64,000 nt of DNA from Parasutterella muris (GTDB lineage Bacteria; Pseudomonadota; Gammaproteobacteria; Burkholderiales; Burkholderiaceae_F), in the NCBI RefSeq assembly GCF_009767915.1, contig NZ_WSRP01000010.1:1-64000 (forward strand), given 5' to 3'. The notes below the pieces were generated by a model, which was not told the origin of the DNA, ran no database searches, and saw only the letters and a program-made list of their open reading frames with translations. Numbering within the stretch: position 1 is the stretch's first letter; every line of letters begins with the position of its first letter. Shown one piece after another: positions 1 through 64,000 of the stretch. The position numbers and the translations under genes are program-made.

Positions 1-24
1 TTTTGTCTGCTCAAAAAATGATAT

Positions 25-52
25 AACCCTCTGAATTAAGAGGGTTTTGTTT
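25..52. terminator. Rho-independent terminator
   Basis: A 7-8 bp stem (ACCCTCT / AGAGGGT) with a six-base loop is followed by TTTTGTTT. It probably ends a gene lying left of the window and transcribed rightward. It also marks how far left the next, 5'-incomplete coding region can reach. Confidence 0.7.
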
Positions 53-210
53 CATTTTTACAAACTAAAGACGAGAATGAGCATGAAATCACAACGAATA
101 TTTTTGCCGATTACGGCTGTAAGGGCTTTATTCGAGTTAACGGTGAGTATGCTGACGCGGCAATTTCGTCTCCCACACATCAATTAACGACAAAGAGAAT
201 TCGGGACGGA

Positions 211-1878
211 TTGGAAGTTCAAATAACTTCAAGCCTTGACCGCGATATTGTTCTTGATATTAAAGCTTCAGCTGCAAGCAAAGTCTATCTGGCAAAAGAT
301 GAAAGCGGTTATGCAGCTCTGGCGAATTTTAAGATGGCCGACTTGCAGCAAAGTTCGGATCTGGATTTGACGGTTCTCGCAGATTGTTCCGGTTCTATGT
401 ACGGCGACAGAATGGAGTCGCTGAAAGCCTGTCTGAAGGAATTTAGCCGTACGTTGACAAAAAAAGATCAAGTGGCCTTGATCGCGTTTGGAAGTGAACC
501 GGAGCTGCTGTGTCTGCCAACGATCATACATTTTGATAACGTTGATTCAGATTTTGAATCCGCTGTTGATGAGCTTGACGCCGAACTTGGCGGAACAGAG
601 ATATACGACGCAATGAAGTCTGCGGTAACCCTTCTGCCGGGACGAAATTCAAAAAGCTCGATTCTGCTTCTGACGGATGGAGAATTTTGGGATGATCCCG
701 AAAAGATTGCCCAACTTGCCAAGGAAGGCGATCGACGCGTTTTTATTCTGGGCATCGGTATGGCACCGTACCATAACGCTCTTCAAAAGATTGCTGAAGA
801 AACCGGCGGCGCGTATGAGTCTGTATATAACAAGTACGATATTGAGTCCGCGGTTAAACGGATGTGCGCTCGCATGCGTTCGGCGGTCATTTCCGACGCT
901 AAAGTTCGCTGGAATGCGCCCGTTCAGTGGCAGTCCGAAACACCTAAGACATTGTTTGCAGCCGATCTTGTTTCTGCTTTTGCATTTTTGAGTGATAAAC
1001 CGGAAACAGCGGAGCTCTGCTTTACAAAGTATGGGGATTCGCATGTCGAAACGGCAAGCGTTTTAGAAGTCGATGTCGGCTATAAGCTCTGCCAGCTTGC
1101 AGCCTGCCAAAGAATGATTGCGTCCAAGAACAGGGCTGAAGTAATGAGAATCGGTCTGAAGTACAGCATTGCAGGGCCAGAGACAAATTTCTTCCTTCTT
1201 GTGGAAAGAGACGAAGCGGAAAAAACAGACGTTGCGCCGACCCTGGCAATCGTTCCGCAGATGCCGGCTGCAGACGGAATATGCTATTCAATGGCGGCAC
1301 CTCAGCTCTCAAAGTCAGCTTCGAGAAACCCGGTACGAAAACCTTCACGAAAAGCTTCAAAAGCAGCACGAAGCCTAGATGATCTAGATTCTTTCTGCCC
1401 AGATGATCTGGATTCTTTCTGTATAGACGGAAAACTGCCAACAGAAAGTGAACTGGATGAAGAAATCAAGAGCACCATACAACAACTTCAGTGGATAGAT
1501 ACTGATATGCGCATTGAAATGACTCAGATGATTGCCGATTTTGTCAATACTCATGCGGATGTGCGTAAGTTATTTGATTTAGTGGGTGATATCTATACCC
1601 TGGATTTTGATGAGATGATCGATCAATTGGAGAAATTAAGGGATGATGAGCCGGAATTATGGCAGTCAGCGACCAGCAGAAGCAGCAGCTTCGTTTCGAG
1701 TGTTGAAGAGCGGCCGGAAGATGTTTTCGCTTCAGAGATTATGTTCATATTGTGCTTAATTTCAGCTCTAAACGAGATTCACAGTCATGAGACTTCATGG
1801 ACAGTGACATTTGATCAGCTTATGAGGATGTTAGAAGTTAAAGATGCACAGGATTTAAAAGAAAAGCTTGGTGTGTAA
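211..1878 (+). CDS. von Willebrand factor A domain protein, 5' end uncertain
   Basis: The protein has a VWA fold with a complete metal-ion-dependent adhesion site: D58-C-S60-G-S62, T129 in GGTE, and D156 in LLTDGE. An N-terminal beta-rich stretch resembles the segment before the VWA in VIT/VWA proteins. A low-complexity linker follows at about residues 365-400 with the repeated motif DDLDSFC, then an acidic helical C-terminus (about 410-555) of unknown role. The first usable start in frame is TTG at 211, with a GGACGGA stretch too close to be a good ribosome site. Protein-like sequence continues in the same frame back to about 61 without an ATG, right behind a terminator. The gene may therefore be 5'-truncated. 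VWA proteins of this kind usually bind partner proteins through the metal site; no partner is evident here. Confidence 0.7.
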   Translation: MEVQITSSLDRDIVLDIKASAASKVYLAKDESGYAALANFKMADLQQSSDLDLTVLADCSGSMYGDRMESLKACLKEFSRTLTKKDQVALIAFGSEPELLCLPTIIHFDNVDSDFESAVDELDAELGGTEIYDAMKSAVTLLPGRNSKSSILLLTDGEFWDDPEKIAQLAKEGDRRVFILGIGMAPYHNALQKIAEETGGAYESVYNKYDIESAVKRMCARMRSAVISDAKVRWNAPVQWQSETPKTLFAADLVSAFAFLSDKPETAELCFTKYGDSHVETASVLEVDVGYKLCQLAACQRMIASKNRAEVMRIGLKYSIAGPETNFFLLVERDEAEKTDVAPTLAIVPQMPAADGICYSMAAPQLSKSASRNPVRKPSRKASKAARSLDDLDSFCPDDLDSFCIDGKLPTESELDEEIKSTIQQLQWIDTDMRIEMTQMIADFVNTHADVRKLFDLVGDIYTLDFDEMIDQLEKLRDDEPELWQSATSRSSSFVSSVEERPEDVFASEIMFILCLISALNEIHSHETSWTVTFDQLMRMLEVKDAQDLKEKLGV

Positions 1879-1922
1879 GATGCGCAATTTGCCGGTTAAC
1901 TAAGTTCGGCCAATGATGTTAA

Positions 1923-1958
1923 CGCCGCAGATGATTGTTTTTATGATCATTTGCGGCG
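1923..1958. terminator. Hairpin, candidate bidirectional terminator
   Basis: A 13-bp inverted repeat with one G-T mismatch (CGCCGCAGATGAT / ATCATTTGCGGCG) lies just after the VWA stop and before the convergent RelA/SpoT gene. T-runs beyond the stem are weak, so a terminator is likely but not certain. Confidence 0.5.
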
Positions 1959-2165
1959 ATTTAAAACTGAAAGCGGGTAAGGAAAGAAGAAACTTTTTCA
2001 AGATAACGAAAACTATTAATCGACTATCATTCTCACCTAAAACGATTAACAGAAATCTAGACGACACGATAAAAGTCAAACTCTTCGTAAAGGGAATTTA
2101 AGTCGATACGGATGGAAATAAACGATGAGCTGGCTGAGCCTAAGAGGTGATGTTCTTAATGTTCC

Positions 2166-3173
2166 TTAAAAAACCTTCGTGTCTAAGAAATAATTTGGAT
2201 ATGCTCTTTTTATGTCTCTCAAGTTTCCAGCTGACATCAAGACTACAGCCGTATTCATATCGTTTTTTGTTTCCTGCTCTTTGGTATAGTAAAAACTCTC
2301 TGCATCAGACGGATCATCGAAAGCGGTCAATCGAACTTTTCCACGATCTGCAAATAGTTGAATAACTTGATAACCCAAAAAGTTCTTATTGGTAGTCTGG
2401 ATATGTTTCGTTGAAACTGCGATACCCTCCAGTTTCCTAAGAACGGATAGTTCATTTTCCAAGTCTTTAAATTTAGCAATCAACTCAGACTCAGAATTAT
2501 CTTTAAATTCTTCAATCACTGGGCTGTCTTCATGAATAGAGAATAAGGTGCTGGCGATTTTGAAGAATTTCTTTATTTTTTCATCCCCTTCGCCGCTTTT
2601 TAAGGAACATTTTTCTAACATCCCGAGTGTTTCGACAGCAGTTGCCCAAGAGTGTTGTAATTTTGTCCTTATTTGTAATTCAATGCGCAGGTCATTAAAT
2701 TGTGGGTGTTTTACGTTCCGGTACTTTACTACCTGATGAAGGCTTCTGTATCCGTCCGCTTTAGGTGTTTCGATGTAATTATTCGGAGGCAAAACAAGTT
2801 GATGCCTAAATTTACTACTATTCAGTTCACTGTAAAGCCTCGAGACATCGTGTATCGAATTCAATACAACTCTAATTCCTCCGATGTCCTGCATTCTATC
2901 CAGGTCCATTGAAGGGAATCGTTCGAGTTTGCTAATAATCGAAGGTGTGCGCTTTAATCTCTGAGCAACAATAGGAGAGGAAAATTTTAAGTCCTTAACC
3001 TTCTTGCGGAGGAATGTTTGTAGTGTATTGATAGGTACTACGTGAACTGCTCTCCAGTTGCTTAATGTCAAGAGCGCATCAGATTTGTCTTCGTTGCCCG
3101 CAGTGCTAACTAGAACTTTTCCCGCTTTCCTGACGGAGGAGCGAGACGGAACCACGTAGCTATCTATCTCCAT
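2166..3173 (-). CDS. RelA/SpoT-domain alarmone synthetase (small, single domain)
   Basis: This 335-aa protein has one RelA/SpoT nucleotidyltransferase domain at about residues 70-185. The family's key elements are present: DIGGIR (D96), GYRSLH (Y142) and ELQIRT (E165), followed by the usual QHSWA. There is no HD hydrolase, TGS or ACT domain, so it is a synthetase-type short homologue that would transfer pyrophosphate from ATP to GTP/GDP or, as in toxic SAS proteins, to other acceptors. Residues 190-335 form an extra C-terminal domain I do not recognise. The start is supported by AAAGGAG seven bases before the ATG. It stands alone with no obvious antitoxin gene beside it. Either a housekeeping-like small alarmone synthetase or a toxic/defence type is possible. 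Confidence 0.8.
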   Translation of the reverse strand: MEIDSYVVPSRSSVRKAGKVLVSTAGNEDKSDALLTLSNWRAVHVVPINTLQTFLRKKVKDLKFSSPIVAQRLKRTPSIISKLERFPSMDLDRMQDIGGIRVVLNSIHDVSRLYSELNSSKFRHQLVLPPNNYIETPKADGYRSLHQVVKYRNVKHPQFNDLRIELQIRTKLQHSWATAVETLGMLEKCSLKSGEGDEKIKKFFKIASTLFSIHEDSPVIEEFKDNSESELIAKFKDLENELSVLRKLEGIAVSTKHIQTTNKNFLGYQVIQLFADRGKVRLTAFDDPSDAESFYYTKEQETKNDMNTAVVLMSAGNLRDIKRAYPNYFLDTKVF

Positions 3174-3264
3174 TGCATTTCTCCTTTACTTCTTTCGAAT
3201 TTTAATAAACGCATGATCTTCTCAGCGATTATCTAACAGAGTTACATTCAATAAGAAAGCCCCT

Positions 3265-3921
3265 CGGAAGCGGCATCTGATTAGTGTTGAGAACGGGATG
3301 TCGTCATCGTCAATCTTGTCAAGCGGCTGTTTGACTGCTTTTTTTACTGGCGGGTTTTCAAATTCATTGTCGGAAACTGAATTTTTTTAAGAGGTTTGTC
3401 GCTGACGTGTTCTTTCCTGATTTCAAGCAGCTCGACCCTTAGTGACACGTTCTAAGATTTCTTTTGCCACAAGGGATGTGCTAGGTTCGAACGACGTAAC
3501 CAGATTGACACGATCAGCGACTCGGATTGTTCTATCGTTGGCTTGATACTCCTCAGAAGAAGGAAACCGATTTCACGCCCCGCAAGATCGGGGAACAAAT
3601 AGGCCTCTTGATCGTTTCCACTACGGTCTTTGACCGTGCTCTTGACGGCGTTAACATTTTTGAGGCGATGGCATGTCGGCATGGACATGAACATGTCACG
3701 CCCGAAATTTTCCGATCCGTCCTTTTTGAAAAGACAAAGATTAATATTCGCTTGCCTTCGTGGGCAACGAAAATGACCTCAAGCATCTGAGCGCCGCTGC
3801 GGGTGAGGTAAGTGCGGGCTGCCGTGATCTGTCCAGCGAAGGCGCCGGATTTACGGATGTTGGGTGTCTGGCTGTCTGCACGGGCAGCCGCTTTTGTGTC
3901 GAGTTGAAAATTAGCAATCAT
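3265..3921 (-). pseudogene. Decayed ssDNA-binding-type protein (DUF669/phage SSB-like)
   Basis: Coding similarity is spread over three frames. The N-terminal part (3921 to about 3700) reads ...GQITAARTYLTRSGAQ; a shift at an A-run near 3720 moves into KDGSENFGRDMFMS and on to FPDLAGREIGFLL. A further shift and stops near 3420-3450 precede a tail ending KIDDDDIPF at about 3265-3340, the acidic tip typical of SSB-like proteins. The pattern fits the phage-type single-strand-binding/DUF669 group from memory of that family. It is a dead gene and suggests that a prophage or other mobile element once stood here. Confidence 0.55.
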
Positions 3922-4273
3922 TGATTAACTCCGTTTTGATTGATAACAGTTTGAACTGACAATTGATTTTCTGTTACGTAATAAGGGAGTAAAGAGTGCT
4001 TTTTCAATAGGCCAACCAGCTTTTAATCTTTTATTGACAGTTCCCGAGCCTGATGAATATTCCCTGATAAAGTCTGCTTCATTCTTGCACGCTCATGCGA
4101 TAGTTAAAGTCAGCTATAACCTGAAAATTCTAGAAGCTGGTCTTACTGCACTGGAATTTAATTCTTTTATATACCCGTCTGTTTCCAAAATGGAAAGTTA
4201 TATTTCCGTCGGAAGCTAGCGGACATAACTATTTATTGCGACACTGAGGATGTTTTTTACCAAGGAGTTAAAA
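3922..4273. other. Intergenic region, flavoprotein promoter side
   Basis: About 350 bases without a credible gene. A short open frame (4034-4219) has no ribosome site or recognisable product. The only clear structure is the palindrome at 4182-4196 and a smaller TTCCGTCGGAA repeat just after it, so this is probably the control region of the downstream flavoprotein gene. Confidence 0.5.
4182..4196. promoter_or_regulatory. Candidate LysR-type operator, copy 1
   Basis: TTTCCAAAATGGAAA is a palindrome around a central AAA/TTT. It contains a T-N11-A pattern, the usual LysR-family box. The identical sequence recurs at 8319-8333 upstream of the second flavoprotein gene. The LysR gene lies between the two targets, so binding by that regulator is a reasonable inference. 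Confidence 0.55.
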
Positions 4274-5671
4274 GTGTCAAATTTAACAACTAAAATCGCC
4301 GCAGTATCCTGCACTTTAGTTATCGGCCCGTCTATGGCTTTTGCAGCTCCGGCTCAAGAGTGCGATGTTGTCATCATCGGCGCCGGCGGTGCCGGTATCA
4401 GTTCCGCTATCGCTCTGAAAGAGGCTGGAAAACAGAAGGTTTGTCTAATCGAAAAAATGCCGTTTGTCGGCGGTGCGACGAACCTTGCCGCTACCTACTT
4501 TACCGTCATTAATACAAAGGAGCAGCAGGCGGCTGGTAAAGGTCAGTCGATCGAAAAGTATTTGGAAAGTAAAAAGAAACAGAACTATCCGTACGACATG
4601 GACCGACTCAAAGAGTTCTCCGAATCCTCTCAGGAAGCGCTCGACTGGGTGAACAAAATTGGCGCGAACATTACCCGTCCGATGAGCTCCTATCAAATGG
4701 GTACGGCAGACGGAAGAAGTCTTGGCAATGCACTGATCCTCGCGATGAAGAAGAAACTCGACGAAAGCGGTGTCGTGCCGATGCTTTCCACTAAGGCTAC
4801 CAAATTAGTCACCAAGGACGGCAAAATTACCGGCGTGATGACTGAAGGTAAAGACGGAGAAAAGCTTCTTAAAACAAACTACGTAATCGTTGCTACCGGC
4901 GGATACTCATCCGGTCAGGAAGTTCTTAAGAAATTCGCACCGGAATGGGCGGGGCTGCCCTCTACGTCAGCGGTAGGTTCTACCGGAGACGCTGTTGGTT
5001 TGCTAGAGCCGCTCAATGCTAAATTTACACACATGGATGTGCTTCGTTTAAATCCGTCAGTGCATTCCTCCAACGGTCAGCATTACAGCTTATCCGCAGC
5101 GCGGGCCGAAGGCGGCATCATGGTTAATGCCGAAGGCAAACGCTTCTGCAATGACTACTTCCCGGATTACACACAGCTGTCAAAATGGATGCTGGCTCAG
5201 CCAGGCGGTTACGCATATATCGTGATTGACGATAAGGCGATGCAGAAATCAAAACGTCTTCAGGGCTTTAAAGCAAAGGGCTTTTTCCTCGAGGCGCCTA
5301 CAATCCCAGAATTGGCGAAGAAAATGGGCGTGCCGGAAAAGAATTTGGTCGCGACCGTTGAACGCTACGCGGGTTTCGTGAAAAACGGCAAAGACGAAGA
5401 TTTCGGACGTAAGCACAATCTGTCTTTAGACTTTTCCATGGGTCCCTTCTATGCGGTAAAAACGACTCCGTGAGTTCAGGTTACATTGGGCGGCGTTCAG
5501 GTCGACAAAAATCTCCGCGTAGTCGGCACCAATGGCAAACCGATTCCCGGCTTATATGCGGTCGGTGAAGTTGCCGATGACGGATTGTTCGGTACAGGCC
5601 CGACACACATCAATGTGTATTACGGGAAAAAAGCTGCGGAGAACGTGTTGGCTGAAGAAAAACTTCGTTAA
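4274..5671 (+). pseudogene. Exported FAD-dependent fumarate-reductase-like flavoprotein, interrupted by in-frame TGA
   Basis: The product starts at GTG 4274, chosen because AAGGAG sits six bases upstream, and has a Sec-type signal peptide ending about AFA. It then has the FAD-binding GAGGAGISSA motif and the FAD-binding-2/flavocytochrome c body. At 5471-5473 the sequence ...AVKTTP is followed by TGA, after which the same frame continues with VQVTLGGVQVD and the C-terminal FAD motif GLYAVGEVADDG to a TAA at 5671. One nonsense change (for example CGA to TGA) explains this. The active-site region lacks the paired histidines of true fumarate reductase (VQVT where the family has HHT), so the substrate would differ. 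It has no haem-binding CXXCH. The family normally works in the periplasm with a cytochrome donor. Readthrough cannot be excluded. Confidence 0.75.
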
Positions 5672-5674
5672 AAC

Positions 5675-6706
5675 CTAGTCGGTAATGGGGATTCCGAACT
5701 TACGGAACACAGTTTTCCACCTTTTTTCGGAATCCTCAAGCTCCCGTTTCTGATACCAATGAGCAAAAATCGAGACGGCGGAATCCTCCGGCGTTTTTGC
5801 GGGAAAAATAATGAATTTTCTCCAGGGCTCTCGATGCCAGCCGGGCAGGACAGGCACGAGAGTACCTTCAGACAATTTGTCCTGAATAAAACTTGCAGGC
5901 AAATCAACTGAAATACCTTCTGCCGTCATGACAGAGGCAAAAGAAGAATAATCACTGCTGTAGATTTTTTTAAATCCGGAAGACTCGTCGACAGAAAATT
6001 TTCTTTCAATATGCTTTTTGCCGTTAGCGTCAACGGTAAACAATTCCATTCTGTCAAGATCAAATACTTTGTCCCTGTTGATCAGGGCATGACATTCCGG
6101 GTAGAAGTCCTTTCTTCTAAATATTAATTTGTGGCGAACGAGTTCATCGATCGTTTTTGGCACACCGTACTTCTCTAGGTAGACAGGGGATGCGACCATA
6201 AAATTAAAGCAGCGTCCGCAGGGCAGTTTTGTTAGTTCGGTATAATCAGGTTTATAGGACATCTGCACGACATCTGCTTTTCCGTCTTTTATGTCCAGAT
6301 GCGACAGCCCGGTGCGGAGCTCAACTTCAATACCGGGATATTCGGCCTTGAATTCGTTGATAAATCTCAAAACATGAGGTGCTATAGAAGTGGTGGATAA
6401 ACTGAAGACAATTGTCTGAGTTGATCTTCCCACCTTTAATTGCTTTGCGACGGATTCAAGGCGGTCAGCGACCAATATCATGTCCCTAATAAGAGGGGTC
6501 AGTTTAATCGCATATTCCGTCAGTTCAATCGGGCGGGATTTACGTTTAAGAAGCTGAGTACCCAAGCTCTTTTCTAATTTTCCGATCAATTTGGAAGCGT
6601 TTGATAAAGAAATGTCCAGCTCAACACTCGCCAGAGTTATGGATTTTCGTCGGTATATCGCTTCCAAAATCCGCCAAGGTTTCAAATTATCAAAAGTTTC
6701 ATTCAT
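5675..6706 (-). CDS. LysR-family transcriptional regulator
   Basis: A LysR-type regulator of about 343 aa. The N-terminal winged helix-turn-helix is visible (...RKSITLASVELDISLSNASKLIGKLEK region, with the helix typical of LysR at residues 20-60). A periplasmic-binding-like effector domain follows (FINEFKAEYPGIEVELRTG, then CGRCFNFMVASPVYLEKYG). I chose the ATG at 6706 because the 12 residues further upstream lie in sequence unlike the family. It lies 3' of the flavoprotein gene at 6769-8241 on the same strand and converges with the flavoprotein gene at 4274-5671. The shared palindromes upstream of both flavoprotein genes make it their probable regulator; the ligand is probably the flavoprotein substrate, which is unknown. 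Confidence 0.85.
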   Translation of the reverse strand: MNETFDNLKPWRILEAIYRRKSITLASVELDISLSNASKLIGKLEKSLGTQLLKRKSRPIELTEYAIKLTPLIRDMILVADRLESVAKQLKVGRSTQTIVFSLSTTSIAPHVLRFINEFKAEYPGIEVELRTGLSHLDIKDGKADVVQMSYKPDYTELTKLPCGRCFNFMVASPVYLEKYGVPKTIDELVRHKLIFRRKDFYPECHALINRDKVFDLDRMELFTVDANGKKHIERKFSVDESSGFKKIYSSDYSSFASVMTAEGISVDLPASFIQDKLSEGTLVPVLPGWHREPWRKFIIFPAKTPEDSAVSIFAHWYQKRELEDSEKRWKTVFRKFGIPITD

Positions 6707-6768
6707 ATGCGTTTGACCGCATGGCAGGTGCCACGCGGTCACGTCCGATTAAGTTTATAAAACAGCAG

Positions 6769-8241
6769 CTATCTCACTGCGGCTTCTTTACCTGTAATTC
6801 TGCCGTAAACGGCCGCACAAGATAAGCTGCTGATGCCTCCGCCTCCTAAGTTTGCCTGATAACCGAGATGTCCGCACACATCTCCGGCGGCATAGAGCCC
6901 AGGAATCGGTTTTGATCGTGTATCCAGAACTTGACCTTTGGTATTGATCTCCAAACCGGAGTAGGAGGTATAAATCCTCGGTTCGGCTTCAAACGCGCAG
7001 AACGGACCTTTATCAAGAGTCTGAAGCAGTTTGGTACGGCCAAAGTGTCTGTCTTTGCCTTTCGCAACGTCTTCGTTGTAATCCTTAACCGTTTGAAGAA
7101 GTCCGTCGACATTAATTTTCTCGCCTTTAGCAAGCGTTTCGAGTGTCGGATATTCGTGAACGACTTCAGTTTCAAATAACGGTTTTAAGCAGCCGTTGCG
7201 ATATTTTTCAAAGGTTTTCGCGTCAAAAATCCAATAGCCGACCTTGTAGCCTTTTTCCACCATCTTGTGGGTGCATGCAAGATAACCTCTGCTTTCGTCC
7301 TGAAAACGCTGTCCTTCTTTATTGACAACAATAATCGGCGCTTCTGTCAGAGGCAGTCCCATTGACTGTCCCTTGTGCGTACCGACGAAGAGCATATTCA
7401 TTCCGAATCCGTTGGTTTCAACAATCATCTGAGCACCGATGTCGGTAGCCGCTCGGATACCGTCTCCTACATTCATCTTTGATCCTAGAGAGGGGACACC
7501 TTCCAGGTAGGGATGGTATCTTTTCACCATTTCCGGTCCGTTGGCAAAGCCGCCTGTCGCAAGGATGACACCGCCTGTCGCACGGATATTGAATGTCTTG
7601 CCTTTTTCCTCAACGACAGCACCGATAACGGGAGCGCCGAGCTCTTTGCTTTCAGTAATTAAAGAGACGAGTTTGCTGTTTGTTTGAATGACTACTCCGG
7701 CTTTAAGCGCTGCCTGGTTCAGAGCTTTGATCAGCTCAGGAGATCCGCGTTTATATCCGGGCGCTACGTAATGTACGCGTTTTCGGTTTCCGATCCCCTG
7801 TACCGGCTGGTCTGTGAATTTGACACCGAGGCTTTCCAGCCAGCCCATTGTTTCTACGCCGTTTTCATAGACGGTGCGGGCGACGGCGGTATCCCGCTTG
7901 ATGAATCGATTAGCAGCAACCCCGCGGTCAACAGCGTCTTTCCAGTTAATTTCCAAAGAATCATCAATGCCGGCATTTTTTTGTTTGTCAGTGCCCCCGA
8001 TGTAGTAACCGGCACCCGACATGACCGAGTGGCCGCCCAGATATGCTGCTTTCTCGAGCAGGAGTACGTTTTTAGCACCGTTTTGTTTTGCAGAGATGGC
8101 GGCAGTGAGGCCTGCCATTCCGCCTCCGAAAACCAGTACATCTACGGTTTTGTTCCACTGCGTATCCGCATTTTTGGCAAAAGCGGCCGGCATTAGGCCC
8201 GTCATGGAAGCGACGGTCAAAAAGGTTCTTCTCTTTAGCAT
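6769..8241 (-). CDS. Tat-exported FAD-dependent fumarate-reductase-like flavoprotein
   Basis: A 490-aa protein of the FAD-binding-2 (fumarate reductase/flavocytochrome c/urocanate reductase) family. The ATG at 8241 follows GGAG at proper distance and gives an N-terminus with a twin-arginine motif KRRTFL and cleavage near AFA. GGGMAGLTAA binds the FAD adenosine part; GGFANG and GLYAAGDVCG are the later FAD contacts. No CXXCH haem sites occur, so electrons must come from a separate cytochrome or quinol partner. PRIYTSYSGLEI replaces the HHTMGG motif of fumarate reductase, so the substrate is another unsaturated acid or is unknown. The LysR regulator follows 60 bases downstream and the control palindrome sits about 80 bases upstream. 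Likely role: periplasmic reductase in anaerobic respiration. Confidence 0.85.
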   Translation of the reverse strand: MLKRRTFLTVASMTGLMPAAFAKNADTQWNKTVDVLVFGGGMAGLTAAISAKQNGAKNVLLLEKAAYLGGHSVMSGAGYYIGGTDKQKNAGIDDSLEINWKDAVDRGVAANRFIKRDTAVARTVYENGVETMGWLESLGVKFTDQPVQGIGNRKRVHYVAPGYKRGSPELIKALNQAALKAGVVIQTNSKLVSLITESKELGAPVIGAVVEEKGKTFNIRATGGVILATGGFANGPEMVKRYHPYLEGVPSLGSKMNVGDGIRAATDIGAQMIVETNGFGMNMLFVGTHKGQSMGLPLTEAPIIVVNKEGQRFQDESRGYLACTHKMVEKGYKVGYWIFDAKTFEKYRNGCLKPLFETEVVHEYPTLETLAKGEKINVDGLLQTVKDYNEDVAKGKDRHFGRTKLLQTLDKGPFCAFEAEPRIYTSYSGLEINTKGQVLDTRSKPIPGLYAAGDVCGHLGYQANLGGGGISSLSCAAVYGRITGKEAAVR

Positions 8242-8575
8242 GTGATTCTCCAAAGTGATTGAGAATCACAGGATATTAGTAAGGGTTAATTTGAGCTATA
8301 TCTACTTGGAAATACATCTTTCCAAAATGGAAAGTTGAAGATTTTTAAAGTTGAGAATGCATCACAAGATTTAATACTCCGTCTTCATTTCGAATAAATC
8401 TGCTTTCGAAAATAGGTTATTCGGCGCTTTTTTTCGTAAAAACTCACGAAACGCTTCTGCCGTCTACAAAAAAGAACCTCGGGTAGTTAGGGACAGGGGC
8501 TTGTTTTCAGCGACGGAAACAGACTCTTTTTTATGGTGGATAAGAAAGCAGGCATAATAAAGACATCCAATTAAA
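8242..8575. other. Intergenic control region
   Basis: About 330 bases between two divergently read genes. It holds the second palindrome (8319-8333) but no credible gene. The minus-strand open frame at 8464-8694 overlaps the next gene's start and has no recognisable product. Confidence 0.5.
8319..8333. promoter_or_regulatory. Candidate LysR-type operator, copy 2
   Basis: An exact second copy of TTTCCAAAATGGAAA with the same flanking G/AAGTT on the right side, located about 80 bases upstream of the flavoprotein start at 8241. Two exact copies, each before a flavoprotein gene and nowhere else noticed in the window, support a shared operator. Confidence 0.6.
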
Positions 8576-10207
8576 ATGGAAAAAGCATCAGTGAACGGGT
8601 TAGAGCAAATGATGATTGAAAAGTCGAAGAAGCTGCCTCTGGGGACATCAGACTTTACAGCGTTAAGGCTGTCTGATGAAATATACGTGGACAAAACCGC
8701 AATGGTTTACGACCTTGCTTCTGTTCGGGGGAAGTACTTCTTAGCTCGTCCCAGAAGGTTTGGTAAGTCTCTGCTTATATCAACATTTGAATCTCTCTTT
8801 AAATATGGTCTGAGAGATTTTCAAGGTCTCGCGATTGAAAGGCTGTGGAAAGAGGAGAAGACCTACAATGTGGTGAGGTTGGATTTCTCAGAAATAAAGC
8901 CTTTGGATGGAATTGAGCAATTCAAGAGAGACTTGAAAGAGCTTCTGATTAGTGCCTTCTCGCCATTGGGTTTTGAATACATTCCATTAGGCGCTGCGAT
9001 ATTTAGACAGTTATCGACATGGATGAAAAGCCAGTTTCCCAATTCGTTAGTGCTCCTGATAGATGAGTATGATGCGCCGTTGACTTCGTGCTTGGATGAA
9101 ATGGATTTATTTAATGCGGTGAGAGAAACGCTTTCGAAGTTTTATGCAATCCTAAAATCTAATGACGCTGCGCTACGCTTCGTTTTTATTACCGGTATTA
9201 CTAAGTTTAATAAGACAAGTATTTTTTCTGAACTTAACAACTTAAGTGATCTGTCTTTGGACCCGGAATTTGGAACCTTGTTAGGTTATACGCATCAGGA
9301 GGTTGAGGAGTATTTTGATTCTTATCTCATCAGAGCCTGTGAGTCGCTTCGGATGGAGAAGAAGGAACTTTTGCAAAAACTTGTGGCGCGCTACGATGGT
9401 TTCTGCTTTGAGGAAACTGCACAACAAAAAGTTTTTGCGCCATGGTCATTACTGAATTTCTTAGCACGTCCTTCCAGAGGATTTAAAGATTATTGGTTTG
9501 AAAGCGGGGGTAAGCCTTCTGTTCTGGTTGAGTATTTGAAGTCACATGCGCTCAGACATCCTGAAGAGTATGGACGCGAGAAAACAATCTCTTTATCTTC
9601 GTTGTCCGGATCTTCCGATGTTGAAACTCTGTCGGATATAGGGCTTTTAACGCAAGCGGGATATTTAACAATAAAATCAATTAAGTACGGAGACACAGTT
9701 TTTCTGGACTATCCGAATCTCGAAGTTCGTCGGGCGATGGCGCAGCTTTATGTAGAGCGCTTGCTGCAAGGCAGAGTTGCCGGTCAGGTTGGAGCCGGTC
9801 CGATAGTCAAGGTTTTGAGTGAAGAGTCGGCGGAGTCGTTGTTTCATATCCTTAACCGCCTTTTCTTGGCAATTGACTATAGGAATTATCCGGTTCGTGA
9901 CGAATCCTCTGTGAGGGCTTATGTGCAGGTATATTTTGCCGGAGCAGGGCTGGATCCGAGGGTTGAACATCATAACGCACATGGCAGAAGCGACCTTGAA
10001 GTCAAGGCTGGAGATCGGCATTGGGTGTTTGAGTTTAAGGTTGTTCGCGAGGGTGAAAGCGAAGAGCAGAAGTTGCAGGAGGGCTCTGAGCAGATTGTGT
10101 CAAAGCGCTATGGTCAGCAAGAGTGCAGTCCGGAATTGAAGCGGGTTGTGCTTGTTTATTCGATCAAGTCAAGACAATTTGTTAAGTGGCGTGAGATAGA
10201 GGATTAG
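8576..10207 (+). CDS. AAA-ATPase-like / PD-(D/E)XK nuclease protein (DUF1703 type)
   Basis: A 543-aa protein of the AAA_ATPase-like (Pfam 09820) plus PDDEXK_9 architecture. The N-terminal part has the family sequence YVDKTAMVYDL, an atypical Walker A (RPRRFGKSLL, about 58-67), and Walker B LIDEYDAPL near residue 161. The C-terminus carries a nuclease-like core, GRSDLEVK ... WVFEFKVV, near 468-488, with the D, E and K residues in place. Members are multi-copy in gut Bacteroidetes and Betaproteobacteria; their function is unproven, with a mobile-element or defence role often suggested. No ribosome site is clear before the ATG, and a start at 8612 is an alternative. Neighbours are accessory genes. 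Confidence 0.85.
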   Translation: MEKASVNGLEQMMIEKSKKLPLGTSDFTALRLSDEIYVDKTAMVYDLASVRGKYFLARPRRFGKSLLISTFESLFKYGLRDFQGLAIERLWKEEKTYNVVRLDFSEIKPLDGIEQFKRDLKELLISAFSPLGFEYIPLGAAIFRQLSTWMKSQFPNSLVLLIDEYDAPLTSCLDEMDLFNAVRETLSKFYAILKSNDAALRFVFITGITKFNKTSIFSELNNLSDLSLDPEFGTLLGYTHQEVEEYFDSYLIRACESLRMEKKELLQKLVARYDGFCFEETAQQKVFAPWSLLNFLARPSRGFKDYWFESGGKPSVLVEYLKSHALRHPEEYGREKTISLSSLSGSSDVETLSDIGLLTQAGYLTIKSIKYGDTVFLDYPNLEVRRAMAQLYVERLLQGRVAGQVGAGPIVKVLSEESAESLFHILNRLFLAIDYRNYPVRDESSVRAYVQVYFAGAGLDPRVEHHNAHGRSDLEVKAGDRHWVFEFKVVREGESEEQKLQEGSEQIVSKRYGQQECSPELKRVVLVYSIKSRQFVKWREIED

Positions 10208-10678
10208 GACTTCCATTATTTGCAACGTCCTTAACAGGGTGTTGAGAGAACGGTGAGTGAGGTTTATTGATGTGCTTATCACATCTTTCTGACATGATAG
10301 CTTCGGAAAAGGGAATCCCGCGGAGTGAACGCCATCTTCAGAAAAACTGGAGAGCTAAGCTTGCGGGATGTTGTTGTCAACATAATAACCTGGAAAAAGA
10401 ACAAGGTAAATAAAACCGAACTAGTTGTAAGTAAAATTCCCAAGAAATGAAAGTTACCCACCGTTTAACAAATTTCTCAGAATTTATTTAACTGCCGGAA
10501 AGATTACTACTTATACAACGCTGCAAAGATACGCAGAATCTTTCGATACGAAACTGGAAATTTGGCGAGTGTTCGAGATACGGTGACAAATTGATATTTC
10601 TTGCAGATCGTATTCATATTTGTATCCTTTTAAAATTGTAGTTACAAAGTGATTACACTATTCGTATGAGTCATTAGC
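10208..10678. other. Gene-free spacer
   Basis: About 470 bases with no credible reading frame. It is AT-rich toward the right end and presumably holds the promoter of the antitoxin gene. No strong hairpin or repeat was recognised. Confidence 0.4.
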
Positions 10679-10984
10679 ATGAAGACTCTTGCTAATGAAA
10701 TTGTCCGAGTTCGTATCAATGATCAGCTCAAAAACGATGCAAAAGCAGTTCTCAAATCATTGGGATTAACCATGTCGGAAGCCATCCGTATTTTTCTTAA
10801 ACGGGTTGTTGATGAAAAAGCTCTGCCGTTCGTATTAAGGATGCCAGCGCACTTGGACATTTCCCAAATGAGTAAAGATGAGATTGACCAAGTTTTTGAA
10901 GCCAGTTTCAAAGATTTTGAAGCAGGACGCTTTCGTTCAGCAGAAGAGGTTTTTTCCCATATTAAACGCATAACGGCAAAATGA
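10679..10984 (+). CDS. RelB/DinJ-family antitoxin, orphan
   Basis: A 101-aa protein whose N-terminal half is the ribbon-helix-helix domain of RelB/DinJ antitoxins (VRINDQLKNDAKAVLKSLGL then MSEAIRIFLKRVV). The tail (DQVFEASFKDFEAGRFRSAEEV) is the usual toxin-wrapping segment. Normally a YafQ/RelE toxin gene follows within a few bases, but downstream (10985-11218) only a short unlinked frame occurs. The antitoxin is therefore either a solitary regulator or anti-addiction remnant. The domain assignment is firm; the role is inferred. Confidence 0.8.
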   Translation: MKTLANEIVRVRINDQLKNDAKAVLKSLGLTMSEAIRIFLKRVVDEKALPFVLRMPAHLDISQMSKDEIDQVFEASFKDFEAGRFRSAEEVFSHIKRITAK

Positions 10985-11218
10985 ATTGCAGAAAGCCGTG
11001 GAAGAATTGCGGGTGCTGACAGCAGAAGGTCTCAGCCTGCTGAAAACGTACTTGTAGAGCTTTAGGTTGAGTTACATGGCGATTTTTCGTCTTTAAGACG
11101 TACACTAATGTCACGATTTCAACCCCTACAATTAAGACCTTCGATGGCGCAGTCGTGCTCAAATATCTTCGGCTCTTTTGTGTATGTCGTTACGTCGTAG
11201 ACGGATTTTCTCAGCTTC

Positions 11219-12828
11219 CTAATTATCCATGCTTTTGAGCTTGTACTGCATTTCCTTGGTGAAATTCAGCCAAAAATCATTAAGAACATTGAGAATTCTT
11301 TCTTCGTCGTTCTTGAGTTTTGTAACGGCAAGAGCGGTGAAAGTCAGTTTCGGAAGAAAAATTTCTTTTGATTCCTTATTTTGCTTGCAAATAATGTTCG
11401 CTTTTTGAGAAATCGACAGATCACGTAGGCTTTGATTAATTCCGTTGGGAATTAGGCATAAATTGGCATAGCTATTTATTAACGTTTCGTCGATCGAAGA
11501 GGTAGAGTTTCTCTGCGCAACAAAATGTTCTATTTCTCCGCTATATCTGGGAAATTTGAATTTTTTAATTGAATAGTGCTCTTTCATTTCCTTAAAGATC
11601 TGCTCAAAAATTTCCGCGGATGTTCCATTAGAAACTTGAATATCTTTGGCCGCTTTAATGAAAATAGTTTTACCTTCATCTAGGAAGTTAAGTGCATAGA
11701 AAAGCAGCCAATCGCTCAAACATAGGTCCTTACGCTTAAAAGACTTCGCCTTGCTTTTAAAGTTCTTGGATAAATCTAAATTTTGTATAACAAATGTTAT
11801 TGCTTTGTTTTTGTCTTGTTGTGGATTATCCGGATTTTCTAAATAAAGTTTAAAAAGATCCCTGCACTTGTCGGTGGGGAGCCAGGTGTCATACGACATA
11901 AGATAAATCTGTAAAAGTTGAAATTCGTCAATGTTAGTATCCTGACAACAGCTTTTTGCATGTCTACGAGATAAAAAAAGGCGGTTTTGTGTAATCGCTT
12001 CCGTGAGCTTTGCAAGATTTTCTCGAATACTCTCGATGACATTTGGTTGGGCGGTTTTCAGCTCGTTTCTAAGATTGTCGTTCACTATGTTTTGCATTTT
12101 TATGTTATTGAATTTTGCTTTTGGGAAAGTAAAACTTACACAGTGTCCAAGCAAAAGCCGCAGTGTCCAATCATAGTCAACCGGGTCAAAAGGAACAGAA
12201 ACCGTATCTTTAAAATCCTTAAGCTGAGATAGGTTATAGTTATACCCCAGCTGGTCCATCGCAACGGCGTTCTTTAATGCTTTAACGAATTTGAATTTTT
12301 CATTGTTCGTGTCTGTCTGAAATGCTCGTCCAATGAATTCGTCAAAAACAGAAAGTTTGCGCGTGTCGATGTTGATGTTCTGAAACAGCTGCTCTCCGGA
12401 AGGCATGTTATCGTAAACAATCCAATTGAAATAGGCGTTTTCAAGACGTTGTTTGTTACATGTTGTTTGAATTGGATCTATGTCAAGGAACTCATCAAAT
12501 TCACGAATCAAACGCAGACAGTAAGAATTAATTTGTATTTCAAGTGGTTTTTGAAGATCCGATTCATCATTGATCAGCAGACTAAGGAGGCGTTGTTGTC
12601 CGTCCACTACCTCAAATTTCAACGAATCGTCGCATTTTTTGACAAGAATTATTGAATTTAAAAACGTCTTATTCTTGTCGATTTTTTTAGGAAGCTCTTA
12701 CGAAGCTCTTCGCTCCATGATGCGTCTCGTTGATAAAGCGGAAGAATTAAATCGATATTACCTGTTAGTGCATCGATAAACTCAACAACATTCAGATTGC
12801 TGTAGATTTTATTTTTTGTCTCGGCCAT
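11219..12828 (-). pseudogene. GmrSD-like DUF262/DUF1524 protein, frameshifted at an A7 run
   Basis: The original gene starts at ATG 12828 (MAETKNKIYSNLNV) and shows the DUF262 N-terminus LPLYQRDASWSEE. The frame breaks at seven A's (minus strand; T run at 12682-12688). With one extra A it would continue FLKKIDKNKTFLNS to FEVVDGQQRLLSLL, the DUF262 signature, and on to residue ~536. The C-terminus looks like the HNH-type DUF1524 (IEHFVAQ ... LCLIPNGINQSL), so the intact protein would be a fused GmrS-GmrD-like type IV restriction enzyme acting on modified DNA. It lies 26 bases after the second DUF262 gene on the same strand. As written the frame is broken, either by decay or by reversible slippage. 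Confidence 0.75.
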
Positions 12829-12854
12829 TTTTGATTTAGTGAATTTTAGTTGCG

Positions 12855-14540
12855 TTAGACAAAGTTCAGCATGGCTTTTAAAGAATTGCTGATGTCACTG
12901 ATTTCATAATCTTCATAACTCTTTTTAAGGACTTCCAAAATCCTTTGCGACCAAGAGTTTCTCTCCAACATAATTTTTGTCATGGATTGCTCCGCTATAT
13001 CCGCAGAGGCGGAATTAAGAATGATTCGTCCTGCAATATCAGCGCCGCCCGCTTTTATGTAGTTGTAATCGTGTTTTCCAATTAGATGAGCTAAATAGAT
13101 AAAGAACAGTGACATGTACAAGACGTTTTTTATCCGGGACGGAGCTTCTTGCGGAAAGCGATGGTGGCAAATGACAGTAATACAAAAAATAGTCAGGAGC
13201 GCCGCTGTTTTTCTTAGTTTAGTTTCATAGAGGTCGAGCGTTAATGGCTGAGCAGGCCACCAGGAGATTTTCGTTTTGATTTTTTGAATGAGCTCGAGGT
13301 CCTTGTAAAAGTCTTTCAGCACTTCAATACAAGTTTGAAGCCATTTCTTCTCGCATTGGAGTCCCGGAGATCCCTCAAGGCCTCCGTTTTTGAAGTAAGA
13401 CTGGGCGTATCCTTGAAATGCGGCATAGTCCCTCAAAAGGTCATTTGCTGTGACATAAAAATGACTGCCCGATTTTACCCACAGTACATCAAGCAGGAGA
13501 TTTTTTTGGGCTGAAAGAAAACTTCTTTCTGAGGTCTGAAGCCTTGAAAGGGCGCCTGGAATTCTTTGCTGAGGATCAAGAATAGGCCGCGCGAAATCAT
13601 TTTTATCATCACCGATAAGCATCGACTGCAGCGTATTAAATAAACCGTGAAAATCCTGCCAAGAATACCAGTAATTATCGTCTGCAATGAATTGATCCGC
13701 AGACATAGCAATAGCCTCAGAAATGGCCCAAGGGGTGGGGATCGCTTTTTGTTCCGGCTTCAGCTTGCCATTATCCTTTTTTAGGTTGTCTACCAGAACT
13801 TTCAGCACTGAAAGAGGAACGTTTGAGAGGTCATAGGAGTCGTCCTTCTTGTCGCTGTCGCCTGCGATATCACTGATATTTAGGCCGAGCCCGATAGGGC
13901 CAAGCCTCCAGAATTCCAGTGCGTAACGTTTATAGAGTGTCAGTTCAGGGTCCAGATTTTCTTTCCTGCAAGCATCGTAATGGAAGGCTTTCAGAAGCTG
14001 CGCAGCAGTCAACGGGACGGATTCTGTGTTGCATGCGACGTAGTAATCCAATGTCTTTTGTTCATCAGCGGTGATGAAAAAGCAAATTTTTGCAGTTTTA
14101 ATCGCATCACGGAATCTATCTTTTCCCAAGACCTGGAGTTCAGTCCGGATGACATCATAATTTTTCTTCATTTGAATGCGTGACGCATAATCAAATGGGG
14201 TATTTCCGCTGTCCGTACCGCCCAGACTCTTGAAGAATTTTCCTAAAAAGCTCGAGTTCTCGTCCAACAGATCTAGTGCGTGCAAAGCTAAACAGATAGT
14301 GGTTAATCGCTGTTGCCCGTCCACAACCTGAAAATCGGTTTGCTTTTTGTAGAGGAAAGCGGAACCGAGGACTTGATTTTTTAAATTGAGGAAGCTCTTA
14401 ATAAAACTTCTTACGGTTTCCTCACTCCACGTATATCCGCGCTGAAAGTCAGGCAGGATAACATTCTCATTAAAATTTTCCAGAAGCGTTTCAATAGTGA
14501 AGTCAATTGATGTGTCTTCGGTATTGCTGGGTATTTGCAT
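12855..14540 (-). CDS. DUF262-family protein (GmrSD-like, no clear HNH domain)
   Basis: A protein of about 561 aa. The DUF262 N-terminus is clear: ILPDFQRGYTWSEE (family [F/Y]QR..[Y/S]W) and QVVDGQQRLTTI, the ParB-like NTPase core motif. The remaining ~400 residues are helical; I do not see the DUF1524 histidine motif, unlike the gene that follows. The start is placed at ATG 14540 because the longer frame opens with a TTG and 17 residues unlike the family. The pairing of two different DUF262 proteins in one transcription unit suggests they act together, perhaps as a two-component restriction system, but that is inference. Confidence 0.75.
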   Translation of the reverse strand: MQIPSNTEDTSIDFTIETLLENFNENVILPDFQRGYTWSEETVRSFIKSFLNLKNQVLGSAFLYKKQTDFQVVDGQQRLTTICLALHALDLLDENSSFLGKFFKSLGGTDSGNTPFDYASRIQMKKNYDVIRTELQVLGKDRFRDAIKTAKICFFITADEQKTLDYYVACNTESVPLTAAQLLKAFHYDACRKENLDPELTLYKRYALEFWRLGPIGLGLNISDIAGDSDKKDDSYDLSNVPLSVLKVLVDNLKKDNGKLKPEQKAIPTPWAISEAIAMSADQFIADDNYWYSWQDFHGLFNTLQSMLIGDDKNDFARPILDPQQRIPGALSRLQTSERSFLSAQKNLLLDVLWVKSGSHFYVTANDLLRDYAAFQGYAQSYFKNGGLEGSPGLQCEKKWLQTCIEVLKDFYKDLELIQKIKTKISWWPAQPLTLDLYETKLRKTAALLTIFCITVICHHRFPQEAPSRIKNVLYMSLFFIYLAHLIGKHDYNYIKAGGADIAGRIILNSASADIAEQSMTKIMLERNSWSQRILEVLKKSYEDYEISDISNSLKAMLNFV

Positions 14541-14790
14541 TTTATGTTTGTGGAGTGGAGAAGATCTATTTCTCGTGTGATGCGTGGTCAAGCATTATAG
14601 TGTTTCTCAGATAGAAACCAAGTAGGGATATTTGAAGTCGGTATTTAGGATTTTATTTTGTTTGGCCCAATAATTGACAGATGAAACATTATCGTTGGCA
14701 ATTTGGAACCTGAACAGCAAAGGTGAGGGCAGGACGTGTTTAAGCGTTTGGCTATTATGTTCGCTATCCCCTGAGACTTGTCGCCGACAC

Positions 14791-14832
14791 AAAAGACTGC
14801 AGGCCTCGATTTATATAAGTTCGAGGCCTGCA
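14791..14832 (-). terminator. Rho-independent terminator of flavoprotein gene
   Basis: A perfect 12-bp stem (TGCAGGCCTCGA / TCGAGGCCTGCA) with an 11-base loop lies about 20 bases beyond the minus-strand flavoprotein stop. On that strand it is followed by GTCTTTTG. The stem is strong, the U-run moderate. Confidence 0.75.
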
Positions 14833-14852
14833 AGCTTCGCCGCTATTACTCT

Positions 14853-16448
14853 TTATTTCCAGGGTTCTAATTGAGCCGCGTACTTACCGGCGACTCGACC
14901 GAATACCATTGCATCAGCGTTAGCGCAGGCACCCTGATATGTAAGGCCCCATGTGGAACCGAGCTCGCCCGCAACGAAAAGTCGAGGAATCGGTTTTCCG
15001 TACGGATCAAGAACCTCCGCCTTAACGGACTTCTTGGGGCCGCCCATGGTGTGATAGGTGACAGGAACCAGTTTCACAGCATAGAAGGGGCCTTCCTCAA
15101 TAGGAGCTGACCAGCTTTTTACATCACGGCCTACGAAAACCGCTTTCATATTCGGATCAGCTGTCATTGTTCTGCCATACTCAGTATCGATACCTTTTGT
15201 TCTCAAATCACTGTTCCATCGCGCAATGGTGCTTTCGAGTACTTCAGGAACTTTGATATTCAGCTTTTGTGCGAGTTCCTTAATGGTCGGAGCTTGAATG
15301 ATGACGCCGGAGTCGATTTCTTTCTGATTGTCTCTGCTCCATTTGTATCCTTCGCGGTTGATCGCCCATCCGGAACCTCCGTTGGAAATGATGGGGCCTG
15401 CCTTGAGATAGCTGGAATCCATGATCATGTAGCACGGAATTCTCGGATATCTGTGCTGAATCGCATCGAAGTTATTGACGGACATCCAAGAGCAGTGGTA
15501 ATCGAGTTTCTTCTCATTAACAAAGCGTTTGCCGTCCTGATCTACCCAAATGAAGGCAGGCTGTCTAGTAACCATAGAGATACCGGCCTGAACTCCGGGG
15601 ACTTGCACGCCGAGCGGAGCAGAAACCGAATTCATATGCCACAGATCGCATCCCATGGACTGGGCCATCAGAAGACCGTCGCCGGTGTGCGCGGGGCTTC
15701 CGAGATACGCCATCGGATTTCCGTAGATGTACCGTGCCATTAATTCAGGATTGCTTTGGAATCCGCCGGTGCAGATGACGACGGCCTTGTTTGCTTTTAC
15801 AAAATACGGCTTGTTGTCTTTCAAGGCTTCTACGCCGATAACTTCATTTCCTCTGCGGACGAGTCTTCTTGCCGGGCAGTTAACGATAACGGGAATATTT
15901 TTAGCCTGAACGGCTCTGTCGAAAATGCCGAATAATCGATCTCCGCCCTTTGCACCGGGGACATTGCGAACGGACATCTTGTTGACGCAGTCGGCGCCGG
16001 GCAATTCCTGATAGCCTGCGTGTCCGTAGACACCAATTTTGCCTTCAGGCGCTAGAGACTGAACATAATCGCCTAAATGAAGAGATTCTTCACAGAAAAG
16101 GTCTAAAAGTTCCTTATCCCATTCCGAACGGGAAAGTTCGTAAAGCGCCTTTTGGAATTTGAAGTAATCGTCCTTATTTGTCGGAATGACAAATCCGCCG
16201 GAGGATACCGATACATTACCGCCGCCGTGAGGCATTTTTTCGAGAATCAAAACCTTTGCACCTGCGTCTGCAGCTGCAATTGCGGCATTTGATCCTGCAT
16301 TTCCATATCCTAAGACGACAACGTCAGCCTCATTATCCCAAGCGGGTATATCTTCAGGACGATCGGCTGCGATTGCAACGGACATTCCGACGGGGGCGGA
16401 TATTGAAGCGGTCGAGGCGCATTTAAGGAAACTTCTTCTGGTAGACAT
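14853..16448 (-). CDS. Tat-exported FAD-binding dehydrogenase/reductase
   Basis: A 531-aa FAD-binding-2 family protein with a clear twin-arginine signal (MSTRRSFLK ... AIAAD). The start has GGAGA eight bases upstream. Motifs are GYGNAGSNAA (dinucleotide binding), CTGGFQSN and the C-terminal LFVAGELGST FAD contact. The PVTYHTMGG motif keeps one histidine of the fumarate-reductase HHTMGG, and no haem motif is present. Members include 3-oxosteroid dehydrogenases, urocanate and other enoate reductases; the substrate cannot be read from the sequence. It lies between the DUF262 pair and the DUF3644 gene and has its own terminator, so it is probably a single-gene unit. It lacks the palindrome found before the other two flavoproteins. 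Confidence 0.85.
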   Translation of the reverse strand: MSTRRSFLKCASTASISAPVGMSVAIAADRPEDIPAWDNEADVVVLGYGNAGSNAAIAAADAGAKVLILEKMPHGGGNVSVSSGGFVIPTNKDDYFKFQKALYELSRSEWDKELLDLFCEESLHLGDYVQSLAPEGKIGVYGHAGYQELPGADCVNKMSVRNVPGAKGGDRLFGIFDRAVQAKNIPVIVNCPARRLVRRGNEVIGVEALKDNKPYFVKANKAVVICTGGFQSNPELMARYIYGNPMAYLGSPAHTGDGLLMAQSMGCDLWHMNSVSAPLGVQVPGVQAGISMVTRQPAFIWVDQDGKRFVNEKKLDYHCSWMSVNNFDAIQHRYPRIPCYMIMDSSYLKAGPIISNGGSGWAINREGYKWSRDNQKEIDSGVIIQAPTIKELAQKLNIKVPEVLESTIARWNSDLRTKGIDTEYGRTMTADPNMKAVFVGRDVKSWSAPIEEGPFYAVKLVPVTYHTMGGPKKSVKAEVLDPYGKPIPRLFVAGELGSTWGLTYQGACANADAMVFGRVAGKYAAQLEPWK

Positions 16449-16779
16449 GGTGAGTTCTCCATGGTTGAGGGATTACGATTACGTTATAACCCATGCTCCC
16501 TGATCTTGGCTATTAAAATTTCAATTGTTCTAAGTAATAAGTATTTAGAATCGTAGAGTTGCGGATTAACTGAATGATTTAAAGAAAGGTTTTATCTATA
16601 TTTACGAAACGATCTCAATGCTGCGGATACTCCCATTTTGTTTGCCTACAACTGCGCACGATATCAGCACAATCCCCTAACTGGGTACAATAAAACTCGT
16701 AGATTGCTCGATTTCTACTTATAATCCAACGCAGGATAGCTCGCGAAGGATCAGTGCTGGGTTCCCGAATGGGAGTAGG
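16449..16779. other. Intergenic spacer
   Basis: About 330 bases without a credible gene between the flavoprotein start and the end of the DUF3644 gene. It must hold the flavoprotein promoter, but I see no confident -35/-10 pair or operator. Confidence 0.4.
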
Positions 16780-17814
16780 CTAACTGCCGGAAGTTTGCTT
16801 AGAATTTTCCTTTGCCCCTGGTGCTGTCTTTGCTTTCAGCTCTGTGAGGATATTTCCGGGATCCTTGCAGAGCTCACCCAGAATAAAATCAACAGCTTTC
16901 TGACTGTAATAGTATCTGTCTTTTTGATCGTGTTTGTCGATGTAGCAAAGGTCTGGTTGCTTCTTAATGGCGAAATAGTCAATTAACAAACAGCAATGAT
17001 ATTTATTGAAATTAACAACTGCGCCATTAAGAAGAAGATTAATATTCTTTTCTCTAAGACGATTTTTTATAAAGTCTATTATTTTCTTTAGCGAGTAACT
17101 GTGTGTGCTGTTAGGATCGGATTGCGTTTTGATAATAGCGACCGGATTATCGCTTTTTGGAACCACGGTAACGCATTCGGTGGCCTCTTCTCGTTTCTTA
17201 GTTAGATAAAATCTGTGCTCGACAGGAATTGCAAACTTTGGTCCATTAGCCCCTGCAAGAGTATTTAATTCCCCGTTAAGACGCGAAATATGCTCGAAAA
17301 TGTCCGACGAATATTTTCCTCTCAAGGCGTCAATGGAAAAAGTGTTCATGGTTGTGGTGAGGGATAGAAAGCCTAGAGACACTCGGTCCCCCAGGCTTAT
17401 ATCAGCAAAGGCAGATAACTTATCCGAATAATTGAAAATGCATGCTTGAAACAAAGGAACATACAGCATCTCGTACTCTTCGGTTATAAAATGAGTGCTT
17501 GTATTCCTAAGTTCAACTATCTTCTCAAGATTTAATCTTACCGGGTCTTTTTCATTCGTGAGTATTGTTTTGACACATCTCTCCAGACTAAATGTTCTCT
17601 TTACGTCTTTGCTTGGCTGGTAGTAAATGCTCTCTAATCCTTGAGTTTTAATGAGGTAACCTTTCAGTAGAAGTTCCCAAGCGTTACAGATGAATATCGC
17701 GAAAGCTTCCACCCTATAGCGAATAGTAGGTTTATTGTAATTTTCGACGGCTAAGAGAAACGCTTCTACTGATTTTTCGAAAAGCCGAGAAAACATGGGC
17801 TTGGGCGGATTCAT
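16780..17814 (-). CDS. DUF3644-domain protein with HEPN-like RxxxxH motif
   Basis: A protein of about 344 aa. I chose ATG 17814 because it follows AAAGGAG with good spacing. The N-terminal ~200 residues match DUF3644 in pattern: FLLAVENYNKPTIRYRVEAF then NAWELLLKGYLI. RNTSTH follows at about residue 120, an R-x4-H arrangement typical of HEPN ribonucleases. This supports an RNase-type defence or abortive-infection role, though no activity is known. The C-terminal ~120 residues contain a DUF3644-associated basic helical part. It stands alone between the flavoprotein gene and the conjugation cluster. Confidence 0.7.
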   Translation of the reverse strand: MNPPKPMFSRLFEKSVEAFLLAVENYNKPTIRYRVEAFAIFICNAWELLLKGYLIKTQGLESIYYQPSKDVKRTFSLERCVKTILTNEKDPVRLNLEKIVELRNTSTHFITEEYEMLYVPLFQACIFNYSDKLSAFADISLGDRVSLGFLSLTTTMNTFSIDALRGKYSSDIFEHISRLNGELNTLAGANGPKFAIPVEHRFYLTKKREEATECVTVVPKSDNPVAIIKTQSDPNSTHSYSLKKIIDFIKNRLREKNINLLLNGAVVNFNKYHCCLLIDYFAIKKQPDLCYIDKHDQKDRYYYSQKAVDFILGELCKDPGNILTELKAKTAPGAKENSKQTSGS

Positions 17815-18194
17815 TGTATCTCCTTTGGTTTTGAAGGAGTTTAGCAAATACTCATATATTCTTCTAGATGATGAAACAAGAAAGGAACCCCTCTCTTTGA
17901 TCTAGACCAAATTAGAGTGGTTATAAAATTTAGAAATTTGGGAAAGTAAAGTGTGGAGTTGCAGAATGGCTAGAAAACAGTTTTATTCCGATCTAGTTGA
18001 CTATCGGGAATAGCTTTATTTTTTGGTATTGCACGGGGCGCTTAAATTATTTTTAATAATGTTGGAGTGCGCATAAGACTTTTGTACAAGTTTATTGGCC
18101 TTCATTTTCGTTAGAAAGAAGAAGGAGAGAACAACTGCGGTCGAAGCATTCTCCTTCATTCCGTCAACAGGACAGTTGAGTATGCCTTTTTCAG
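17815..18194. other. Spacer at the end of the conjugation cluster
   Basis: About 380 bases with no gene. On the minus strand downstream of traG there is a weak hairpin (GGAGAA / TTCTCC around 18121-18155), but no convincing terminator T-run. Composition drops to AT-rich here, so this is a plausible left boundary of the transferred cluster. Confidence 0.4.
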
Positions 18195-21161
18195 CTACTT
18201 CTTCTCACTCAAATCATTTTCCTTTTCAGTTTTTCCTGCATCCATAGGTGAGGTGTAACCGGCACCGCCTAGGAACGCATTTTTAAGTACGGTGGAAGCG
18301 CCTTTTTCTTTTTGCTGATACCGCTGAACGGCGTCGTCGAAAGTTTCCTTCTTCAGATCAGTTGCTTCCATGGACGCGGCTGCGGCTAGGTCTCTTTGGG
18401 ATCTGTCTTTGTCGTATTGCCGTAAGAACTCCTCACGAGAACGATTCAGCCGGGTAAAACTGAGATCGGATTCTGTATGGATTTTTTGTCCTTCTTGGCT
18501 AACAGTTTTGGAATGATCAAGCTTTGTGCGATTCAGAGTGCGCTTTCCGATGACTGTGAGCTCTGAGAGCTCTGCTCGCTTTTGCTGAATCTGACCGGTG
18601 CCGGCATACTGACCGGAGGCGGATCTGTCCAGCGCGTCAGCGGAAATCGCAGCGCCCAAGTTTTCTCTGGCAAGTTCATCATGAAACAGATGACGCAGAC
18701 CCTCTTCTGCCGAATGCCCGCTGGAAGATATGTAGCGTCTCATGACGGCCGCGTCTCGGTTGACAATCATTGAATCATCTCCGCTGAGTCCTTCTGACAC
18801 GGTTTGTGATGCGGACTGTCCCCGGCTGAGTGTTACGCCGCGATCAGAAGATGTCCGATAGGCTTTGTCGAGAGCCTTGGTGAACGCATTCGCTGCCTGT
18901 CGTACACCGACATCGTCACTCGTTGCGGCAATCTCCTCTGAGGCGGATCTGAGCGAGTGATATGCTTCAGCCCGCTGTCTGGCTGTAGCGCTTGTCTTAG
19001 AGCCGACAGCCGTATCCACGAGCTGCTGCGCGGTTTTTGTTTCTCCGGAGAGTCCGACGCCGAACCCGTCCGCAGCGCCGCGAAGCGTGGCGCTGAAACT
19101 TCCGCTCTTGCCGGTGCTTGAAGTGCTTCCGCTTGAAGTATTGCCGGCTCCGGCGGCTGTTTTATCGACCGCGGAGAGCTGCGGGACGGAGCTCGGAGCA
19201 TTAAGAAGAGTGCCTTCGGCTGTGGGTTTGGAGACTTCGCCCTCGGCGCCCGCTTCACCTACAGCGGCTTTCATCTGTATGCCGCTCGTGACGCTGAATG
19301 CCTCAGAATTCGAGAGACTGCGTGACGCGGAGGAGCCCTCTGCCACACTTTGACTGAGGGACGAGGAAACGCCGCCCGAGGAAACGTCTGAAAGCGCGCT
19401 GCGCTTTGCGAGACCTTCTGAGAGCGAATGAGCAAAAGAGCGCAGCGAAGAATCCGAAGATGTAGCTGCGGAGCTGACGGACAGTGCGTTTGACTCTGAC
19501 TGCGTCAGGGAAACGGAGGACGTGGAAGCGGACTGTACAGATCTTGACTGCGTCAGCGAGCCGCTTGACGAAACGCCGAGATCAATAGCAGTGCGCTGCA
19601 TACCGACAACCGTTCCGTCCTGATCTCTGGTAACCGTTCCGTAGGCGGTCTGAGTGCGTGAGGCATATGGATCCGACCATCCGGCAGACAGATCTGATTT
19701 ATTAGCGGATTCGGAGTTTCGGGATGTATTTCCAAGTGAGACATTGCCCGCATTAAAATTGCCGCTTCCCGCCTGATTAGCAGCAGAAGAAGCCGCGCCC
19801 TGCGCAGGCGCCATAAGGCCAGAGGCCATAGAAACAAAAGCCATGTCGCTTCCCTTGGCAAGCGCAAATGCGATCATCGGAATCAGAAGCGTTAGACTGC
19901 CCGCGATCGCCTGTGATGAGCTTCCGGCCTCACGGATTAAATCCGCAGCCTGAAGTGTGCTTCCGCCGAATTCCGCGATCAGTCGGTTCATGGGATTGGC
20001 GTCCACTGTAATCATGAGATAGTTGGCGATCGCAAATAGGGGCGCCCACAACTGAACCCAAATGAGCAGAACAAAAAAAGATCGAAAGACTACCCCTGCA
20101 GCCGAACCGGCAGCGATCATTAGAACAAGCATGAGCGGAAATGCGGCAATGACGATAAATTCCACACAGTTGCGGATTTTAGGAAGGCTCTGCTCGGCTA
20201 ACTTAGCCAGTGTTCGGTAGTTGATTTCTGATGAAAGGTTTGCGGAAGCCGAAGAAAATTTAACCGCCAAATCGAGCGGAGCTCCCGCTTGGCGCGCAAT
20301 GCTTTCCAGACCTCGCGGGAGCGCAGACAGCATGACCGAGTGCTTGAGGCTGTCCTCAAGCGATCGGGAGACGCCAAGCAGCAGGGCCTCGCTGTGTGGA
20401 AGCGTGCGCGCGATCACTGCGGAAGGATCCGGCTGCTCAGGCACCAGCAGTACGCCGAGGCGCTTTTTAATAAAATCGATCTCAACATTATTTAGATGGT
20501 CTTCCAGCGACTGAACCGCCGCTTCGCAGCTTTGCACCGATCCGTCCTGAGCGACCGTGGAACGGGCCGGATTAACCCAGCCTTCCTGTTTGATTGTGGC
20601 CCAAAGGTTGCCTGATTGAGCGAGCTCGTTCACTTTGTCGGGATGATCAGTGAGTTCGGGACCTACGCAGTCAGCGGTAACTCGCTCGGAAAGCGCTCTT
20701 CCTTCCGGCGTGACAGCGCCCGCGTTCAGTAGCGCTGTGACGGCACGCTGCGGATAGACCAGACCGAATCGGCTGAATCGTTCGGCGTCCGGTAAAGAAA
20801 ACGCAGTCTCAAATGAACCTGTCAGGAATCGTCCGATGCGTGAGGCGGCTGAAGAAAAGAAACCTACGCCTAACGGGACGCTGCTCACGACATAAACATC
20901 GGTGTTTCTCTCGTCATGAATCGCAAGATCAACCTTGGGAACGAGCATGACTGAGTAAAAGAGCACGGCCGCAAAAAGGTAGACTTTAGCGGCAAGGCCC
21001 TGCCATTTAAGGAGCGCTCCGGTGATGGCGGCGAGGAAACCTGCGAGAACCGCGGATTTAATCAGACCGGTGTAAGAGGGGCCGGAGCAGATCGCGACAA
21101 GCGCCTCGAATAGGTCACGGATCTGACCTCCGTTCCAATAAGCGTAGTAGTCCAACACCAT
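18195..21161 (-). CDS. traG: TraG, F-type mating-pair stabilisation / pilus assembly protein
   Basis: A 988-aa inner-membrane protein, the last gene of the operon. Its N-terminal third has the TraG_N pattern: a hydrophobic start with several membrane segments at about 35-105 and 335-470. The long hydrophilic C-terminal half is rich in Ser, Ala and Thr with repeated SLSQS/SESNA-like runs. In F, the TraG N-terminus is needed for pilus assembly and the periplasmic C-terminus for mating-pair stabilisation and entry exclusion. The ATG directly abuts the traH stop (TAAATG). Family length is about 900-1000 aa, so this is full length; the Ser-rich region (about 490-640) is unusually low in complexity. 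Confidence 0.88.
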   Translation of the reverse strand: MVLDYYAYWNGGQIRDLFEALVAICSGPSYTGLIKSAVLAGFLAAITGALLKWQGLAAKVYLFAAVLFYSVMLVPKVDLAIHDERNTDVYVVSSVPLGVGFFSSAASRIGRFLTGSFETAFSLPDAERFSRFGLVYPQRAVTALLNAGAVTPEGRALSERVTADCVGPELTDHPDKVNELAQSGNLWATIKQEGWVNPARSTVAQDGSVQSCEAAVQSLEDHLNNVEIDFIKKRLGVLLVPEQPDPSAVIARTLPHSEALLLGVSRSLEDSLKHSVMLSALPRGLESIARQAGAPLDLAVKFSSASANLSSEINYRTLAKLAEQSLPKIRNCVEFIVIAAFPLMLVLMIAAGSAAGVVFRSFFVLLIWVQLWAPLFAIANYLMITVDANPMNRLIAEFGGSTLQAADLIREAGSSSQAIAGSLTLLIPMIAFALAKGSDMAFVSMASGLMAPAQGAASSAANQAGSGNFNAGNVSLGNTSRNSESANKSDLSAGWSDPYASRTQTAYGTVTRDQDGTVVGMQRTAIDLGVSSSGSLTQSRSVQSASTSSVSLTQSESNALSVSSAATSSDSSLRSFAHSLSEGLAKRSALSDVSSGGVSSSLSQSVAEGSSASRSLSNSEAFSVTSGIQMKAAVGEAGAEGEVSKPTAEGTLLNAPSSVPQLSAVDKTAAGAGNTSSGSTSSTGKSGSFSATLRGAADGFGVGLSGETKTAQQLVDTAVGSKTSATARQRAEAYHSLRSASEEIAATSDDVGVRQAANAFTKALDKAYRTSSDRGVTLSRGQSASQTVSEGLSGDDSMIVNRDAAVMRRYISSSGHSAEEGLRHLFHDELARENLGAAISADALDRSASGQYAGTGQIQQKRAELSELTVIGKRTLNRTKLDHSKTVSQEGQKIHTESDLSFTRLNRSREEFLRQYDKDRSQRDLAAAASMEATDLKKETFDDAVQRYQQKEKGASTVLKNAFLGGAGYTSPMDAGKTEKENDLSEKK

Positions 21162-22601
21162 TTAATTTGCGGCTCCGAATTTAAGGTTGGCGGCAAGATC
21201 GGCCGCAAGTGCACCTTTAACACTTCTTTCCAGGTGAGAAATCTGCGTCACAAAAGAGTGCGCTCGGCTCATCTGCTGAAATACGGCATCGCTTCGATCT
21301 GCTAAATCCCTGCGGACGGCGTCCACTCTCTGCTCAATCGCTTTAAGATGGTCGGCCGCGATGACGCTGGTTTGGGAGGCAGAAGACGCGGCAATCGCGG
21401 TTTTAATATCCAGAGATAATCGATCCATGGCGCGGATCACGGCCTCGTAGGCGGCTGCCTCCACGTAAATTCTGAGCACGTCCTGAGAAAATCCGAGATA
21501 TCGGTGCGAGGTGGTCGCGTTGATCAGACGGATTAACGGAATCGTGGATGAGGAGGCGAGCAGAGTCAGGTCGTTTTTAGAGACGAGCGAGGGATCTCTG
21601 CTGAGAATGGAATTACGGTAGGCAGCCGCGGCGCGCATAAATTCGTAGGGCAGGTTCATTTCATCGAGCGGCGTTTTACGGACCGTGAGACAGCGATCGT
21701 CTCCGTCCTCTTTGACGCAGCGAAGACGAAAGGACTCCGCGTCGAGCGCCTCTTCATCAGGTCTTCCGAATAAAAATCCGACTAAATCCTGGCCCGCGAT
21801 CGGGATCGCGCGTGTCACAGCGTCGTTTCCGCTGCCCTCCTGAACATAGATGACGGTCCCAACGAGCGTCATCATGAGCTCTTTGAGCTCGTCGCTGTAA
21901 TCCGCGGAGAATTTGCCGCCCGAGAGCAGTGACCAAGTGAGGTTGAGTTCCGGCGCGTCTACGATGTTGCCTCCGGAATCTCGTCTGGTTGGCGAATTTT
22001 CTATGACGGCGGAACCGTTGGTGCGTGTCATCGCGTCGGCTTCAGAGGCGTCGGAGACGGTGCCTGAAGAGCGCAGTTCATTTTTGGAGTCGTAGCTCAG
22101 CTTATGCAGCCATTGTTCGGCACCCGACATCTTAATCAGATTCTGAGCAGTGGTGCAGGAATCCTGAAACATACCGGTGTACTGTCGGATCATGTCACGG
22201 AAACTGGTGACCTGTTCATTTAAGTCCGGCGCGAGCGACTGCAGCGCGAGCTGGAACGCGAGCCCCGGAAGCGCTGTACCGATATTGCGCAGGAATGCAA
22301 CGAATTCCTCTCGGCTCGGGATACCGAATGCGCCCATAAATATGTCGATACCGCCGCAGCCGGCGGACAGGGAGGGCGGCGTAAAGTAGAAAGCGTTGAA
22401 ATCCTTTCTTGGGGCTCGATAAACAAAACCGCCCGCGGTCACAGTGTTCATGCCTGCGGACTGATAGACGCCTGCTTCAGTGAGATTGCCCTGGTAGGAT
22501 CCGGCAGCGGAATAGAAATCTTTCATGAATCCCGCGTTTGCCGAAGTAGACACGGAGACGGCGCAGAGCGCTGCGCAGAGAATTTTTTTAAGTTTAATCA
22601 T
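21162..22601 (-). CDS. traH: TraH, F-type pilus assembly protein
   Basis: A 479-aa protein with a signal peptide (cleavage near ANA) and the TraH body: GGIDIFMGAFGIPSREEF is a strong family match, followed by LPGLAFQLALQSL. TraH is a periplasmic protein that associates with the outer membrane and works with TraF, TraW, TraU and TrbC in pilus extension and retraction. A C-terminal coiled-coil-like stretch lies around 405-460. It overlaps traF by the four-base ATGA junction, indicating translational coupling. Confidence 0.92.
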   Translation of the reverse strand: MIKLKKILCAALCAVSVSTSANAGFMKDFYSAAGSYQGNLTEAGVYQSAGMNTVTAGGFVYRAPRKDFNAFYFTPPSLSAGCGGIDIFMGAFGIPSREEFVAFLRNIGTALPGLAFQLALQSLAPDLNEQVTSFRDMIRQYTGMFQDSCTTAQNLIKMSGAEQWLHKLSYDSKNELRSSGTVSDASEADAMTRTNGSAVIENSPTRRDSGGNIVDAPELNLTWSLLSGGKFSADYSDELKELMMTLVGTVIYVQEGSGNDAVTRAIPIAGQDLVGFLFGRPDEEALDAESFRLRCVKEDGDDRCLTVRKTPLDEMNLPYEFMRAAAAYRNSILSRDPSLVSKNDLTLLASSSTIPLIRLINATTSHRYLGFSQDVLRIYVEAAAYEAVIRAMDRLSLDIKTAIAASSASQTSVIAADHLKAIEQRVDAVRRDLADRSDAVFQQMSRAHSFVTQISHLERSVKGALAADLAANLKFGAAN

Positions 22602-23422
22602 GATGCGTTCTGATGGGGGCTGAGAGCGTCTTGGCCTCTGAAGAGAGACTGGCCGGGAGATTTAAGCGCTAGCGTCTGTATGCGGGAGAGCATGTCCTCA
22701 AGCGAAAGAACGCCTGACGAAACCAGATAGCTTTGCGATTTATCGCTTTTAACCATAAAAAGAGCCGGAACGCGTGAGAGTCCCTCTCCGTTGGTGAGCA
22801 GCTGAGAGACGCCGTTATCTGGAAGCGCGTCCGGGAAATGCGGGTTTGCAGAGCCGTCCAAAGAGACTGCAAGCAGCTCAAACCCGTATTCTGTCTGCAG
22901 ACGTTTAATGAGCGGAGACTGAATCTCGCAGAATCGGCAGTCAGAGCGGTAGAAGTACATCAGGCCCCATGACTGAGTCAGAGACCGGATGTCCTCTTTT
23001 TTTTGTTCAGCGCGGGACGAATTGAGCGCTACCTGCGCAAAGTTGGCCGCCGGGTTGAGTGTCGAGAAATCAAACTGAGGGTTCTGCCAGGAGGTTCTGC
23101 GATAGACATCTGTAAAGAGAGAAGCTTTTTCCTGTACGAAGTAGTTGACCTCCTGAAACGCGAGAACATTTTCTTCCGTAGGATTAAAGGAGGCGTTCGC
23201 TAAACGAAACGCGTGTTCTGCCTTGAGTTCATCTGCGCTTTGGATGCTATTTAGATCTTTGAACGGAGTTGTTTTAGGTTTGGGCTTTTCTTCGTCGGGG
23301 TAGTACAGAAAGCCGCGGTCCTGGTTTTTCCAGACATCTTCCTTCCAGAAGTCGGATGCGCAAGCCTGCGTCGAGACTGCGCAGAGAAAGAGTGTTAACA
23401 GGGATAATTTATGAAGTTTCAT
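22598..23422 (-). CDS. traF: TraF, thioredoxin-like F-type assembly protein
   Basis: A 274-aa exported protein (Sec signal, cleavage near ACA). The thioredoxin-like fold is evident in YFYRSDCRFCEIQSP with a CRFC active site and a later cis-Pro segment RVPALFM. Many F TraF proteins lack the CXXC, so this copy may retain redox activity useful for the many disulfides of TraN. It sits between the traN genes and traH in the usual F order and overlaps traH by ATGA. Confidence 0.9.
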   Translation of the reverse strand: MKLHKLSLLTLFLCAVSTQACASDFWKEDVWKNQDRGFLYYPDEEKPKPKTTPFKDLNSIQSADELKAEHAFRLANASFNPTEENVLAFQEVNYFVQEKASLFTDVYRRTSWQNPQFDFSTLNPAANFAQVALNSSRAEQKKEDIRSLTQSWGLMYFYRSDCRFCEIQSPLIKRLQTEYGFELLAVSLDGSANPHFPDALPDNGVSQLLTNGEGLSRVPALFMVKSDKSQSYLVSSGVLSLEDMLSRIQTLALKSPGQSLFRGQDALSPHQNAS

Positions 23423-23439
23423 ATCGATTAAAAATAGGG

Positions 23440-25746
23440 TTAGGGTTTAGGCTGTTTGAGATTTCGCTTCTTAGCGGGCAGCTGCGGCTTACCGGTGAAA
23501 TTCGGATCCACCACGGCGGACGTCCCGACAGAGGGAGAAACATATGCGCCGAGGTCTTTACTGATGAGGTTATCGAGATGCGTTTCTCCGCGATCCTTTG
23601 CCGCAGCGTCATCAAGACCGTTCTTAGTGACGATCAGCGCCTCAAATTCGGAGAGATCCATTTTGTCGAAATCCAGTGACTCGAGTTCCTCCATCGTGAA
23701 TCCGGTGCACACCGGATCTTTGGCTGAGCCCCATGATTTTCCGAGCTGGATTCTTCCTTGCTCCTGCAGGATTCGTGCGAGCGGCGAGTTGTAGCAGCAA
23801 TAGCTTTCGCTGCGTTCAATACAGCCGAACTTTTCTCCTTTGGAGCAGTAGGTGCCGACGTAATGACAAAGGTTCTGACCTTTTTTCAGCATTAAGGTCT
23901 GCTCGGACTGTTCGCACTGCAGGTAATCCATTGCGATTTGGAACGCCACCGATATCGCAAACGAATAGGGGTCAAATGTGAAGTACATTGTGCCTCCCTG
24001 CAGCGTCATGCCAAAGCCGTAGAAGGAGAGCGAAGGGTTGTAGACACCGCTTGCCGCATTGCCGTAAAGGAAGTTGAGCATGCCTTCGGTTGCGGAACTT
24101 GCGGAAAGCACATCATAGACATAAGGACTGCCGACGTATTTGATCGCTTCAACCGTGGTTTCTCCGGCAAAACTCATGGCCTTGCCGAACGCGCTTGAAT
24201 TGGAGGTTCCCGCTTTTACTTTGGTATCGCAGCAGGAGAAGCCGAGGACTTTTTTAGTGCACTTATCCTTCTGACCGTTAAAGAAGAGGCCGTTTTCGAT
24301 ATCACCGTAGACGGATGCCTGACGCACGATTTCCAGGTACGCAAGCACCTTGGAAAAGTCTGTGTCCGCAGGATCGTTTGCTCCGTCGCACAAACCGTCG
24401 AGACATTCCGCGGGTCGGCAGACTGTTTCGGTGGTGACACTGCCTTCCTTTTCTTCGCAGCGATAGGTATGTGCGGTGGTGAGGCACTTGCCGCTGTCAT
24501 CAATGGCGATACAGTCGGAAGAAACCTTCACGCAGGAGGAATTCATTTCGAGTTTGTCACAGTCGCTCTGAGTGCCTGAGAGCGCGCCGCAGACGTAAGT
24601 GTGTTCATATTTCCAGCAATCCTTGTAGATTGGAACGTCGTTGACGATTTTCTCGCCGCCGGGTTCAGTGCATTCGGTTCTAAGGATCGCGCAGTTTGGA
24701 TTCTCTTCGAGCGGTTTACAGGTATCGGACTGAGAAATGCTGCCGATTGAGATGTTGGAATCGATGATGTCGGCTCCGGGAGCATCGATTTCCTTATCGC
24801 CCTTGCAGAAGATTTCTTTTTTGTATGCGATACAGCTCAGACCGTTCCTCTCTTCGCACACGGAGGAGCGAACTTCGCACTCGGGGAGTTTTTCTAAAAC
24901 TTCGCAGCGATTGTCGGAAACGTTTTTAACGCAGTCATAGGTGTACTGGAGCTGAAGGCAGTCGCCGTCGGGGCCTTCCTTCAGACAGAGACTTTTAGGA
25001 GCGGAGCATGTCATGCCCGCAGTCGCGTGCGTGCAGGAGAGCATGTCAAATCCCGGATTCTGAGTCCCTCCGACACTCGTGATATCGTCTCCGGCGATGG
25101 GCGGCGTGTCCGCGCACTGATAAGTCTGCTGAAACTGCGTACATCCGTTGGCGCCTTCTTTTATGCAGACCGAGTCGCCCACGGGCTTACAGCCTGCGGC
25201 CTGAAGCTGCGAGCAGCTATTGGAGACGCCTTGAGCAGCGCAGGCGTACGAGTATTCTTTTTTCCAGCATTCTTTGTAGACCGCGACGCCGTTAATGAAC
25301 CTTGTGCCGGGACCTTCCACGCATTCTTCTTTAGCGATAAAACACTGAGGGTTATCTAAAAAATTAGCGCAGGAGGAAGTATCGCTTCCGCTGTTGACGG
25401 TGTGGGAGTAGTCGATGAGGACTGCGCCTTCGATATTGTCGGCGGGAGCCGAGCAGCGGTATGTGGAAAGCGTCCCGAGGCACTCGCCGTTTAGACCGAA
25501 GGAGGTGCATACGTCGGACTCTTTGGCGCATTGCTTTAAGGAGGAGAGTCCCTTGCAGTAGTCAATAGTTTCGTTTTCCGAGCAGCGCATTTCGGTTTGG
25601 TAGTTCCAGCACTCACGAAAAACCTCGACCCCGTTGATAAATTTAGAGCCGGGACCGTCGACGCAGATGCGCTTTCCTTCCTCGCAGACCGCAAAGGCGC
25701 TATGGCTGAAGGTAAGGATAATTAAAGACAGGAGTATTTTGCTCAT
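23440..25746 (-). CDS. traN: TraN C-terminal protein with four cysteine-rich repeats
   Basis: A 768-aa exported, cysteine-rich protein (signal ends at about AFA). Residues ~20-480 contain four cysteine-rich modules; three include the motif INGV-x-V-[FY]-x-[ED]CW (FINGVEVFRECW, FINGVAVYKECW, VNDVPIYKDCW). The C-terminal third matches F TraN: CLDGLCD, CSKGEKFGCIERSESYCC, then LQEQGRIQLGKSWGSAKDP. TraN sits in the outer membrane and recognises recipient receptors during mating-pair stabilisation. The N-terminal half of the usual TraN is missing and is supplied by the preceding gene, which overlaps by ATGA. F TraN is about 600 aa with a single tip region; here that region is expanded. Confidence 0.85.
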   Translation of the reverse strand: MSKILLSLIILTFSHSAFAVCEEGKRICVDGPGSKFINGVEVFRECWNYQTEMRCSENETIDYCKGLSSLKQCAKESDVCTSFGLNGECLGTLSTYRCSAPADNIEGAVLIDYSHTVNSGSDTSSCANFLDNPQCFIAKEECVEGPGTRFINGVAVYKECWKKEYSYACAAQGVSNSCSQLQAAGCKPVGDSVCIKEGANGCTQFQQTYQCADTPPIAGDDITSVGGTQNPGFDMLSCTHATAGMTCSAPKSLCLKEGPDGDCLQLQYTYDCVKNVSDNRCEVLEKLPECEVRSSVCEERNGLSCIAYKKEIFCKGDKEIDAPGADIIDSNISIGSISQSDTCKPLEENPNCAILRTECTEPGGEKIVNDVPIYKDCWKYEHTYVCGALSGTQSDCDKLEMNSSCVKVSSDCIAIDDSGKCLTTAHTYRCEEKEGSVTTETVCRPAECLDGLCDGANDPADTDFSKVLAYLEIVRQASVYGDIENGLFFNGQKDKCTKKVLGFSCCDTKVKAGTSNSSAFGKAMSFAGETTVEAIKYVGSPYVYDVLSASSATEGMLNFLYGNAASGVYNPSLSFYGFGMTLQGGTMYFTFDPYSFAISVAFQIAMDYLQCEQSEQTLMLKKGQNLCHYVGTYCSKGEKFGCIERSESYCCYNSPLARILQEQGRIQLGKSWGSAKDPVCTGFTMEELESLDFDKMDLSEFEALIVTKNGLDDAAAKDRGETHLDNLISKDLGAYVSPSVGTSAVVDPNFTGKPQLPAKKRNLKQPKP

Positions 25747-26936
25747 GGGGCGGCCTTGATCTCGGTACCGTCGTCAGCAATGCAGGTTTTTTGCCACTGT
25801 TCGACGAGGTGCTCAGTGGACGCCTTTTGGAAAAAGAAGTTTTGCGAAATAGAGCCGGAATAGTCCCATTTGCCCGGGTGGATAAATATTTCCATTTTGA
25901 TCTCAGTGCTGCAGTTGGTTCCCGAGCATCGGGTTTTACCGCTCCAGCGCCCCTTGCAGTTGGAGAACTCGCGCTCGACAACAAAATCTTCAGCTTCTAC
26001 GCTGAAAGTGAAGTTAGGGGAATTTTTTACATTGGGTTCGATCTGAAGCAGCGGTGTTTTAGCAGTGGAGCACTGATATTTGAGCGCGATCATGTCTCCG
26101 CCCGAACAGTCGTCCTGACCCAGGTATGAGGAGGTTTCGGACTGCGCGATGTGCATGGAACCCGGCTCACAGCCTTCAAATCCGTCGATGCGAAGCACTT
26201 CGTTGCAGCGGTAGGGCTTCTGCTGGAAATTCTTAGATTCGCACTGATAGGTATAGCGGCTGTCGATATTGACGACTTCGCCCGCGCTGCAGGTTTGGAG
26301 CGGCGCATGTCGGCAGTTGTACTGCTGAGTGGAGGATACGTAATCGGCAAGGCAGGAGACCTGAAGTTTCTGAGCAGTGCGGCTGACGCACTCAAATAAT
26401 GTGGATACATCGAGTTTTTCTGCCCAGCCCTTAAAGCAGGCTTCAGTGGAGGCGTTGACGCTTTCTTCGCAGACCGCAAAATCGGTCTGCGGGGGCTGCG
26501 TTGTCGTGATGGTCTCGCAGACCATTTGGCCGTTGGAGGGCAGCTCCGGCAGTTTGTTCAGCAGCTGATCCCGATCAGCGAGCATGCCCTCAAAATCGGA
26601 CTCCGGCCATCCGGGTCTTGCGTGCGTGTCGTAAATCACCTGGACCGCTCGACAGTCCATACTCGTCTTAGAGAGACATCCATCGGCTTTTTGTGAGCCG
26701 GGGTTGAGAAGTGAGCCTTGTCCTTTTTCGAACAGCGCAGTGAGATCCGAGACGTCGGAACCAAATTCCGGAACGACTTGGGATGCGCCGCCCTCCGATA
26801 TATAGTCCTTGAGGTTCAGTTTGGCGGCTTCTTCCTTTGCGGCCTGCATAGCGGAATCCTTATCCGCGGCGAGGCAGACCGATAAAACCGCCGCGCTGAG
26901 CGAGAAGAAGGCGATGATGAGAGGCAGAAGTCGCAT
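25743..26936 (-). CDS. TraN N-terminal-half protein
   Basis: A 397-aa exported protein (signal ends near CLA). It has a long acidic opening and a cysteine-rich stretch (CEESVNASTEACF and onward). It ends in a beta-rich domain with KGRWSGKTRCSGTNC and the terminal WQKTCIADDG. This corresponds in order and character to the N-terminal half of F-type TraN, before the first 'ECTE...CW' module. It is translationally coupled (ATGA) to the larger cysteine-rich TraN gene, so both halves probably form one outer-membrane assembly. A separate gene of unknown function with TraN-like cysteines remains possible. Its ATG directly follows the trbC stop. Confidence 0.65.
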   Translation of the reverse strand: MRLLPLIIAFFSLSAAVLSVCLAADKDSAMQAAKEEAAKLNLKDYISEGGASQVVPEFGSDVSDLTALFEKGQGSLLNPGSQKADGCLSKTSMDCRAVQVIYDTHARPGWPESDFEGMLADRDQLLNKLPELPSNGQMVCETITTTQPPQTDFAVCEESVNASTEACFKGWAEKLDVSTLFECVSRTAQKLQVSCLADYVSSTQQYNCRHAPLQTCSAGEVVNIDSRYTYQCESKNFQQKPYRCNEVLRIDGFEGCEPGSMHIAQSETSSYLGQDDCSGGDMIALKYQCSTAKTPLLQIEPNVKNSPNFTFSVEAEDFVVEREFSNCKGRWSGKTRCSGTNCSTEIKMEIFIHPGKWDYSGSISQNFFFQKASTEHLVEQWQKTCIADDGTEIKAAP

Positions 26937-27482
26937 TTAGTTTCTGTCTCCGAGTTTGGCGCGCAGCGCTCGAGCTTTTTCTCCGAAGACATCCTGTCGA
27001 TCGGAGAGCTGATCCAGCGCATAGCCGAGCGTGACATCGCCTGGTACGGCAACTGCGCGCGGAGCGGTTCCGCAGGCTGAATCAGTTTCTTCTTTTATCA
27101 GCAGTACCGGAACCTCTTTAATGCCGAACTCGGTAAATAATTCCGGATGAAGTTCGATCGGAGCGCCCGCCTCGATGAGCGGCGCAAACGCTTTCAGAGA
27201 ATTAGGATTCAGAAGCGGCGCCTTGGGGTTCTCGTCGTCAGAGGGCACGCCCGCAAAGGCCATCGGTACACCCGCGTCGCGGCAGTCGCGCGCGAGTCTT
27301 TCCAACGAGGCTTTGGGCATTGACAGGGAGACGAGCATATAGGCAGATACTTGAGTCTCTTTGGCCGGTGCGGGGTTTTGGGCAAACTGTGAGGCGGACT
27401 GCAGCACGTCATCAATCGTGAGGTTTGAAGCAAAGGCAGCAGAAGCGGCTGAGAGCAGGAGCGTAAATAAAATCGAGCGCAT
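26937..27482 (-). CDS. trbC: TrbC, F-type pilus assembly protein
   Basis: A protein of about 181 aa with signal peptide MRSILFTLLLSAASAAFA and the TrbC_Ftype domain: LVSLSMPKASLERLARDC, then FGIKEVPVLLIKEE. TrbC is periplasmic, thioredoxin-like in fold without active cysteines, and works with TraW in pilus assembly. I place the start at ATG 27482, where the signal peptide begins; an upstream GTG at 27512 would overlap traU by 17 bases. Confidence 0.88.
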   Translation of the reverse strand: MRSILFTLLLSAASAAFASNLTIDDVLQSASQFAQNPAPAKETQVSAYMLVSLSMPKASLERLARDCRDAGVPMAFAGVPSDDENPKAPLLNPNSLKAFAPLIEAGAPIELHPELFTEFGIKEVPVLLIKEETDSACGTAPRAVAVPGDVTLGYALDQLSDRQDVFGEKARALRAKLGDRN

Positions 27483-27495
27483 AGCAAATCGAGAA

Positions 27496-28512
27496 TTAAG
27501 ACGGAGTGACACCGCTGCCCTGACAGCAGTCGCGTTTGCGGAAAATCAGATATGCGGCGTCTTCGCCGCCCGAGGCCCATGTTTTACCGGAGTACCACAG
27601 CGCGCTTGAGGCGCCCATCGGGTAGCAGCAGCGGCCGTCCTGTTTACCGGTTGTGCGTGCGGGATACATCATCTGAGTGCGGTAGACGCGCTTATCCATG
27701 ATCGGTTCAAGATACGGGCCGCACTGGCCCTTTTCTCCGTAGGCCGCCCATTGAAGTCCCTGACGGTGCAGTTTCATGGTAAAGCGCGCGACCAGTAAAG
27801 AAGAGGCCTGAGGAAAATGCACATGCGCGCCGACCCAGCCCGTGAGCGGGAAAATTCCGCCGTGGCAGCCCGCGCACCAGTACAGTTCGGAAATCGGCAG
27901 GCCCGCGGTCGCTGCGGCGCAGTCCGCTGCGCATGCGGCAGCGGCCGCAGGATTCGCAAAGAGGCTCGCGTCGGGATTTAAAAAGAAGGTGGTAACCGGA
28001 TCATCCCAAAGTGGATCCAGTTCCGTCATATAGGCTAAGTCCCATGCCGACTGCTCCAGGCAGTTTGAATCCAGCAGAGCTTCAAGCACAAAGAGCCAGG
28101 GCGTGAAGTACCAATGGACCTGATAGAAGGAGGATCGCTGAGAGGAAGCGGATTTATTAGGCGTGCGGCCGTGCGCGGGCGCCCGTAACCCGACATTGAG
28201 ATCCAAGCCGCCTAGCGAAGGAAAGCAGTACGGAGTACGAACCACTTCCGCGGTTCTGAGCGGCTCCCAAAACGACATATTAAGGCCTACAGTGATATTG
28301 GCGCCGGAAACACACATGCAGAGCGCGTTCGCGTCGGTTTCAGGATCTTTGTTGGCACCCGATGAGAGCGTAATGCTGCCGAGTTTGATCGGGAACATGC
28401 AGCTCCAGCAGACATCGGTGAGCGGATTGATCACTTTGCCTCGGCAGCCGGAGGCCTGAGCGCTTGAGAGGGCGCACAGACTGAACATGACAATTAAAAG
28501 AAGACGTTTCAT
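27496..28512 (-). CDS. traU: TraU, F-type DNA transfer protein
   Basis: A 338-aa exported protein (signal cleaved near QAS) rich in cysteine and tryptophan. Family hallmarks are CRGKVINPLTDVCWSCMFPIKLGS at the N-terminus and ELYWCAGCHGGIFPLTG, RCCYPMGASSALWYSGKTW and FRKRDCC later. TraU is needed for DNA transfer rather than for pilus formation in F. It overlaps traW by ATGA. Full family length. Confidence 0.93.
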   Translation of the reverse strand: MKRLLLIVMFSLCALSSAQASGCRGKVINPLTDVCWSCMFPIKLGSITLSSGANKDPETDANALCMCVSGANITVGLNMSFWEPLRTAEVVRTPYCFPSLGGLDLNVGLRAPAHGRTPNKSASSQRSSFYQVHWYFTPWLFVLEALLDSNCLEQSAWDLAYMTELDPLWDDPVTTFFLNPDASLFANPAAAAACAADCAAATAGLPISELYWCAGCHGGIFPLTGWVGAHVHFPQASSLLVARFTMKLHRQGLQWAAYGEKGQCGPYLEPIMDKRVYRTQMMYPARTTGKQDGRCCYPMGASSALWYSGKTWASGGEDAAYLIFRKRDCCQGSGVTPS

Positions 28513-29228
28513 GAGCGAAGATACGGTAAAACTAACTCGGGTTCATCGGCCGGGAATTCGGCGCACTGAGGGCCGGTTTCTCCGTTAAACAAAAGCGCGG
28601 GCACCTGTCGGATGCCGAAGGATCGGACAAGGGAAGAGCCCTGATCAAAAAATATGCGTCGATTTAAACGATCCGATGCTTCGGAAATCGAGCCTGACGT
28701 TAAAACGACACGCACATCCGGAAGTTTGCGGATGAGTTTTTCTGCGGCCTTGAGGCTTTGTTCGTCATCCGCATTGATAAAAAGCAGCGCGTGCGGGATC
28801 TTCGGAAGCTCGATTTGCCGAGACTCACGAAGCAGCTTCTCAGGGAGACGCTCAGGGATGGAAGGCGTCACATCCCAGACGCGCAGCGCATTGGCGGCAG
28901 AAAGCGCTATCGCAGGCAGCGGCGTTTCTAAAGATTTTCGGATTTTAGTTTTGTTTTCCGCAAGTCTGCGATCGTAAGAGCCGTCCTGCTTCATTGTCCG
29001 TACCCGTTTTTTAAACGCTTCGAGAATGTTGGGTTCAATGACTTCGGTGAGCGGCCCAAGCGTGGGGAGCCTTTCTAATTTCGCCCGGGGCTTCGCGCAG
29101 GGTTGTGCGGCTTGTGGTTTTGGCATACGAAGAGACGAGTCCGACTCCGCGTTTGCGGCCGATAGCGCGGTGAATAGTGCGATAGAGCCGATAAAAGCGA
29201 ATCCTGCGGCAATTTGTGAGGTTTTCAT
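28509..29228 (-). CDS. traW: TraW, F-type pilus assembly protein
   Basis: A protein of about 239 aa. I chose ATG 29228 because the signal peptide (MKTSQIAAGFAFIGS...) starts there and the signal-peptidase gene ends 11 bases before it. The C-terminal domain has the TraW pattern PHALLFINADDE, then RRIFFDQGSSLVRSFGI and QVPALLF. TraW is periplasmic and acts with TrbC in pilus assembly. It overlaps traU by ATGA. Confidence 0.9.
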   Translation of the reverse strand: MKTSQIAAGFAFIGSIALFTALSAANAESDSSLRMPKPQAAQPCAKPRAKLERLPTLGPLTEVIEPNILEAFKKRVRTMKQDGSYDRRLAENKTKIRKSLETPLPAIALSAANALRVWDVTPSIPERLPEKLLRESRQIELPKIPHALLFINADDEQSLKAAEKLIRKLPDVRVVLTSGSISEASDRLNRRIFFDQGSSLVRSFGIRQVPALLFNGETGPQCAEFPADEPELVLPYLRS

Positions 29229-29239
29229 CGAATGGACTC

Positions 29240-29749
29240 TTAAAAGAGAGGATGTGCTTTGCCGCTGAATCGGCACCGATCGATCAGTCCGAACTTTGCG
29301 TAACGGCTGTCATAGGAATCCGGGTGTGTGCCGCGCATAAAGTAGTGATGGGGCGGGATCACGCCGGAGGCGATCACATCCAGAGGTTCACCGCGCTTAG
29401 AGTGTGTTTTTGCGAGTGCTATTTTTTTACCGTCGCAAAATATCTCGCGATTGATTGCTTCAATCCGCTGCCCTGGGCCGCAGGCGATCTCCTTTACAAA
29501 GGTGAGTTCGAAACCGTCTACGGAATCGGGTTTGGGGTTAAAGGCGGCATAGTCTCCGACCGAGAGGTTTCTCTCGCCGCGTTCAATTAAAAAGAGCGTG
29601 AACGGCAGGGACTCGGTACGATTTACGGCGGGATGATAAAAGTGCGTAAAGAGGCTGATTAAAAGAAAACTCAAAAGCCATATCCAGCCGCACTTTGCGA
29701 TATGCGTCCTGAGGCGCCGCGCAAAGACTCTCGGATGAGTTTTAATCAT
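29240..29749 (-). CDS. S26 signal peptidase (TraF of RP4 / TrhF type)
   Basis: A 169-aa membrane-bound peptidase with one N-terminal transmembrane segment (about 21-37). The catalytic serine is S47 in RTESLPFT and the general base lysine is K86 in FVKEIACGPGQ. The late motif PPHHYFMRGTHPDSYDSRY is the substrate-pocket box of S26 enzymes. In MOBH elements (SXT, R27) this gene lies in the same cluster and is taken to mature the pilin or another exported conjugation protein. It overlaps trbI by four bases. Confidence 0.88.
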   Translation of the reverse strand: MIKTHPRVFARRLRTHIAKCGWIWLLSFLLISLFTHFYHPAVNRTESLPFTLFLIERGERNLSVGDYAAFNPKPDSVDGFELTFVKEIACGPGQRIEAINREIFCDGKKIALAKTHSKRGEPLDVIASGVIPPHHYFMRGTHPDSYDSRYAKFGLIDRCRFSGKAHPLF

Positions 29750-30159
29750 GACGCACCTCGGACGCGCTCAGAAATCCTGCGCAGATCTTTTTGCTTTTGA
29801 GCGCGGGATAAATTCAAGCGCGCTAAGAGTTCGTCCGTGTAATCGGGCAGTGTGTGCGGCGCGATAACCGCTGACGAGACAAGAAGCGTGCAGCCGCAGT
29901 CCTTCTGCATCGCTTTGAGTTCGTTCTGCAGATTGAGCGCAAAGCGTTTGGCTTCGAGCATCAGTTCTTCGTCTCTAAGGCCGCCAGCGGCAAGCGCGGC
30001 TTCGTTGGCTTCAACTACTTCATTGAGGTTTAGGACAGCAAGTTTGCCTTTAGAGCTGAATTTAGAGAAGTGCTCAAGGGCGGTCGGTGCGGCTAAAACG
30101 GCGGTCGCGGCTAACGCTGCGCAGAGTACGGAGGACAAAATAATATGAACGGGTTTCAT
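29746..30159 (-). CDS. trbI: TrbI, F-type conjugal protein
   Basis: A protein of about 137 aa with one N-terminal membrane anchor. The body fits TrbI_Ftype: LAVLNLNEVVEANEAAL, then AKRFALNLQNEL and LLVSSAVIAPHTLPDYTDEL (family ...LV..AVV.GA.DIT..). It ends in a basic tail. F TrbI influences pilus retraction. The ATG at 30159 is preferred over an upstream TTG at 30174 that would overlap traC. Placed between traC and the peptidase as in F (traC-trbI-traW). Confidence 0.75.
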   Translation of the reverse strand: MKPVHIILSSVLCAALAATAVLAAPTALEHFSKFSSKGKLAVLNLNEVVEANEAALAAGGLRDEELMLEAKRFALNLQNELKAMQKDCGCTLLVSSAVIAPHTLPDYTDELLARLNLSRAQKQKDLRRISERVRGAS

Positions 30160-30170
30160 TCTTTGGAGTA

Positions 30171-32897
30171 TCAAGGATTAGGGTTGGCGGCTTTCAGGCT
30201 TCTTTCCTTAAGAACCGCGTGAATCGCGTCGTGAGTAGAAAGCCCTTTGGACCGGAATTTCTGAATGTCGGAAATATCGTTCGGATGGGAGCTCGTGAGA
30301 AGCAGCGTGTACGGGTCCAAAATCAGACGATTAACAGAGGGCGGGGCGTCTCCGATGCGGACATATACCTCGGAGTAGGCGCCGGCAAGTGAAGTGAGCG
30401 ATCCGAGGATTTTGTATTCGGATTCATCCATACCGAGCTGGTTTTCCTTTTCCGCCTCGGCAAGCGCGGAATCCTTCAGTCTCAGAATAAATATACAGTC
30501 GGCATTATCGAGCGCGGCTTTTGCGGTATCGCTTTTCCAGTAGTCGCCCGGTTTCTGCGTCGCGGTAAAAAATGCTCCGTTTTGTTTACGCGCCCGTCGA
30601 TAGCCGGTTTCGATAAATTTACCGGAGTGGCCGCCCGCCATTAAGTCCCAGGCCTCATCGATGATGACGAGTTTTGGCTGAGAGCGCTCGCCTCTGCGCA
30701 TCTCCAAATCAATTTTGTACATCAGAAGAAGCAGCACTACGGACTGCAGCGACTTTCGGGTGCTGAGCTGCTGGAGTTCAAGAACGATAAAGTTGTTGTC
30801 GAAATTAATATTGGCTTCTCCCTCAAAAAATGACGCGAAGGGGCCTCCTTTGGCGTACGGCAGCAGCTGCACGCCTAAGTCCACCAGTCTTGGATCGTCA
30901 TAGCGCTTTTGTTCGTCCGCACTCAGGCTGTCATAGACGCGCGCCCATTCGTAATCACCGACTCTCGGGTTGGTTCCGCCGAGTCTGCCGTTGCGAAGCA
31001 GCGATTCGGCAAGATCAGTAATCGTCGCGGTGCGGCCTTCTTCCAAGGATCTGGCATACACGCTTCTAAAATGCACCTGCAGGTGCGAAAGCCTCAAATC
31101 GTCCAGAGGCTGAGAGGGAGAGGCCATCTGCGCTAAGAGCGGCAGCATCAGATCCATGTCCTCGTCGATATTTGTGATCATCGAGAAAGGATTAAGACAA
31201 TCAAAAGTGCCGTCCTCTTTGGTCTGAGGCGAGAGTTCAATGAACTGACCGTTGAGTACGCTGCATAACTTTGCGTAGCTTCCGCCAATATCGATGATGT
31301 AGACGCGGGATCCGCAGGCAAGCGAGCCGATCGCGAGACTATTAAGAAGAACGGACTTGCCGGAACCGGAGTTTCCGATCACAACACCGTTATAGTTGCC
31401 GTTCGGGTTGGCGTACGGGTCGACTAAAACGAGCTGACCTCTACGGGATAAAAACGAAAGAATCGGCGTGGGTTCCGTTTTACCCGCGCGAGGTCCGGTC
31501 CCTTTCCAATCGGCGAGCACAGGCAACGTGTTGGCGGCGTTTGCGACGGTCTTCGTGGAGGAGCGCTGCGCGAGTTTTACATCGAAGGCGAGCAGAGGGC
31601 CTCCTGAGAGCGGCAGTGATGTGATAAGCCCCTGCAGGTGCATGTAATCATCCACGCACAGATCAATGCCGAGCGTTTTAAAGACGGATTTGGCGCTCTC
31701 GACTGCGTTGGCGCGTTCGCTAGCTTTGGCAAACACAAAGACCTCATGACTTAACTGCAGCAGTCCTTCGCCGCTTTCGTAGGCAGCCATTGCGCTTCGC
31801 CAATCCCTAGCTTCATCCTGAAGCGAAGGGATCATTCGGGCGATTTCGGTTGCGGCCATCTGTTCGGCTCGTGCGCTTTTAAGGCGTGCGGCCGCTTTTC
31901 CCTTATCGTAAGAGCCTTTGCTGAGATAAGTGGTGATCAGAAACGGGGAGGAAAACGCGGCGGAACTTCCTTTAACGCAGCCTGCGGCATGCATCATGGA
32001 GGCAAGCGTGATGTGCTCCGGATAACTGACCGGAGAAAAGCTGATGCCGAGCACCTCATCCTCGATATGCTTTGAATGAAAGCGCACGCCGTCCTCGGTC
32101 ATGTCAATGCGGGTGTCGCGCGAGACACACTGCATGCGGGGTTCACGCGCGGGATCGGGTTCCGCCGGCGACCATTCGCCGGAGCGCATGCGCTGAGGAT
32201 TAAGAATCTGCGAAACGGTATTGATGAGCGCGCGTTTATTCCAAATCCACGGAGAAAAGTGCCATTGTGAGAGCGAGGACATATGTGAAGCGCGAATGGT
32301 TTTAGCGCGTTCGCGCTCACACTCGTCCAAGGGGTGTTTCGTGGGGATCACGACCGACATCCAGCAGCGCATATTGCGCGCTCGGATTTTAAGGTCCTTG
32401 TGGGGCGCTTGGAGCGCGCCCTGATTTAAGAAATCCGCCCGCGCGTGCGCCATGCTGAGCATGATGGATTTCTGCTCAAATCTTAGCGGAGAGTCGTCTT
32501 CGCTCGGTTCAACAGCCGCCTTACGGATATATTCTGTGAGCGGCTCGATATAGGGAGAGCCAAAGAGCGAGACCTGAACGCCTGCGCCTTCTTCCAGAAC
32601 AGAGCCGAACATTTCTTCCAGGCTTTTAGCCATCATGTCGTTCGCGCCTGTCTGCGGATGGATTTCTATGACGTAGCCGATGCCTTCAAAACTTCCGTCC
32701 GGCGCGCAGACAGCGCACAGACCGTCAGAGTCGTCAAAGTGCGCATAGGGGAGCTCCTGTGCGAATTGATCGATGAGCATGGAGGAATTGCGGCGGCAGT
32801 GCCCGATAGTGTCGGCTCTCGTGTAGTTGCTCTCAAAGCGCTTGACAGAAAACGCCTTGGAAAGACGCGCGCTCAGGTTTCTAAGACGGTTGTTCAT
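30171..32897 (-). CDS. traC: TraC, VirB4-type T4SS ATPase
   Basis: A protein of about 908 aa, the conserved motor of the secretion apparatus. Walker A GNSGSGKS is near residue 508 and Walker B LVIIDEAWDLM near 742. The downstream FTATQKPGDYW and LRLKDS segments are typical of TraC/VirB4. The N-terminal ~300 residues are the TraC_F_IV domain. TraC acts at the cytoplasmic face of the inner membrane and powers pilus assembly. The ATG at 32897 is chosen over a TTG four codons earlier. Full family length (850-900 aa), no defects seen. Confidence 0.93.
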   Translation of the reverse strand: MNNRLRNLSARLSKAFSVKRFESNYTRADTIGHCRRNSSMLIDQFAQELPYAHFDDSDGLCAVCAPDGSFEGIGYVIEIHPQTGANDMMAKSLEEMFGSVLEEGAGVQVSLFGSPYIEPLTEYIRKAAVEPSEDDSPLRFEQKSIMLSMAHARADFLNQGALQAPHKDLKIRARNMRCWMSVVIPTKHPLDECERERAKTIRASHMSSLSQWHFSPWIWNKRALINTVSQILNPQRMRSGEWSPAEPDPAREPRMQCVSRDTRIDMTEDGVRFHSKHIEDEVLGISFSPVSYPEHITLASMMHAAGCVKGSSAAFSSPFLITTYLSKGSYDKGKAAARLKSARAEQMAATEIARMIPSLQDEARDWRSAMAAYESGEGLLQLSHEVFVFAKASERANAVESAKSVFKTLGIDLCVDDYMHLQGLITSLPLSGGPLLAFDVKLAQRSSTKTVANAANTLPVLADWKGTGPRAGKTEPTPILSFLSRRGQLVLVDPYANPNGNYNGVVIGNSGSGKSVLLNSLAIGSLACGSRVYIIDIGGSYAKLCSVLNGQFIELSPQTKEDGTFDCLNPFSMITNIDEDMDLMLPLLAQMASPSQPLDDLRLSHLQVHFRSVYARSLEEGRTATITDLAESLLRNGRLGGTNPRVGDYEWARVYDSLSADEQKRYDDPRLVDLGVQLLPYAKGGPFASFFEGEANINFDNNFIVLELQQLSTRKSLQSVVLLLLMYKIDLEMRRGERSQPKLVIIDEAWDLMAGGHSGKFIETGYRRARKQNGAFFTATQKPGDYWKSDTAKAALDNADCIFILRLKDSALAEAEKENQLGMDESEYKILGSLTSLAGAYSEVYVRIGDAPPSVNRLILDPYTLLLTSSHPNDISDIQKFRSKGLSTHDAIHAVLKERSLKAANPNP

Positions 32898-32924
32898 GCG
32901 TACACTCAATTAGGATTAAGACAA

Positions 32925-33449
32925 TTAAAGAGGATGAGAAGAGGCGCCAAAGCCAAGTGCGGGAAGCTGCTTGAGCTTTTCCTTTTTGATTTCTTCCTTG
33001 CTCAGCTCTTTCTCTGAAGAAAGCGGATAGACGGGTTTAGAAATGCGTGAAGAAGCGGCAAGCGACTGCACGCTTTCAGAATCCCAGCTGCCGTTATTAA
33101 GACGGACATAGAGATAGCGCTGATCGTGCAGATCGCCCTCTTTATCGGTAAAGGGCGCGAGCCACACGCGAAGCACTGTCTCGGGCGTGCACCAGGGCTT
33201 TGCGGGAATAATCGTGACAAAGTCCTTTCGTTCTCCGACCGTATCCTGAACCGCAGCGGTGAGCTCGGCGGGGACGGACTGAGCGACCGGATTATTCTCC
33301 GCATACACTTGAGAAATATTGCGGCAGCTCGGCCCTCCGGAAAGGTCCGCGCATCCGAAATCCGTCTTCGCGTTGGAAAACCCGGTAATCGATCCGCAGC
33401 CTGTGAGCGCGGCAGAAGAGAGCATTAAAAGAATGAGTTTGAGTTTCAT
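32925..33449 (-). CDS. traV: TraV, outer-membrane lipoprotein of the T4SS core
   Basis: A 174-aa lipoprotein with a lipobox LTGC after a short hydrophobic leader. Next to traB and traK, this is the expected VirB7-like TraV, which together with TraK (VirB9-like) and TraB (VirB10-like) forms the outer-membrane core complex. Sequence conservation in TraV is low, so assignment rests on lipobox, size and position. It starts five bases after the DsbC-like gene. Confidence 0.75.
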   Translation of the reverse strand: MKLKLILLMLSSAALTGCGSITGFSNAKTDFGCADLSGGPSCRNISQVYAENNPVAQSVPAELTAAVQDTVGERKDFVTIIPAKPWCTPETVLRVWLAPFTDKEGDLHDQRYLYVRLNNGSWDSESVQSLAASSRISKPVYPLSSEKELSKEEIKKEKLKQLPALGFGASSHPL

Positions 33450-33454
33450 GATGA

Positions 33455-34282
33455 TCAGCTCTTCTGCGCGTCAACAAAGTTCTGAAGCTTCTCTAAGGGA
33501 AGCGCGCCTGAGATTCGGTCGCCCGCTTCATTGATCAGTGTGGGCGTGCCGCCGATGCCGTGTTCAGCGGCTAAACGAATCACGTCGCTCACCACGGAAG
33601 AACATAAGGGATTATTAGCGAGCGCTTTAATATCGTCGCCTTTAAGCGCTTTAGAGAGTTCCGCGGAAGAGTCTTTTGCGCACCAGACGGCGTCTGACTT
33701 CGCTCTGGCCTTCGGATGAATCGATTCCAGAGGAAAAAGGAACGTATACACCGTCGTGTCTTTAAGATCTTTAAGCGTCTGCGCTAGTTTGCGCGAATAC
33801 GGACAATCCACGTCTGTGAATACCGCCAGCTTTTTGCTGCCGTTTCCGTAAACGGTCTTAACCGCTTTATCAAGCGGAAGAGAATTAAAGGCGATACGCC
33901 TTAAATCCCTGACGCGCTTTTCTGTCAGATCAACGCCCTGATCCATATCCAGAAGTCTTCCGGAGAAGAGAAACCGCGCGCTCGAATCAAAGTAGATGAC
34001 TTCTTTGCCGACCGAAGCTTCAAAGATGCCTTTAACGGGCGTTAAAGAAAAGAGCTTGACCTGAGTTTTAGGGTAGCGCTCCTGAAAGTTTTCTACCGCC
34101 TGTTTCAGTTCTGTCGAAAGGTTGCTGTACTTAATCGCTTGAACTTTAGCTGCGCTAGTGCTCTCAGAGGCGGTCTTAACGACCGTGGCGGGATTGCCGC
34201 AGGAAGCGCCGCCCGCAAAAGCAAAAGTGCTGAATGTGCCTAGGGCGGAGACTAAAAGAATAGAAAATTTTGATTTAATCAT
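33455..34282 (-). CDS. DsbC-like disulfide isomerase with CPYS active site
   Basis: A 275-aa exported protein with an N-terminal DsbC dimerisation-like domain (VKGIFEASVGKEVIYFDSSARFL region) and a thioredoxin-fold C-terminus. The active-site segment is VFTDVDCPYSRKLAQTL, so the resolving cysteine of CXXC is Ser163; C160 remains. The cis-Pro GTPTLIN is present. Conjugative elements often carry a DsbC to fold cysteine-rich TraN and TraU. A single-cysteine site could bind or isomerise disulfides but not perform normal thiol-oxidase cycles. Confidence 0.8.
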   Translation of the reverse strand: MIKSKFSILLVSALGTFSTFAFAGGASCGNPATVVKTASESTSAAKVQAIKYSNLSTELKQAVENFQERYPKTQVKLFSLTPVKGIFEASVGKEVIYFDSSARFLFSGRLLDMDQGVDLTEKRVRDLRRIAFNSLPLDKAVKTVYGNGSKKLAVFTDVDCPYSRKLAQTLKDLKDTTVYTFLFPLESIHPKARAKSDAVWCAKDSSAELSKALKGDDIKALANNPLCSSVVSDVIRLAAEHGIGGTPTLINEAGDRISGALPLEKLQNFVDAQKS

Positions 34283-34298
34283 ATTTATTCAAATGAAA

Positions 34299-35519
34299 TT
34301 ATTTATCATCGATGCGTTCGATAGAAAGGCCGTTGGAAATTACGATTTCTACCTTACGACCGGAGTCCACCTCTAAGACCGGGAACATGTCGCTCGCGAG
34401 TTTGAGGTAGTAGTCGGTAATACGGTCCATAGCGTGTGAGGCGCCTTCTCCGACACCCGCACGCCAGGGGTTAGTGACAGTGGTGGAGATCGTGCCGGTA
34501 ATCGACGTGGTGGAGTTTTCGCTTGCGAGTGACACGGCTTTGCCAAGACCCGCGAGCGTGCCGGTAAAGAGCGCGTTGGCGATCGCTTGGCCGCTTTTTG
34601 TCACCAAACGGGCCCTAAGCCCGGTCTTGCCGTCTTCGCCCGAGACATATCCCTGGATCTTTTTATCCACGGCGCCGCCGTTCTCGTCTATACAGGAAAG
34701 TCGGTCGAGACGCACCAGTACGCGTTCACTTGCCAATTCTCCCGTAGCATTAGCAGTCATGAAGCAGCGCTTGATGCCGGCTTTATAGAGGTTTGGCATC
34801 ACCGCGGAGTCGGTGAGCTCCAGCAGGATCGGCACCGGGTTTCCGGATCCCTGACCTCGTGTGGGCGCGGTTGCGCCGTTTAGAAGTCTTGCCTGAGCAA
34901 ATGTGCCGCTCGGAAGATACATGAGGGATTTACCGCGAGCGTCCTTTTCGGCTTTGCCAAAAACCTCAGCACTCTTGTTAAGCGCTTCATCAAAACTGAC
35001 GACCGTTAAACGAGGCGCCTTCTCAGAAGGGTTAGCGTTGCCCTGCGCAATGTAGCGCCGGGACGCGGCAGAACCCGCTGCGCCGCTTTTAAAACCTTTC
35101 CTGACGGGACTATTAGAGGAAGGTATCTTGCCAATCACGTCCGCGGGCGGCCAGCCGTCCTTGGATTCGTGAGTGATCGGCGTCTTAGCTCCGGATTTAG
35201 ATCCGCGCTCTAAGGCGGCAAGACGCTCTTCTAGGCGTCGCTTGTCTTTTTCAAGCTGCGCTTCACGATTTTTAGCGTCACGGCTTTCTTTTTCCAAGCG
35301 CATCAGACGCTCGTTATAGACGGCCTGATGCCGCTCGTATTCGTTCTGGCTCGGTGCCATAGAAATCTGAGTGGACGTGGTTTTGCCTTTAGGCGGCCTT
35401 TCGTCCTTTTTCTCAGTGCAGGAAGTCACGCCGTAGATGACCGCGCCTGCGAGGAGAATCGCGATCACAATGGTTTTGTACTGCTTGAACTTTTCTGTTT
35501 TTTCTGAGAAGCTGCTCAT
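34299..35519 (-). CDS. traB: TraB, VirB10-like T4SS core protein
   Basis: A 406-aa inner-membrane-anchored protein: a transmembrane segment at about 14-32, a coiled coil with alternating K/R/E at about 58-112, a Pro/Ser-rich linker and the VirB10-like beta-barrel domain from ~160. That domain holds YLPSGTFAQARLLNGATAPT and LELTDSAVMPNLYKAGIKRC; the C-terminal part carries NPWRAGVGEGASHAM. TraB spans both membranes in the core complex. It overlaps traK by ATGA, and its length is close to the family norm (400-475 aa). Confidence 0.92.
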   Translation of the reverse strand: MSSFSEKTEKFKQYKTIVIAILLAGAVIYGVTSCTEKKDERPPKGKTTSTQISMAPSQNEYERHQAVYNERLMRLEKESRDAKNREAQLEKDKRRLEERLAALERGSKSGAKTPITHESKDGWPPADVIGKIPSSNSPVRKGFKSGAAGSAASRRYIAQGNANPSEKAPRLTVVSFDEALNKSAEVFGKAEKDARGKSLMYLPSGTFAQARLLNGATAPTRGQGSGNPVPILLELTDSAVMPNLYKAGIKRCFMTANATGELASERVLVRLDRLSCIDENGGAVDKKIQGYVSGEDGKTGLRARLVTKSGQAIANALFTGTLAGLGKAVSLASENSTTSITGTISTTVTNPWRAGVGEGASHAMDRITDYYLKLASDMFPVLEVDSGRKVEIVISNGLSIERIDDK

Positions 35520-36217
35520 GACGCATCCTCTCTAATAATCCACAGATCCGCTGAAGCCTTGGGTTTAAGAGATGTGGATTCGGTTGCGACTGCGACAACG
35601 CCGCGGCGGTAAAAATCCGCTTCTCGGATCTGCAGCGTTTCCTGTGTCTGATTCATTAAGTGATAGCGCTCCAGCCTTAAACCGAGGAGGCGCCAGGCGG
35701 CTACCGGATTTCCGATCAGGTAGCCGTCCGTGATCGTGCCTTTAAGGACTTCCGCATGCTCATGAGAGAGCGACGGAATCGCTCTCAGGATTCTTTGAAC
35801 ACGCTCTTCATAAGGAAGAGCGCTCTGATCATTAGAAGAAAGCTGAGAACGGGGATTCGGCAGCTTGGTGTCCTTCAGCGCGATTGTCTGAGCGATCAGC
35901 CGTTCTTTAGGAGAAATCGTTACGGCATGCGTTTCTCCGCTTTCGCTAATGATAAAAATCGAAGACTGCTCTTTAGTGAGCGGAATAAAGTAGAGGGATC
36001 CGGTGGATTTATCCGGGTCAAGCTGGATGCTTTGTGTATCAGCGACCGCTTTAGCGATCCTGCCGTTTTCGATATAGATACGGTTGGGCTGCTTAAAAGC
36101 AGCGGGTGCTAACACGGAAGCGTCGGTTTTAGCCTGCGTTTGTACTTTGGGCATTTCTTTGGCTTCAGCGCAAAGCGTTGCCCCGAGGAGCATTAAGAAA
36201 ACTGCGGTTTGCTTCAT
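35516..36217 (-). CDS. traK: TraK, VirB9-like secretin of the T4SS core
   Basis: A 233-aa exported protein (signal ends about CAEA). PNRIYIENGRIAKAVAD, then KSTGSLYFIPL and ETHAVTISP are typical of TraK N-terminal beta domains, and the C-terminal half matches the family in length and position. TraK forms the outer-membrane ring with TraV and TraB. It shares ATGA overlaps with both traE and traB. Confidence 0.88.
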   Translation of the reverse strand: MKQTAVFLMLLGATLCAEAKEMPKVQTQAKTDASVLAPAAFKQPNRIYIENGRIAKAVADTQSIQLDPDKSTGSLYFIPLTKEQSSIFIISESGETHAVTISPKERLIAQTIALKDTKLPNPRSQLSSNDQSALPYEERVQRILRAIPSLSHEHAEVLKGTITDGYLIGNPVAAWRLLGLRLERYHLMNQTQETLQIREADFYRRGVVAVATESTSLKPKASADLWIIREDAS

Positions 36218-36819
36218 GACGGCTCTCCCTTATGATCTTCGGAAAGCGCCTCAAAGGGTTTTCTGCAGTCGGACTCTTGGATGGTATTGATCCAGAGGCG
36301 GGAACCGAGGTACGAGAACTGAACTATCCAGCACTTTCGCATGCTGGAGGTTTTACTATTGCCGATAAATTGACGAATCGAGCCCGTGACCGCAGCCTGA
36401 AGCTGTGCGGGACGCACTTCCACAGACTCGGGCATAAAGTGCACCGAGGCGTTGCTCGCCTTTAAGCGGCGGCCTTGGCTCACGAGCTGAAGCTCGGTTT
36501 CTCCTCTGTCCTCCGGCGCAACGTAAGAAAGAAGCTTCTTGACGTTGTAGTCGAACGTTTCGGGAGAATTATTGAGCGCCAACTGCAGTGCAAAGATGCT
36601 CATCTGCTCGAGATAATCAGCTGAGACGGTTTTATTGTCGAGCCAAAAGGATTTGGTGGTCTCTGCGGGAAGCACAATGATTCTTTCCTGACGCTCAATG
36701 CTCGCGATGCCTGCGGCCAGTACGACGTTAGTCACCAAGGAGGCTGCGAACGCGTACACCACAGAAGTGCGCAGCGCTAGTCGGGAAGAGACTTCGGAGA
36801 CGTATTCCTGGACATTCAT
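36214..36819 (-). CDS. traE: TraE, VirB8-like inner-membrane protein
   Basis: A 201-aa protein with one transmembrane segment at about 18-40, a cytoplasmic N-terminus and a periplasmic TraE domain (KSFWLDNKTVSADYLEQMSIFA, then LLSYVAPEDRGETELQL). It belongs to the pilus-assembly platform. It overlaps traK by ATGA and follows traL by seven bases. Standard size for TraE (188-200 aa). Confidence 0.92.
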   Translation of the reverse strand: MNVQEYVSEVSSRLALRTSVVYAFAASLVTNVVLAAGIASIERQERIIVLPAETTKSFWLDNKTVSADYLEQMSIFALQLALNNSPETFDYNVKKLLSYVAPEDRGETELQLVSQGRRLKASNASVHFMPESVEVRPAQLQAAVTGSIRQFIGNSKTSSMRKCWIVQFSYLGSRLWINTIQESDCRKPFEALSEDHKGEPS

Positions 36820-36826
36820 TTGAGAA

Positions 36827-37114
36827 TTAACCTATAAATCGACGCCTGCTGGAGGGCGGCGTGCGCTTAAATGTTTTAAACGGCGTGTGCCAGTACAGAC
36901 AATGCAGTCCGTATCTGGGGTGTCGTCCGGCCTTTAAACGGACGTAAGCCCACATGCAGACGACGGAAGCGAGCGCGCCGATCAATAATGAGTTGACGAT
37001 GATTCCGATACCGAAACCGGCGGCAGCGGCCGCCACCTGATCGAAATCCCACAAAAGGAACTTGGCGGGTGCGTCAAGTTTTCTGGGTACAAAGGATGGA
37101 TCGTAACGGGACAT
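36827..37114 (-). CDS. traL: TraL, T4SS inner-membrane protein
   Basis: A 95-aa protein with one or two hydrophobic segments (about 35-60). The N-terminal FVPRKLDAPAKFLLWDFDQ matches the TraL opening (..pk.ld.p.r.l.w..de), and the later CLYWHTP fits the family's (L)YW.(P). TraL is VirB3-like and sits next to traE and traA as usual. Confidence 0.9.
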   Translation of the reverse strand: MSRYDPSFVPRKLDAPAKFLLWDFDQVAAAAAGFGIGIIVNSLLIGALASVVCMWAYVRLKAGRHPRYGLHCLYWHTPFKTFKRTPPSSRRRFIG

Positions 37115-37128
37115 GACGGATATTCCTT

Positions 37129-37162
37129 TTCTTGGGTTCGGCTAAAAGACCGAACCCAAGAA
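37129..37162. promoter_or_regulatory. 13-bp hairpin between pilin and traL genes
   Basis: A perfect 13-bp stem (TTCTTGGGTTCGG / CCGAACCCAAGAA) with an 8-base loop follows the traA stop. No U-run follows on the transcribed strand, so it is more likely a stability or attenuation structure that raises pilin message over downstream genes than a full terminator. Confidence 0.65.
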
Positions 37163-37168
37163 TGACGG

Positions 37169-37492
37169 TTAGATAAGAGCCGTAAAGATGTTGTCGATGA
37201 TCTGCGGCCCGATGAAAAGCGCCATGGCGGCCGCAAGACAGCCGACAGCGCCCATGATGGATCCACGAACCACGCCGACACCAAGGCCTACTAAGAGGAA
37301 CATCAGCGCGATTGAACGGCCGAGCGTGCCCTGAGACCAGTTTTTAAGCATGTCGTAAAGGCTCTGAAAGTCCTGATCGGTGCCGGCAGCGAACGCGCAT
37401 TCGGGAAGCGCGGCGGCAAGGACGACAAAGGTAAGAGAAAGCAGCATCGGAAACGCGGCTGCAATGACATTAGAACTCAGTTTGAATTTCAT
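37169..37492 (-). CDS. traA: TraA, F-type propilin
   Basis: A 107-aa propilin. A long leader (about 1-35) ends in an AFA|AGTDQ-type cleavage site; the mature ~70-residue subunit has the two hydrophobic helices of F-type pilins (LGRSIALMFLLVGLGVGVV and GCLAAAMALFIGP). The subunit is stored in the inner membrane and polymerised into the pilus. It is followed by a strong hairpin, consistent with high expression, and by traL. Confidence 0.88.
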   Translation of the reverse strand: MKFKLSSNVIAAAFPMLLSLTFVVLAAALPECAFAAGTDQDFQSLYDMLKNWSQGTLGRSIALMFLLVGLGVGVVRGSIMGAVGCLAAAMALFIGPQIIDNIFTALI

Positions 37493-37603
37493 AATTGATC
37501 AAAAAAATGGGAATGAACAAAAGCAAGCACAAAAAAACTCCCCGCTCCGCTGCTTTTGTTCAATAAGAAGCGGAGAGCATGACAACGAATTGGTGAAGGA
37601 CGA

Positions 37604-38080
37604 TTAAGAGGAGACTTTCCTTAACTTGTCCCGTTTGGCGTCCGATAAACTCATGAGCGCCCGATAAACTTTCCACGCATACGTTTGGCGGGCTGAGATG
37701 CAGTCCGCTCCTTTAAGACGAGTGCAGGCGGCGTTATATGCGCCGACCGCTTCCCAAGGGTTCTCTAAGCGCTTCATATTGTCCGAGAGGATTTCCGCTC
37801 CGATCTCGATATTGAGACAGACGTTTTCCAATAGCTCTTTCTTGGTGGTGTTAAAGCGCTTGAGCCAGGAAGAGTTGATCTGCATCAGCCCGATATCTTC
37901 GCTGGAGCTGTTTTTGCCGACGGCGTTCGGGTTGCCCGAAGATTCCACCAGCGCGATGGCTCGTAAAAGATCCGCGTCCAGACCTTTAGCCAGCGCGTGT
38001 GTCTCAAAGCAGTCCTGCGCGTTTACGGAAGTACTTAGCGCTAAGGCTGAAAGAACAATTAAAAGAGGGCGAGTATTCAT
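37604..38080 (-). CDS. Lytic transglycosylase (conjugation-associated)
   Basis: A 158-aa exported protein of the SLT/VirB1 family (signal ends at about NAQ). The catalytic glutamate is E46 in AIALVESSGNP; GLMQINSSWL and the later YNAACTRL complete the SLT fold. It opens peptidoglycan locally for assembly of the apparatus. In F the equivalent is Orf169. It overlaps the preceding gene by one base (TAATG). Confidence 0.92.
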   Translation of the reverse strand: MNTRPLLIVLSALALSTSVNAQDCFETHALAKGLDADLLRAIALVESSGNPNAVGKNSSSEDIGLMQINSSWLKRFNTTKKELLENVCLNIEIGAEILSDNMKRLENPWEAVGAYNAACTRLKGADCISARQTYAWKVYRALMSLSDAKRDKLRKVSS

Positions 38081-38703
38081 TATCCGAATCGATGGAAGTT
38101 ACTGACAATTACATGGATGCTTAAAAGGAACGCCGCGTAAAAGACCATAGAAACCCAGACAGGAATCGCAAACGGAATCAGCATTACGGTAAAGGCGCAG
38201 GTGAGCAGTACAGGCGGAGCGCTCAAAGCCGTCTGATAGAGCGTCGGGTGGTGCGAAGCAAAACTTTCGTACTTGAGACGTCTGACAACCCAAGCATCGA
38301 ATACGACAGTTAAAAGGATCGGGCAGAGCGCGGCAAACCAAATCAGCGCTAGCACCGCACGAATCATTGAGAGTTCCAGCATGGCTTTTAACGCCATAAA
38401 GTAAGGTGAAGACCAAAGACGATTAAAAAATGATTCCATCGGAGCCTCATGCTCGGCGTCTAAATTAGCCGCCTCGGGAAGGTATGCGCCGCCTGTGACT
38501 TTGGAGAGGGCGGAGGAGACACTATCGCGAAGACTGGAGAGTTCAACGTCTGCAAGACTCAGGAAGGATTCGAGCTTTTGGCTGGTGTCATCAATCTGAA
38601 TTTCAGCATGACGATTAAAAGAAGTATGGTCGGCTAAACCGGGCCACCAGATAATCGAGCCGAGCAGCAGGATAAACAAAATAATAAAGATGCGGGCAAA
38701 CAT
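38080..38703 (-). CDS. DUF4400 conjugation membrane protein
   Basis: A 207-aa membrane protein with segments near 3-22, 105-130, 160-177 and 180-200. The segment FDAWVVRRLKYESFASHHPTLY, followed by a hydrophobic region with LPFAIP-like sequence, is typical of DUF4400 proteins found directly after traD in SXT/R391-type MOBH elements. Its function is not established. It begins 12 bases after the traD stop. Confidence 0.75.
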   Translation of the reverse strand: MFARIFIILFILLLGSIIWWPGLADHTSFNRHAEIQIDDTSQKLESFLSLADVELSSLRDSVSSALSKVTGGAYLPEAANLDAEHEAPMESFFNRLWSSPYFMALKAMLELSMIRAVLALIWFAALCPILLTVVFDAWVVRRLKYESFASHHPTLYQTALSAPPVLLTCAFTVMLIPFAIPVWVSMVFYAAFLLSIHVIVSNFHRFG

Positions 38704-38715
38704 AATGAAATCCGT

Positions 38716-40587
38716 TTAATCAGTAATGACGGGCACATGGCCTTTAAGCAGATGGCCGCCGCCTACGAAGGCGAAAAACTGACCATTCGGAAGCTTGCCT
38801 AGGTATTCCGACGGGATAATCTCTTCGCGCACGGCGGTGCGTTTATGAGAGGCTCCGCCCTCAAAGGAAGGAAGACCGGCGTGCGTGTCCGCATGCGTTG
38901 AGAGCGTAGTGTCGACCTGATGAATGTAGGTCTTGCCAAACGTCTCCGTTACGAAGTCCTGAGTCGGACGATCCTTGCAGCGCAGCGCGATCAGATTGTT
39001 GCAGTTGCCGAGCACCATGCGCGCTGCATCCTGAGAACCTAATCGGTGCGCAAGGTCGGCAATCGTCTGCATGGCTACCGTGGTATAGATGCCGCCTTCG
39101 GCGCCTTTATTCAGAATTTCAATTAGAGGATTGTTGCAGACATTAGACGCCTCATCCACAAAGAGCGAAATCCGAATATCCGTCTTACCGAGGTTGTATC
39201 GTTTACCGGCTACACTGACCAAATCGCCTAAGAGAATAGAACCGACAGCAGACGCAATCATATTGTCGGATAAAGAATCCAAATGGCAGTACAGACAGGA
39301 GCGGGTGAGGATAATACTTTCGAGATTCCAGATTGGACGGGAGTCGGTAGAGTCCTTAGGGTCCGGTGAGAACGAGTCTCCAAGCGGCCCGCTTGTCAGC
39401 ATCGCAAAGATCGGCATTAGGGAGGCGGTTATCTTGGCGTAATGCTCCTTAGAGTGATGGAAGACTTTAAGACACTCGTCTACGACCAGGGTCTGCTCCT
39501 TTTTATCGAGCACATGCTCGTAAAAAGAGACCATTAAAAGAAGCTCTTCTTGAGATTCCGTGAGGCGGCCTTCCTTAATCGGCGCCATAAAAGATCGGGC
39601 TTCTTCCCTCCAATTCTCGCTTGCAAAGCGCTCAATACGATCAAGAAGGAGATCACGCAGCAGATCATCAATACCGTGATTGATATGCTTGGAAAGAAGT
39701 TTTAAAGAGGGCTTGATCTTCAATTCAATCAAGGCGTCCGCAAATGTCTTAATGCAGGACCAGGCGAACTGAGTAAAGGCGTCAGGCTTCCCAGGTATTA
39801 CTGACATAATGCGTGTTGCGATCTGGGCGCCGGTTGAGAATGTCGCTAACGGATCGAGTCGAATGCCTTTGGTTTTATCGCGATTGCCCGGATGATAGTT
39901 GAGGGGCTCGCCGCGGCCGGCGGCAGTGCAGGCTTTGCGGAAGGACTCGTAGACACGGGGAGAACCTTTGGGGTCAATGAAGATGACAACATCGTTTCTT
40001 AACACTGCCTGAGAAAAGAGATTGCAGAGCGCGACGCCTTTACCTGCCTGAGTGGTTCCGAGAATTAAAGTGCCGCCCTCAAAATTTTTAAGGAATCGAT
40101 GAAGCTCGATTTCGTTGGGTTCAAGTCCATGGATATAGGGCATACCAATTTCTTCATTCTTCTGATACTGATCACCGCGCCCGAAAAAGCGATGCATAAA
40201 ATCAGGGAGCATTAAAGAGGCGGGATTGATTCTGGAGAGTTCATGCAGTTTCTGCGTGTGTTTCGGTTCCCACACAAAACCGTATCCAAGCCAAAGATGG
40301 TCAGGTCGCATCAGCGTTTGAAGCTTAGAGCGCGGCATCAGTTCAAACCGTCTTCCTGAGAGCAGACTTCTGTCACGCAGAATAAGCCAGCCCTCATGGC
40401 CGCGTTTCACCGCGAACACAATGCAGACCATATAGAGAAGCGCAGACATTTCGCGCGGCATAACATGCTGCGCGTGCAGGTATGCCATGTAGGCAGACGC
40501 GAAGAGCCAAACCGAAGCGGCGTATATCTCGTACGCAGTGCGGTAAGGCAAAGAATGCCGACGGGTTAAAGAGGATTCGTTTCTCAT
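38716..40587 (-). CDS. traD: TraD, type IV coupling protein
   Basis: A 623-aa coupling protein (VirD4/TraD, MOBH-associated TraD_N type). There are two N-terminal membrane segments (about 28-65), Walker A GTTQAGKG near 176, Walker B LFVDEASN near 475, and the late TVAMQTIADLA motif. It recruits the relaxosome to the secretion channel. It overlaps the upstream unknown gene by ATGA and is followed by DUF4400, the SXT-type order. It appears intact, which implies that a DNA or protein substrate is still delivered. Confidence 0.93.
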   Translation of the reverse strand: MRNESSLTRRHSLPYRTAYEIYAASVWLFASAYMAYLHAQHVMPREMSALLYMVCIVFAVKRGHEGWLILRDRSLLSGRRFELMPRSKLQTLMRPDHLWLGYGFVWEPKHTQKLHELSRINPASLMLPDFMHRFFGRGDQYQKNEEIGMPYIHGLEPNEIELHRFLKNFEGGTLILGTTQAGKGVALCNLFSQAVLRNDVVIFIDPKGSPRVYESFRKACTAAGRGEPLNYHPGNRDKTKGIRLDPLATFSTGAQIATRIMSVIPGKPDAFTQFAWSCIKTFADALIELKIKPSLKLLSKHINHGIDDLLRDLLLDRIERFASENWREEARSFMAPIKEGRLTESQEELLLMVSFYEHVLDKKEQTLVVDECLKVFHHSKEHYAKITASLMPIFAMLTSGPLGDSFSPDPKDSTDSRPIWNLESIILTRSCLYCHLDSLSDNMIASAVGSILLGDLVSVAGKRYNLGKTDIRISLFVDEASNVCNNPLIEILNKGAEGGIYTTVAMQTIADLAHRLGSQDAARMVLGNCNNLIALRCKDRPTQDFVTETFGKTYIHQVDTTLSTHADTHAGLPSFEGGASHKRTAVREEIIPSEYLGKLPNGQFFAFVGGGHLLKGHVPVITD

Positions 40588-41450
40588 GATGCTGAGGGTT
40601 CGTGATAGATAATAGGAGCAGTGTGCGTCGCCGGAATAAATCCATACGTAAAAGCTTCGCGCGGTACATATTTATCTCGCATATTTCTGTAGTAAACCGT
40701 GTTGTAGGTGTCTCGACAGGCCCTTACGCGTCGAACTTTGTAGGTTTTAAATTCCGGATGACTTTTGAAGTATTCGCGCCAATAAATGAGCCGCTCATTG
40801 AAATAAGCCGCTTTGAGATGAATGCGTTCTGCTTCGACTTTACGCCAGCGGTAGGAACGCTGCATCCAGCGGATTTCATGCGGAGTAAATTTTCGGAACA
40901 TCTGAGCACGAAGTTTCTTGTAATAGTTCTGCTCCTGACGCTCTGTAAAGTAAAGACGTTTAACAAGGGTTCGCAAGGGAGCAAGTGGTTTTGTCTGATA
41001 GAGGCGCTCGATCGCACCGCCTTCGACCGCACGACGAAGCTTTTCGTCAAACTCCTGATACGTCCAGCGATGGATAATGCAGCGCTGCACTTCGGTATTG
41101 CTGAAGTGCTTACGGTAATGACTGCTGCAGAGACGGCGCGTTGCGCGATAGTTTTTACAGCAGGTCTCCCAGTTGTGCACGAAATGCTTTTTCACCGGGA
41201 TATCCATATCGGCACGTGGAAACCGGATGCGAGGCTTTTGGATAAGGATTTTTTTCCAAGTCATGTGTGTCCTCGCCGGTTTGAATTCTCTGCTGATGAC
41301 CTGCTGAGCACCAAGCGAAATAATGACATCCGCGTTCTTGGTGAGCAAAGCGGTTCTGGCGAGATTGTTCAGCCGACGTTTGTCCAGATCGGTAAGACAA
41401 ATCAGACCGTACTCGGAGAATAAGCCTTCTTTCATAGGAGATAGGAGCAT
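40584..41450 (-). CDS. Unknown basic protein in conjugation operon
   Basis: A 288-aa, strongly basic protein rich in Arg, Lys and Tyr, with no signal peptide or membrane segment. Cysteines and histidines are clustered around residues 111-136 (NWETCCKNYRATRRLCSSHYR, then RCIIHRW), which could bind metal. I do not recognise a family. It sits between the TraI_2-like gene and traD and overlaps traD by ATGA, so it is probably a DNA-handling accessory such as a relaxosome component. A long open frame also exists on the opposite strand, but the operon context favours this one. Confidence 0.65.
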   Translation of the reverse strand: MLLSPMKEGLFSEYGLICLTDLDKRRLNNLARTALLTKNADVIISLGAQQVISREFKPARTHMTWKKILIQKPRIRFPRADMDIPVKKHFVHNWETCCKNYRATRRLCSSHYRKHFSNTEVQRCIIHRWTYQEFDEKLRRAVEGGAIERLYQTKPLAPLRTLVKRLYFTERQEQNYYKKLRAQMFRKFTPHEIRWMQRSYRWRKVEAERIHLKAAYFNERLIYWREYFKSHPEFKTYKVRRVRACRDTYNTVYYRNMRDKYVPREAFTYGFIPATHTAPIIYHEPSAS

Positions 41451-41498
41451 TAAAAGGATGACGATTGACGGGTTAACCCAATAGGGCGGCGGTCGCTT

Positions 41499-41520
41499 CT
41501 GAGCCTAAGAAAAGGCTCAG
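41499..41520. promoter_or_regulatory. Hairpin between TraI_2-like gene and the next gene
   Basis: An 8-bp stem (CTGAGCCT / AGGCTCAG) with a 6-base loop, plus a nearby palindrome GGGTTAACCC at 41470-41479. It lies in the only sizeable gap (155 bases) of the upper operon; it may attenuate transcription or mark a promoter for the downstream genes. Confidence 0.45.
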
Positions 41521-41605
41521 GCGGACTTTTAGAGACAATATGCTCGCTAAGAGCTTCGGATGTAATTCGAAGTTCATGACAGATCAGTGATGTTTAAACG
41601 GTTAA

Positions 41606-44600
41606 TCAGCTATTGGTTACGGGGTTGATTTTTGGGTTCAGTTTCTTTTTTGAAGCGGTTTTCTGATTTCCGGCGCTCGTTTGTTTAGTGCTTGTGCCGG
41701 TTTTCTTTGCGGACGTGCTCTTTTTAGCCGCGGCACTCTTGTTTGCCGAATTTGGTTTAGAAGCCGCTGCTTTTGATTGAGTCTTAGAAGGGGCAGTGGC
41801 CTTTGCAGAGGTTGCGGCTGGTTTTGCTCGTGAGGCGCCGGTCGTTCCCTTGGCCTTTGAAGAGGGAGAGCCCGATTTTGCGGCACCAGTTGCCTTCGTC
41901 GTCTTCGAGGATGTCTTGGCCGCAGCGCTGCTCGTTTTTGTGGTTTTAGCGCCGGAGGCGGTTTGCGATCCGGAAGCTGACTTTGTTTTAGAAGCGGCAG
42001 TCTTCTTAGAGGAGGCGCCGGCTGTCTTAGTCTTTGCAGGAGCGCTAGGACTTTTAATGACAGACGTTTTAACGGCTTCCTGAGCAGCAGTGCTGCAGGC
42101 TGCGTTCGCACTTTTACCGGCACTGCTTGCTGCGGATTTACTGTGAGCGAAGCCAGCCGCTTTCTCGTCAGAATCGACGGACTCCTGAGTATTAAAGGAT
42201 TGAGGACAATTGTTTTCAGGTTCGGCGCCGGGATCGACTTCTGCATAAACCGAGGGCAGCTCGATTGAGAATTCGTCTTGATCCTCATCCCCAAGCGCGC
42301 TTAAACCGCTGACCGCATCCGGCTCATCGTTGTACTCCTCATCTTCAGAAACATACTCTTCCCCTAACTCAGAGTCTTCAGCTAAAGCATTCTTGCTAAT
42401 CGCTTGAGCGTCAGACGCACTATCAGAAGCAGCAGGAGTATCGATCTTCGCTTTGAGAAGTGAAGTTGTTTCCATTTGATCGTTTGAAGACAGAGTGCTA
42501 ACGGTAGTCTCTTTTTTCTTTGAGACTGCTTCAGACGAGGCAGCAGTATCCGCAGCTTTATCAGAAGCCTCGAGGCGAGCAGAACCTTTAAGGGACTGCG
42601 GGACCGGATCAAAATACAAGTCTTCATCCTTGTTCGAAGGATTAATTGAGGGCTGTTCTTTTGCAGAAACGTCAGTTGCGGCCGCATCAACAGGCGCTTT
42701 ATCAGAAACCATAGACGCGGTGACACATTCAGAAGGAGGGCTAGAAGCCTTTGTCTGAGTTGACGCTTCTATGTCCTTATCTGTTTCTGCGGCAGCTTTG
42801 CAGACTACTCGTGTATCGGTCTTCTCCGCGTTAACAGGACTGTTAAGTTCTGTTTGAGTCACTTTGGCGGCAAGGCCGTCGGCAGAGACTTCAGACTGTG
42901 GGGAAGATAAAGTCTGACGAACTTCGGCGCTGGTCTTAGGCGCAGAAGCAGAAACTGCTTCTGCGTTCTGCGAAGCACTCTGCGAAGCTGCGGACTGACC
43001 ATTAGAAGAGCAGACAATGGAGTTCTCAGTATCACTGTCGATGCTGTCAGAACCGTAATTCGTCGGACTCTCACCCTTTAATCTGACGCAGGAGTTTGCA
43101 ATCTGATCAACCACGTCTTGAGACGGAGCAAACAGATATTTAAGAGAAAGGCTAAGGCGGTTCAGAATGCTAGGGAATTCTGTTTCTTCCACTTGCGATT
43201 CAGAAGCATTGCAAGGAGAGGATTCACCGGAAACGTCCGCCTTATCTTCTTCGCTATCTGCGGCATTGAGCTTTGCATCAGAAGCGGGAGCATTAACAGA
43301 AGCGGAAGATTTCGCAGCGCATGTCTTAACAACATCCGTTTTGCCTTTAGCCTCTTCAGGCGCTGAGGAAGGACAATTAGAAGAGGATGCTTCAGCTTCT
43401 GCAGAAGTCGGTTCGGACTTTTGTTCGCTAGAAGCTTTTTTAGGAAGAAGCTTCTCAGAGAGGCGCGTTCCTGCTTCCAGCTGAATCTCGGTCGTATATT
43501 TAGCCGCTTCTTCCTTATAGCGCTTTTCGCTTTCTTCGGAATTCTTCTTTGCGGTTGCCCAGAAGATACTCGAACGCATATTCTTCTTCTGCATGCGAGC
43601 CTTTTGATCTTCGCGGCTCTTCTCGCGAAGGACGTTTAAAAATAGAGAACTAAAGAAATTGTTTTCTCTCATCGCTTTTTCAGTAAGCGGTCCCACAGGA
43701 TCTGCCATGCGGTGTTCCTTCGTGCAGATCGTCGCTCTTTCTTCGGCGATCTCCTGCTTAGAAATGATCGGAAGTTCACGACCCTTTGCCATCTTTTTCT
43801 TTAAAGCGCTGCAGTGATCCTGATACTTTTTGAACCACTCGGAACTTGGCGCAAAATAACACTGCGGATTGATTAAGCGAAGAGAGCGAACGAATCCGGT
43901 GTCTGTGTCGGACTTTTTATCGCTGCGCGTAGTGAACATCTGACCGGAAGGCTCCAATTCAAAAATACCGCACTGGACAGCGCCGGAGATGGAATTGATG
44001 CGATCCCAGTCAATTGTCGGGAAAAGCTGCTTGAGTTTGGAGTGGACCAAGCTGAAGAACTTTTCTGTGACGAAAACCTCACCTTCATAGAAATGCACGT
44101 ACTCCTGATGATTTGCACCGGAGTATTCGCTCAGCTCTTCTTCGAAGAGCGTGTTGATAGCGATCGCAAATACGGTTGTGAAAGAAGCGCTTCCTGCGGG
44201 ACCGCTGGCTAAACGGCGCTCCAGATCTTTCTGGATGACTAGAGTCTGCGCTTGGTGAACCGCATCGGTGACGCCGCTGTAGTGCTCTTTGTAGTCACGG
44301 ATATTCAGCGTGATAAAGGAATGAATACACGGGATCAAATCGTTGTCACCGCCCGCACGGATGAGTCGCCAGATGTTTTCAGAAACATCCTGGCAGACGA
44401 TTAAAAGGGCGAGCGCAGAAACATCTCGATCGCTGCAGCCGCTATTGCGCAGCAAAGACAGTGTGCATCCGTCATTTCGTTTAAAGAAATCAAGCAGGCG
44501 CTCAGAAAAGTCAAACACGTCTTCGCTATTGGAACGAATAATAAAGGAGCGGATTAGAGCAGGGAGCGGATTATAGAAAGCCATAATCACCACTGCGAGC

Positions 44601-44911
44601 TTAATGGAAAAGATAGCTTGTTCTCTGTTCTTGAGTGGAAGATGAAAATAGAGAATTGTGTCTCTCAGGATATAGAGTGCCTGAGAAGCACTCATCAGCG
44701 CAAAATTAAAATAACCAAGGGGTTCTTTAAATGAATCCCCGTCAGAGAGCGGAAGCCGCTGTACTCGCCTGGCTATCGAAGAAATCAGTTCAACAGCTGT
44801 TGGCAGCGTGTCATTGTCCGCCCATGCAGAAATCATTCTCTCGAAACTGTCGAGAGAAGTGACTTCTAAAGGCAGAAGCGGCTGTAGACAAGCGGAAAGA
44901 CGGTGATTCAT
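41606..44911 (-). CDS. TraI_2-like protein lacking the HD metal site, with histone-H1-like tail
   Basis: A 1101-aa protein in the position where MOBH elements carry traI. Residues ~35-350 follow the TraI_2 outline: RVQRLPLSD (49-57; family VQxLPxSE), GYFNFALMSA (66-75; family GGLLRHsLEVA) and LAVVIMAFYNPLPAL (105-119; family LaaLLHDvGKPL). The later FYEGEVFVTEKFFSLVHSKL corresponds to the C-terminal subdomain. The family's HHH, the H of GGLxxH and the HD pair are replaced, so nuclease/HD activity is unlikely. Residues ~350-900 are low complexity and acidic; ~930-1101 are repeats of Ala, Lys, Ser and Thr like histone H1. It is therefore probably a structural or DNA-binding relaxosome protein rather than an active relaxase. 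Domain alignment is by eye. Confidence 0.6.
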   Translation of the reverse strand: MNHRLSACLQPLLPLEVTSLDSFERMISAWADNDTLPTAVELISSIARRVQRLPLSDGDSFKEPLGYFNFALMSASQALYILRDTILYFHLPLKNREQAIFSIKLAVVIMAFYNPLPALIRSFIIRSNSEDVFDFSERLLDFFKRNDGCTLSLLRNSGCSDRDVSALALLIVCQDVSENIWRLIRAGGDNDLIPCIHSFITLNIRDYKEHYSGVTDAVHQAQTLVIQKDLERRLASGPAGSASFTTVFAIAINTLFEEELSEYSGANHQEYVHFYEGEVFVTEKFFSLVHSKLKQLFPTIDWDRINSISGAVQCGIFELEPSGQMFTTRSDKKSDTDTGFVRSLRLINPQCYFAPSSEWFKKYQDHCSALKKKMAKGRELPIISKQEIAEERATICTKEHRMADPVGPLTEKAMRENNFFSSLFLNVLREKSREDQKARMQKKNMRSSIFWATAKKNSEESEKRYKEEAAKYTTEIQLEAGTRLSEKLLPKKASSEQKSEPTSAEAEASSSNCPSSAPEEAKGKTDVVKTCAAKSSASVNAPASDAKLNAADSEEDKADVSGESSPCNASESQVEETEFPSILNRLSLSLKYLFAPSQDVVDQIANSCVRLKGESPTNYGSDSIDSDTENSIVCSSNGQSAASQSASQNAEAVSASAPKTSAEVRQTLSSPQSEVSADGLAAKVTQTELNSPVNAEKTDTRVVCKAAAETDKDIEASTQTKASSPPSECVTASMVSDKAPVDAAATDVSAKEQPSINPSNKDEDLYFDPVPQSLKGSARLEASDKAADTAASSEAVSKKKETTVSTLSSNDQMETTSLLKAKIDTPAASDSASDAQAISKNALAEDSELGEEYVSEDEEYNDEPDAVSGLSALGDEDQDEFSIELPSVYAEVDPGAEPENNCPQSFNTQESVDSDEKAAGFAHSKSAASSAGKSANAACSTAAQEAVKTSVIKSPSAPAKTKTAGASSKKTAASKTKSASGSQTASGAKTTKTSSAAAKTSSKTTKATGAAKSGSPSSKAKGTTGASRAKPAATSAKATAPSKTQSKAAASKPNSANKSAAAKKSTSAKKTGTSTKQTSAGNQKTASKKKLNPKINPVTNS

Positions 44912-44920
44912 TGAAAGACC

Positions 44921-46249
44921 TTAGTGCCGATGCGGATTATGTGACGTGTTCTTTAAGTGTTTTTTGTTAAAACTTCCGCAGAAGTTCTTAATCAGTTCAG
45001 AATTTTTTTCTGTTGAGGGAATTTGGTTTAAATACTTTTCACTCCATTTATCGGGAAAACCTTTGAGCGCCCAGGCGCAATAATCGAACGGGCCGTCGTG
45101 ATGCGCACTTTGTTTCAAGTAATTCAGAAAAGACTGGACCTTGGAAATAATTGCGACCAGATGGTTGTTATTGATGAACTGCGGCCACAGGGATGACTGT
45201 TTTGAAGTTTTTCCGGGCTGATAATTAAAGAATGGAGAGTGTTTAAGCGTGTAAAGCGAGACCAAAGCGGCACTCTTTTCAGACAGATCGTATTTTTTCA
45301 TGCAGAGTACAGCCAGACATGCAGCAAACCCCATGAAGAAATACACCGAGTCTTTATTCACAACGTTGGCAGGAATCTTTTGACCGTAAATATTCGGCTC
45401 AACAATCGTGCGAGTAGTTCCGTCCTTCCTAATCACTTTATGTGTCAAGCTGAAGTGCTTACCCATAAGATCTTTAGAGTAGATCTTCAAAAATTGAGAG
45501 AAATCTCCTTTAAAGTACGAATCAGGGCGCTGTGACCTGGAAGATAGGTTGGTATTCCAAAGCTTAATGAGGTTTATCAGTTCATTTGTGTTGAACTTCT
45601 TACTTCCTCTGAGCTTTAATGTTGAGTCCAGAAAATCGATGCAGCCCGTAACTTCTGAACATTTAAAGTTTGAGCTTGTACAGCACTTCCAAATACGATC
45701 AGAAATTTCGTCCCAACAAGGATTGGAAAGTTCCGAGTATTCGGATTCTTCGATATGCTTCAGAAAGCGTGCCTGCAGGGAGCGCCATTGAGAGCCGCTC
45801 AAGTCAAAGAGCATCGCGCTGATCATTCTGTTGCTGCACCTGGCTTGAAGTGCGTAGTAGATAAACGCCCAATTTCTGACAGTGCACATTAAACGTGAGG
45901 AGCCCTTCTTTAAGGATGGAACCAGCCGCTCGATATCGCCTTCGTATTTGTCGATGCTGACCTTGTCGTTCAAAGAATAGGCGAGGATCAAGGCGTGAAG
46001 CATATGTCTTGAAGGACGCTGTTTCTTTGTTTCAACGTAGCTTACCGTCGGCAGCTCTTCGAGCTGCAGCAAGGAGAAGGGAATTGAAGCGGACAAAATC
46101 ATAGGACTCGTAGGTTCAAGCAGTTGCGTGGGCGGGTTTATCAGTGTGTTGTTAAATCGATACTCATATGCGATACAAAGCATGTTGACGTCCCAAATGC
46201 CGAAAATTAGACCGGTGCCAAGACAACTTTTATTAATGTTCTGAATCAT
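44921..46249 (-). CDS. Unknown protein, first gene of conjugation operon
   Basis: A protein of about 442 aa. The ATG at 46249 has AAAGGTGG just upstream. No signal peptide or clear catalytic motif. A segment near residues 135-160 (RCSNRMISAMLFDLSGSQWRSL) is reminiscent of a helix-turn-helix, and clustered cysteines occur near 185-205 (WKCCTSSNFKC). The SXT group uses FlhC-like activators, but the similarity here is too weak to call. The stop is nine bases before the TraI_2-like gene, so they are co-transcribed. Role unknown; a regulator or relaxosome partner are the main guesses. Confidence 0.6.
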   Translation of the reverse strand: MIQNINKSCLGTGLIFGIWDVNMLCIAYEYRFNNTLINPPTQLLEPTSPMILSASIPFSLLQLEELPTVSYVETKKQRPSRHMLHALILAYSLNDKVSIDKYEGDIERLVPSLKKGSSRLMCTVRNWAFIYYALQARCSNRMISAMLFDLSGSQWRSLQARFLKHIEESEYSELSNPCWDEISDRIWKCCTSSNFKCSEVTGCIDFLDSTLKLRGSKKFNTNELINLIKLWNTNLSSRSQRPDSYFKGDFSQFLKIYSKDLMGKHFSLTHKVIRKDGTTRTIVEPNIYGQKIPANVVNKDSVYFFMGFAACLAVLCMKKYDLSEKSAALVSLYTLKHSPFFNYQPGKTSKQSSLWPQFINNNHLVAIISKVQSFLNYLKQSAHHDGPFDYCAWALKGFPDKWSEKYLNQIPSTEKNSELIKNFCGSFNKKHLKNTSHNPHRH

Positions 46250-47845
46250 AAGGACCACCTTTAATTAATATCAAAACAAAAAAATACTGTTTATCTCAAG
46301 CTGATAAGAAATTTTTAACGTGTCTAATTATTGTATTTTCAAAATTATTATGGTTAATAATGATCTAATTTTGAGTATCTTGCTGCCTGCTTTGGAATGG
46401 TCGGCGGTGAAAAACACCGCCGGACATTCACAGGTAATAAGTTAGATACACTAATAGGTAATTCTTCAAATGAGAAAGATTGTCAGCTGTATATCTTTCG
46501 ACTAATGGCCGGGTGAACAGTAGGTTTTACGCCTAACTAATATTCCGTCTTCGGATTTTCCGAGTCCGAAGATGAGGAAACATTAGTCCTGACAAAGGTT
46601 TCTCTAAGAATTACAGCTCCGACTCTTGGCCGAAGTTCGGAAGAAGATCCTTTAATGTTTTCCAATCGTTCACAGCGGTCAATCACGCGATCCGGACTTT
46701 CCGATCATCATTAGTCTTCTTCGGAAACGAACTTAGTAAGTTCGCAGCCTGAGCTGGAAACAGCAGTGCTGTATCTTCGTTCATATATCTATCCTTATTA
46801 CCAAGTGGGAGACAGACTGCCGACTGTCTACCCGGGTTCAAAAAAATAAGTTTGCCTAGAGTAGCATTAGTTAATCGGTCGAACTACGCCGACCTTTTTC
46901 GATCTCTGGTCGGAAAATTTGCTGTTGCATCTTTCCCGAGTGAGATCGGTGTGAAAGTGTTTATAAACAACTTTCGGTTGAATCGTGGTCCGAAGACCTG
47001 ATTCGCTCTAGGCTCACTATCAAGAGATGCACCTCCATTTCTCAGAGCCTCTACTCATCGAAGATAGAAGTGAATCTCTCGAGCATCGTTCACATTCATG
47101 AAAGAAAACTTCCTGTGATGACACTCGGCCGTTTCTCGTTTGTTTAAAAAAGCGAGCTTCTTTAAAACAGAGCTGCATGCAGCTCCAAGTCCCGGTCTTA
47201 CGAAACAGGCTTTGTGAAATCCGAGGAGATCTAAGCATCGTTTCGCTGAGACGGCGTTTGCATCGGGGAATCCTTTTGCGTCGGCCGTCTCGCTGACGAA
47301 TCGAACTGTACAGAGGGTTAGAAAAATAAAAAACAGATATTTTGGGTCAAAATTTTTAAAATTAACTTTATATTTCTAAAATTAAAACATAAATAACTAC
47401 TTGATTAATTGAGTTTAAATTTGAATCTATTTGAAGAATCGAGATTCCGCAAACTTAAAGAAAATTTCGTGTAATTGATTGTTAAGAAATGAGAATTTAT
47501 AAGACTATAGATGGAAAGAGATTGAATTGTTAATTCAGGGTTATCTTTTATCTAATGTTACGTAAATACAAGTTCTGAAATTAAGTTGGATGGGTTTTGT
47601 CTTAATTAAGTTTTGTCGTATTGGCTGTGATCTGATGACTTGTCAAGTATTTTTGTAGGGTTACTATTTTGATGGATAGTAGCAATAAAGTATTAACAGT
47701 TGATTTATATTAATGTTTTTCAAATAGTTATAATTTCGCTAAACTGGAAAAATATAAATTTATTTCATAGAAGGGTAATATAAAGAAACTCTGCGCAAAA
47801 GGTGGGTTATATGGTATAATTACCGTACTATATTAAGTTACGACT
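46250..47845. other. Gene-free, hairpin-rich region upstream of the conjugation operon
   Basis: About 1.6 kb with no credible coding sequence; short open frames such as 47020-47238 lack ribosome sites and protein character. It holds several perfect inverted repeats: CGGCGGTG/CACCGCCG at 46402-46422, TCTTCGGA/TCCGAAGA at 46548-46572, a 17-base palindrome at 46728-46744, CCGACC/GGTCGG at 46889-46915 and GAGACGGC/GCCGTCTC at 47248-47291. From about 47330 to 47800 it is strongly AT-rich without repeats. Candidate functions are promoter/leader and oriT; neither is proven. Confidence 0.5.
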
Positions 47846-48816
47846 ATGAAGATTAAAGCACCCTCGTTTGCTGACTTATTTGCAGAAACCTTTCCGCAGT
47901 TAGGCGGTACTAGAAGAACTAAATTCCTTGAGACATTGGACGCTATCATTTCTTGACAGGATTTGTGTGCTCTGATTAGTCCTTACTACAGTGAGGGTAA
48001 GTGCGGCAAGCAGCCGTATCCGTTGGAGTTCATGATTCGCGTACACTTTCTACAGCTTGTCTACAATTTGGGCGATCCGATGTGTGAAGAAACGCTTTGT
48101 GACTCTCTTTCATCTCGACGATTTGTAGGTCTGGCAATGAATTCAAAATGTCCGGATAAGACCACTATTCTGCGCTTTCGCCATTTACTCGAAAGAAACG
48201 GCTTGGATAAGCAGATTTTCGATTTATTATTCAAACATCAGTTAACTCAAAGAGGTCTTCTTTTTAGCAAGGGAATGATAGTTGACGGCTCTTTTATTGA
48301 GGCACCGAGTTTGACAAAGAATGCCGGAAATGCGTTCGGCTAAGAAAGGCAGCAATTGGCATTTTGGGATGAAGCTTCACATCGGTGTGGACAAAGTCAG
48401 CGACGTCATTTCATAGCGTGACAACGACAGCGGCGAATGTTCACGATATAACTCAGGTTGATAAATTAAGAAGTCCTACTGATTGGGAAGTCATAGGAGA
48501 TGCGGGATATCTCGACATGGACAAACGCGAGATCGCAGACCCGGAGCACGTCACTTACGCTGCGGCAAAACGATATAGCCAGCGGAAAAAGCTCCCGGAA
48601 GCTAAGGTAGTGCAAGAAAAGAGGCTTAGTTCAATCAGGAGTAAGGCCGAACACGCTTTCCATCGGATAAAGATTCAATTCGGTTATAGAAAAGTTCGTT
48701 ATCGGGGATTGGCTAAAAACACAGCAAGGCTAACAATGTTGGTATCTATCGCTAATATGTTTACCGCACTTTGCTATGAAAAACGAACGAAAATGAGGAA
48801 AATGAGTTTTGCATAG
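47846..48816 (+). pseudogene. IS5-family transposase, decayed
   Basis: A complete IS5-type transposase can be followed from ATG 47846 to 48816 only across lesions. TGA at 47954-47956 stands where the family has Trp (AIIS-W-QDL). A frame change follows at about 48325 (TKNAG to [15 protein letters not shown]), and a single-base shift at about 48405 leads into [12 protein letters not shown]. The catalytic regions remain recognisable: MIVDGSFIEAPS, VIGDAGYLDMDK, and the C-terminal RSKAEHAFHRIKIQFGY. It cannot produce a functional transposase. Terminal repeats were not identified with confidence. Confidence 0.85.
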
Positions 48817-48926
48817 GATAAGTGTGTCTGTACGGAATACTTTTAGAATAAATCGATCAATAAAGAGGGGTTAACTACCTGATATCAGAAAAAAATACCT
48901 AATTTTCAGTGAAGGATGCCTTTTCA

Positions 48927-49959
48927 AAGGAGGTTGGGAAGACAGATTCTTATTTCGCAGAGGTTCCCAAATAGCAAGATCGCTATGGCAGCTGTCCAAA
49001 TCTGCGTCATGACGGCATTTTCAGTAGTTCCGACAAAGCTCTTGATGACTAGGTTTTGTTTGATGCGCTTAAAGAAAAGCTCTATCTGCCACCTCAGTGG
49101 CGCTCAATTCTTTGCTATTGGTAAGAAATTCAAACCAACGGTTTGTTTCTTTGTCCGGCCATTGTACGACTCTAAAGCTTGTATCCGAGCAATGCTCTTT
49201 GGCTTTAAGTCCAGTGAATTTCATCTCATAAAGACCCCAACATCCTTCAGGATCAGCCTCAATAAGACCCTGACGAAGCGGCGTATGCAGCGCGTTGTCT
49301 TTTAAGCGGGTGACAAACACAACCCCTTTATCTATCAGTCTTTGGAATAATGAGTAATTGTTGTACCCCCTATCCATAACGACGATAGAACCGGCGGGAA
49401 TATCCTCTAATATTCCTTTGGCTCCCTTGATATCGCTCGTCTTTGCCGGCGTTTCCACGATGAGCTCCGACAGTGAAGTATCGTTGTTCAAAAGCGTGTG
49501 AAGTTTTATTCCGCCTTTACGCCTTCGGTGCTGAGCCCATTCAAACAAACGCAAACATAAGCTTATTGTCGTGGAATCCAGACTGAAGACCGGCTTAGTG
49601 AACCTATTTTCCAGACGCCCTTGAATCTCGAGTCTAAATTTTTTCAGCAAGACAAAATAAAAGTCCTCATAAAGTTTGTAAGGCCGCTTGCTGTTGGCGT
49701 AGCTCAGGGTAGATCGACATGCTGCTGTCGCACCTATGTGACTGAGCTTGCCTAGACTCGAATAGAGGCCGTCGGAAATCTCCAGTAATGAATCTGCCCC
49801 TGTGAGTTGGCAAAAAAGCATTGCGATAAATTGGCTCCACGTCGTAAGCCTCTTGGCCCCTTTGTTGGATTGATAGTGCGTAATCAAGTTTTGAAACTCA
49901 ATTTTTCCGCCCATAAGCCGGACAAGTTGGGCAAACATAGATATCGTTGTTCTCTGCAT
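48927..49959 (-). pseudogene. IS4-family transposase (DUF4372 type), frameshifted
   Basis: It starts at MQRTTISMFAQLVRL (ATG 49959) with the DUF4372 N-terminus (QLTGADSLLEISDGL). Catalytic aspartates lie in FSLDSTTISL and VVMDRGYNNYS. Before the catalytic glutamate a small deletion removes about seven residues after EVAD and shifts the frame; the missing frame resumes with IELFFKRIKQN (E present) and runs to a stop at about 48927. So the transposase is inactive unless a frameshift rescues it, which the deletion makes unlikely. Confidence 0.85.
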
Positions 49960-50126
49960 GCAGGCGCTCCGTTTGTTTATTTGGCAAAAAACAACTTTAT
50001 CGGATGGCCAGCATGTTCGCATCTGGGTTATCTCAATTGTGAAAATTTATTTTGGGCACTAGTGGCATTAAACGTTAATGAGAGTTATTATTCTGAAAAA
50101 ATAGAAGAATTTCAGGAAGCGAGAAA

Positions 50127-50540
50127 GTGGAAGACCTTAAAGAAAAAAATAATTTTACGAGATTCATCTCTTTTTGCGTTTCCGGAACCCTTGGTTTTCT
50201 AATAGATTCTGCAACGTACTACCTTTTATCAACTTTGTTCGCTTTTTATATTGCAAGATTTATAAGTTTTTTTGTAGCAGTAATATTTACCTGGCTATTT
50301 AACAGGACTATCACGTTTAATGATAAAAAGTTCCAAGGTTCGATGTCAAAAGAATTTATTTATTATTTCTCATCAATGGCAATAGGGGGCGCGGCAAATT
50401 ACTTGAGTTTTATTGGATTGATGGAATATGTTGAAATTGTTAAAGACTATCCTGTGATAGGTATTGCAGTTGGATCTGTAGTAGGATTAGCAATCAATTT
50501 TACATTGTCAAAATTAGTTGTATATAGAACACAACGTTGA
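50127..50540 (+). CDS. gtrA: GtrA-family flippase-like membrane protein
   Basis: A 137-aa protein with four predicted membrane helices. The opening FTRFISFCVSGTLGFLIDSATYYLL is the GtrA signature, and WLFNRTITFN and LAINFTLSKLVVY complete the family pattern. GtrA is thought to flip bactoprenol-linked glucose across the inner membrane. It overlaps gtrB and belongs to an AT-rich three-gene glycosylation operon that modifies O-antigen or similar polymers. Composition differs strongly from the conjugation cluster, indicating separate origin. Confidence 0.9.
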   Translation: MEDLKEKNNFTRFISFCVSGTLGFLIDSATYYLLSTLFAFYIARFISFFVAVIFTWLFNRTITFNDKKFQGSMSKEFIYYFSSMAIGGAANYLSFIGLMEYVEIVKDYPVIGIAVGSVVGLAINFTLSKLVVYRTQR

Positions 50541-50545
50541 TCAAC

Positions 50546-51657
50546 ATGTTGATAACATTAATAGTACCCGTTCTTAATGAAGAGGAATCAATTCCTCTCT
50601 TTTATAAAAAGATTCGTTCTTTGTATCCAAATTCAACAAAAGATAAACTAACGTTTGAGGAAGAAGATGATGATAAATTACACAGAAAAGAAAAAGATAT
50701 AGAGCTGTTAGGGGGGGTAATCAGCAATACAGGATTAAAAAAATTATTGACTCTCCTCAAGAAAATACTCAACCTGATTTAAATAGCGCAACTTATCAAA
50801 CTTCTTCACACGTTCACATTGCTATACTTTTTATCGATGATGGCAGCACGGATGGAACGCAAGAAAGACTTAAGGAACTTAAAGACAAAGATTCTTTGGT
50901 TTCATATTTAACTTTTACTCGTAACTTTGGCAAAGAAGCGGCACTAATAGCCGGGATAGAACACGCTAAAGGTGATGCTGTAATTCCTGTTGATGTAGAT
51001 CTTCAAGATCCTCCCGAAGTCATCGAAAAATTAATTGAGAGATTTATTGATGGTGCAGATGTAGTTTTAGCTAAGAGGGTTGATCGAAGCTCAGACAGTT
51101 TTTTAAAAAGAAAAACAGCTCTGTGGTTTTATGGTCTCCATAATCTGGTTAGTAAGCCAAAAATTGAAGAGAATGTTGGCGATTTCCGGTTGATGAGTCG
51201 AGAGGTCGTAGAAAATATTAAACGAATGCCAGAAAAAAATCTGTTCATGAAGGGAATATTTGCTTGGCCCGGTTCGAACAGAACAGATGTTGTTGAATAT
51301 AAAAGAGCATCGAGACAGGCCGGCTCATCGAAATTCAATGCATGGAAATTATGGAATTTTGCTTTAGAAGGAATAACAAGCTTTTCTACTGCACCACTGA
51401 AAATTTCCACGTACTTCGGCCTAATTGTATCTCTGTTTTCCTTTGTGATGGCAGTCTATTTCTTTTTCCAAAAAGTTATTCTGGGTATCCCGATTAGCGG
51501 GTACGCATCAATCATTGTGTCTATCCTATTTTTAGGAGGAGTTCAATTAATGTCAATTGGCGTGTTGGGAGAATATGTAGGTCGCATCTACTTAGAGGTA
51601 AAGAACAGACCTAGGTATATTTTGAAGACATCTGGGGAGCGAAAAAATGATAAATAA
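50546..51657 (+). pseudogene. gtrB: GtrB bactoprenol glucosyltransferase, out of frame at a G7 tract
   Basis: The N-terminus (ITLIVPVLNEEESIPLFYKKIR) and the remainder ([59 protein letters not shown], then two C-terminal membrane helices) belong to one GtrB protein. They are in different frames. The switch lies at seven G's (50711-50717), or possibly at an A7 run 20 bases later (50737-50743). One extra base would give an uninterrupted protein of about 371 aa, longer than usual because of a ~60-residue acidic/low-complexity insert between YKKIR and IDDGS. This is the classical arrangement of a slippage-controlled gene. As written the gene is OFF. Confidence 0.85.
50711..50717. repeat. G7 mononucleotide tract in gtrB
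   Basis: Seven consecutive G's inside the gtrB coding region; G8 would fuse the two reading frames. A second homopolymer, A7 at 50737-50743, could give the same frame change. Confidence 0.85.
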
Positions 51658-53284
51658 AATTTATGACAATGATAAAAAAAATGCATATTTTACAATTTTA
51701 TTTTGTTCATTAGTATTGCTACAACTTTTACTCCTTTTTTATTTTGGTAACCAAAAAAAAGGTTTTTTTATTGATGAATTATGGAGCTATAACCTTTCAA
51801 ATTCATATATGTTTCCGTTTATAGGAGATGCAAAAGACTATTTTGGCCGATGGCTTCCGAGCTCTTTTTTTCTAGATTCGTTAACTGTACAACCAGATCA
51901 GAAATTTGAATATGGCTCAGTTTTCGCATCTCAGGCCGCAGATGTTCATCCACCTTTGTATTACTATTTATTTCATACGATTTCTTCTTTAACTAGGGGA
52001 GTTTTCTCAAAATGGCAAGGGTTAATTCTTAATTTTATATTTTTTGCAGGAAATCAGTTTATTTTATGGAAGATTTCTAATCAGTTAATAAAAGATAAAA
52101 TAATATCACTGTTTATAGTAGCATTTTATGGATTTTCTGTCAGTGCGTTATCTACATTCTTAATTATAAGAATGTATGCTTTGTTGACGTTCTTCACTCT
52201 CCTTATTACCTATCTAATTATATTGTTTGACAGAAAAAAAAGGATTCCTATTGCTTTGTGTGTTGCAATAACACTATCGTATTTTTTGGGATTTCATACT
52301 CAATATTATTTTGTAATTTACGCATTTTTTATAAGTGCTTTTTATTGTATTTTTTTGTTATTAATTAAAAAATACAATAAATTGTTTATCTTTATTTCTT
52401 GCACACTGTTAGGTATATTTTCCTCAATTATATGTTTTACACCTTCATTACATCACATTTTTGATGGTTATCGTGGAAAAGAAGCATTCTCAAATTTTGG
52501 AAGTGCAGGTTTTATACAAAAAGTAGATTATTATTTAAATGCTCAGCTTTCACAATCTATTTTTTTGTTGTTATTTGGACTATCTTCTATTCTCCTTTTA
52601 TTCTTATTATTGAGAAAATTTGTTAAGTTTGAATACAGCAAAACAGAATCGCGACTCTTGGTGATTTGTGATTTTAGTTTTAAACCTTATCTTCGCTTTG
52701 AAATATCAAGTGATCGGATCCTCATCGGAATAATATTTTTAGCATCTTTGATTTCTTATTTGTTTGTTGTTCAACTTTCATCTATTACCGATGTGAGATA
52801 TATTTATTTTGTAGTACCATTATTAGACCTCGTTGCAGTTTCTATTTTTTTTAATATTTCTGGCTTGTTAATAAAAAAGAAAATTACTTTGTATTTCATT
52901 TTTTTCTTAATATTGTTATCTTTTAGTGCTTCGAATATTAGAACAAACAACATTCACTGGATACATAAAAAAGAAGGTCAGGCTATTGAATTAGTTAAAA
53001 ATACACAAGATTCCAGAATAATTTATATTGATAAAAACGAGTTCTGGTGGCCGACAATGGCTTATTTCAATTTTTTCATCAATGCGAAAGAAGTTGAGAT
53101 GATAACTGAAAACAATATATCTAAAATAAAGCTTCCGAAAAATATCGATCGCGTTTTCATAGTTATTTCAAGATTCTGTAACAAACAGAATATTATAAAG
53201 TATCTCAATGAAAAATTAAATTTAAAAGATGCAAAAGTAATCTATGAGGATTGGCATGGACAGGTTTATGAACTATCCAAATAA
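51647..53284 (+). CDS. GT39/ArnT-type membrane glycosyltransferase (GtrC position)
   Basis: A 545-aa protein with about 10-11 membrane helices. [10 protein letters not shown] near residue 40 (the D/E active-site loop) and [12 protein letters not shown] around 97 are typical of GT-C enzymes of the GT39/PMT_2/ArnT group. GGGGAG precedes the ATG, which overlaps the end of gtrB. In gtr operons the third gene is the serotype-specific enzyme that attaches the flipped bactoprenol-linked sugar to the polymer in the periplasm. Very AT-rich. Acceptor sugar unknown. Confidence 0.8.
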
Positions 53285-53383
53285 CGGCCTATTGTTATTC
53301 GAAGTAGTCTTTTTTTAATATAATTTTATTTCTCAAATTTCGCCGTCTGTTTCTTAAAACTAGAGCATACGGCGAGATGAGAA

Positions 53384-53957
53384 GTAAGCGTCTCATCGCA
53401 TAATTTTACTTTTTAAAACCTCGCCATATACTTGTCTAACGTACTTTAACGGAGGACAAAATAGCGAGATTTTCTTGGGCGCACTATGAAACCCTGGCAC
53501 GAAGAAAGTACCTTAACAGCACTGAGGTGTTGGAGAGAATAAGACAGGAAACCGGCAAGCGGATTCATCCTCAGATTGTTGGGCAGAACCTTCCCTGCGT
53601 GTTGAACAACTCCTTCAAAGAACAGAGCTCAATCAGTGTATTTACACTGGAGTCAGCGACAGCGGATTCCAATGAGTCAGCCGTTCTTAAATATCGAGTA
53701 GACGGCATTGAATTTGAGCTTCATGCCAGCAATGCTGGCGACGCAGCTGTTGCACTGCTCAGAACAATTCTGTAGGTGCAGAGCAAATGAATATCTTGTT
53801 TAAGGAGAGTTCTAGTGTGTCAGTGGTTGTAACGCCGACGGATTTGAGAGGCTCTTTCCAAAAGCTGTGCAGTATTGCTCAGGCGATGCTGAATATTGAT
53901 GTCGTGAGCGGCAGCGTGAATTCTATCAATCATTTGAACAGTGTTCTCAAAGTTGGC
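53384..53957 (+). mobile_element. Truncated IS66-family element
   Basis: The left terminus begins with GTAAGCG at 53384, the usual IS66 end. TnpA-like and TnpB-like genes follow. The right part (TnpB end, TnpC transposase and right terminus) is missing; the sequence runs into the 3' end of an IS3-type remnant near 53910. The element cannot move by itself. Confidence 0.65.
53461..53775 (+). pseudogene. IS66 TnpA-like accessory gene, start codon lost
   Basis: The frame encodes ARFSWAHYETLARRKYLN to ...AAVALLRTIL (about 105 aa). A perfect GGAGG at 53451 is followed five bases on by ATA at 53461 rather than ATG, so the natural start looks mutated; GTG 53527 would yield an 82-aa product without the N-terminus. 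The family resemblance is modest, but position before a TnpB-like gene inside IS66 ends supports it. Confidence 0.5.
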
Positions 53958-53966
53958 GTTTCCTGA
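53816..53966 (+). pseudogene. IS66 TnpB fragment
   Basis: Starts VSVVVTPTDLRGSFQKLCSIAQ, matching the conserved TnpB start (TPVDMRKSFDGL). It breaks off after VVSGS; the final 15 codons come from the neighbouring IS3 remnant. Only the N-terminal third of the ~115-aa TnpB is present. Confidence 0.6.
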
Positions 53967-54113
53967 AATCGGTTGCCAGTAGGTGTTGCCTACTGACAAC
54001 CGAAAGCAGGAGTGAACGAATTTTACTTCACTATCTACCTCTTAGATACTCCTCCCTACGTGATTTCCAATGCTTCTTTAACTCTCCTCTTAAAGCTGCA
54101 GCCTTTGCCGGAG
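53910..54113 (-). pseudogene. IS3-family remnant A, 3' part, split by IS21 element
   Basis: The revcomp of 54040-54113 (ACTCCGGCAAAG ... ATCACGTAGGGAGGAG) aligns with the IS3 remnant at 61110-61170. The downstream tail shares the 18 bases AACCGATTTCAGGAAACG with 61260-61277. It continues at 56585 across the IS21 insertion. The reading frame is destroyed. Confidence 0.6.
53971..54001. repeat. Stem-loop near the 3' end of the IS3 remnant
   Basis: A 13-bp imperfect stem (GGTTGCCAGTAGG / CCTACTGACAACC, one mismatch) with a 5-base loop. It sits beside the 18-base sequence shared with 61260-61277, so it belongs to the IS3 remnant, possibly to its end. Confidence 0.5.
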
Positions 54114-54190
54114 TGGGAATTATCCTAATCGTGGACACCTGATATTTTGTTTAGCTACCCTGAAAGCTCTTTAACATTAAAGGAGCTTTT

Positions 54191-55780
54191 ATGCGACTAC
54201 CTGTATCAATAATCCGTGCAATCCTTACCCTGCTTCAGCAGAAAAAATCTTGTCGATTTATCGCCTCTACTATTGGAATTTCAAAAAGCGTTGTTAATAA
54301 GCTAAACAAAAGAATTCATGCTAGTGGTCAAAGCGTTGATGAGCTGTGTCCTCTAAGCGATAAGGCTCTTCTTCTAAAGCTCTATCCTCGCAAAAAGGCA
54401 CTTAAAAATCTCAAAGATGTTGATTGGGAAAGTATTTGTCAGTGGCTGAACAACAAGCATGTGAATCTTCTTGTTGCTTACGAATCGCTTCTATCGCAGA
54501 AGCCATCATTTGACATTTCCTATCCGTATTTCTGCCGTAAGTATCGAGAATGGCGTAAAGAAAACAAAGGCGCTCCCGTCATCACAAATAACACTTACAT
54601 TGCAGGGGAGAAGATGGAAATCGACTACTCCGGAGATCTTTTACCTTGGATTGATGAACATGGAGAAATACACAAAGCCCACATATTTGTAGCATGTTTG
54701 CCATACAGCGGTTATTTATTTGCTTATGCCACAGCAGATGAGAAAACCGCCAGTTGGGTTGAAGGCGTCATTGCAGCCTTTGATTTCTGCGGTAGCTGTC
54801 CGAAAGTTCTTGTTGTTGACAATGCGAAGGCCTTAGTTCGAACGGCGAGTAAAGAAGAAGGCACTGTAACAGCCATTGTTAAGGATCTATGTGATCATTA
54901 CAACATTACTCCGTGGAGCTGTAAGCCCTACAGCCCTAAAGAAAAGAATCGAGTTGAAGCATCAGTAAGGCTTGTACAAACGTGGGTTCAAGGCCAGTTA
55001 GAGAGCGCTGGTCCCGTGTTTGCTAAGAACCTAATGCATCTCAACAAAAGAATCTTAGAAAAAGTTGTAGAACTAAACGCCAGACCACTATCTGCGGCCA
55101 AGCAAATCAGCAGAGAAAAACGTTTTTTAGAGGAGGAATTACCTCTGCTAAATCCGTTGCCCGAGACAAAGTATGAAGTTTGTGATTGGCTTATCCTCGT
55201 CGTGGACAAGTCTCACTGCATAAAGATCCATCGCGATAAAGGGCATCGTTATAGCGTTCCGGCCAGTTACGTGCATAAAAAAGTAAACGTAAGGCTCTCA
55301 GACGAAGAAGTCCGGATCTTTGATGCGGATACCCATAAAGAGATTGGCTGCCACCAACGTTGTTATGAAGAACGAGGCTGTAAGACTCACATACTTGAAG
55401 CACATTTGACAGAAAGTGAGAAGAATAGAAGGCGTGAGCCCCAATACTTTGTATCTCAGTTTGTTAAAAAGGGAGTTCAAGAAGCCGTTGCCAGAAACTA
55501 TGTCGACGAACTCTGGACAAATTCGGGTGACTTTGTGAGCCGTCAACGGCTACACGCAGTCACCCGAAAACTTTTATATATGTACTGCCCCGAGATACTA
55601 ACCGAAGCAATGGCAGAGGCAATCGAGTTCCGTCAGTTCTCCTACAAATTCCTGAAAGAGTTAGTTGAGTTGAAGGAACAACAGCGATTACGCCAAACCA
55701 ACTTTAATTTTAGCGGTAATCCCTCTGAAGAGTACGACTACGTAACCCCAAGCCATAACAACGTGAGGAAATATGAATAA
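54191..55780 (+). CDS. istA: IS21 transposase
   Basis: A 529-aa transposase: N-terminal helix-turn-helix (about 15-45: CRFIASTIGISKSVVNKLNK) and an rve-type catalytic domain with D145 (MEIDYSGD), D210 (LVVDNAKA) and E257 (NRVEAS). A C-terminal Mu-type beta-barrel domain follows (~350-400). It recognises the terminal repeats and catalyses cut-and-paste joining. The last codons overlap istB by eight bases. No defects seen. Confidence 0.93.
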   Translation: MRLPVSIIRAILTLLQQKKSCRFIASTIGISKSVVNKLNKRIHASGQSVDELCPLSDKALLLKLYPRKKALKNLKDVDWESICQWLNNKHVNLLVAYESLLSQKPSFDISYPYFCRKYREWRKENKGAPVITNNTYIAGEKMEIDYSGDLLPWIDEHGEIHKAHIFVACLPYSGYLFAYATADEKTASWVEGVIAAFDFCGSCPKVLVVDNAKALVRTASKEEGTVTAIVKDLCDHYNITPWSCKPYSPKEKNRVEASVRLVQTWVQGQLESAGPVFAKNLMHLNKRILEKVVELNARPLSAAKQISREKRFLEEELPLLNPLPETKYEVCDWLILVVDKSHCIKIHRDKGHRYSVPASYVHKKVNVRLSDEEVRIFDADTHKEIGCHQRCYEERGCKTHILEAHLTESEKNRRREPQYFVSQFVKKGVQEAVARNYVDELWTNSGDFVSRQRLHAVTRKLLYMYCPEILTEAMAEAIEFRQFSYKFLKELVELKEQQRLRQTNFNFSGNPSEEYDYVTPSHNNVRKYE

Positions 55781-56525
55781 CCCAATCGCTAATACCCAAG
55801 AAGAAATTAAACGACTCTGCAAAACACTCCGTCTTCCGGGCGTGGCGCAGGAAATCGATGAACTGCTGTCAAACCCAGAAAATCTAAACTTGTCTCAGCT
55901 GGAATGGATGGGCAGAGCTTTAAGAAGAGAAGATAGTGGCCGTAATACTAGGAGCTTAGACCGCAGATTAAAAAACGCTCAGCTAAGGCACAAAGATGCT
56001 CTAGTGTCCAAGATTGAATATAAACCGACCAGAGGGCTGGATAAGAAGGTTCTGAACTCTATGGCCACTTGTGATTGGATACGTGCATTTCAAAACTGTC
56101 TAATCGTTGGCAAAGCCGGCGTGGGGAAAACATGGATTGCTTCGGCTCTGGCTAACTCAGCTTGCTGCGCCGGAATGAACGTCAAGATGGTCCGGATGCC
56201 TCTGCTTTTAGATGAAATTAGAGCTACTGAGCTAACGCAGACTTCTATCCCCGAGTTTATAAACAGATATGCCAAGTTCAACTTGCTTATCTTGGATGAC
56301 TGGGGGCTCGGAAAACTTGATCCAAGGTGCAAAGGACACTTGGTTGAACTAATTGAGGCTAGGTCAGGCAAGGCGAGTACGTTGGTCACGACGGTTCTTC
56401 CAGTTAATTGCTGGAGTGATTACATCGCCGATGCAACATTTGCAGATGCATTTATGGACCGCTTTCTGCAAAATGTAATAAGAATTGAGGTGAAAGGTCC
56501 GTCCATGAGAACAGGAGTTAAATAA
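55773..56525 (+). CDS. istB: IS21 helper ATPase
   Basis: A 250-aa AAA+ DnaA-like ATPase with Walker A GKAGVGKT (113-120), Walker B LLILDDWGLG (about 169-178) and the arginine-rich C-terminal sensor region. It selects target DNA for IstA. It overlaps istA and runs to the right end of the element; intact. Confidence 0.94.
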   Translation: MNNPIANTQEEIKRLCKTLRLPGVAQEIDELLSNPENLNLSQLEWMGRALRREDSGRNTRSLDRRLKNAQLRHKDALVSKIEYKPTRGLDKKVLNSMATCDWIRAFQNCLIVGKAGVGKTWIASALANSACCAGMNVKMVRMPLLLDEIRATELTQTSIPEFINRYAKFNLLILDDWGLGKLDPRCKGHLVELIEARSGKASTLVTTVLPVNCWSDYIADATFADAFMDRFLQNVIRIEVKGPSMRTGVK

Positions 56526-56584
56526 GGAAAAACGCAGCGTGTCCACGATAAGGATTATGGTGTCCACGCTGCGGATAATTTCCA

Positions 56585-57400
56585 GCCGGAGTTAGTACGT
56601 TATTGCTTAAATGCGGTCGGCACTCGTTGCAGAAAGAGATCACTTCAAACAACGCTTACTCCAATGCTCGTGAGTTTCAAACCTACGACTCCCCAACATT
56701 TCATTTTTGATTGTCGAATTGATCCGCTCAGCTATTGCATTTTCTTTTGGATCTCCGTTTTCAGTCATGCTTATACATATGCCCAATGCTCGAAGTAATT
56801 CAACATATTCTTTGCTTGCATACTGCCCCCCCCCCGATCTGAGTGGTGAATCAAGCTTTCTTTTTTAACATCTATCCATAGACTGAGTGTCATTTTTAGT
56901 GCGCTGATTGCGGTTCTATTGCTCAGGTCAGAGCCTAGTTTCCTGCCTACAGTCTGCATCTGTGATTAGCGCTAAATATGTAAACTCCAATTCCCAATCC
57001 ATTACTTTAATTGGTACGTAAGTAATATCGCTAACCCATATCTCGTTCGCTCGATATGGTATTAGGTCCTTAATTAAGTTTGGATAAGTTGTCAGATTAT
57101 GCTGTGAATCGGTTGTTCTCGGTTTTCTTTTCTTCTGCCGCAGTTATAAATGATTGTCTGCAAGAATGTCTGCGAACCGGTCTCGTCCGACATGCAATCT
57201 TCCAGGAAACTTTTGAGAGTACATTGTCCACAGTTTTTTCCGCCTATATTCGGGTCCACGCTGCGTACTTCTTTACAGCACTCAATGATTAGCTCCTCGA
57301 TTAGACACCTCGATTCTGCCTCTGAAGAGCCTCTTTTCTGAATCTTGTAGTACGCCTGCTTACTGACGCCAAACAAAGGGAGGGGAAAATCTCAAACTTG
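56585..57400 (-). pseudogene. IS3-family remnant A, main part
   Basis: Minus-strand transposase pieces: an orfB N-terminus MFGVSKQAYYKIQKR (57376 down), the catalytic LIHHSDRG (about 56830), and ENAIAERIN with the third acidic residue (about 56700-56740). The frame is disrupted by shifts, including a run of ten C's (ten G's on the coding strand; 56826-56835) where eight would restore the frame. The 3' part continues at 54113 beyond IS21. Confidence 0.75.
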
Positions 57401-57440
57401 GGTTATCTTTCCTTTGTTCAGAGCCCCTTGAGCAAAACTG

Positions 57441-58517
57441 TTAAATAATTTTTTTTAAAAATTTATAACCTAGCCGTGCCATTCGGTAGCTAATTTTCCT
57501 TCTTTTGGAATTCCTTGGCAATACTTGATCGACAAAGGCCTTAATTTGAAGGTATCTAGCATAACTTGGATCAATTGTTTGTGTCGATCCAGATGGGAAT
57601 AAATACCGCAATTCTCCATTGTTAATAGATGCCAAAGTCGTATTGTTTTCAACAGGTAAATCGTATTTCCTAATTATTTTTAAACATTCACTTATTACAA
57701 ACGGAATTTCAGATTGCGGCGAATATCTAAAGGAGAACCAAAAAAAACTCTCTAACAAGTTAGAGGCTGTGCTTTTCCGTTGATGTAGTTGATCTTTAGA
57801 TTGCCAGTATTCAAAGAGTTTATCTGTAATGAACAAATGTTGGATGGCTCGTTTATCACCTTTGTTGAATGTATTAGCCATTATTGAGACAGGATGCCTA
57901 ATATATTTGTATACAGGCACGTTGATGAAGGAGACAGACTCTATTTGGCTGAAGTAAGCCCAATGCCACCAAGCATCTTCATAAAAAAGCCCGAGAGGGA
58001 ACCTCAATGCATTATCCCGGATAATATCTACTAAAAACAAACACCCGCAACTTGAGCAATGGAAATCAGAAATTATCTTATCCGTCAACTTAACCTTTCC
58101 CGACCTCATTATTGTATAGTAGGCTGTGTCTGAGTCTCTGAGCTCTTCATTTGCTTCATATTCGACTTTGATAGAGCCGACGGCGGCTTGCGTATTTTCT
58201 TTCTTTATAGCGGTATAAAGAAGTTCAAGAGATTCAGGATACAGCTCGTCATCGGAATCCATAAAGAAAACGTATTGACCTGTAGCTTTGTCCAAGCCAA
58301 AATTTCTAGAAGATGAAATTCCTCCATTTGTTTTGGAGTAGACGTGTACTCTGCTATCTTTTAGACTATACTCTTTCAAGATGCGTGGACAATCGTCGGT
58401 AGATCCATCATCAACACAAATTAGTTCAAAATCAGTGAAAGTCTGTGCCAAAATACTGTCTAGGCATTTTCCTAAGTATTTCTCCACGTTGTAGACAGGA
58501 ACAATAACGGAAATCAT
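57441..58517 (-). CDS. GT2-family glycosyltransferase
   Basis: A 358-aa cytoplasmic glycosyltransferase (GT-A fold). It has VPVYNVEKYLGKCLDSIL, the nucleotide-sugar site DDGSTDD (36-42) and DSDDE (87-91) for metal binding. The C-terminal half has no membrane segment. A GGAGGGAAAAA stretch precedes the ATG, with a spacer of about five bases. It probably adds one sugar in an O-antigen or capsule pathway. Together with the pyruvyltransferase fragment upstream and the Wzt gene further on, it belongs to one polysaccharide locus now broken by IS elements. Confidence 0.88.
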   Translation of the reverse strand: MISVIVPVYNVEKYLGKCLDSILAQTFTDFELICVDDGSTDDCPRILKEYSLKDSRVHVYSKTNGGISSSRNFGLDKATGQYVFFMDSDDELYPESLELLYTAIKKENTQAAVGSIKVEYEANEELRDSDTAYYTIMRSGKVKLTDKIISDFHCSSCGCLFLVDIIRDNALRFPLGLFYEDAWWHWAYFSQIESVSFINVPVYKYIRHPVSIMANTFNKGDKRAIQHLFITDKLFEYWQSKDQLHQRKSTASNLLESFFWFSFRYSPQSEIPFVISECLKIIRKYDLPVENNTTLASINNGELRYLFPSGSTQTIDPSYARYLQIKAFVDQVLPRNSKRRKISYRMARLGYKFLKKII

Positions 58518-58557
58518 TTTTTCCCTCCAATTATGATGTTTTCATGTTTATTGAGTG

Positions 58558-59172
58558 TCATATCGCACGAAGAAAAGAACCAAAGATAGATAACAGTTCG
58601 TCATGATAGTTTAAAGATAGCTTATCGCTGTCGATAATGTCCATGTTTTCTTTTTTATCACGATATAAGTAATTAATTTTATTACGATAATGAGGGTAAT
58701 CATCCCAGACAATACTTATCGTTGGTTTATTTAGTCTTAAACTTATTAATGAAGCGTGATACCTCACATTTACGAAAACGTCCGTGCCTTTGAAAAAGGA
58801 AATTATAGCCTCTTCATTTGCAATTTTCAGTAAAACTTCTACCTTTATATTTTGAATGTCCAATAAGACAGCTAATTTTTTTAAACTAGGCAGGTCGCAA
58901 TCACACTGTAGACAGAATGGCAATAAATTAACTAGCCATTTTGTTTTCGACGTTTTAATAGCTTCTGCGAGGATAATAGAAAGTTCTTTCATTTGTTCCT
59001 CGTTAATTGGCATCAAAGTGATAATTAACCTTTTACTGTCATATGGATAGCTATAGGCTAAATCCTGAGTTAAGGTTGCATTTGACATGTCTAGACCGGC
59101 ATTCCTTAAGGTTTGGAAAGAGTTCGTAGAGCGCAGAGAGAATGTTACGTGACAAATTAAAATAGCGTAAAA
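58558..59172 (-). pseudogene. Polysaccharide pyruvyltransferase, C-terminal fragment
   Basis: The last ~200 residues of a PS_pyruv_trans (WcaK/CsaB-type) protein: STNSFQTLRNAGL, LIITLMPINEEQM, the conserved FVNVRYHASLISLRLNKPTISI and DYPHYRNKI. The 5' part is gone: the IS3 element begins at 59173, and the extra 29 residues of the open frame upstream are IS sequence. These enzymes add pyruvate ketals to surface sugars from PEP; this copy lacks about half the fold and is unlikely to work. Confidence 0.8.
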
Positions 59173-59214
59173 TGAACTGCCCTCTGAAAATGCGACACTT
59201 GGCAAGGAGGCACC

Positions 59215-60699
59215 TTGGCGAGGGAGATATTTTCTCTTGAGATCAAAAGGTTGGTTCAATCCTTATTCGATGAAATGAAAAAGTATTGAGAGATTGAACA
59301 GCTATCGGGCGTTCCGCAAGATATTTTGCGTTTATGGAAGGCTAAATCCCTCTTAAGCAGTGATTGGATTGCCACCGAAGAGCGATAATCTCCGCTTTCC
59401 ACCATTGAAAGAGAAGAAATAGTTAAGCTGCATGGTCAAGGCCTGTCCTGCACTAAGCTTGCAATTCAATTTGGCGTTTATAGAGGTACTATAAAGTTCC
59501 TCATAACCCAGTGCCGAAAGAACGAGATATCCAAAATGGCCATTTCTCGAGCTTTCGCAAGTTCTATTGCGACACAAGTTATTGAAGGGAAGTTTCGTTC
59601 CTCGCTAAAGGCAGCTGAATTCTATGGTCTGGAACCACGTTCGGTTCAACGGAAGGTTAAATCCGAATTAAAAAATCACAAAGGACGTACAATAGTTGGA
59701 GATAGTAGCAGATCCGGAGACGAGAATATGCGCTACTCAATTACGTCCGTCTTAGCCTATACATTTACAATCAAAGAGTGGATTACCAAAAACTTTAATT
59801 TAAAGGACCACTCTGAATCAAATATTGTCTCAATCGTTGAGTCTTTAAAAGGCAAAGGGGTGCCAATAAAGGAGGCCTGCTCCTGGCTAGGAATCCATCG
59901 GAGCACGCTTTACAGGAAGCGGCAAAAACAATTAAGAGCTGAAGAAGATGATCCTTTAGTCACTCAGATTTCAGAGCTCCAAAAGCGCCGCAATTTTGCT
60001 TACGGAGCAAAGCGAATGGCAGTGTATTTGAGCAAACTAAACGGCTTTGCCATTAACCATAAACGCGTCGCCAGACTCATGAGGCTGCCTGGCTTAAATT
60101 CAAGAGTCCGCCCAAAGCGCAGAATCCATTACAAGACCGAATTGCTTGAGCCTGTTCAGGAACCTTTGTACAACGTGCTGAAACGGGATTTCTCTTCATC
60201 CGGACCGATGACAAAACTTGTCACGGGCATGACTTTTGCCCCGGTAAGAGAGGGCTGGGTTGTGCTGAGCACGATCAAAGATTTATTTAACCATAAGATA
60301 GTTGCTTGGGAAACTGGTTCGAGTGCAAAGCTGCAATTAGCGTTAGCTACGTTAAATAAGCTTCCGACTAAGGAAGGACTGCTGCCATCAGATTGAGTCA
60401 TCCACAGCGATAGAGGTGGAACCTATACAAGTATGTCCTACATGAAAGCAGTGAGAAAACTCGGAGCCTGTCAGAGCTACTCCAGAAGAGGAAATTGCCT
60501 TGACAACGCAAGCATGGAAACGTTTTACGGGCATATGAAAAGTGAAACGTTCCGCAGAATGACTCCGCAGGAAAGAATAGAGCTGACGAGAGCAAAGGCT
60601 CAGGAAATCATCGCTGACTACATCTCGTGGTACAACACAGAGCGCATTCAACGCTCTTTAGGGTATGTATCGCCGGAGGAGTTCAAAGGCAGCATGTGA
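59215..60699 (+). pseudogene. IS3-family transposase with three in-frame stops
   Basis: A single frame runs from TTG 59215 (AAGGAGG upstream) to 60699. It carries helix-turn-helix domains at its start (IEQLSGVPQDILRLW, LSCTKLAIQFGVYRGTI) and the IS3 orfB part (KEACSWLGIHRSTLYRKR, AKRMAVYLSK). The DDE region (VTGMTF, then VIHSDRGGTYTS, then NCLDNASMETFYGHMKSE) is also present. Stops interrupt it: TGA 59287, TAA 59386 and TGA 60394, the last just before the second catalytic Asp. The first TGA could derive from TGG. The intact part, 59536-60393, would make only a fragment. Confidence 0.8.
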
Positions 60700-60758
60700 T
60701 TCCGGATACCGATTGATATCCGGCTAGTTAGATAATAAAAGTGAGCGCAAAAACCGCA

Positions 60759-60815
60759 GCGTTAGGGGAGATTTTGTCTGAAAGCGTAGCTGAAAGACAA
60801 AATCTCCCCTAACGC
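60759..60815. repeat. 21-bp perfect inverted repeat
   Basis: Two perfect 21-base arms (60759-60779 and 60795-60815; outer end GCGTTAGGGGAG) with a 15-base loop. It lies within the IS3 element, 60 bases after the transposase stop. No U-run follows on either strand, so it is not a typical terminator; a role in transposition control or an independent palindromic unit is possible. Confidence 0.9.
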
Positions 60816-60932
60816 ATAGGAAAATACAATAGAAAATAGCAGAGCTTGTTGCATGTAAGGTAAAATCTAAAGAAATCTTACTTGTTCTACTACTTTTACG
60901 AGCTAACTGTCGCAGTCTATGGGGTTAGTTCA

Positions 60933-61330
60933 TTCAACGGGTCACTAAACTTGTCGTTTGAAAAACGCAATAGCTGAGCGGATCAATTCGACAATCAAAA
61001 ATGATATGTTGGGAAGTCGTAGGTTTGAAACTCACGAGCATTGGAGCAAGCGTTGTTTGAAGTGATCTCTTTCTACAACGAGTGCCGACCGCATTTAAGC
61101 AATAACTTACTAACTCTGGCAAAGACTGCTTTAAGAGTGGGAGTCAAAGAAGCATTGGAGATCACGTAGGGAGGAATAAGATCAACAAGGGGTAAACAAA
61201 TTTCAGGAATTACTCTTTAAACAGTAAACTTTAACTAGGTTTAATAACATCAAGTAGTCAACCGATTTCAGGAAACGACAGTGTGAGAATCGTCGTTCGA
61301 ACCATTGAGAATACCGTTCGAATCGTTAAG
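60933..61330 (+). pseudogene. IS3-family remnant C (inverted partner of remnant A)
   Basis: The 3' end of an IS3 transposase: NAIAERINSTIKNDMLGSR and following. From 60970 to 61170 it matches the reverse complement of 54040-54113 plus 56592-56740 (remnant A) almost throughout. The shared 18-base tail lies at 61260-61277. The 5' part is cut off by the IS3 element B. The frame ends at a TGA after RCLK in both copies, so both had decayed or diverged before separation. Confidence 0.7.
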
Positions 61331-61941
61331 AGAAATCACAAAGCGTCGTAGAAGAAGCAGAGGTGGCTAAAGGCGGGAGAAAAGGAGAAATTTATCCGTC
61401 AAATCTATGTTCACATTTAGAGGAATACGGAGATGCATTCCTGTCGAACCTGGGCATTTGAAGAGGAGCTCACTGAGCTAAGATAGGCAGTGCTGAACGG
61501 AGAGGAACTCTCAGAATCCGCCGCAAAGAAAGCAGAGATGGTCATGTAGGCAGTGTTGCTCCGCTCACAGTGAAGTTCAATCAGGAGCCCTTCGCCATCT
61601 ACAAGGAATATTGTGACGGCATAAAGCCGAGAGTCTGGTCCGGAGATCGCTTGAGGGGCAGACAGTTTGTCTAGTTCATTGCTCTGAGTCACAGATGCTG
61701 GCTGATGGGAAAAATCAAAGAATCATTAGCTTCAGCTCCTGTAGAGAAAATATCTAAAGCTGAGCGAGATGAGGAAAAAGTTGCCCACTTAGCCGGGAAA
61801 ACACTCATTAGCTTAGATTCTTGACTGGTTTGACTGTGTCGAAGAAAAGACTGTAGTCGGCAATGCGGGTGAAATACTATGGAGAACTGAAACGGTGGAG
61901 CGGGATCGATATTTCCGTTCACTTTTGGGAATGAAAATTTA
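61331..61941 (+). pseudogene. IS1634/IS4-like transposase C-terminal remnant
   Basis: Broken fragments of a transposase C-terminus are visible in several frames: SGDRLRGRQFV, then ALSHRCWLMGKIKE, then LDWFDCVEEKTVVGN and TVERDRYFRSLLGM before a TAA at about 61941. The order matches IS1634-type proteins (GRxFxQFxAL then LDWFD...LLGI). Multiple stops and shifts make it nonfunctional. Confidence 0.55.
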
Positions 61942-62047
61942 ATAATCGTATTAGGTTACTGTCAGGTTTTTGAGGCAGTGGCATAGGCGGCGTAGAAGTT
62001 GAGGCAACTCATTTAGGAATGTTCCTCAACTTCTATAAAACGGAATG

Positions 62048-63016
62048 CTAGATACTTCTTGTGTGGTTAAAAAAAGTTTTTAAAAGGACTCCCTTAATTT
62101 TAGTCTTGACAGAACTATCAAGTTTATGTAATGGAAGCTCACCTTTAATGAAATGAGCAAATAACTCTTTTACCCAAACCCTTAAAAACTTATTTTTTAA
62201 TTTTTTCGTACCTAATCTTTCATAATTCCATTTATAGGTGCCATATTGTAAAACGGGCATAAGTACAAGGAGATCGTCCCTTCCTGGCGTCATATTTCGC
62301 ACAAAATTATAAATTTCATTCCATTCATCACAAACACAGAACACTTTATTAGGATTATTAACGGAGCTATTTTCGTTATCTGTTCTGTAATTTAGTAAGT
62401 TTTCATTGATCATTTGGAAACGATCACAACACGCATAACATTTAAAAGCGAAGGATGTATCTTGATAGCTGGCCCCTGGTGTTGGTAAAAATCGGATGTT
62501 ATTTCCATTCAGCCAATTGCGATCGTAAATCGCACTCCATATCGCTGGTGCTTGCCAGAATGGGGCTTGGTTTTCATTAGGGTTAAATACCTTATTTTTT
62601 GGAACCCAATCGTTGTTAATCGGTGTTTTTAAACCCTGTTTATACTCATTGTAGCAACACCTAGATATTTGGAGATTTTTACTCTCTGCCTCTCCGCATA
62701 TTTTTTCGAACATTGTTTCTTCGACGAAATCATCACTTTCTACGATACCAATATATTTTCCTTTTGCAGAATCAAGGCCCTTATTCATCGAGTCTCCATA
62801 CCCTGAATTCTTCTTATTTATAATCCTGAATCTGCAGTCTTTGGCAGCAAACTCTTCTAGTATGGAAAGGGTAGAGTCTGTTGAGCCATCATTGATACAT
62901 ATAACCTCAATGTCTGTTAAGGTTTGATTCTTAATTGACTCTAGACATTCTCTTACATATTTTTCAACGTTAAAACAAGGTACTAGGATTGATACGAGCG
63001 GGATTTTGGAATACAT
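62048..63016 (-). CDS. GT2-family glycosyltransferase
   Basis: A 322-aa glycosyltransferase (GT-A) with VPCFNVEKYVRECLESI, NDGSTDS (42-48) and the ESDDF metal site (93-97). The C-terminal half includes APFWQAPAIWSAIYDRNWL, common in capsule/LPS GT2 enzymes. It is the third gene after the ABC exporter on the same strand, so it likely builds the exported polysaccharide. No membrane segments. Confidence 0.88.
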   Translation of the reverse strand: MYSKIPLVSILVPCFNVEKYVRECLESIKNQTLTDIEVICINDGSTDSTLSILEEFAAKDCRFRIINKKNSGYGDSMNKGLDSAKGKYIGIVESDDFVEETMFEKICGEAESKNLQISRCCYNEYKQGLKTPINNDWVPKNKVFNPNENQAPFWQAPAIWSAIYDRNWLNGNNIRFLPTPGASYQDTSFAFKCYACCDRFQMINENLLNYRTDNENSSVNNPNKVFCVCDEWNEIYNFVRNMTPGRDDLLVLMPVLQYGTYKWNYERLGTKKLKNKFLRVWVKELFAHFIKGELPLHKLDSSVKTKIKGVLLKTFFNHTRSI

Positions 63017-63053
63017 AACAGTAATGAGTTAAATTGTAAAAAAATATTTTTTT

Positions 63054-63794
63054 TCATCCGAAGTACAAATTGCATATTTCAGCAGGAGAACCAATTTGTC
63101 TTATTGAACCGTGCTCTAGCCAGATAACTCTAGTGCAGCATCTTTCAATTAAACTTCTAGAATGTGACGCTAAAAAAAGAATGTTAGACCTAGCAATTAA
63201 ATTATTTAATCTTTTTTCTGCCTTGACTTGAAAATCTCTATCTCCAACAGATAACCATTCATCCATAATAAGGATGTCAGGTGAAATCATAGTCGATACT
63301 CCAAATGCTAATCTCATGTGCATTCCAGTCGAGTAGGTTCTTACGGGCATGTTGATAAATTCCCCTAATTGAGTAAATTCAAGTAAATCATCGAGTTCAT
63401 CATCCACTCTGTTTTTGTCAATTCCGAGTAACGCTGCTCGTAAATAAATGTTTTCGACTCCGGTTGCCTCCGGGTCAATTCCTAGGGAAATATCAATTAA
63501 GGAGCCTATTTTACCGTCGATTATGGCTGTCCCTGAAGTCGGGCAATAAACTTTACTCAGAACTCTAAGTAAAGTACTTTTACCAGCGCCATTATGTCCA
63601 ACAATGCCGATCCTTTCGTGTTCTTCAACTCTTAGATTGATATGGTCTAAGGAGCGAACTATTGCTTTTCCAGAGGAGTTCAAATCGATACGGGCGCCTG
63701 TGGCTACTCCAATGAGCGTCTTTTTTAAGGAACGCGTTTGTGAGTTAAATATTGGAATATCAACCGAGACATCCTCTAAGATAACTTTTCCCAT
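63054..63794 (-). CDS. Wzt/KpsT-type ABC transporter ATP-binding protein
   Basis: A 246-aa ATPase: Walker A GHNGAGKST (66-74), signature YSTGM (154-158) and Walker B DILIMDEW (173-180). It is the short form without a C-terminal carbohydrate-binding domain, as in KpsT and in some O-antigen exporters. It powers export of a lipid-linked polysaccharide across the inner membrane. It starts two bases after the permease stop, so the pair is coupled. Confidence 0.93.
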   Translation of the reverse strand: MGKVILEDVSVDIPIFNSQTRSLKKTLIGVATGARIDLNSSGKAIVRSLDHINLRVEEHERIGIVGHNGAGKSTLLRVLSKVYCPTSGTAIIDGKIGSLIDISLGIDPEATGVENIYLRAALLGIDKNRVDDELDDLLEFTQLGEFINMPVRTYSTGMHMRLAFGVSTMISPDILIMDEWLSVGDRDFQVKAEKRLNNLIARSNILFLASHSRSLIERCCTRVIWLEHGSIRQIGSPAEICNLYFG

Positions 63795-63796
63795 AG

Positions 63797-64000
63797 TTAT
63801 AACCAGTAAGCTATACGTTTTCTGTACTTATTAAACAAGATTATTGTGAATGTCCAGCCTAATAATGCAAATAAAATAGAGAAATTCCAATTTGTCAAAG
63901 TCGGACATTCTTCTAGCAAAGGCGCTCTCACAATCTGAATTACATGATAAAACGGATTTGGATCCAGAATCATCACATCTGTTCTTTCGGGCAGAAGTTT
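63797..64000 (-). CDS. Wzm/KpsM-type ABC permease, C-terminus (partial)
   Basis: The last ~67 codons of an ABC-2 permease, open at the window end. LDPNPFYHVIQIVRAPLL and the final helix with TIILFNKYRKRIAYWL are typical of polysaccharide-export permeases. The stop TAA is at 63797-63799. The rest lies beyond the window. Confidence 0.88.
   Translation of the reverse strand, partial: KLLPERTDVMILDPNPFYHVIQIVRAPLLEECPTLTNWNFSILFALLGWTFTIILFNKYRKRIAYWL

Follow-up and report, generated by a model that had tools for sequence, protein, structure and literature searches.

A MobH/TraI_2-derived protein with a replaced relaxase active site in a TraD and F-type T4SS locus of Parasutterella muris

The locus and its genes

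The window analysed here is a stretch of 64,000 nucleotides from Parasutterella muris (contig NZ_WSRP01000010.1, positions 1 to 64,000). Its minus strand encodes an 1101-residue protein, referred to below as the pseudo-relaxase, next to the genes for a coupling protein and a type IV secretion system (T4SS):

44921..46258, minus strand: 445-aa protein upstream of the pseudo-relaxase (ORF)
41606..44911, minus strand: MobH/TraI_2-derived pseudo-relaxase, 1101 aa (profile and alignment evidence)
43952..44854, minus strand: predicted TraI_2/HD-fold N-domain, residues about 20–320 (AlphaFold2 model, VIA-align, hhalign)
44729..44737, minus strand: D59-S60-F61 at the HHH motif position (alignment)
44702..44704, minus strand: F70 at the GGLxxH histidine position (alignment)
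44567..44572, minus strand: N114-P115 at the HD pair position (alignment and hhalign)
42119..43801, minus strand: acidic low-complexity middle region, residues 371–931, net −38 (composition)
41609..42118, minus strand: basic A/K/S/T tail, residues 932–1101, 77% A/K/S/T, net +33 (composition)
40584..41450, minus strand: basic 288-aa protein between pseudo-relaxase and TraD (no family match; model pLDDT 53)
38716..40587, minus strand: TraD coupling protein, SXT type (TIGR03743, SXT_TraD, E 1.2e-169)
18195..38703, minus strand: F-type T4SS genes, all ORFs open (family matches)

The T4SS set comprises TraG, TraH, TraF, TraN, TrbC, TraU, TraW, the signal peptidase TraF, TrbI and TraC, together with TraV, DsbC, TraB, TraK, TraE, TraL, a transglycosylase and DUF4400. 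The pseudo-relaxase gene, whose frame and length are as the sequence-only reading gave them, thus has an SXT-type TraD and an F-type T4SS as neighbours, the setting of a MOBH transfer system. It had been described as the gene before traD, which holds for its operon position near TraD but not for direct adjacency, as the 288-aa gene intervenes. The 288-aa protein is Arg/Lys/Tyr-rich and is present only with long-tailed forms of the pseudo-relaxase (in the window and in the related genomes G001, G064 and G063), being absent in G008. When it was considered as a hidden relaxase, it matched no Pfam or NCBIfam family and its model was poor. On the other side, the 445-aa gene ends 9 bp upstream of the pseudo-relaxase gene; its slot holds an ORF of 362–479 aa in relatives, and in plasmids of the wider clade described below often an FlhC-family regulator. 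Elsewhere in the window, several FAD-dependent fumarate-reductase-like genes are clustered beside the T4SS (4250–16448). Two adjacent genes at 11219–14591 carry an N-terminal FQVVDGQQRL-type motif, which we take to be that of DUF262 proteins, and this pair is possibly a defence module.

The histone-H1-like Ala/Lys/Ser/Thr tail of the pseudo-relaxase that had been proposed is real by composition: the last 170 residues, which follow the acidic middle region, are lysine/alanine-rich and nearly acid-free (19% K, 1% acidic). In the relatives from G001, G064 and G063 the C-terminal region is long, of low complexity and contains a basic stretch, and the G001 protein has two KRGRK motifs of AT-hook type; the proteins of G008 and G004 and most plasmid members are much shorter. 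On sequence comparison, the basic tail is a feature of the window's own sub-clade, and from its composition it is a reasonable guess that it binds DNA. A hydrophobic segment, FPSILNRLSLSLKYLFAP (residues 579–596, 43124–43177), breaks the low-complexity region, and a similar stretch is found within this region in G001, G064 and G063. At 1792 aa, the G063 protein (L009, 3929–9307) contains a low-complexity region that is very long and rich in S/K/E/P.

A TraI_2/MobH domain with a replaced active site

A Pfam scan of the window protein gave no match, TraI_2 included, and NCBIfam MobH aligned colinearly (41–282 versus 38–276) at E 0.022, far below its 200-bit cut-off. Taken by itself this would allow the TraI_2 similarity to be due to chance, an explanation to which we give a negligible probability in view of the bridging orthologues, the profile comparison, the predicted fold and the synteny with TraD. 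The orthologue in G008 (L010, 587 aa) matches MobH at E 5.8e-24 and TraI_2 above the gathering score, and MobH also recognises the relatives in G063 (E 6.7e-9), G037 (5.6e-8; gene truncated by the contig end) and G064 (3.3e-7). The hhalign comparison of the window family, with the G008 sequence left out, against nine intact MobH domains gave E 2.5e-15 over 286 columns. The AlphaFold2 model of residues 1–370 (pTM 0.67, pLDDT 74) has 3kq5 as its closest VIA-align match (Z 16.9, 200 residues, rmsd 3.0), followed by the HD proteins SAMHD1 (Z 9.7) and SpoT (Z 8.5); because Z values under about 13 can arise by chance for helical models, only the 3kq5 match carries weight. The 3kq5 sequence itself matches the TraI_2 profile A2 at E 1.2e-6. 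Foldseek of the model gave no E below 0.001, and tblastn of the window N-domain against plasmids gave no match. The framework strings quoted in the sequence-only reading are present in the protein, and the TraI_2 resemblance it proposed was recovered in the profile and structure comparisons, although direct Pfam search misses it. Judged from these profiles and the model, the N-domain is a true TraI_2/MobH domain with a predicted HD fold.

In the single MOBH relaxase that has been characterised, the 3H and HD motifs are both needed for oriT cleavage (PMC12857230). Relative to the intact MobH L035, which served as reference for the site table, the window protein carries D-S-F for HHH, F for the GGLxxH histidine, N-P for the H-D of HDxGK, V for the next H and Q for the last D. 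With all eight positions replaced, it has neither the 3H motif and the GGLxxH histidine nor the HD metal pair, the downstream His and the 'AD' Asp. The earlier reading had reported these losses as SF, N and YN. The replacement of the His cluster is real and lies within one residue of the alignment; the other two losses are also confirmed, but the residues named were each one position off, as F70 rather than N69 aligns with the GGLxxH histidine and N114-P115 with the HD pair. Among 112 aligned homologues the HD pair is kept in 26 (25 with all eight positions and one with seven), whereas the remaining 86 have neither the pair nor the GGLxxH His nor the final Asp, and a few of them retain at most two residues of the three-His motif. 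Our literature search, which had the primary paper on the TraI of the gonococcal genetic island (GGI) outside its range, found no report of MOBH proteins without the active site.

The survey of orthologues showed the same active-site losses, with TraD nearby in every case, in the relatives from G001, G063, G064, G008 and G004, all of the same GTDB family. Sequence error is therefore ruled out as the cause, since five relatives share the losses and none has the intact site that would point to such an error. The claim that the protein is a former relaxase is supported by these orthologues together with the homology, the place beside TraD and the predicted HD fold. Branches are very long and identity between genus mates is 26%, as would be expected if the gene were a decaying relaxase remnant under relaxed selection. 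We regard decay as very unlikely, however: the frames are open in four genomes (987–1792 aa), second codon positions are more alike (0.50–0.66) than third positions (0.28–0.33, near random), and the loss spans a whole clade.

The wider clade without the HD pair

A search at the level of the order with the MobH family model gave 36 matches above the curated cut-off, and six of those examined were without the site. A scan of the genome collection with a search pattern yielded 105 related loci; 80 of them were taken for comparison. The HD-less homologues from outside the window's family number 80 and are mostly betaproteobacterial. In a tree built with the trait columns removed, the 29 lost-clade sequences sampled from outside the window's family fall on one side of a branch with support 98/96. 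Grouping the lost clade with the window's family was not rejected (AU p 0.53), and when only the two least diverged family members were included, both nested inside the lost clade. As long branches blur the placement of the window protein, one loss or two are both possible. Loss of the active site is an ancient feature shared by a large clade and not a quirk of the window element.

The wider-clade protein is under purifying selection: of eight informative pairs (two more were left out, one for having no differences and one for saturation), seven have a dN/dS of 0.12–0.23 and one has 0.52. Around the gene, Paracidovorax wautersii DSM 27981 and Acidovorax sp. 210-6 are 99.99% identical over 17,086 bp, and Comamonadaceae bacterium 2PF and Aquabacterium sp. 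CECT 9606 are 99.8% identical. Since the collection holds one genome per species, these identities indicate recent transfer, and the sequences point to movement of lost-clade elements between species in the wider clade as distinct from the window's sub-clade.

RefSeq annotates the lost-clade plasmid proteins as MobH relaxase; the lost form occurs on betaproteobacterial plasmids and at ICE-like loci. The proteins of Sulfuricystis pSTJ1, Piscinibacter, Janthinobacterium p356839, Azonexus and Paraburkholderia pBN2 share the domain, the synteny and the HD-pair loss with the window protein, but most of them are about 540–730 aa long, keep a conserved ExHR motif and have no long basic tail. MOB-suite assigns pSTJ1 to MOBH and calls the other four non-mobilizable. 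The five plasmids matching the G008 protein are all called non-mobilizable, including a Dyella plasmid with an intact site, and for this reason the call alone is no evidence for the loss.

In the wider lost clade, (C/S)ExHR stands where HDxGK was, with E in 96%, H in 96% and R in 100% of the 80 sequences, the high frequency of E being partly an effect of the search pattern; H279 and R189 are also conserved. The wider clade could thus still encode a relaxase with a rebuilt site that uses a different metal or general-acid chemistry. This is consistent with the conserved residues, with purifying selection and recent spread, and with the finding that five complete plasmids encoding the lost form have no MOBP, MOBF or MOBQ relaxase (three Pfam families). 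A rebuilt site cannot, however, explain the window protein, which like its five family relatives is without E, H and R as a set, and we know of no nicking chemistry of the ExHR kind. Overall, we consider this explanation unlikely.

A search for the nicking enzyme and a putative scaffold role

The sequence-only reading had also proposed a T4SS with an unusual or external relaxase. This agrees with our finding of no other relaxase in the window element or, for the three Pfam families, in the five complete plasmids, while the nickase itself was not found. The annotations of two of these five plasmids (PLSDB gene tables, incomplete) list no other relaxase, and a comparison of neighbours between lost and intact loci revealed no obvious nickase gene particular to lost loci. 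Elsewhere in the window's genome, TraI_2 and MobH searches gave no match at E 0.001, and one MOBP relaxase lies on a different contig (G000:C76, L184). That enzyme, of 369 aa, lies within a separate T4SS set at 131–8490 with VirB11-like, VirD4-like, SSB, ArdC-like and topoisomerase III-like genes, and we do not claim it as the partner because it sits in this set of its own; similar sets occur in G001 and G063. Integrase-like proteins of PF12835 occur in four of the five lost-clade plasmids, with a score short of the family cut-off in W04, and in the majority of the genomes tested; none was seen beside the pseudo-relaxase. The PF12834/PF12835 integrase-like protein as a possible atypical relaxase is a lead and no more. 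Such a gene lies near PRTRC system protein D in two lost-clade plasmids, NZ_AP018719.1 (79561–80655, L080) and NZ_CP136337.1 (104587–105723, L193).

In several relatives, the region upstream of the 445-aa gene encodes a VWA protein, a further conserved protein, a MoxR-like ATPase and a toprim primase. The VWA, ATPase and primase genes are missing from the window, where an insertion sequence (IS) lies in this region: 46259–50022 is a gene-poor stretch followed by fragmented transposase ORFs (IS remnants). As these genes are missing, an IS is present and the window showed no integrase, the window element may be immobile and may no longer transfer. The same observations, together with the lack of a second TraI_2/MobH match in the genome, would fit a T4SS that no longer conjugates but exports protein or free DNA, with the former relaxase as its regulator, its substrate or a structural component. 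TraD and all recognised T4SS genes have open frames, however, and wider-clade relatives do spread, which makes loss of conjugation distinctly improbable.

The window protein shares the TraI_2/HD-fold N-domain, the operon place by TraD and the F/SXT-type T4SS with the MOBH relaxases (TraI of R391/SXT, IncC and the GGI; NF041494 MobH, PF07514 TraI_2), and differs from them in the replacement of all eight site residues, the long basic tail and the extra basic gene before TraD. Like the window protein, GGI TraI is described as having an HD domain with a disordered region after it (PMC12857230). A functional precedent comes from IncC TraI, which is non-essential for mobilisation of SGI1 yet raises its transfer by 3–5 logs (PMC6414798). 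The presumed SGI1 relaxase is the tyrosine-recombinase-like MpsA, and IncC TraI perhaps recruits the relaxosome to the coupling protein (PMC6414798, PMC9299015). In the case of IncC TraI and SGI1 MpsA/MpsB, a MOBH protein thus boosts the transfer of DNA that has another presumed relaxase; IncC TraI is, however, the relaxase of its own plasmid, whereas the window protein is itself without an active site.

From the basic tail and this precedent, the DNA-binding or scaffold role suggested for the window protein is plausible. On balance we favour a MOBH relaxase that has shed its nuclease and been kept as a DNA-binding and coupling scaffold for TraD, with nicking carried out elsewhere. Such a protein would be unable to nick oriT; its H1-like tail would bind the DNA of the element, the protein would act as an adaptor handing the relaxosome to TraD, and the nick would be made by a second enzyme, whose gene lies at another place in the element or in the cell. 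The presence of the same loss throughout a large clade points to a division of labour that is both long-standing and functional. More tentatively, and with somewhat less than even confidence, we propose that conjugative plasmids and ICE-like elements forming a large clade use the pseudo-relaxase as a relaxosome-to-TraD adaptor alongside an unrecognised nicking enzyme, the window protein being the most derived form, with a chromatin-like tail fused to it.

Mobility typing and annotation equate a MobH match with a relaxase. A widely annotated set of 'MobH relaxases' is without the residues on which cleavage depends in the only member studied, and the elements that carry them nevertheless spread. 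There are two ways to account for this: the elements of the lost clade conceal a new nicking enzyme or a new active site, or MOBH proteins have a second, non-catalytic role. Such a role, if true, would be open to study in the lost clade free of the enzyme activity.
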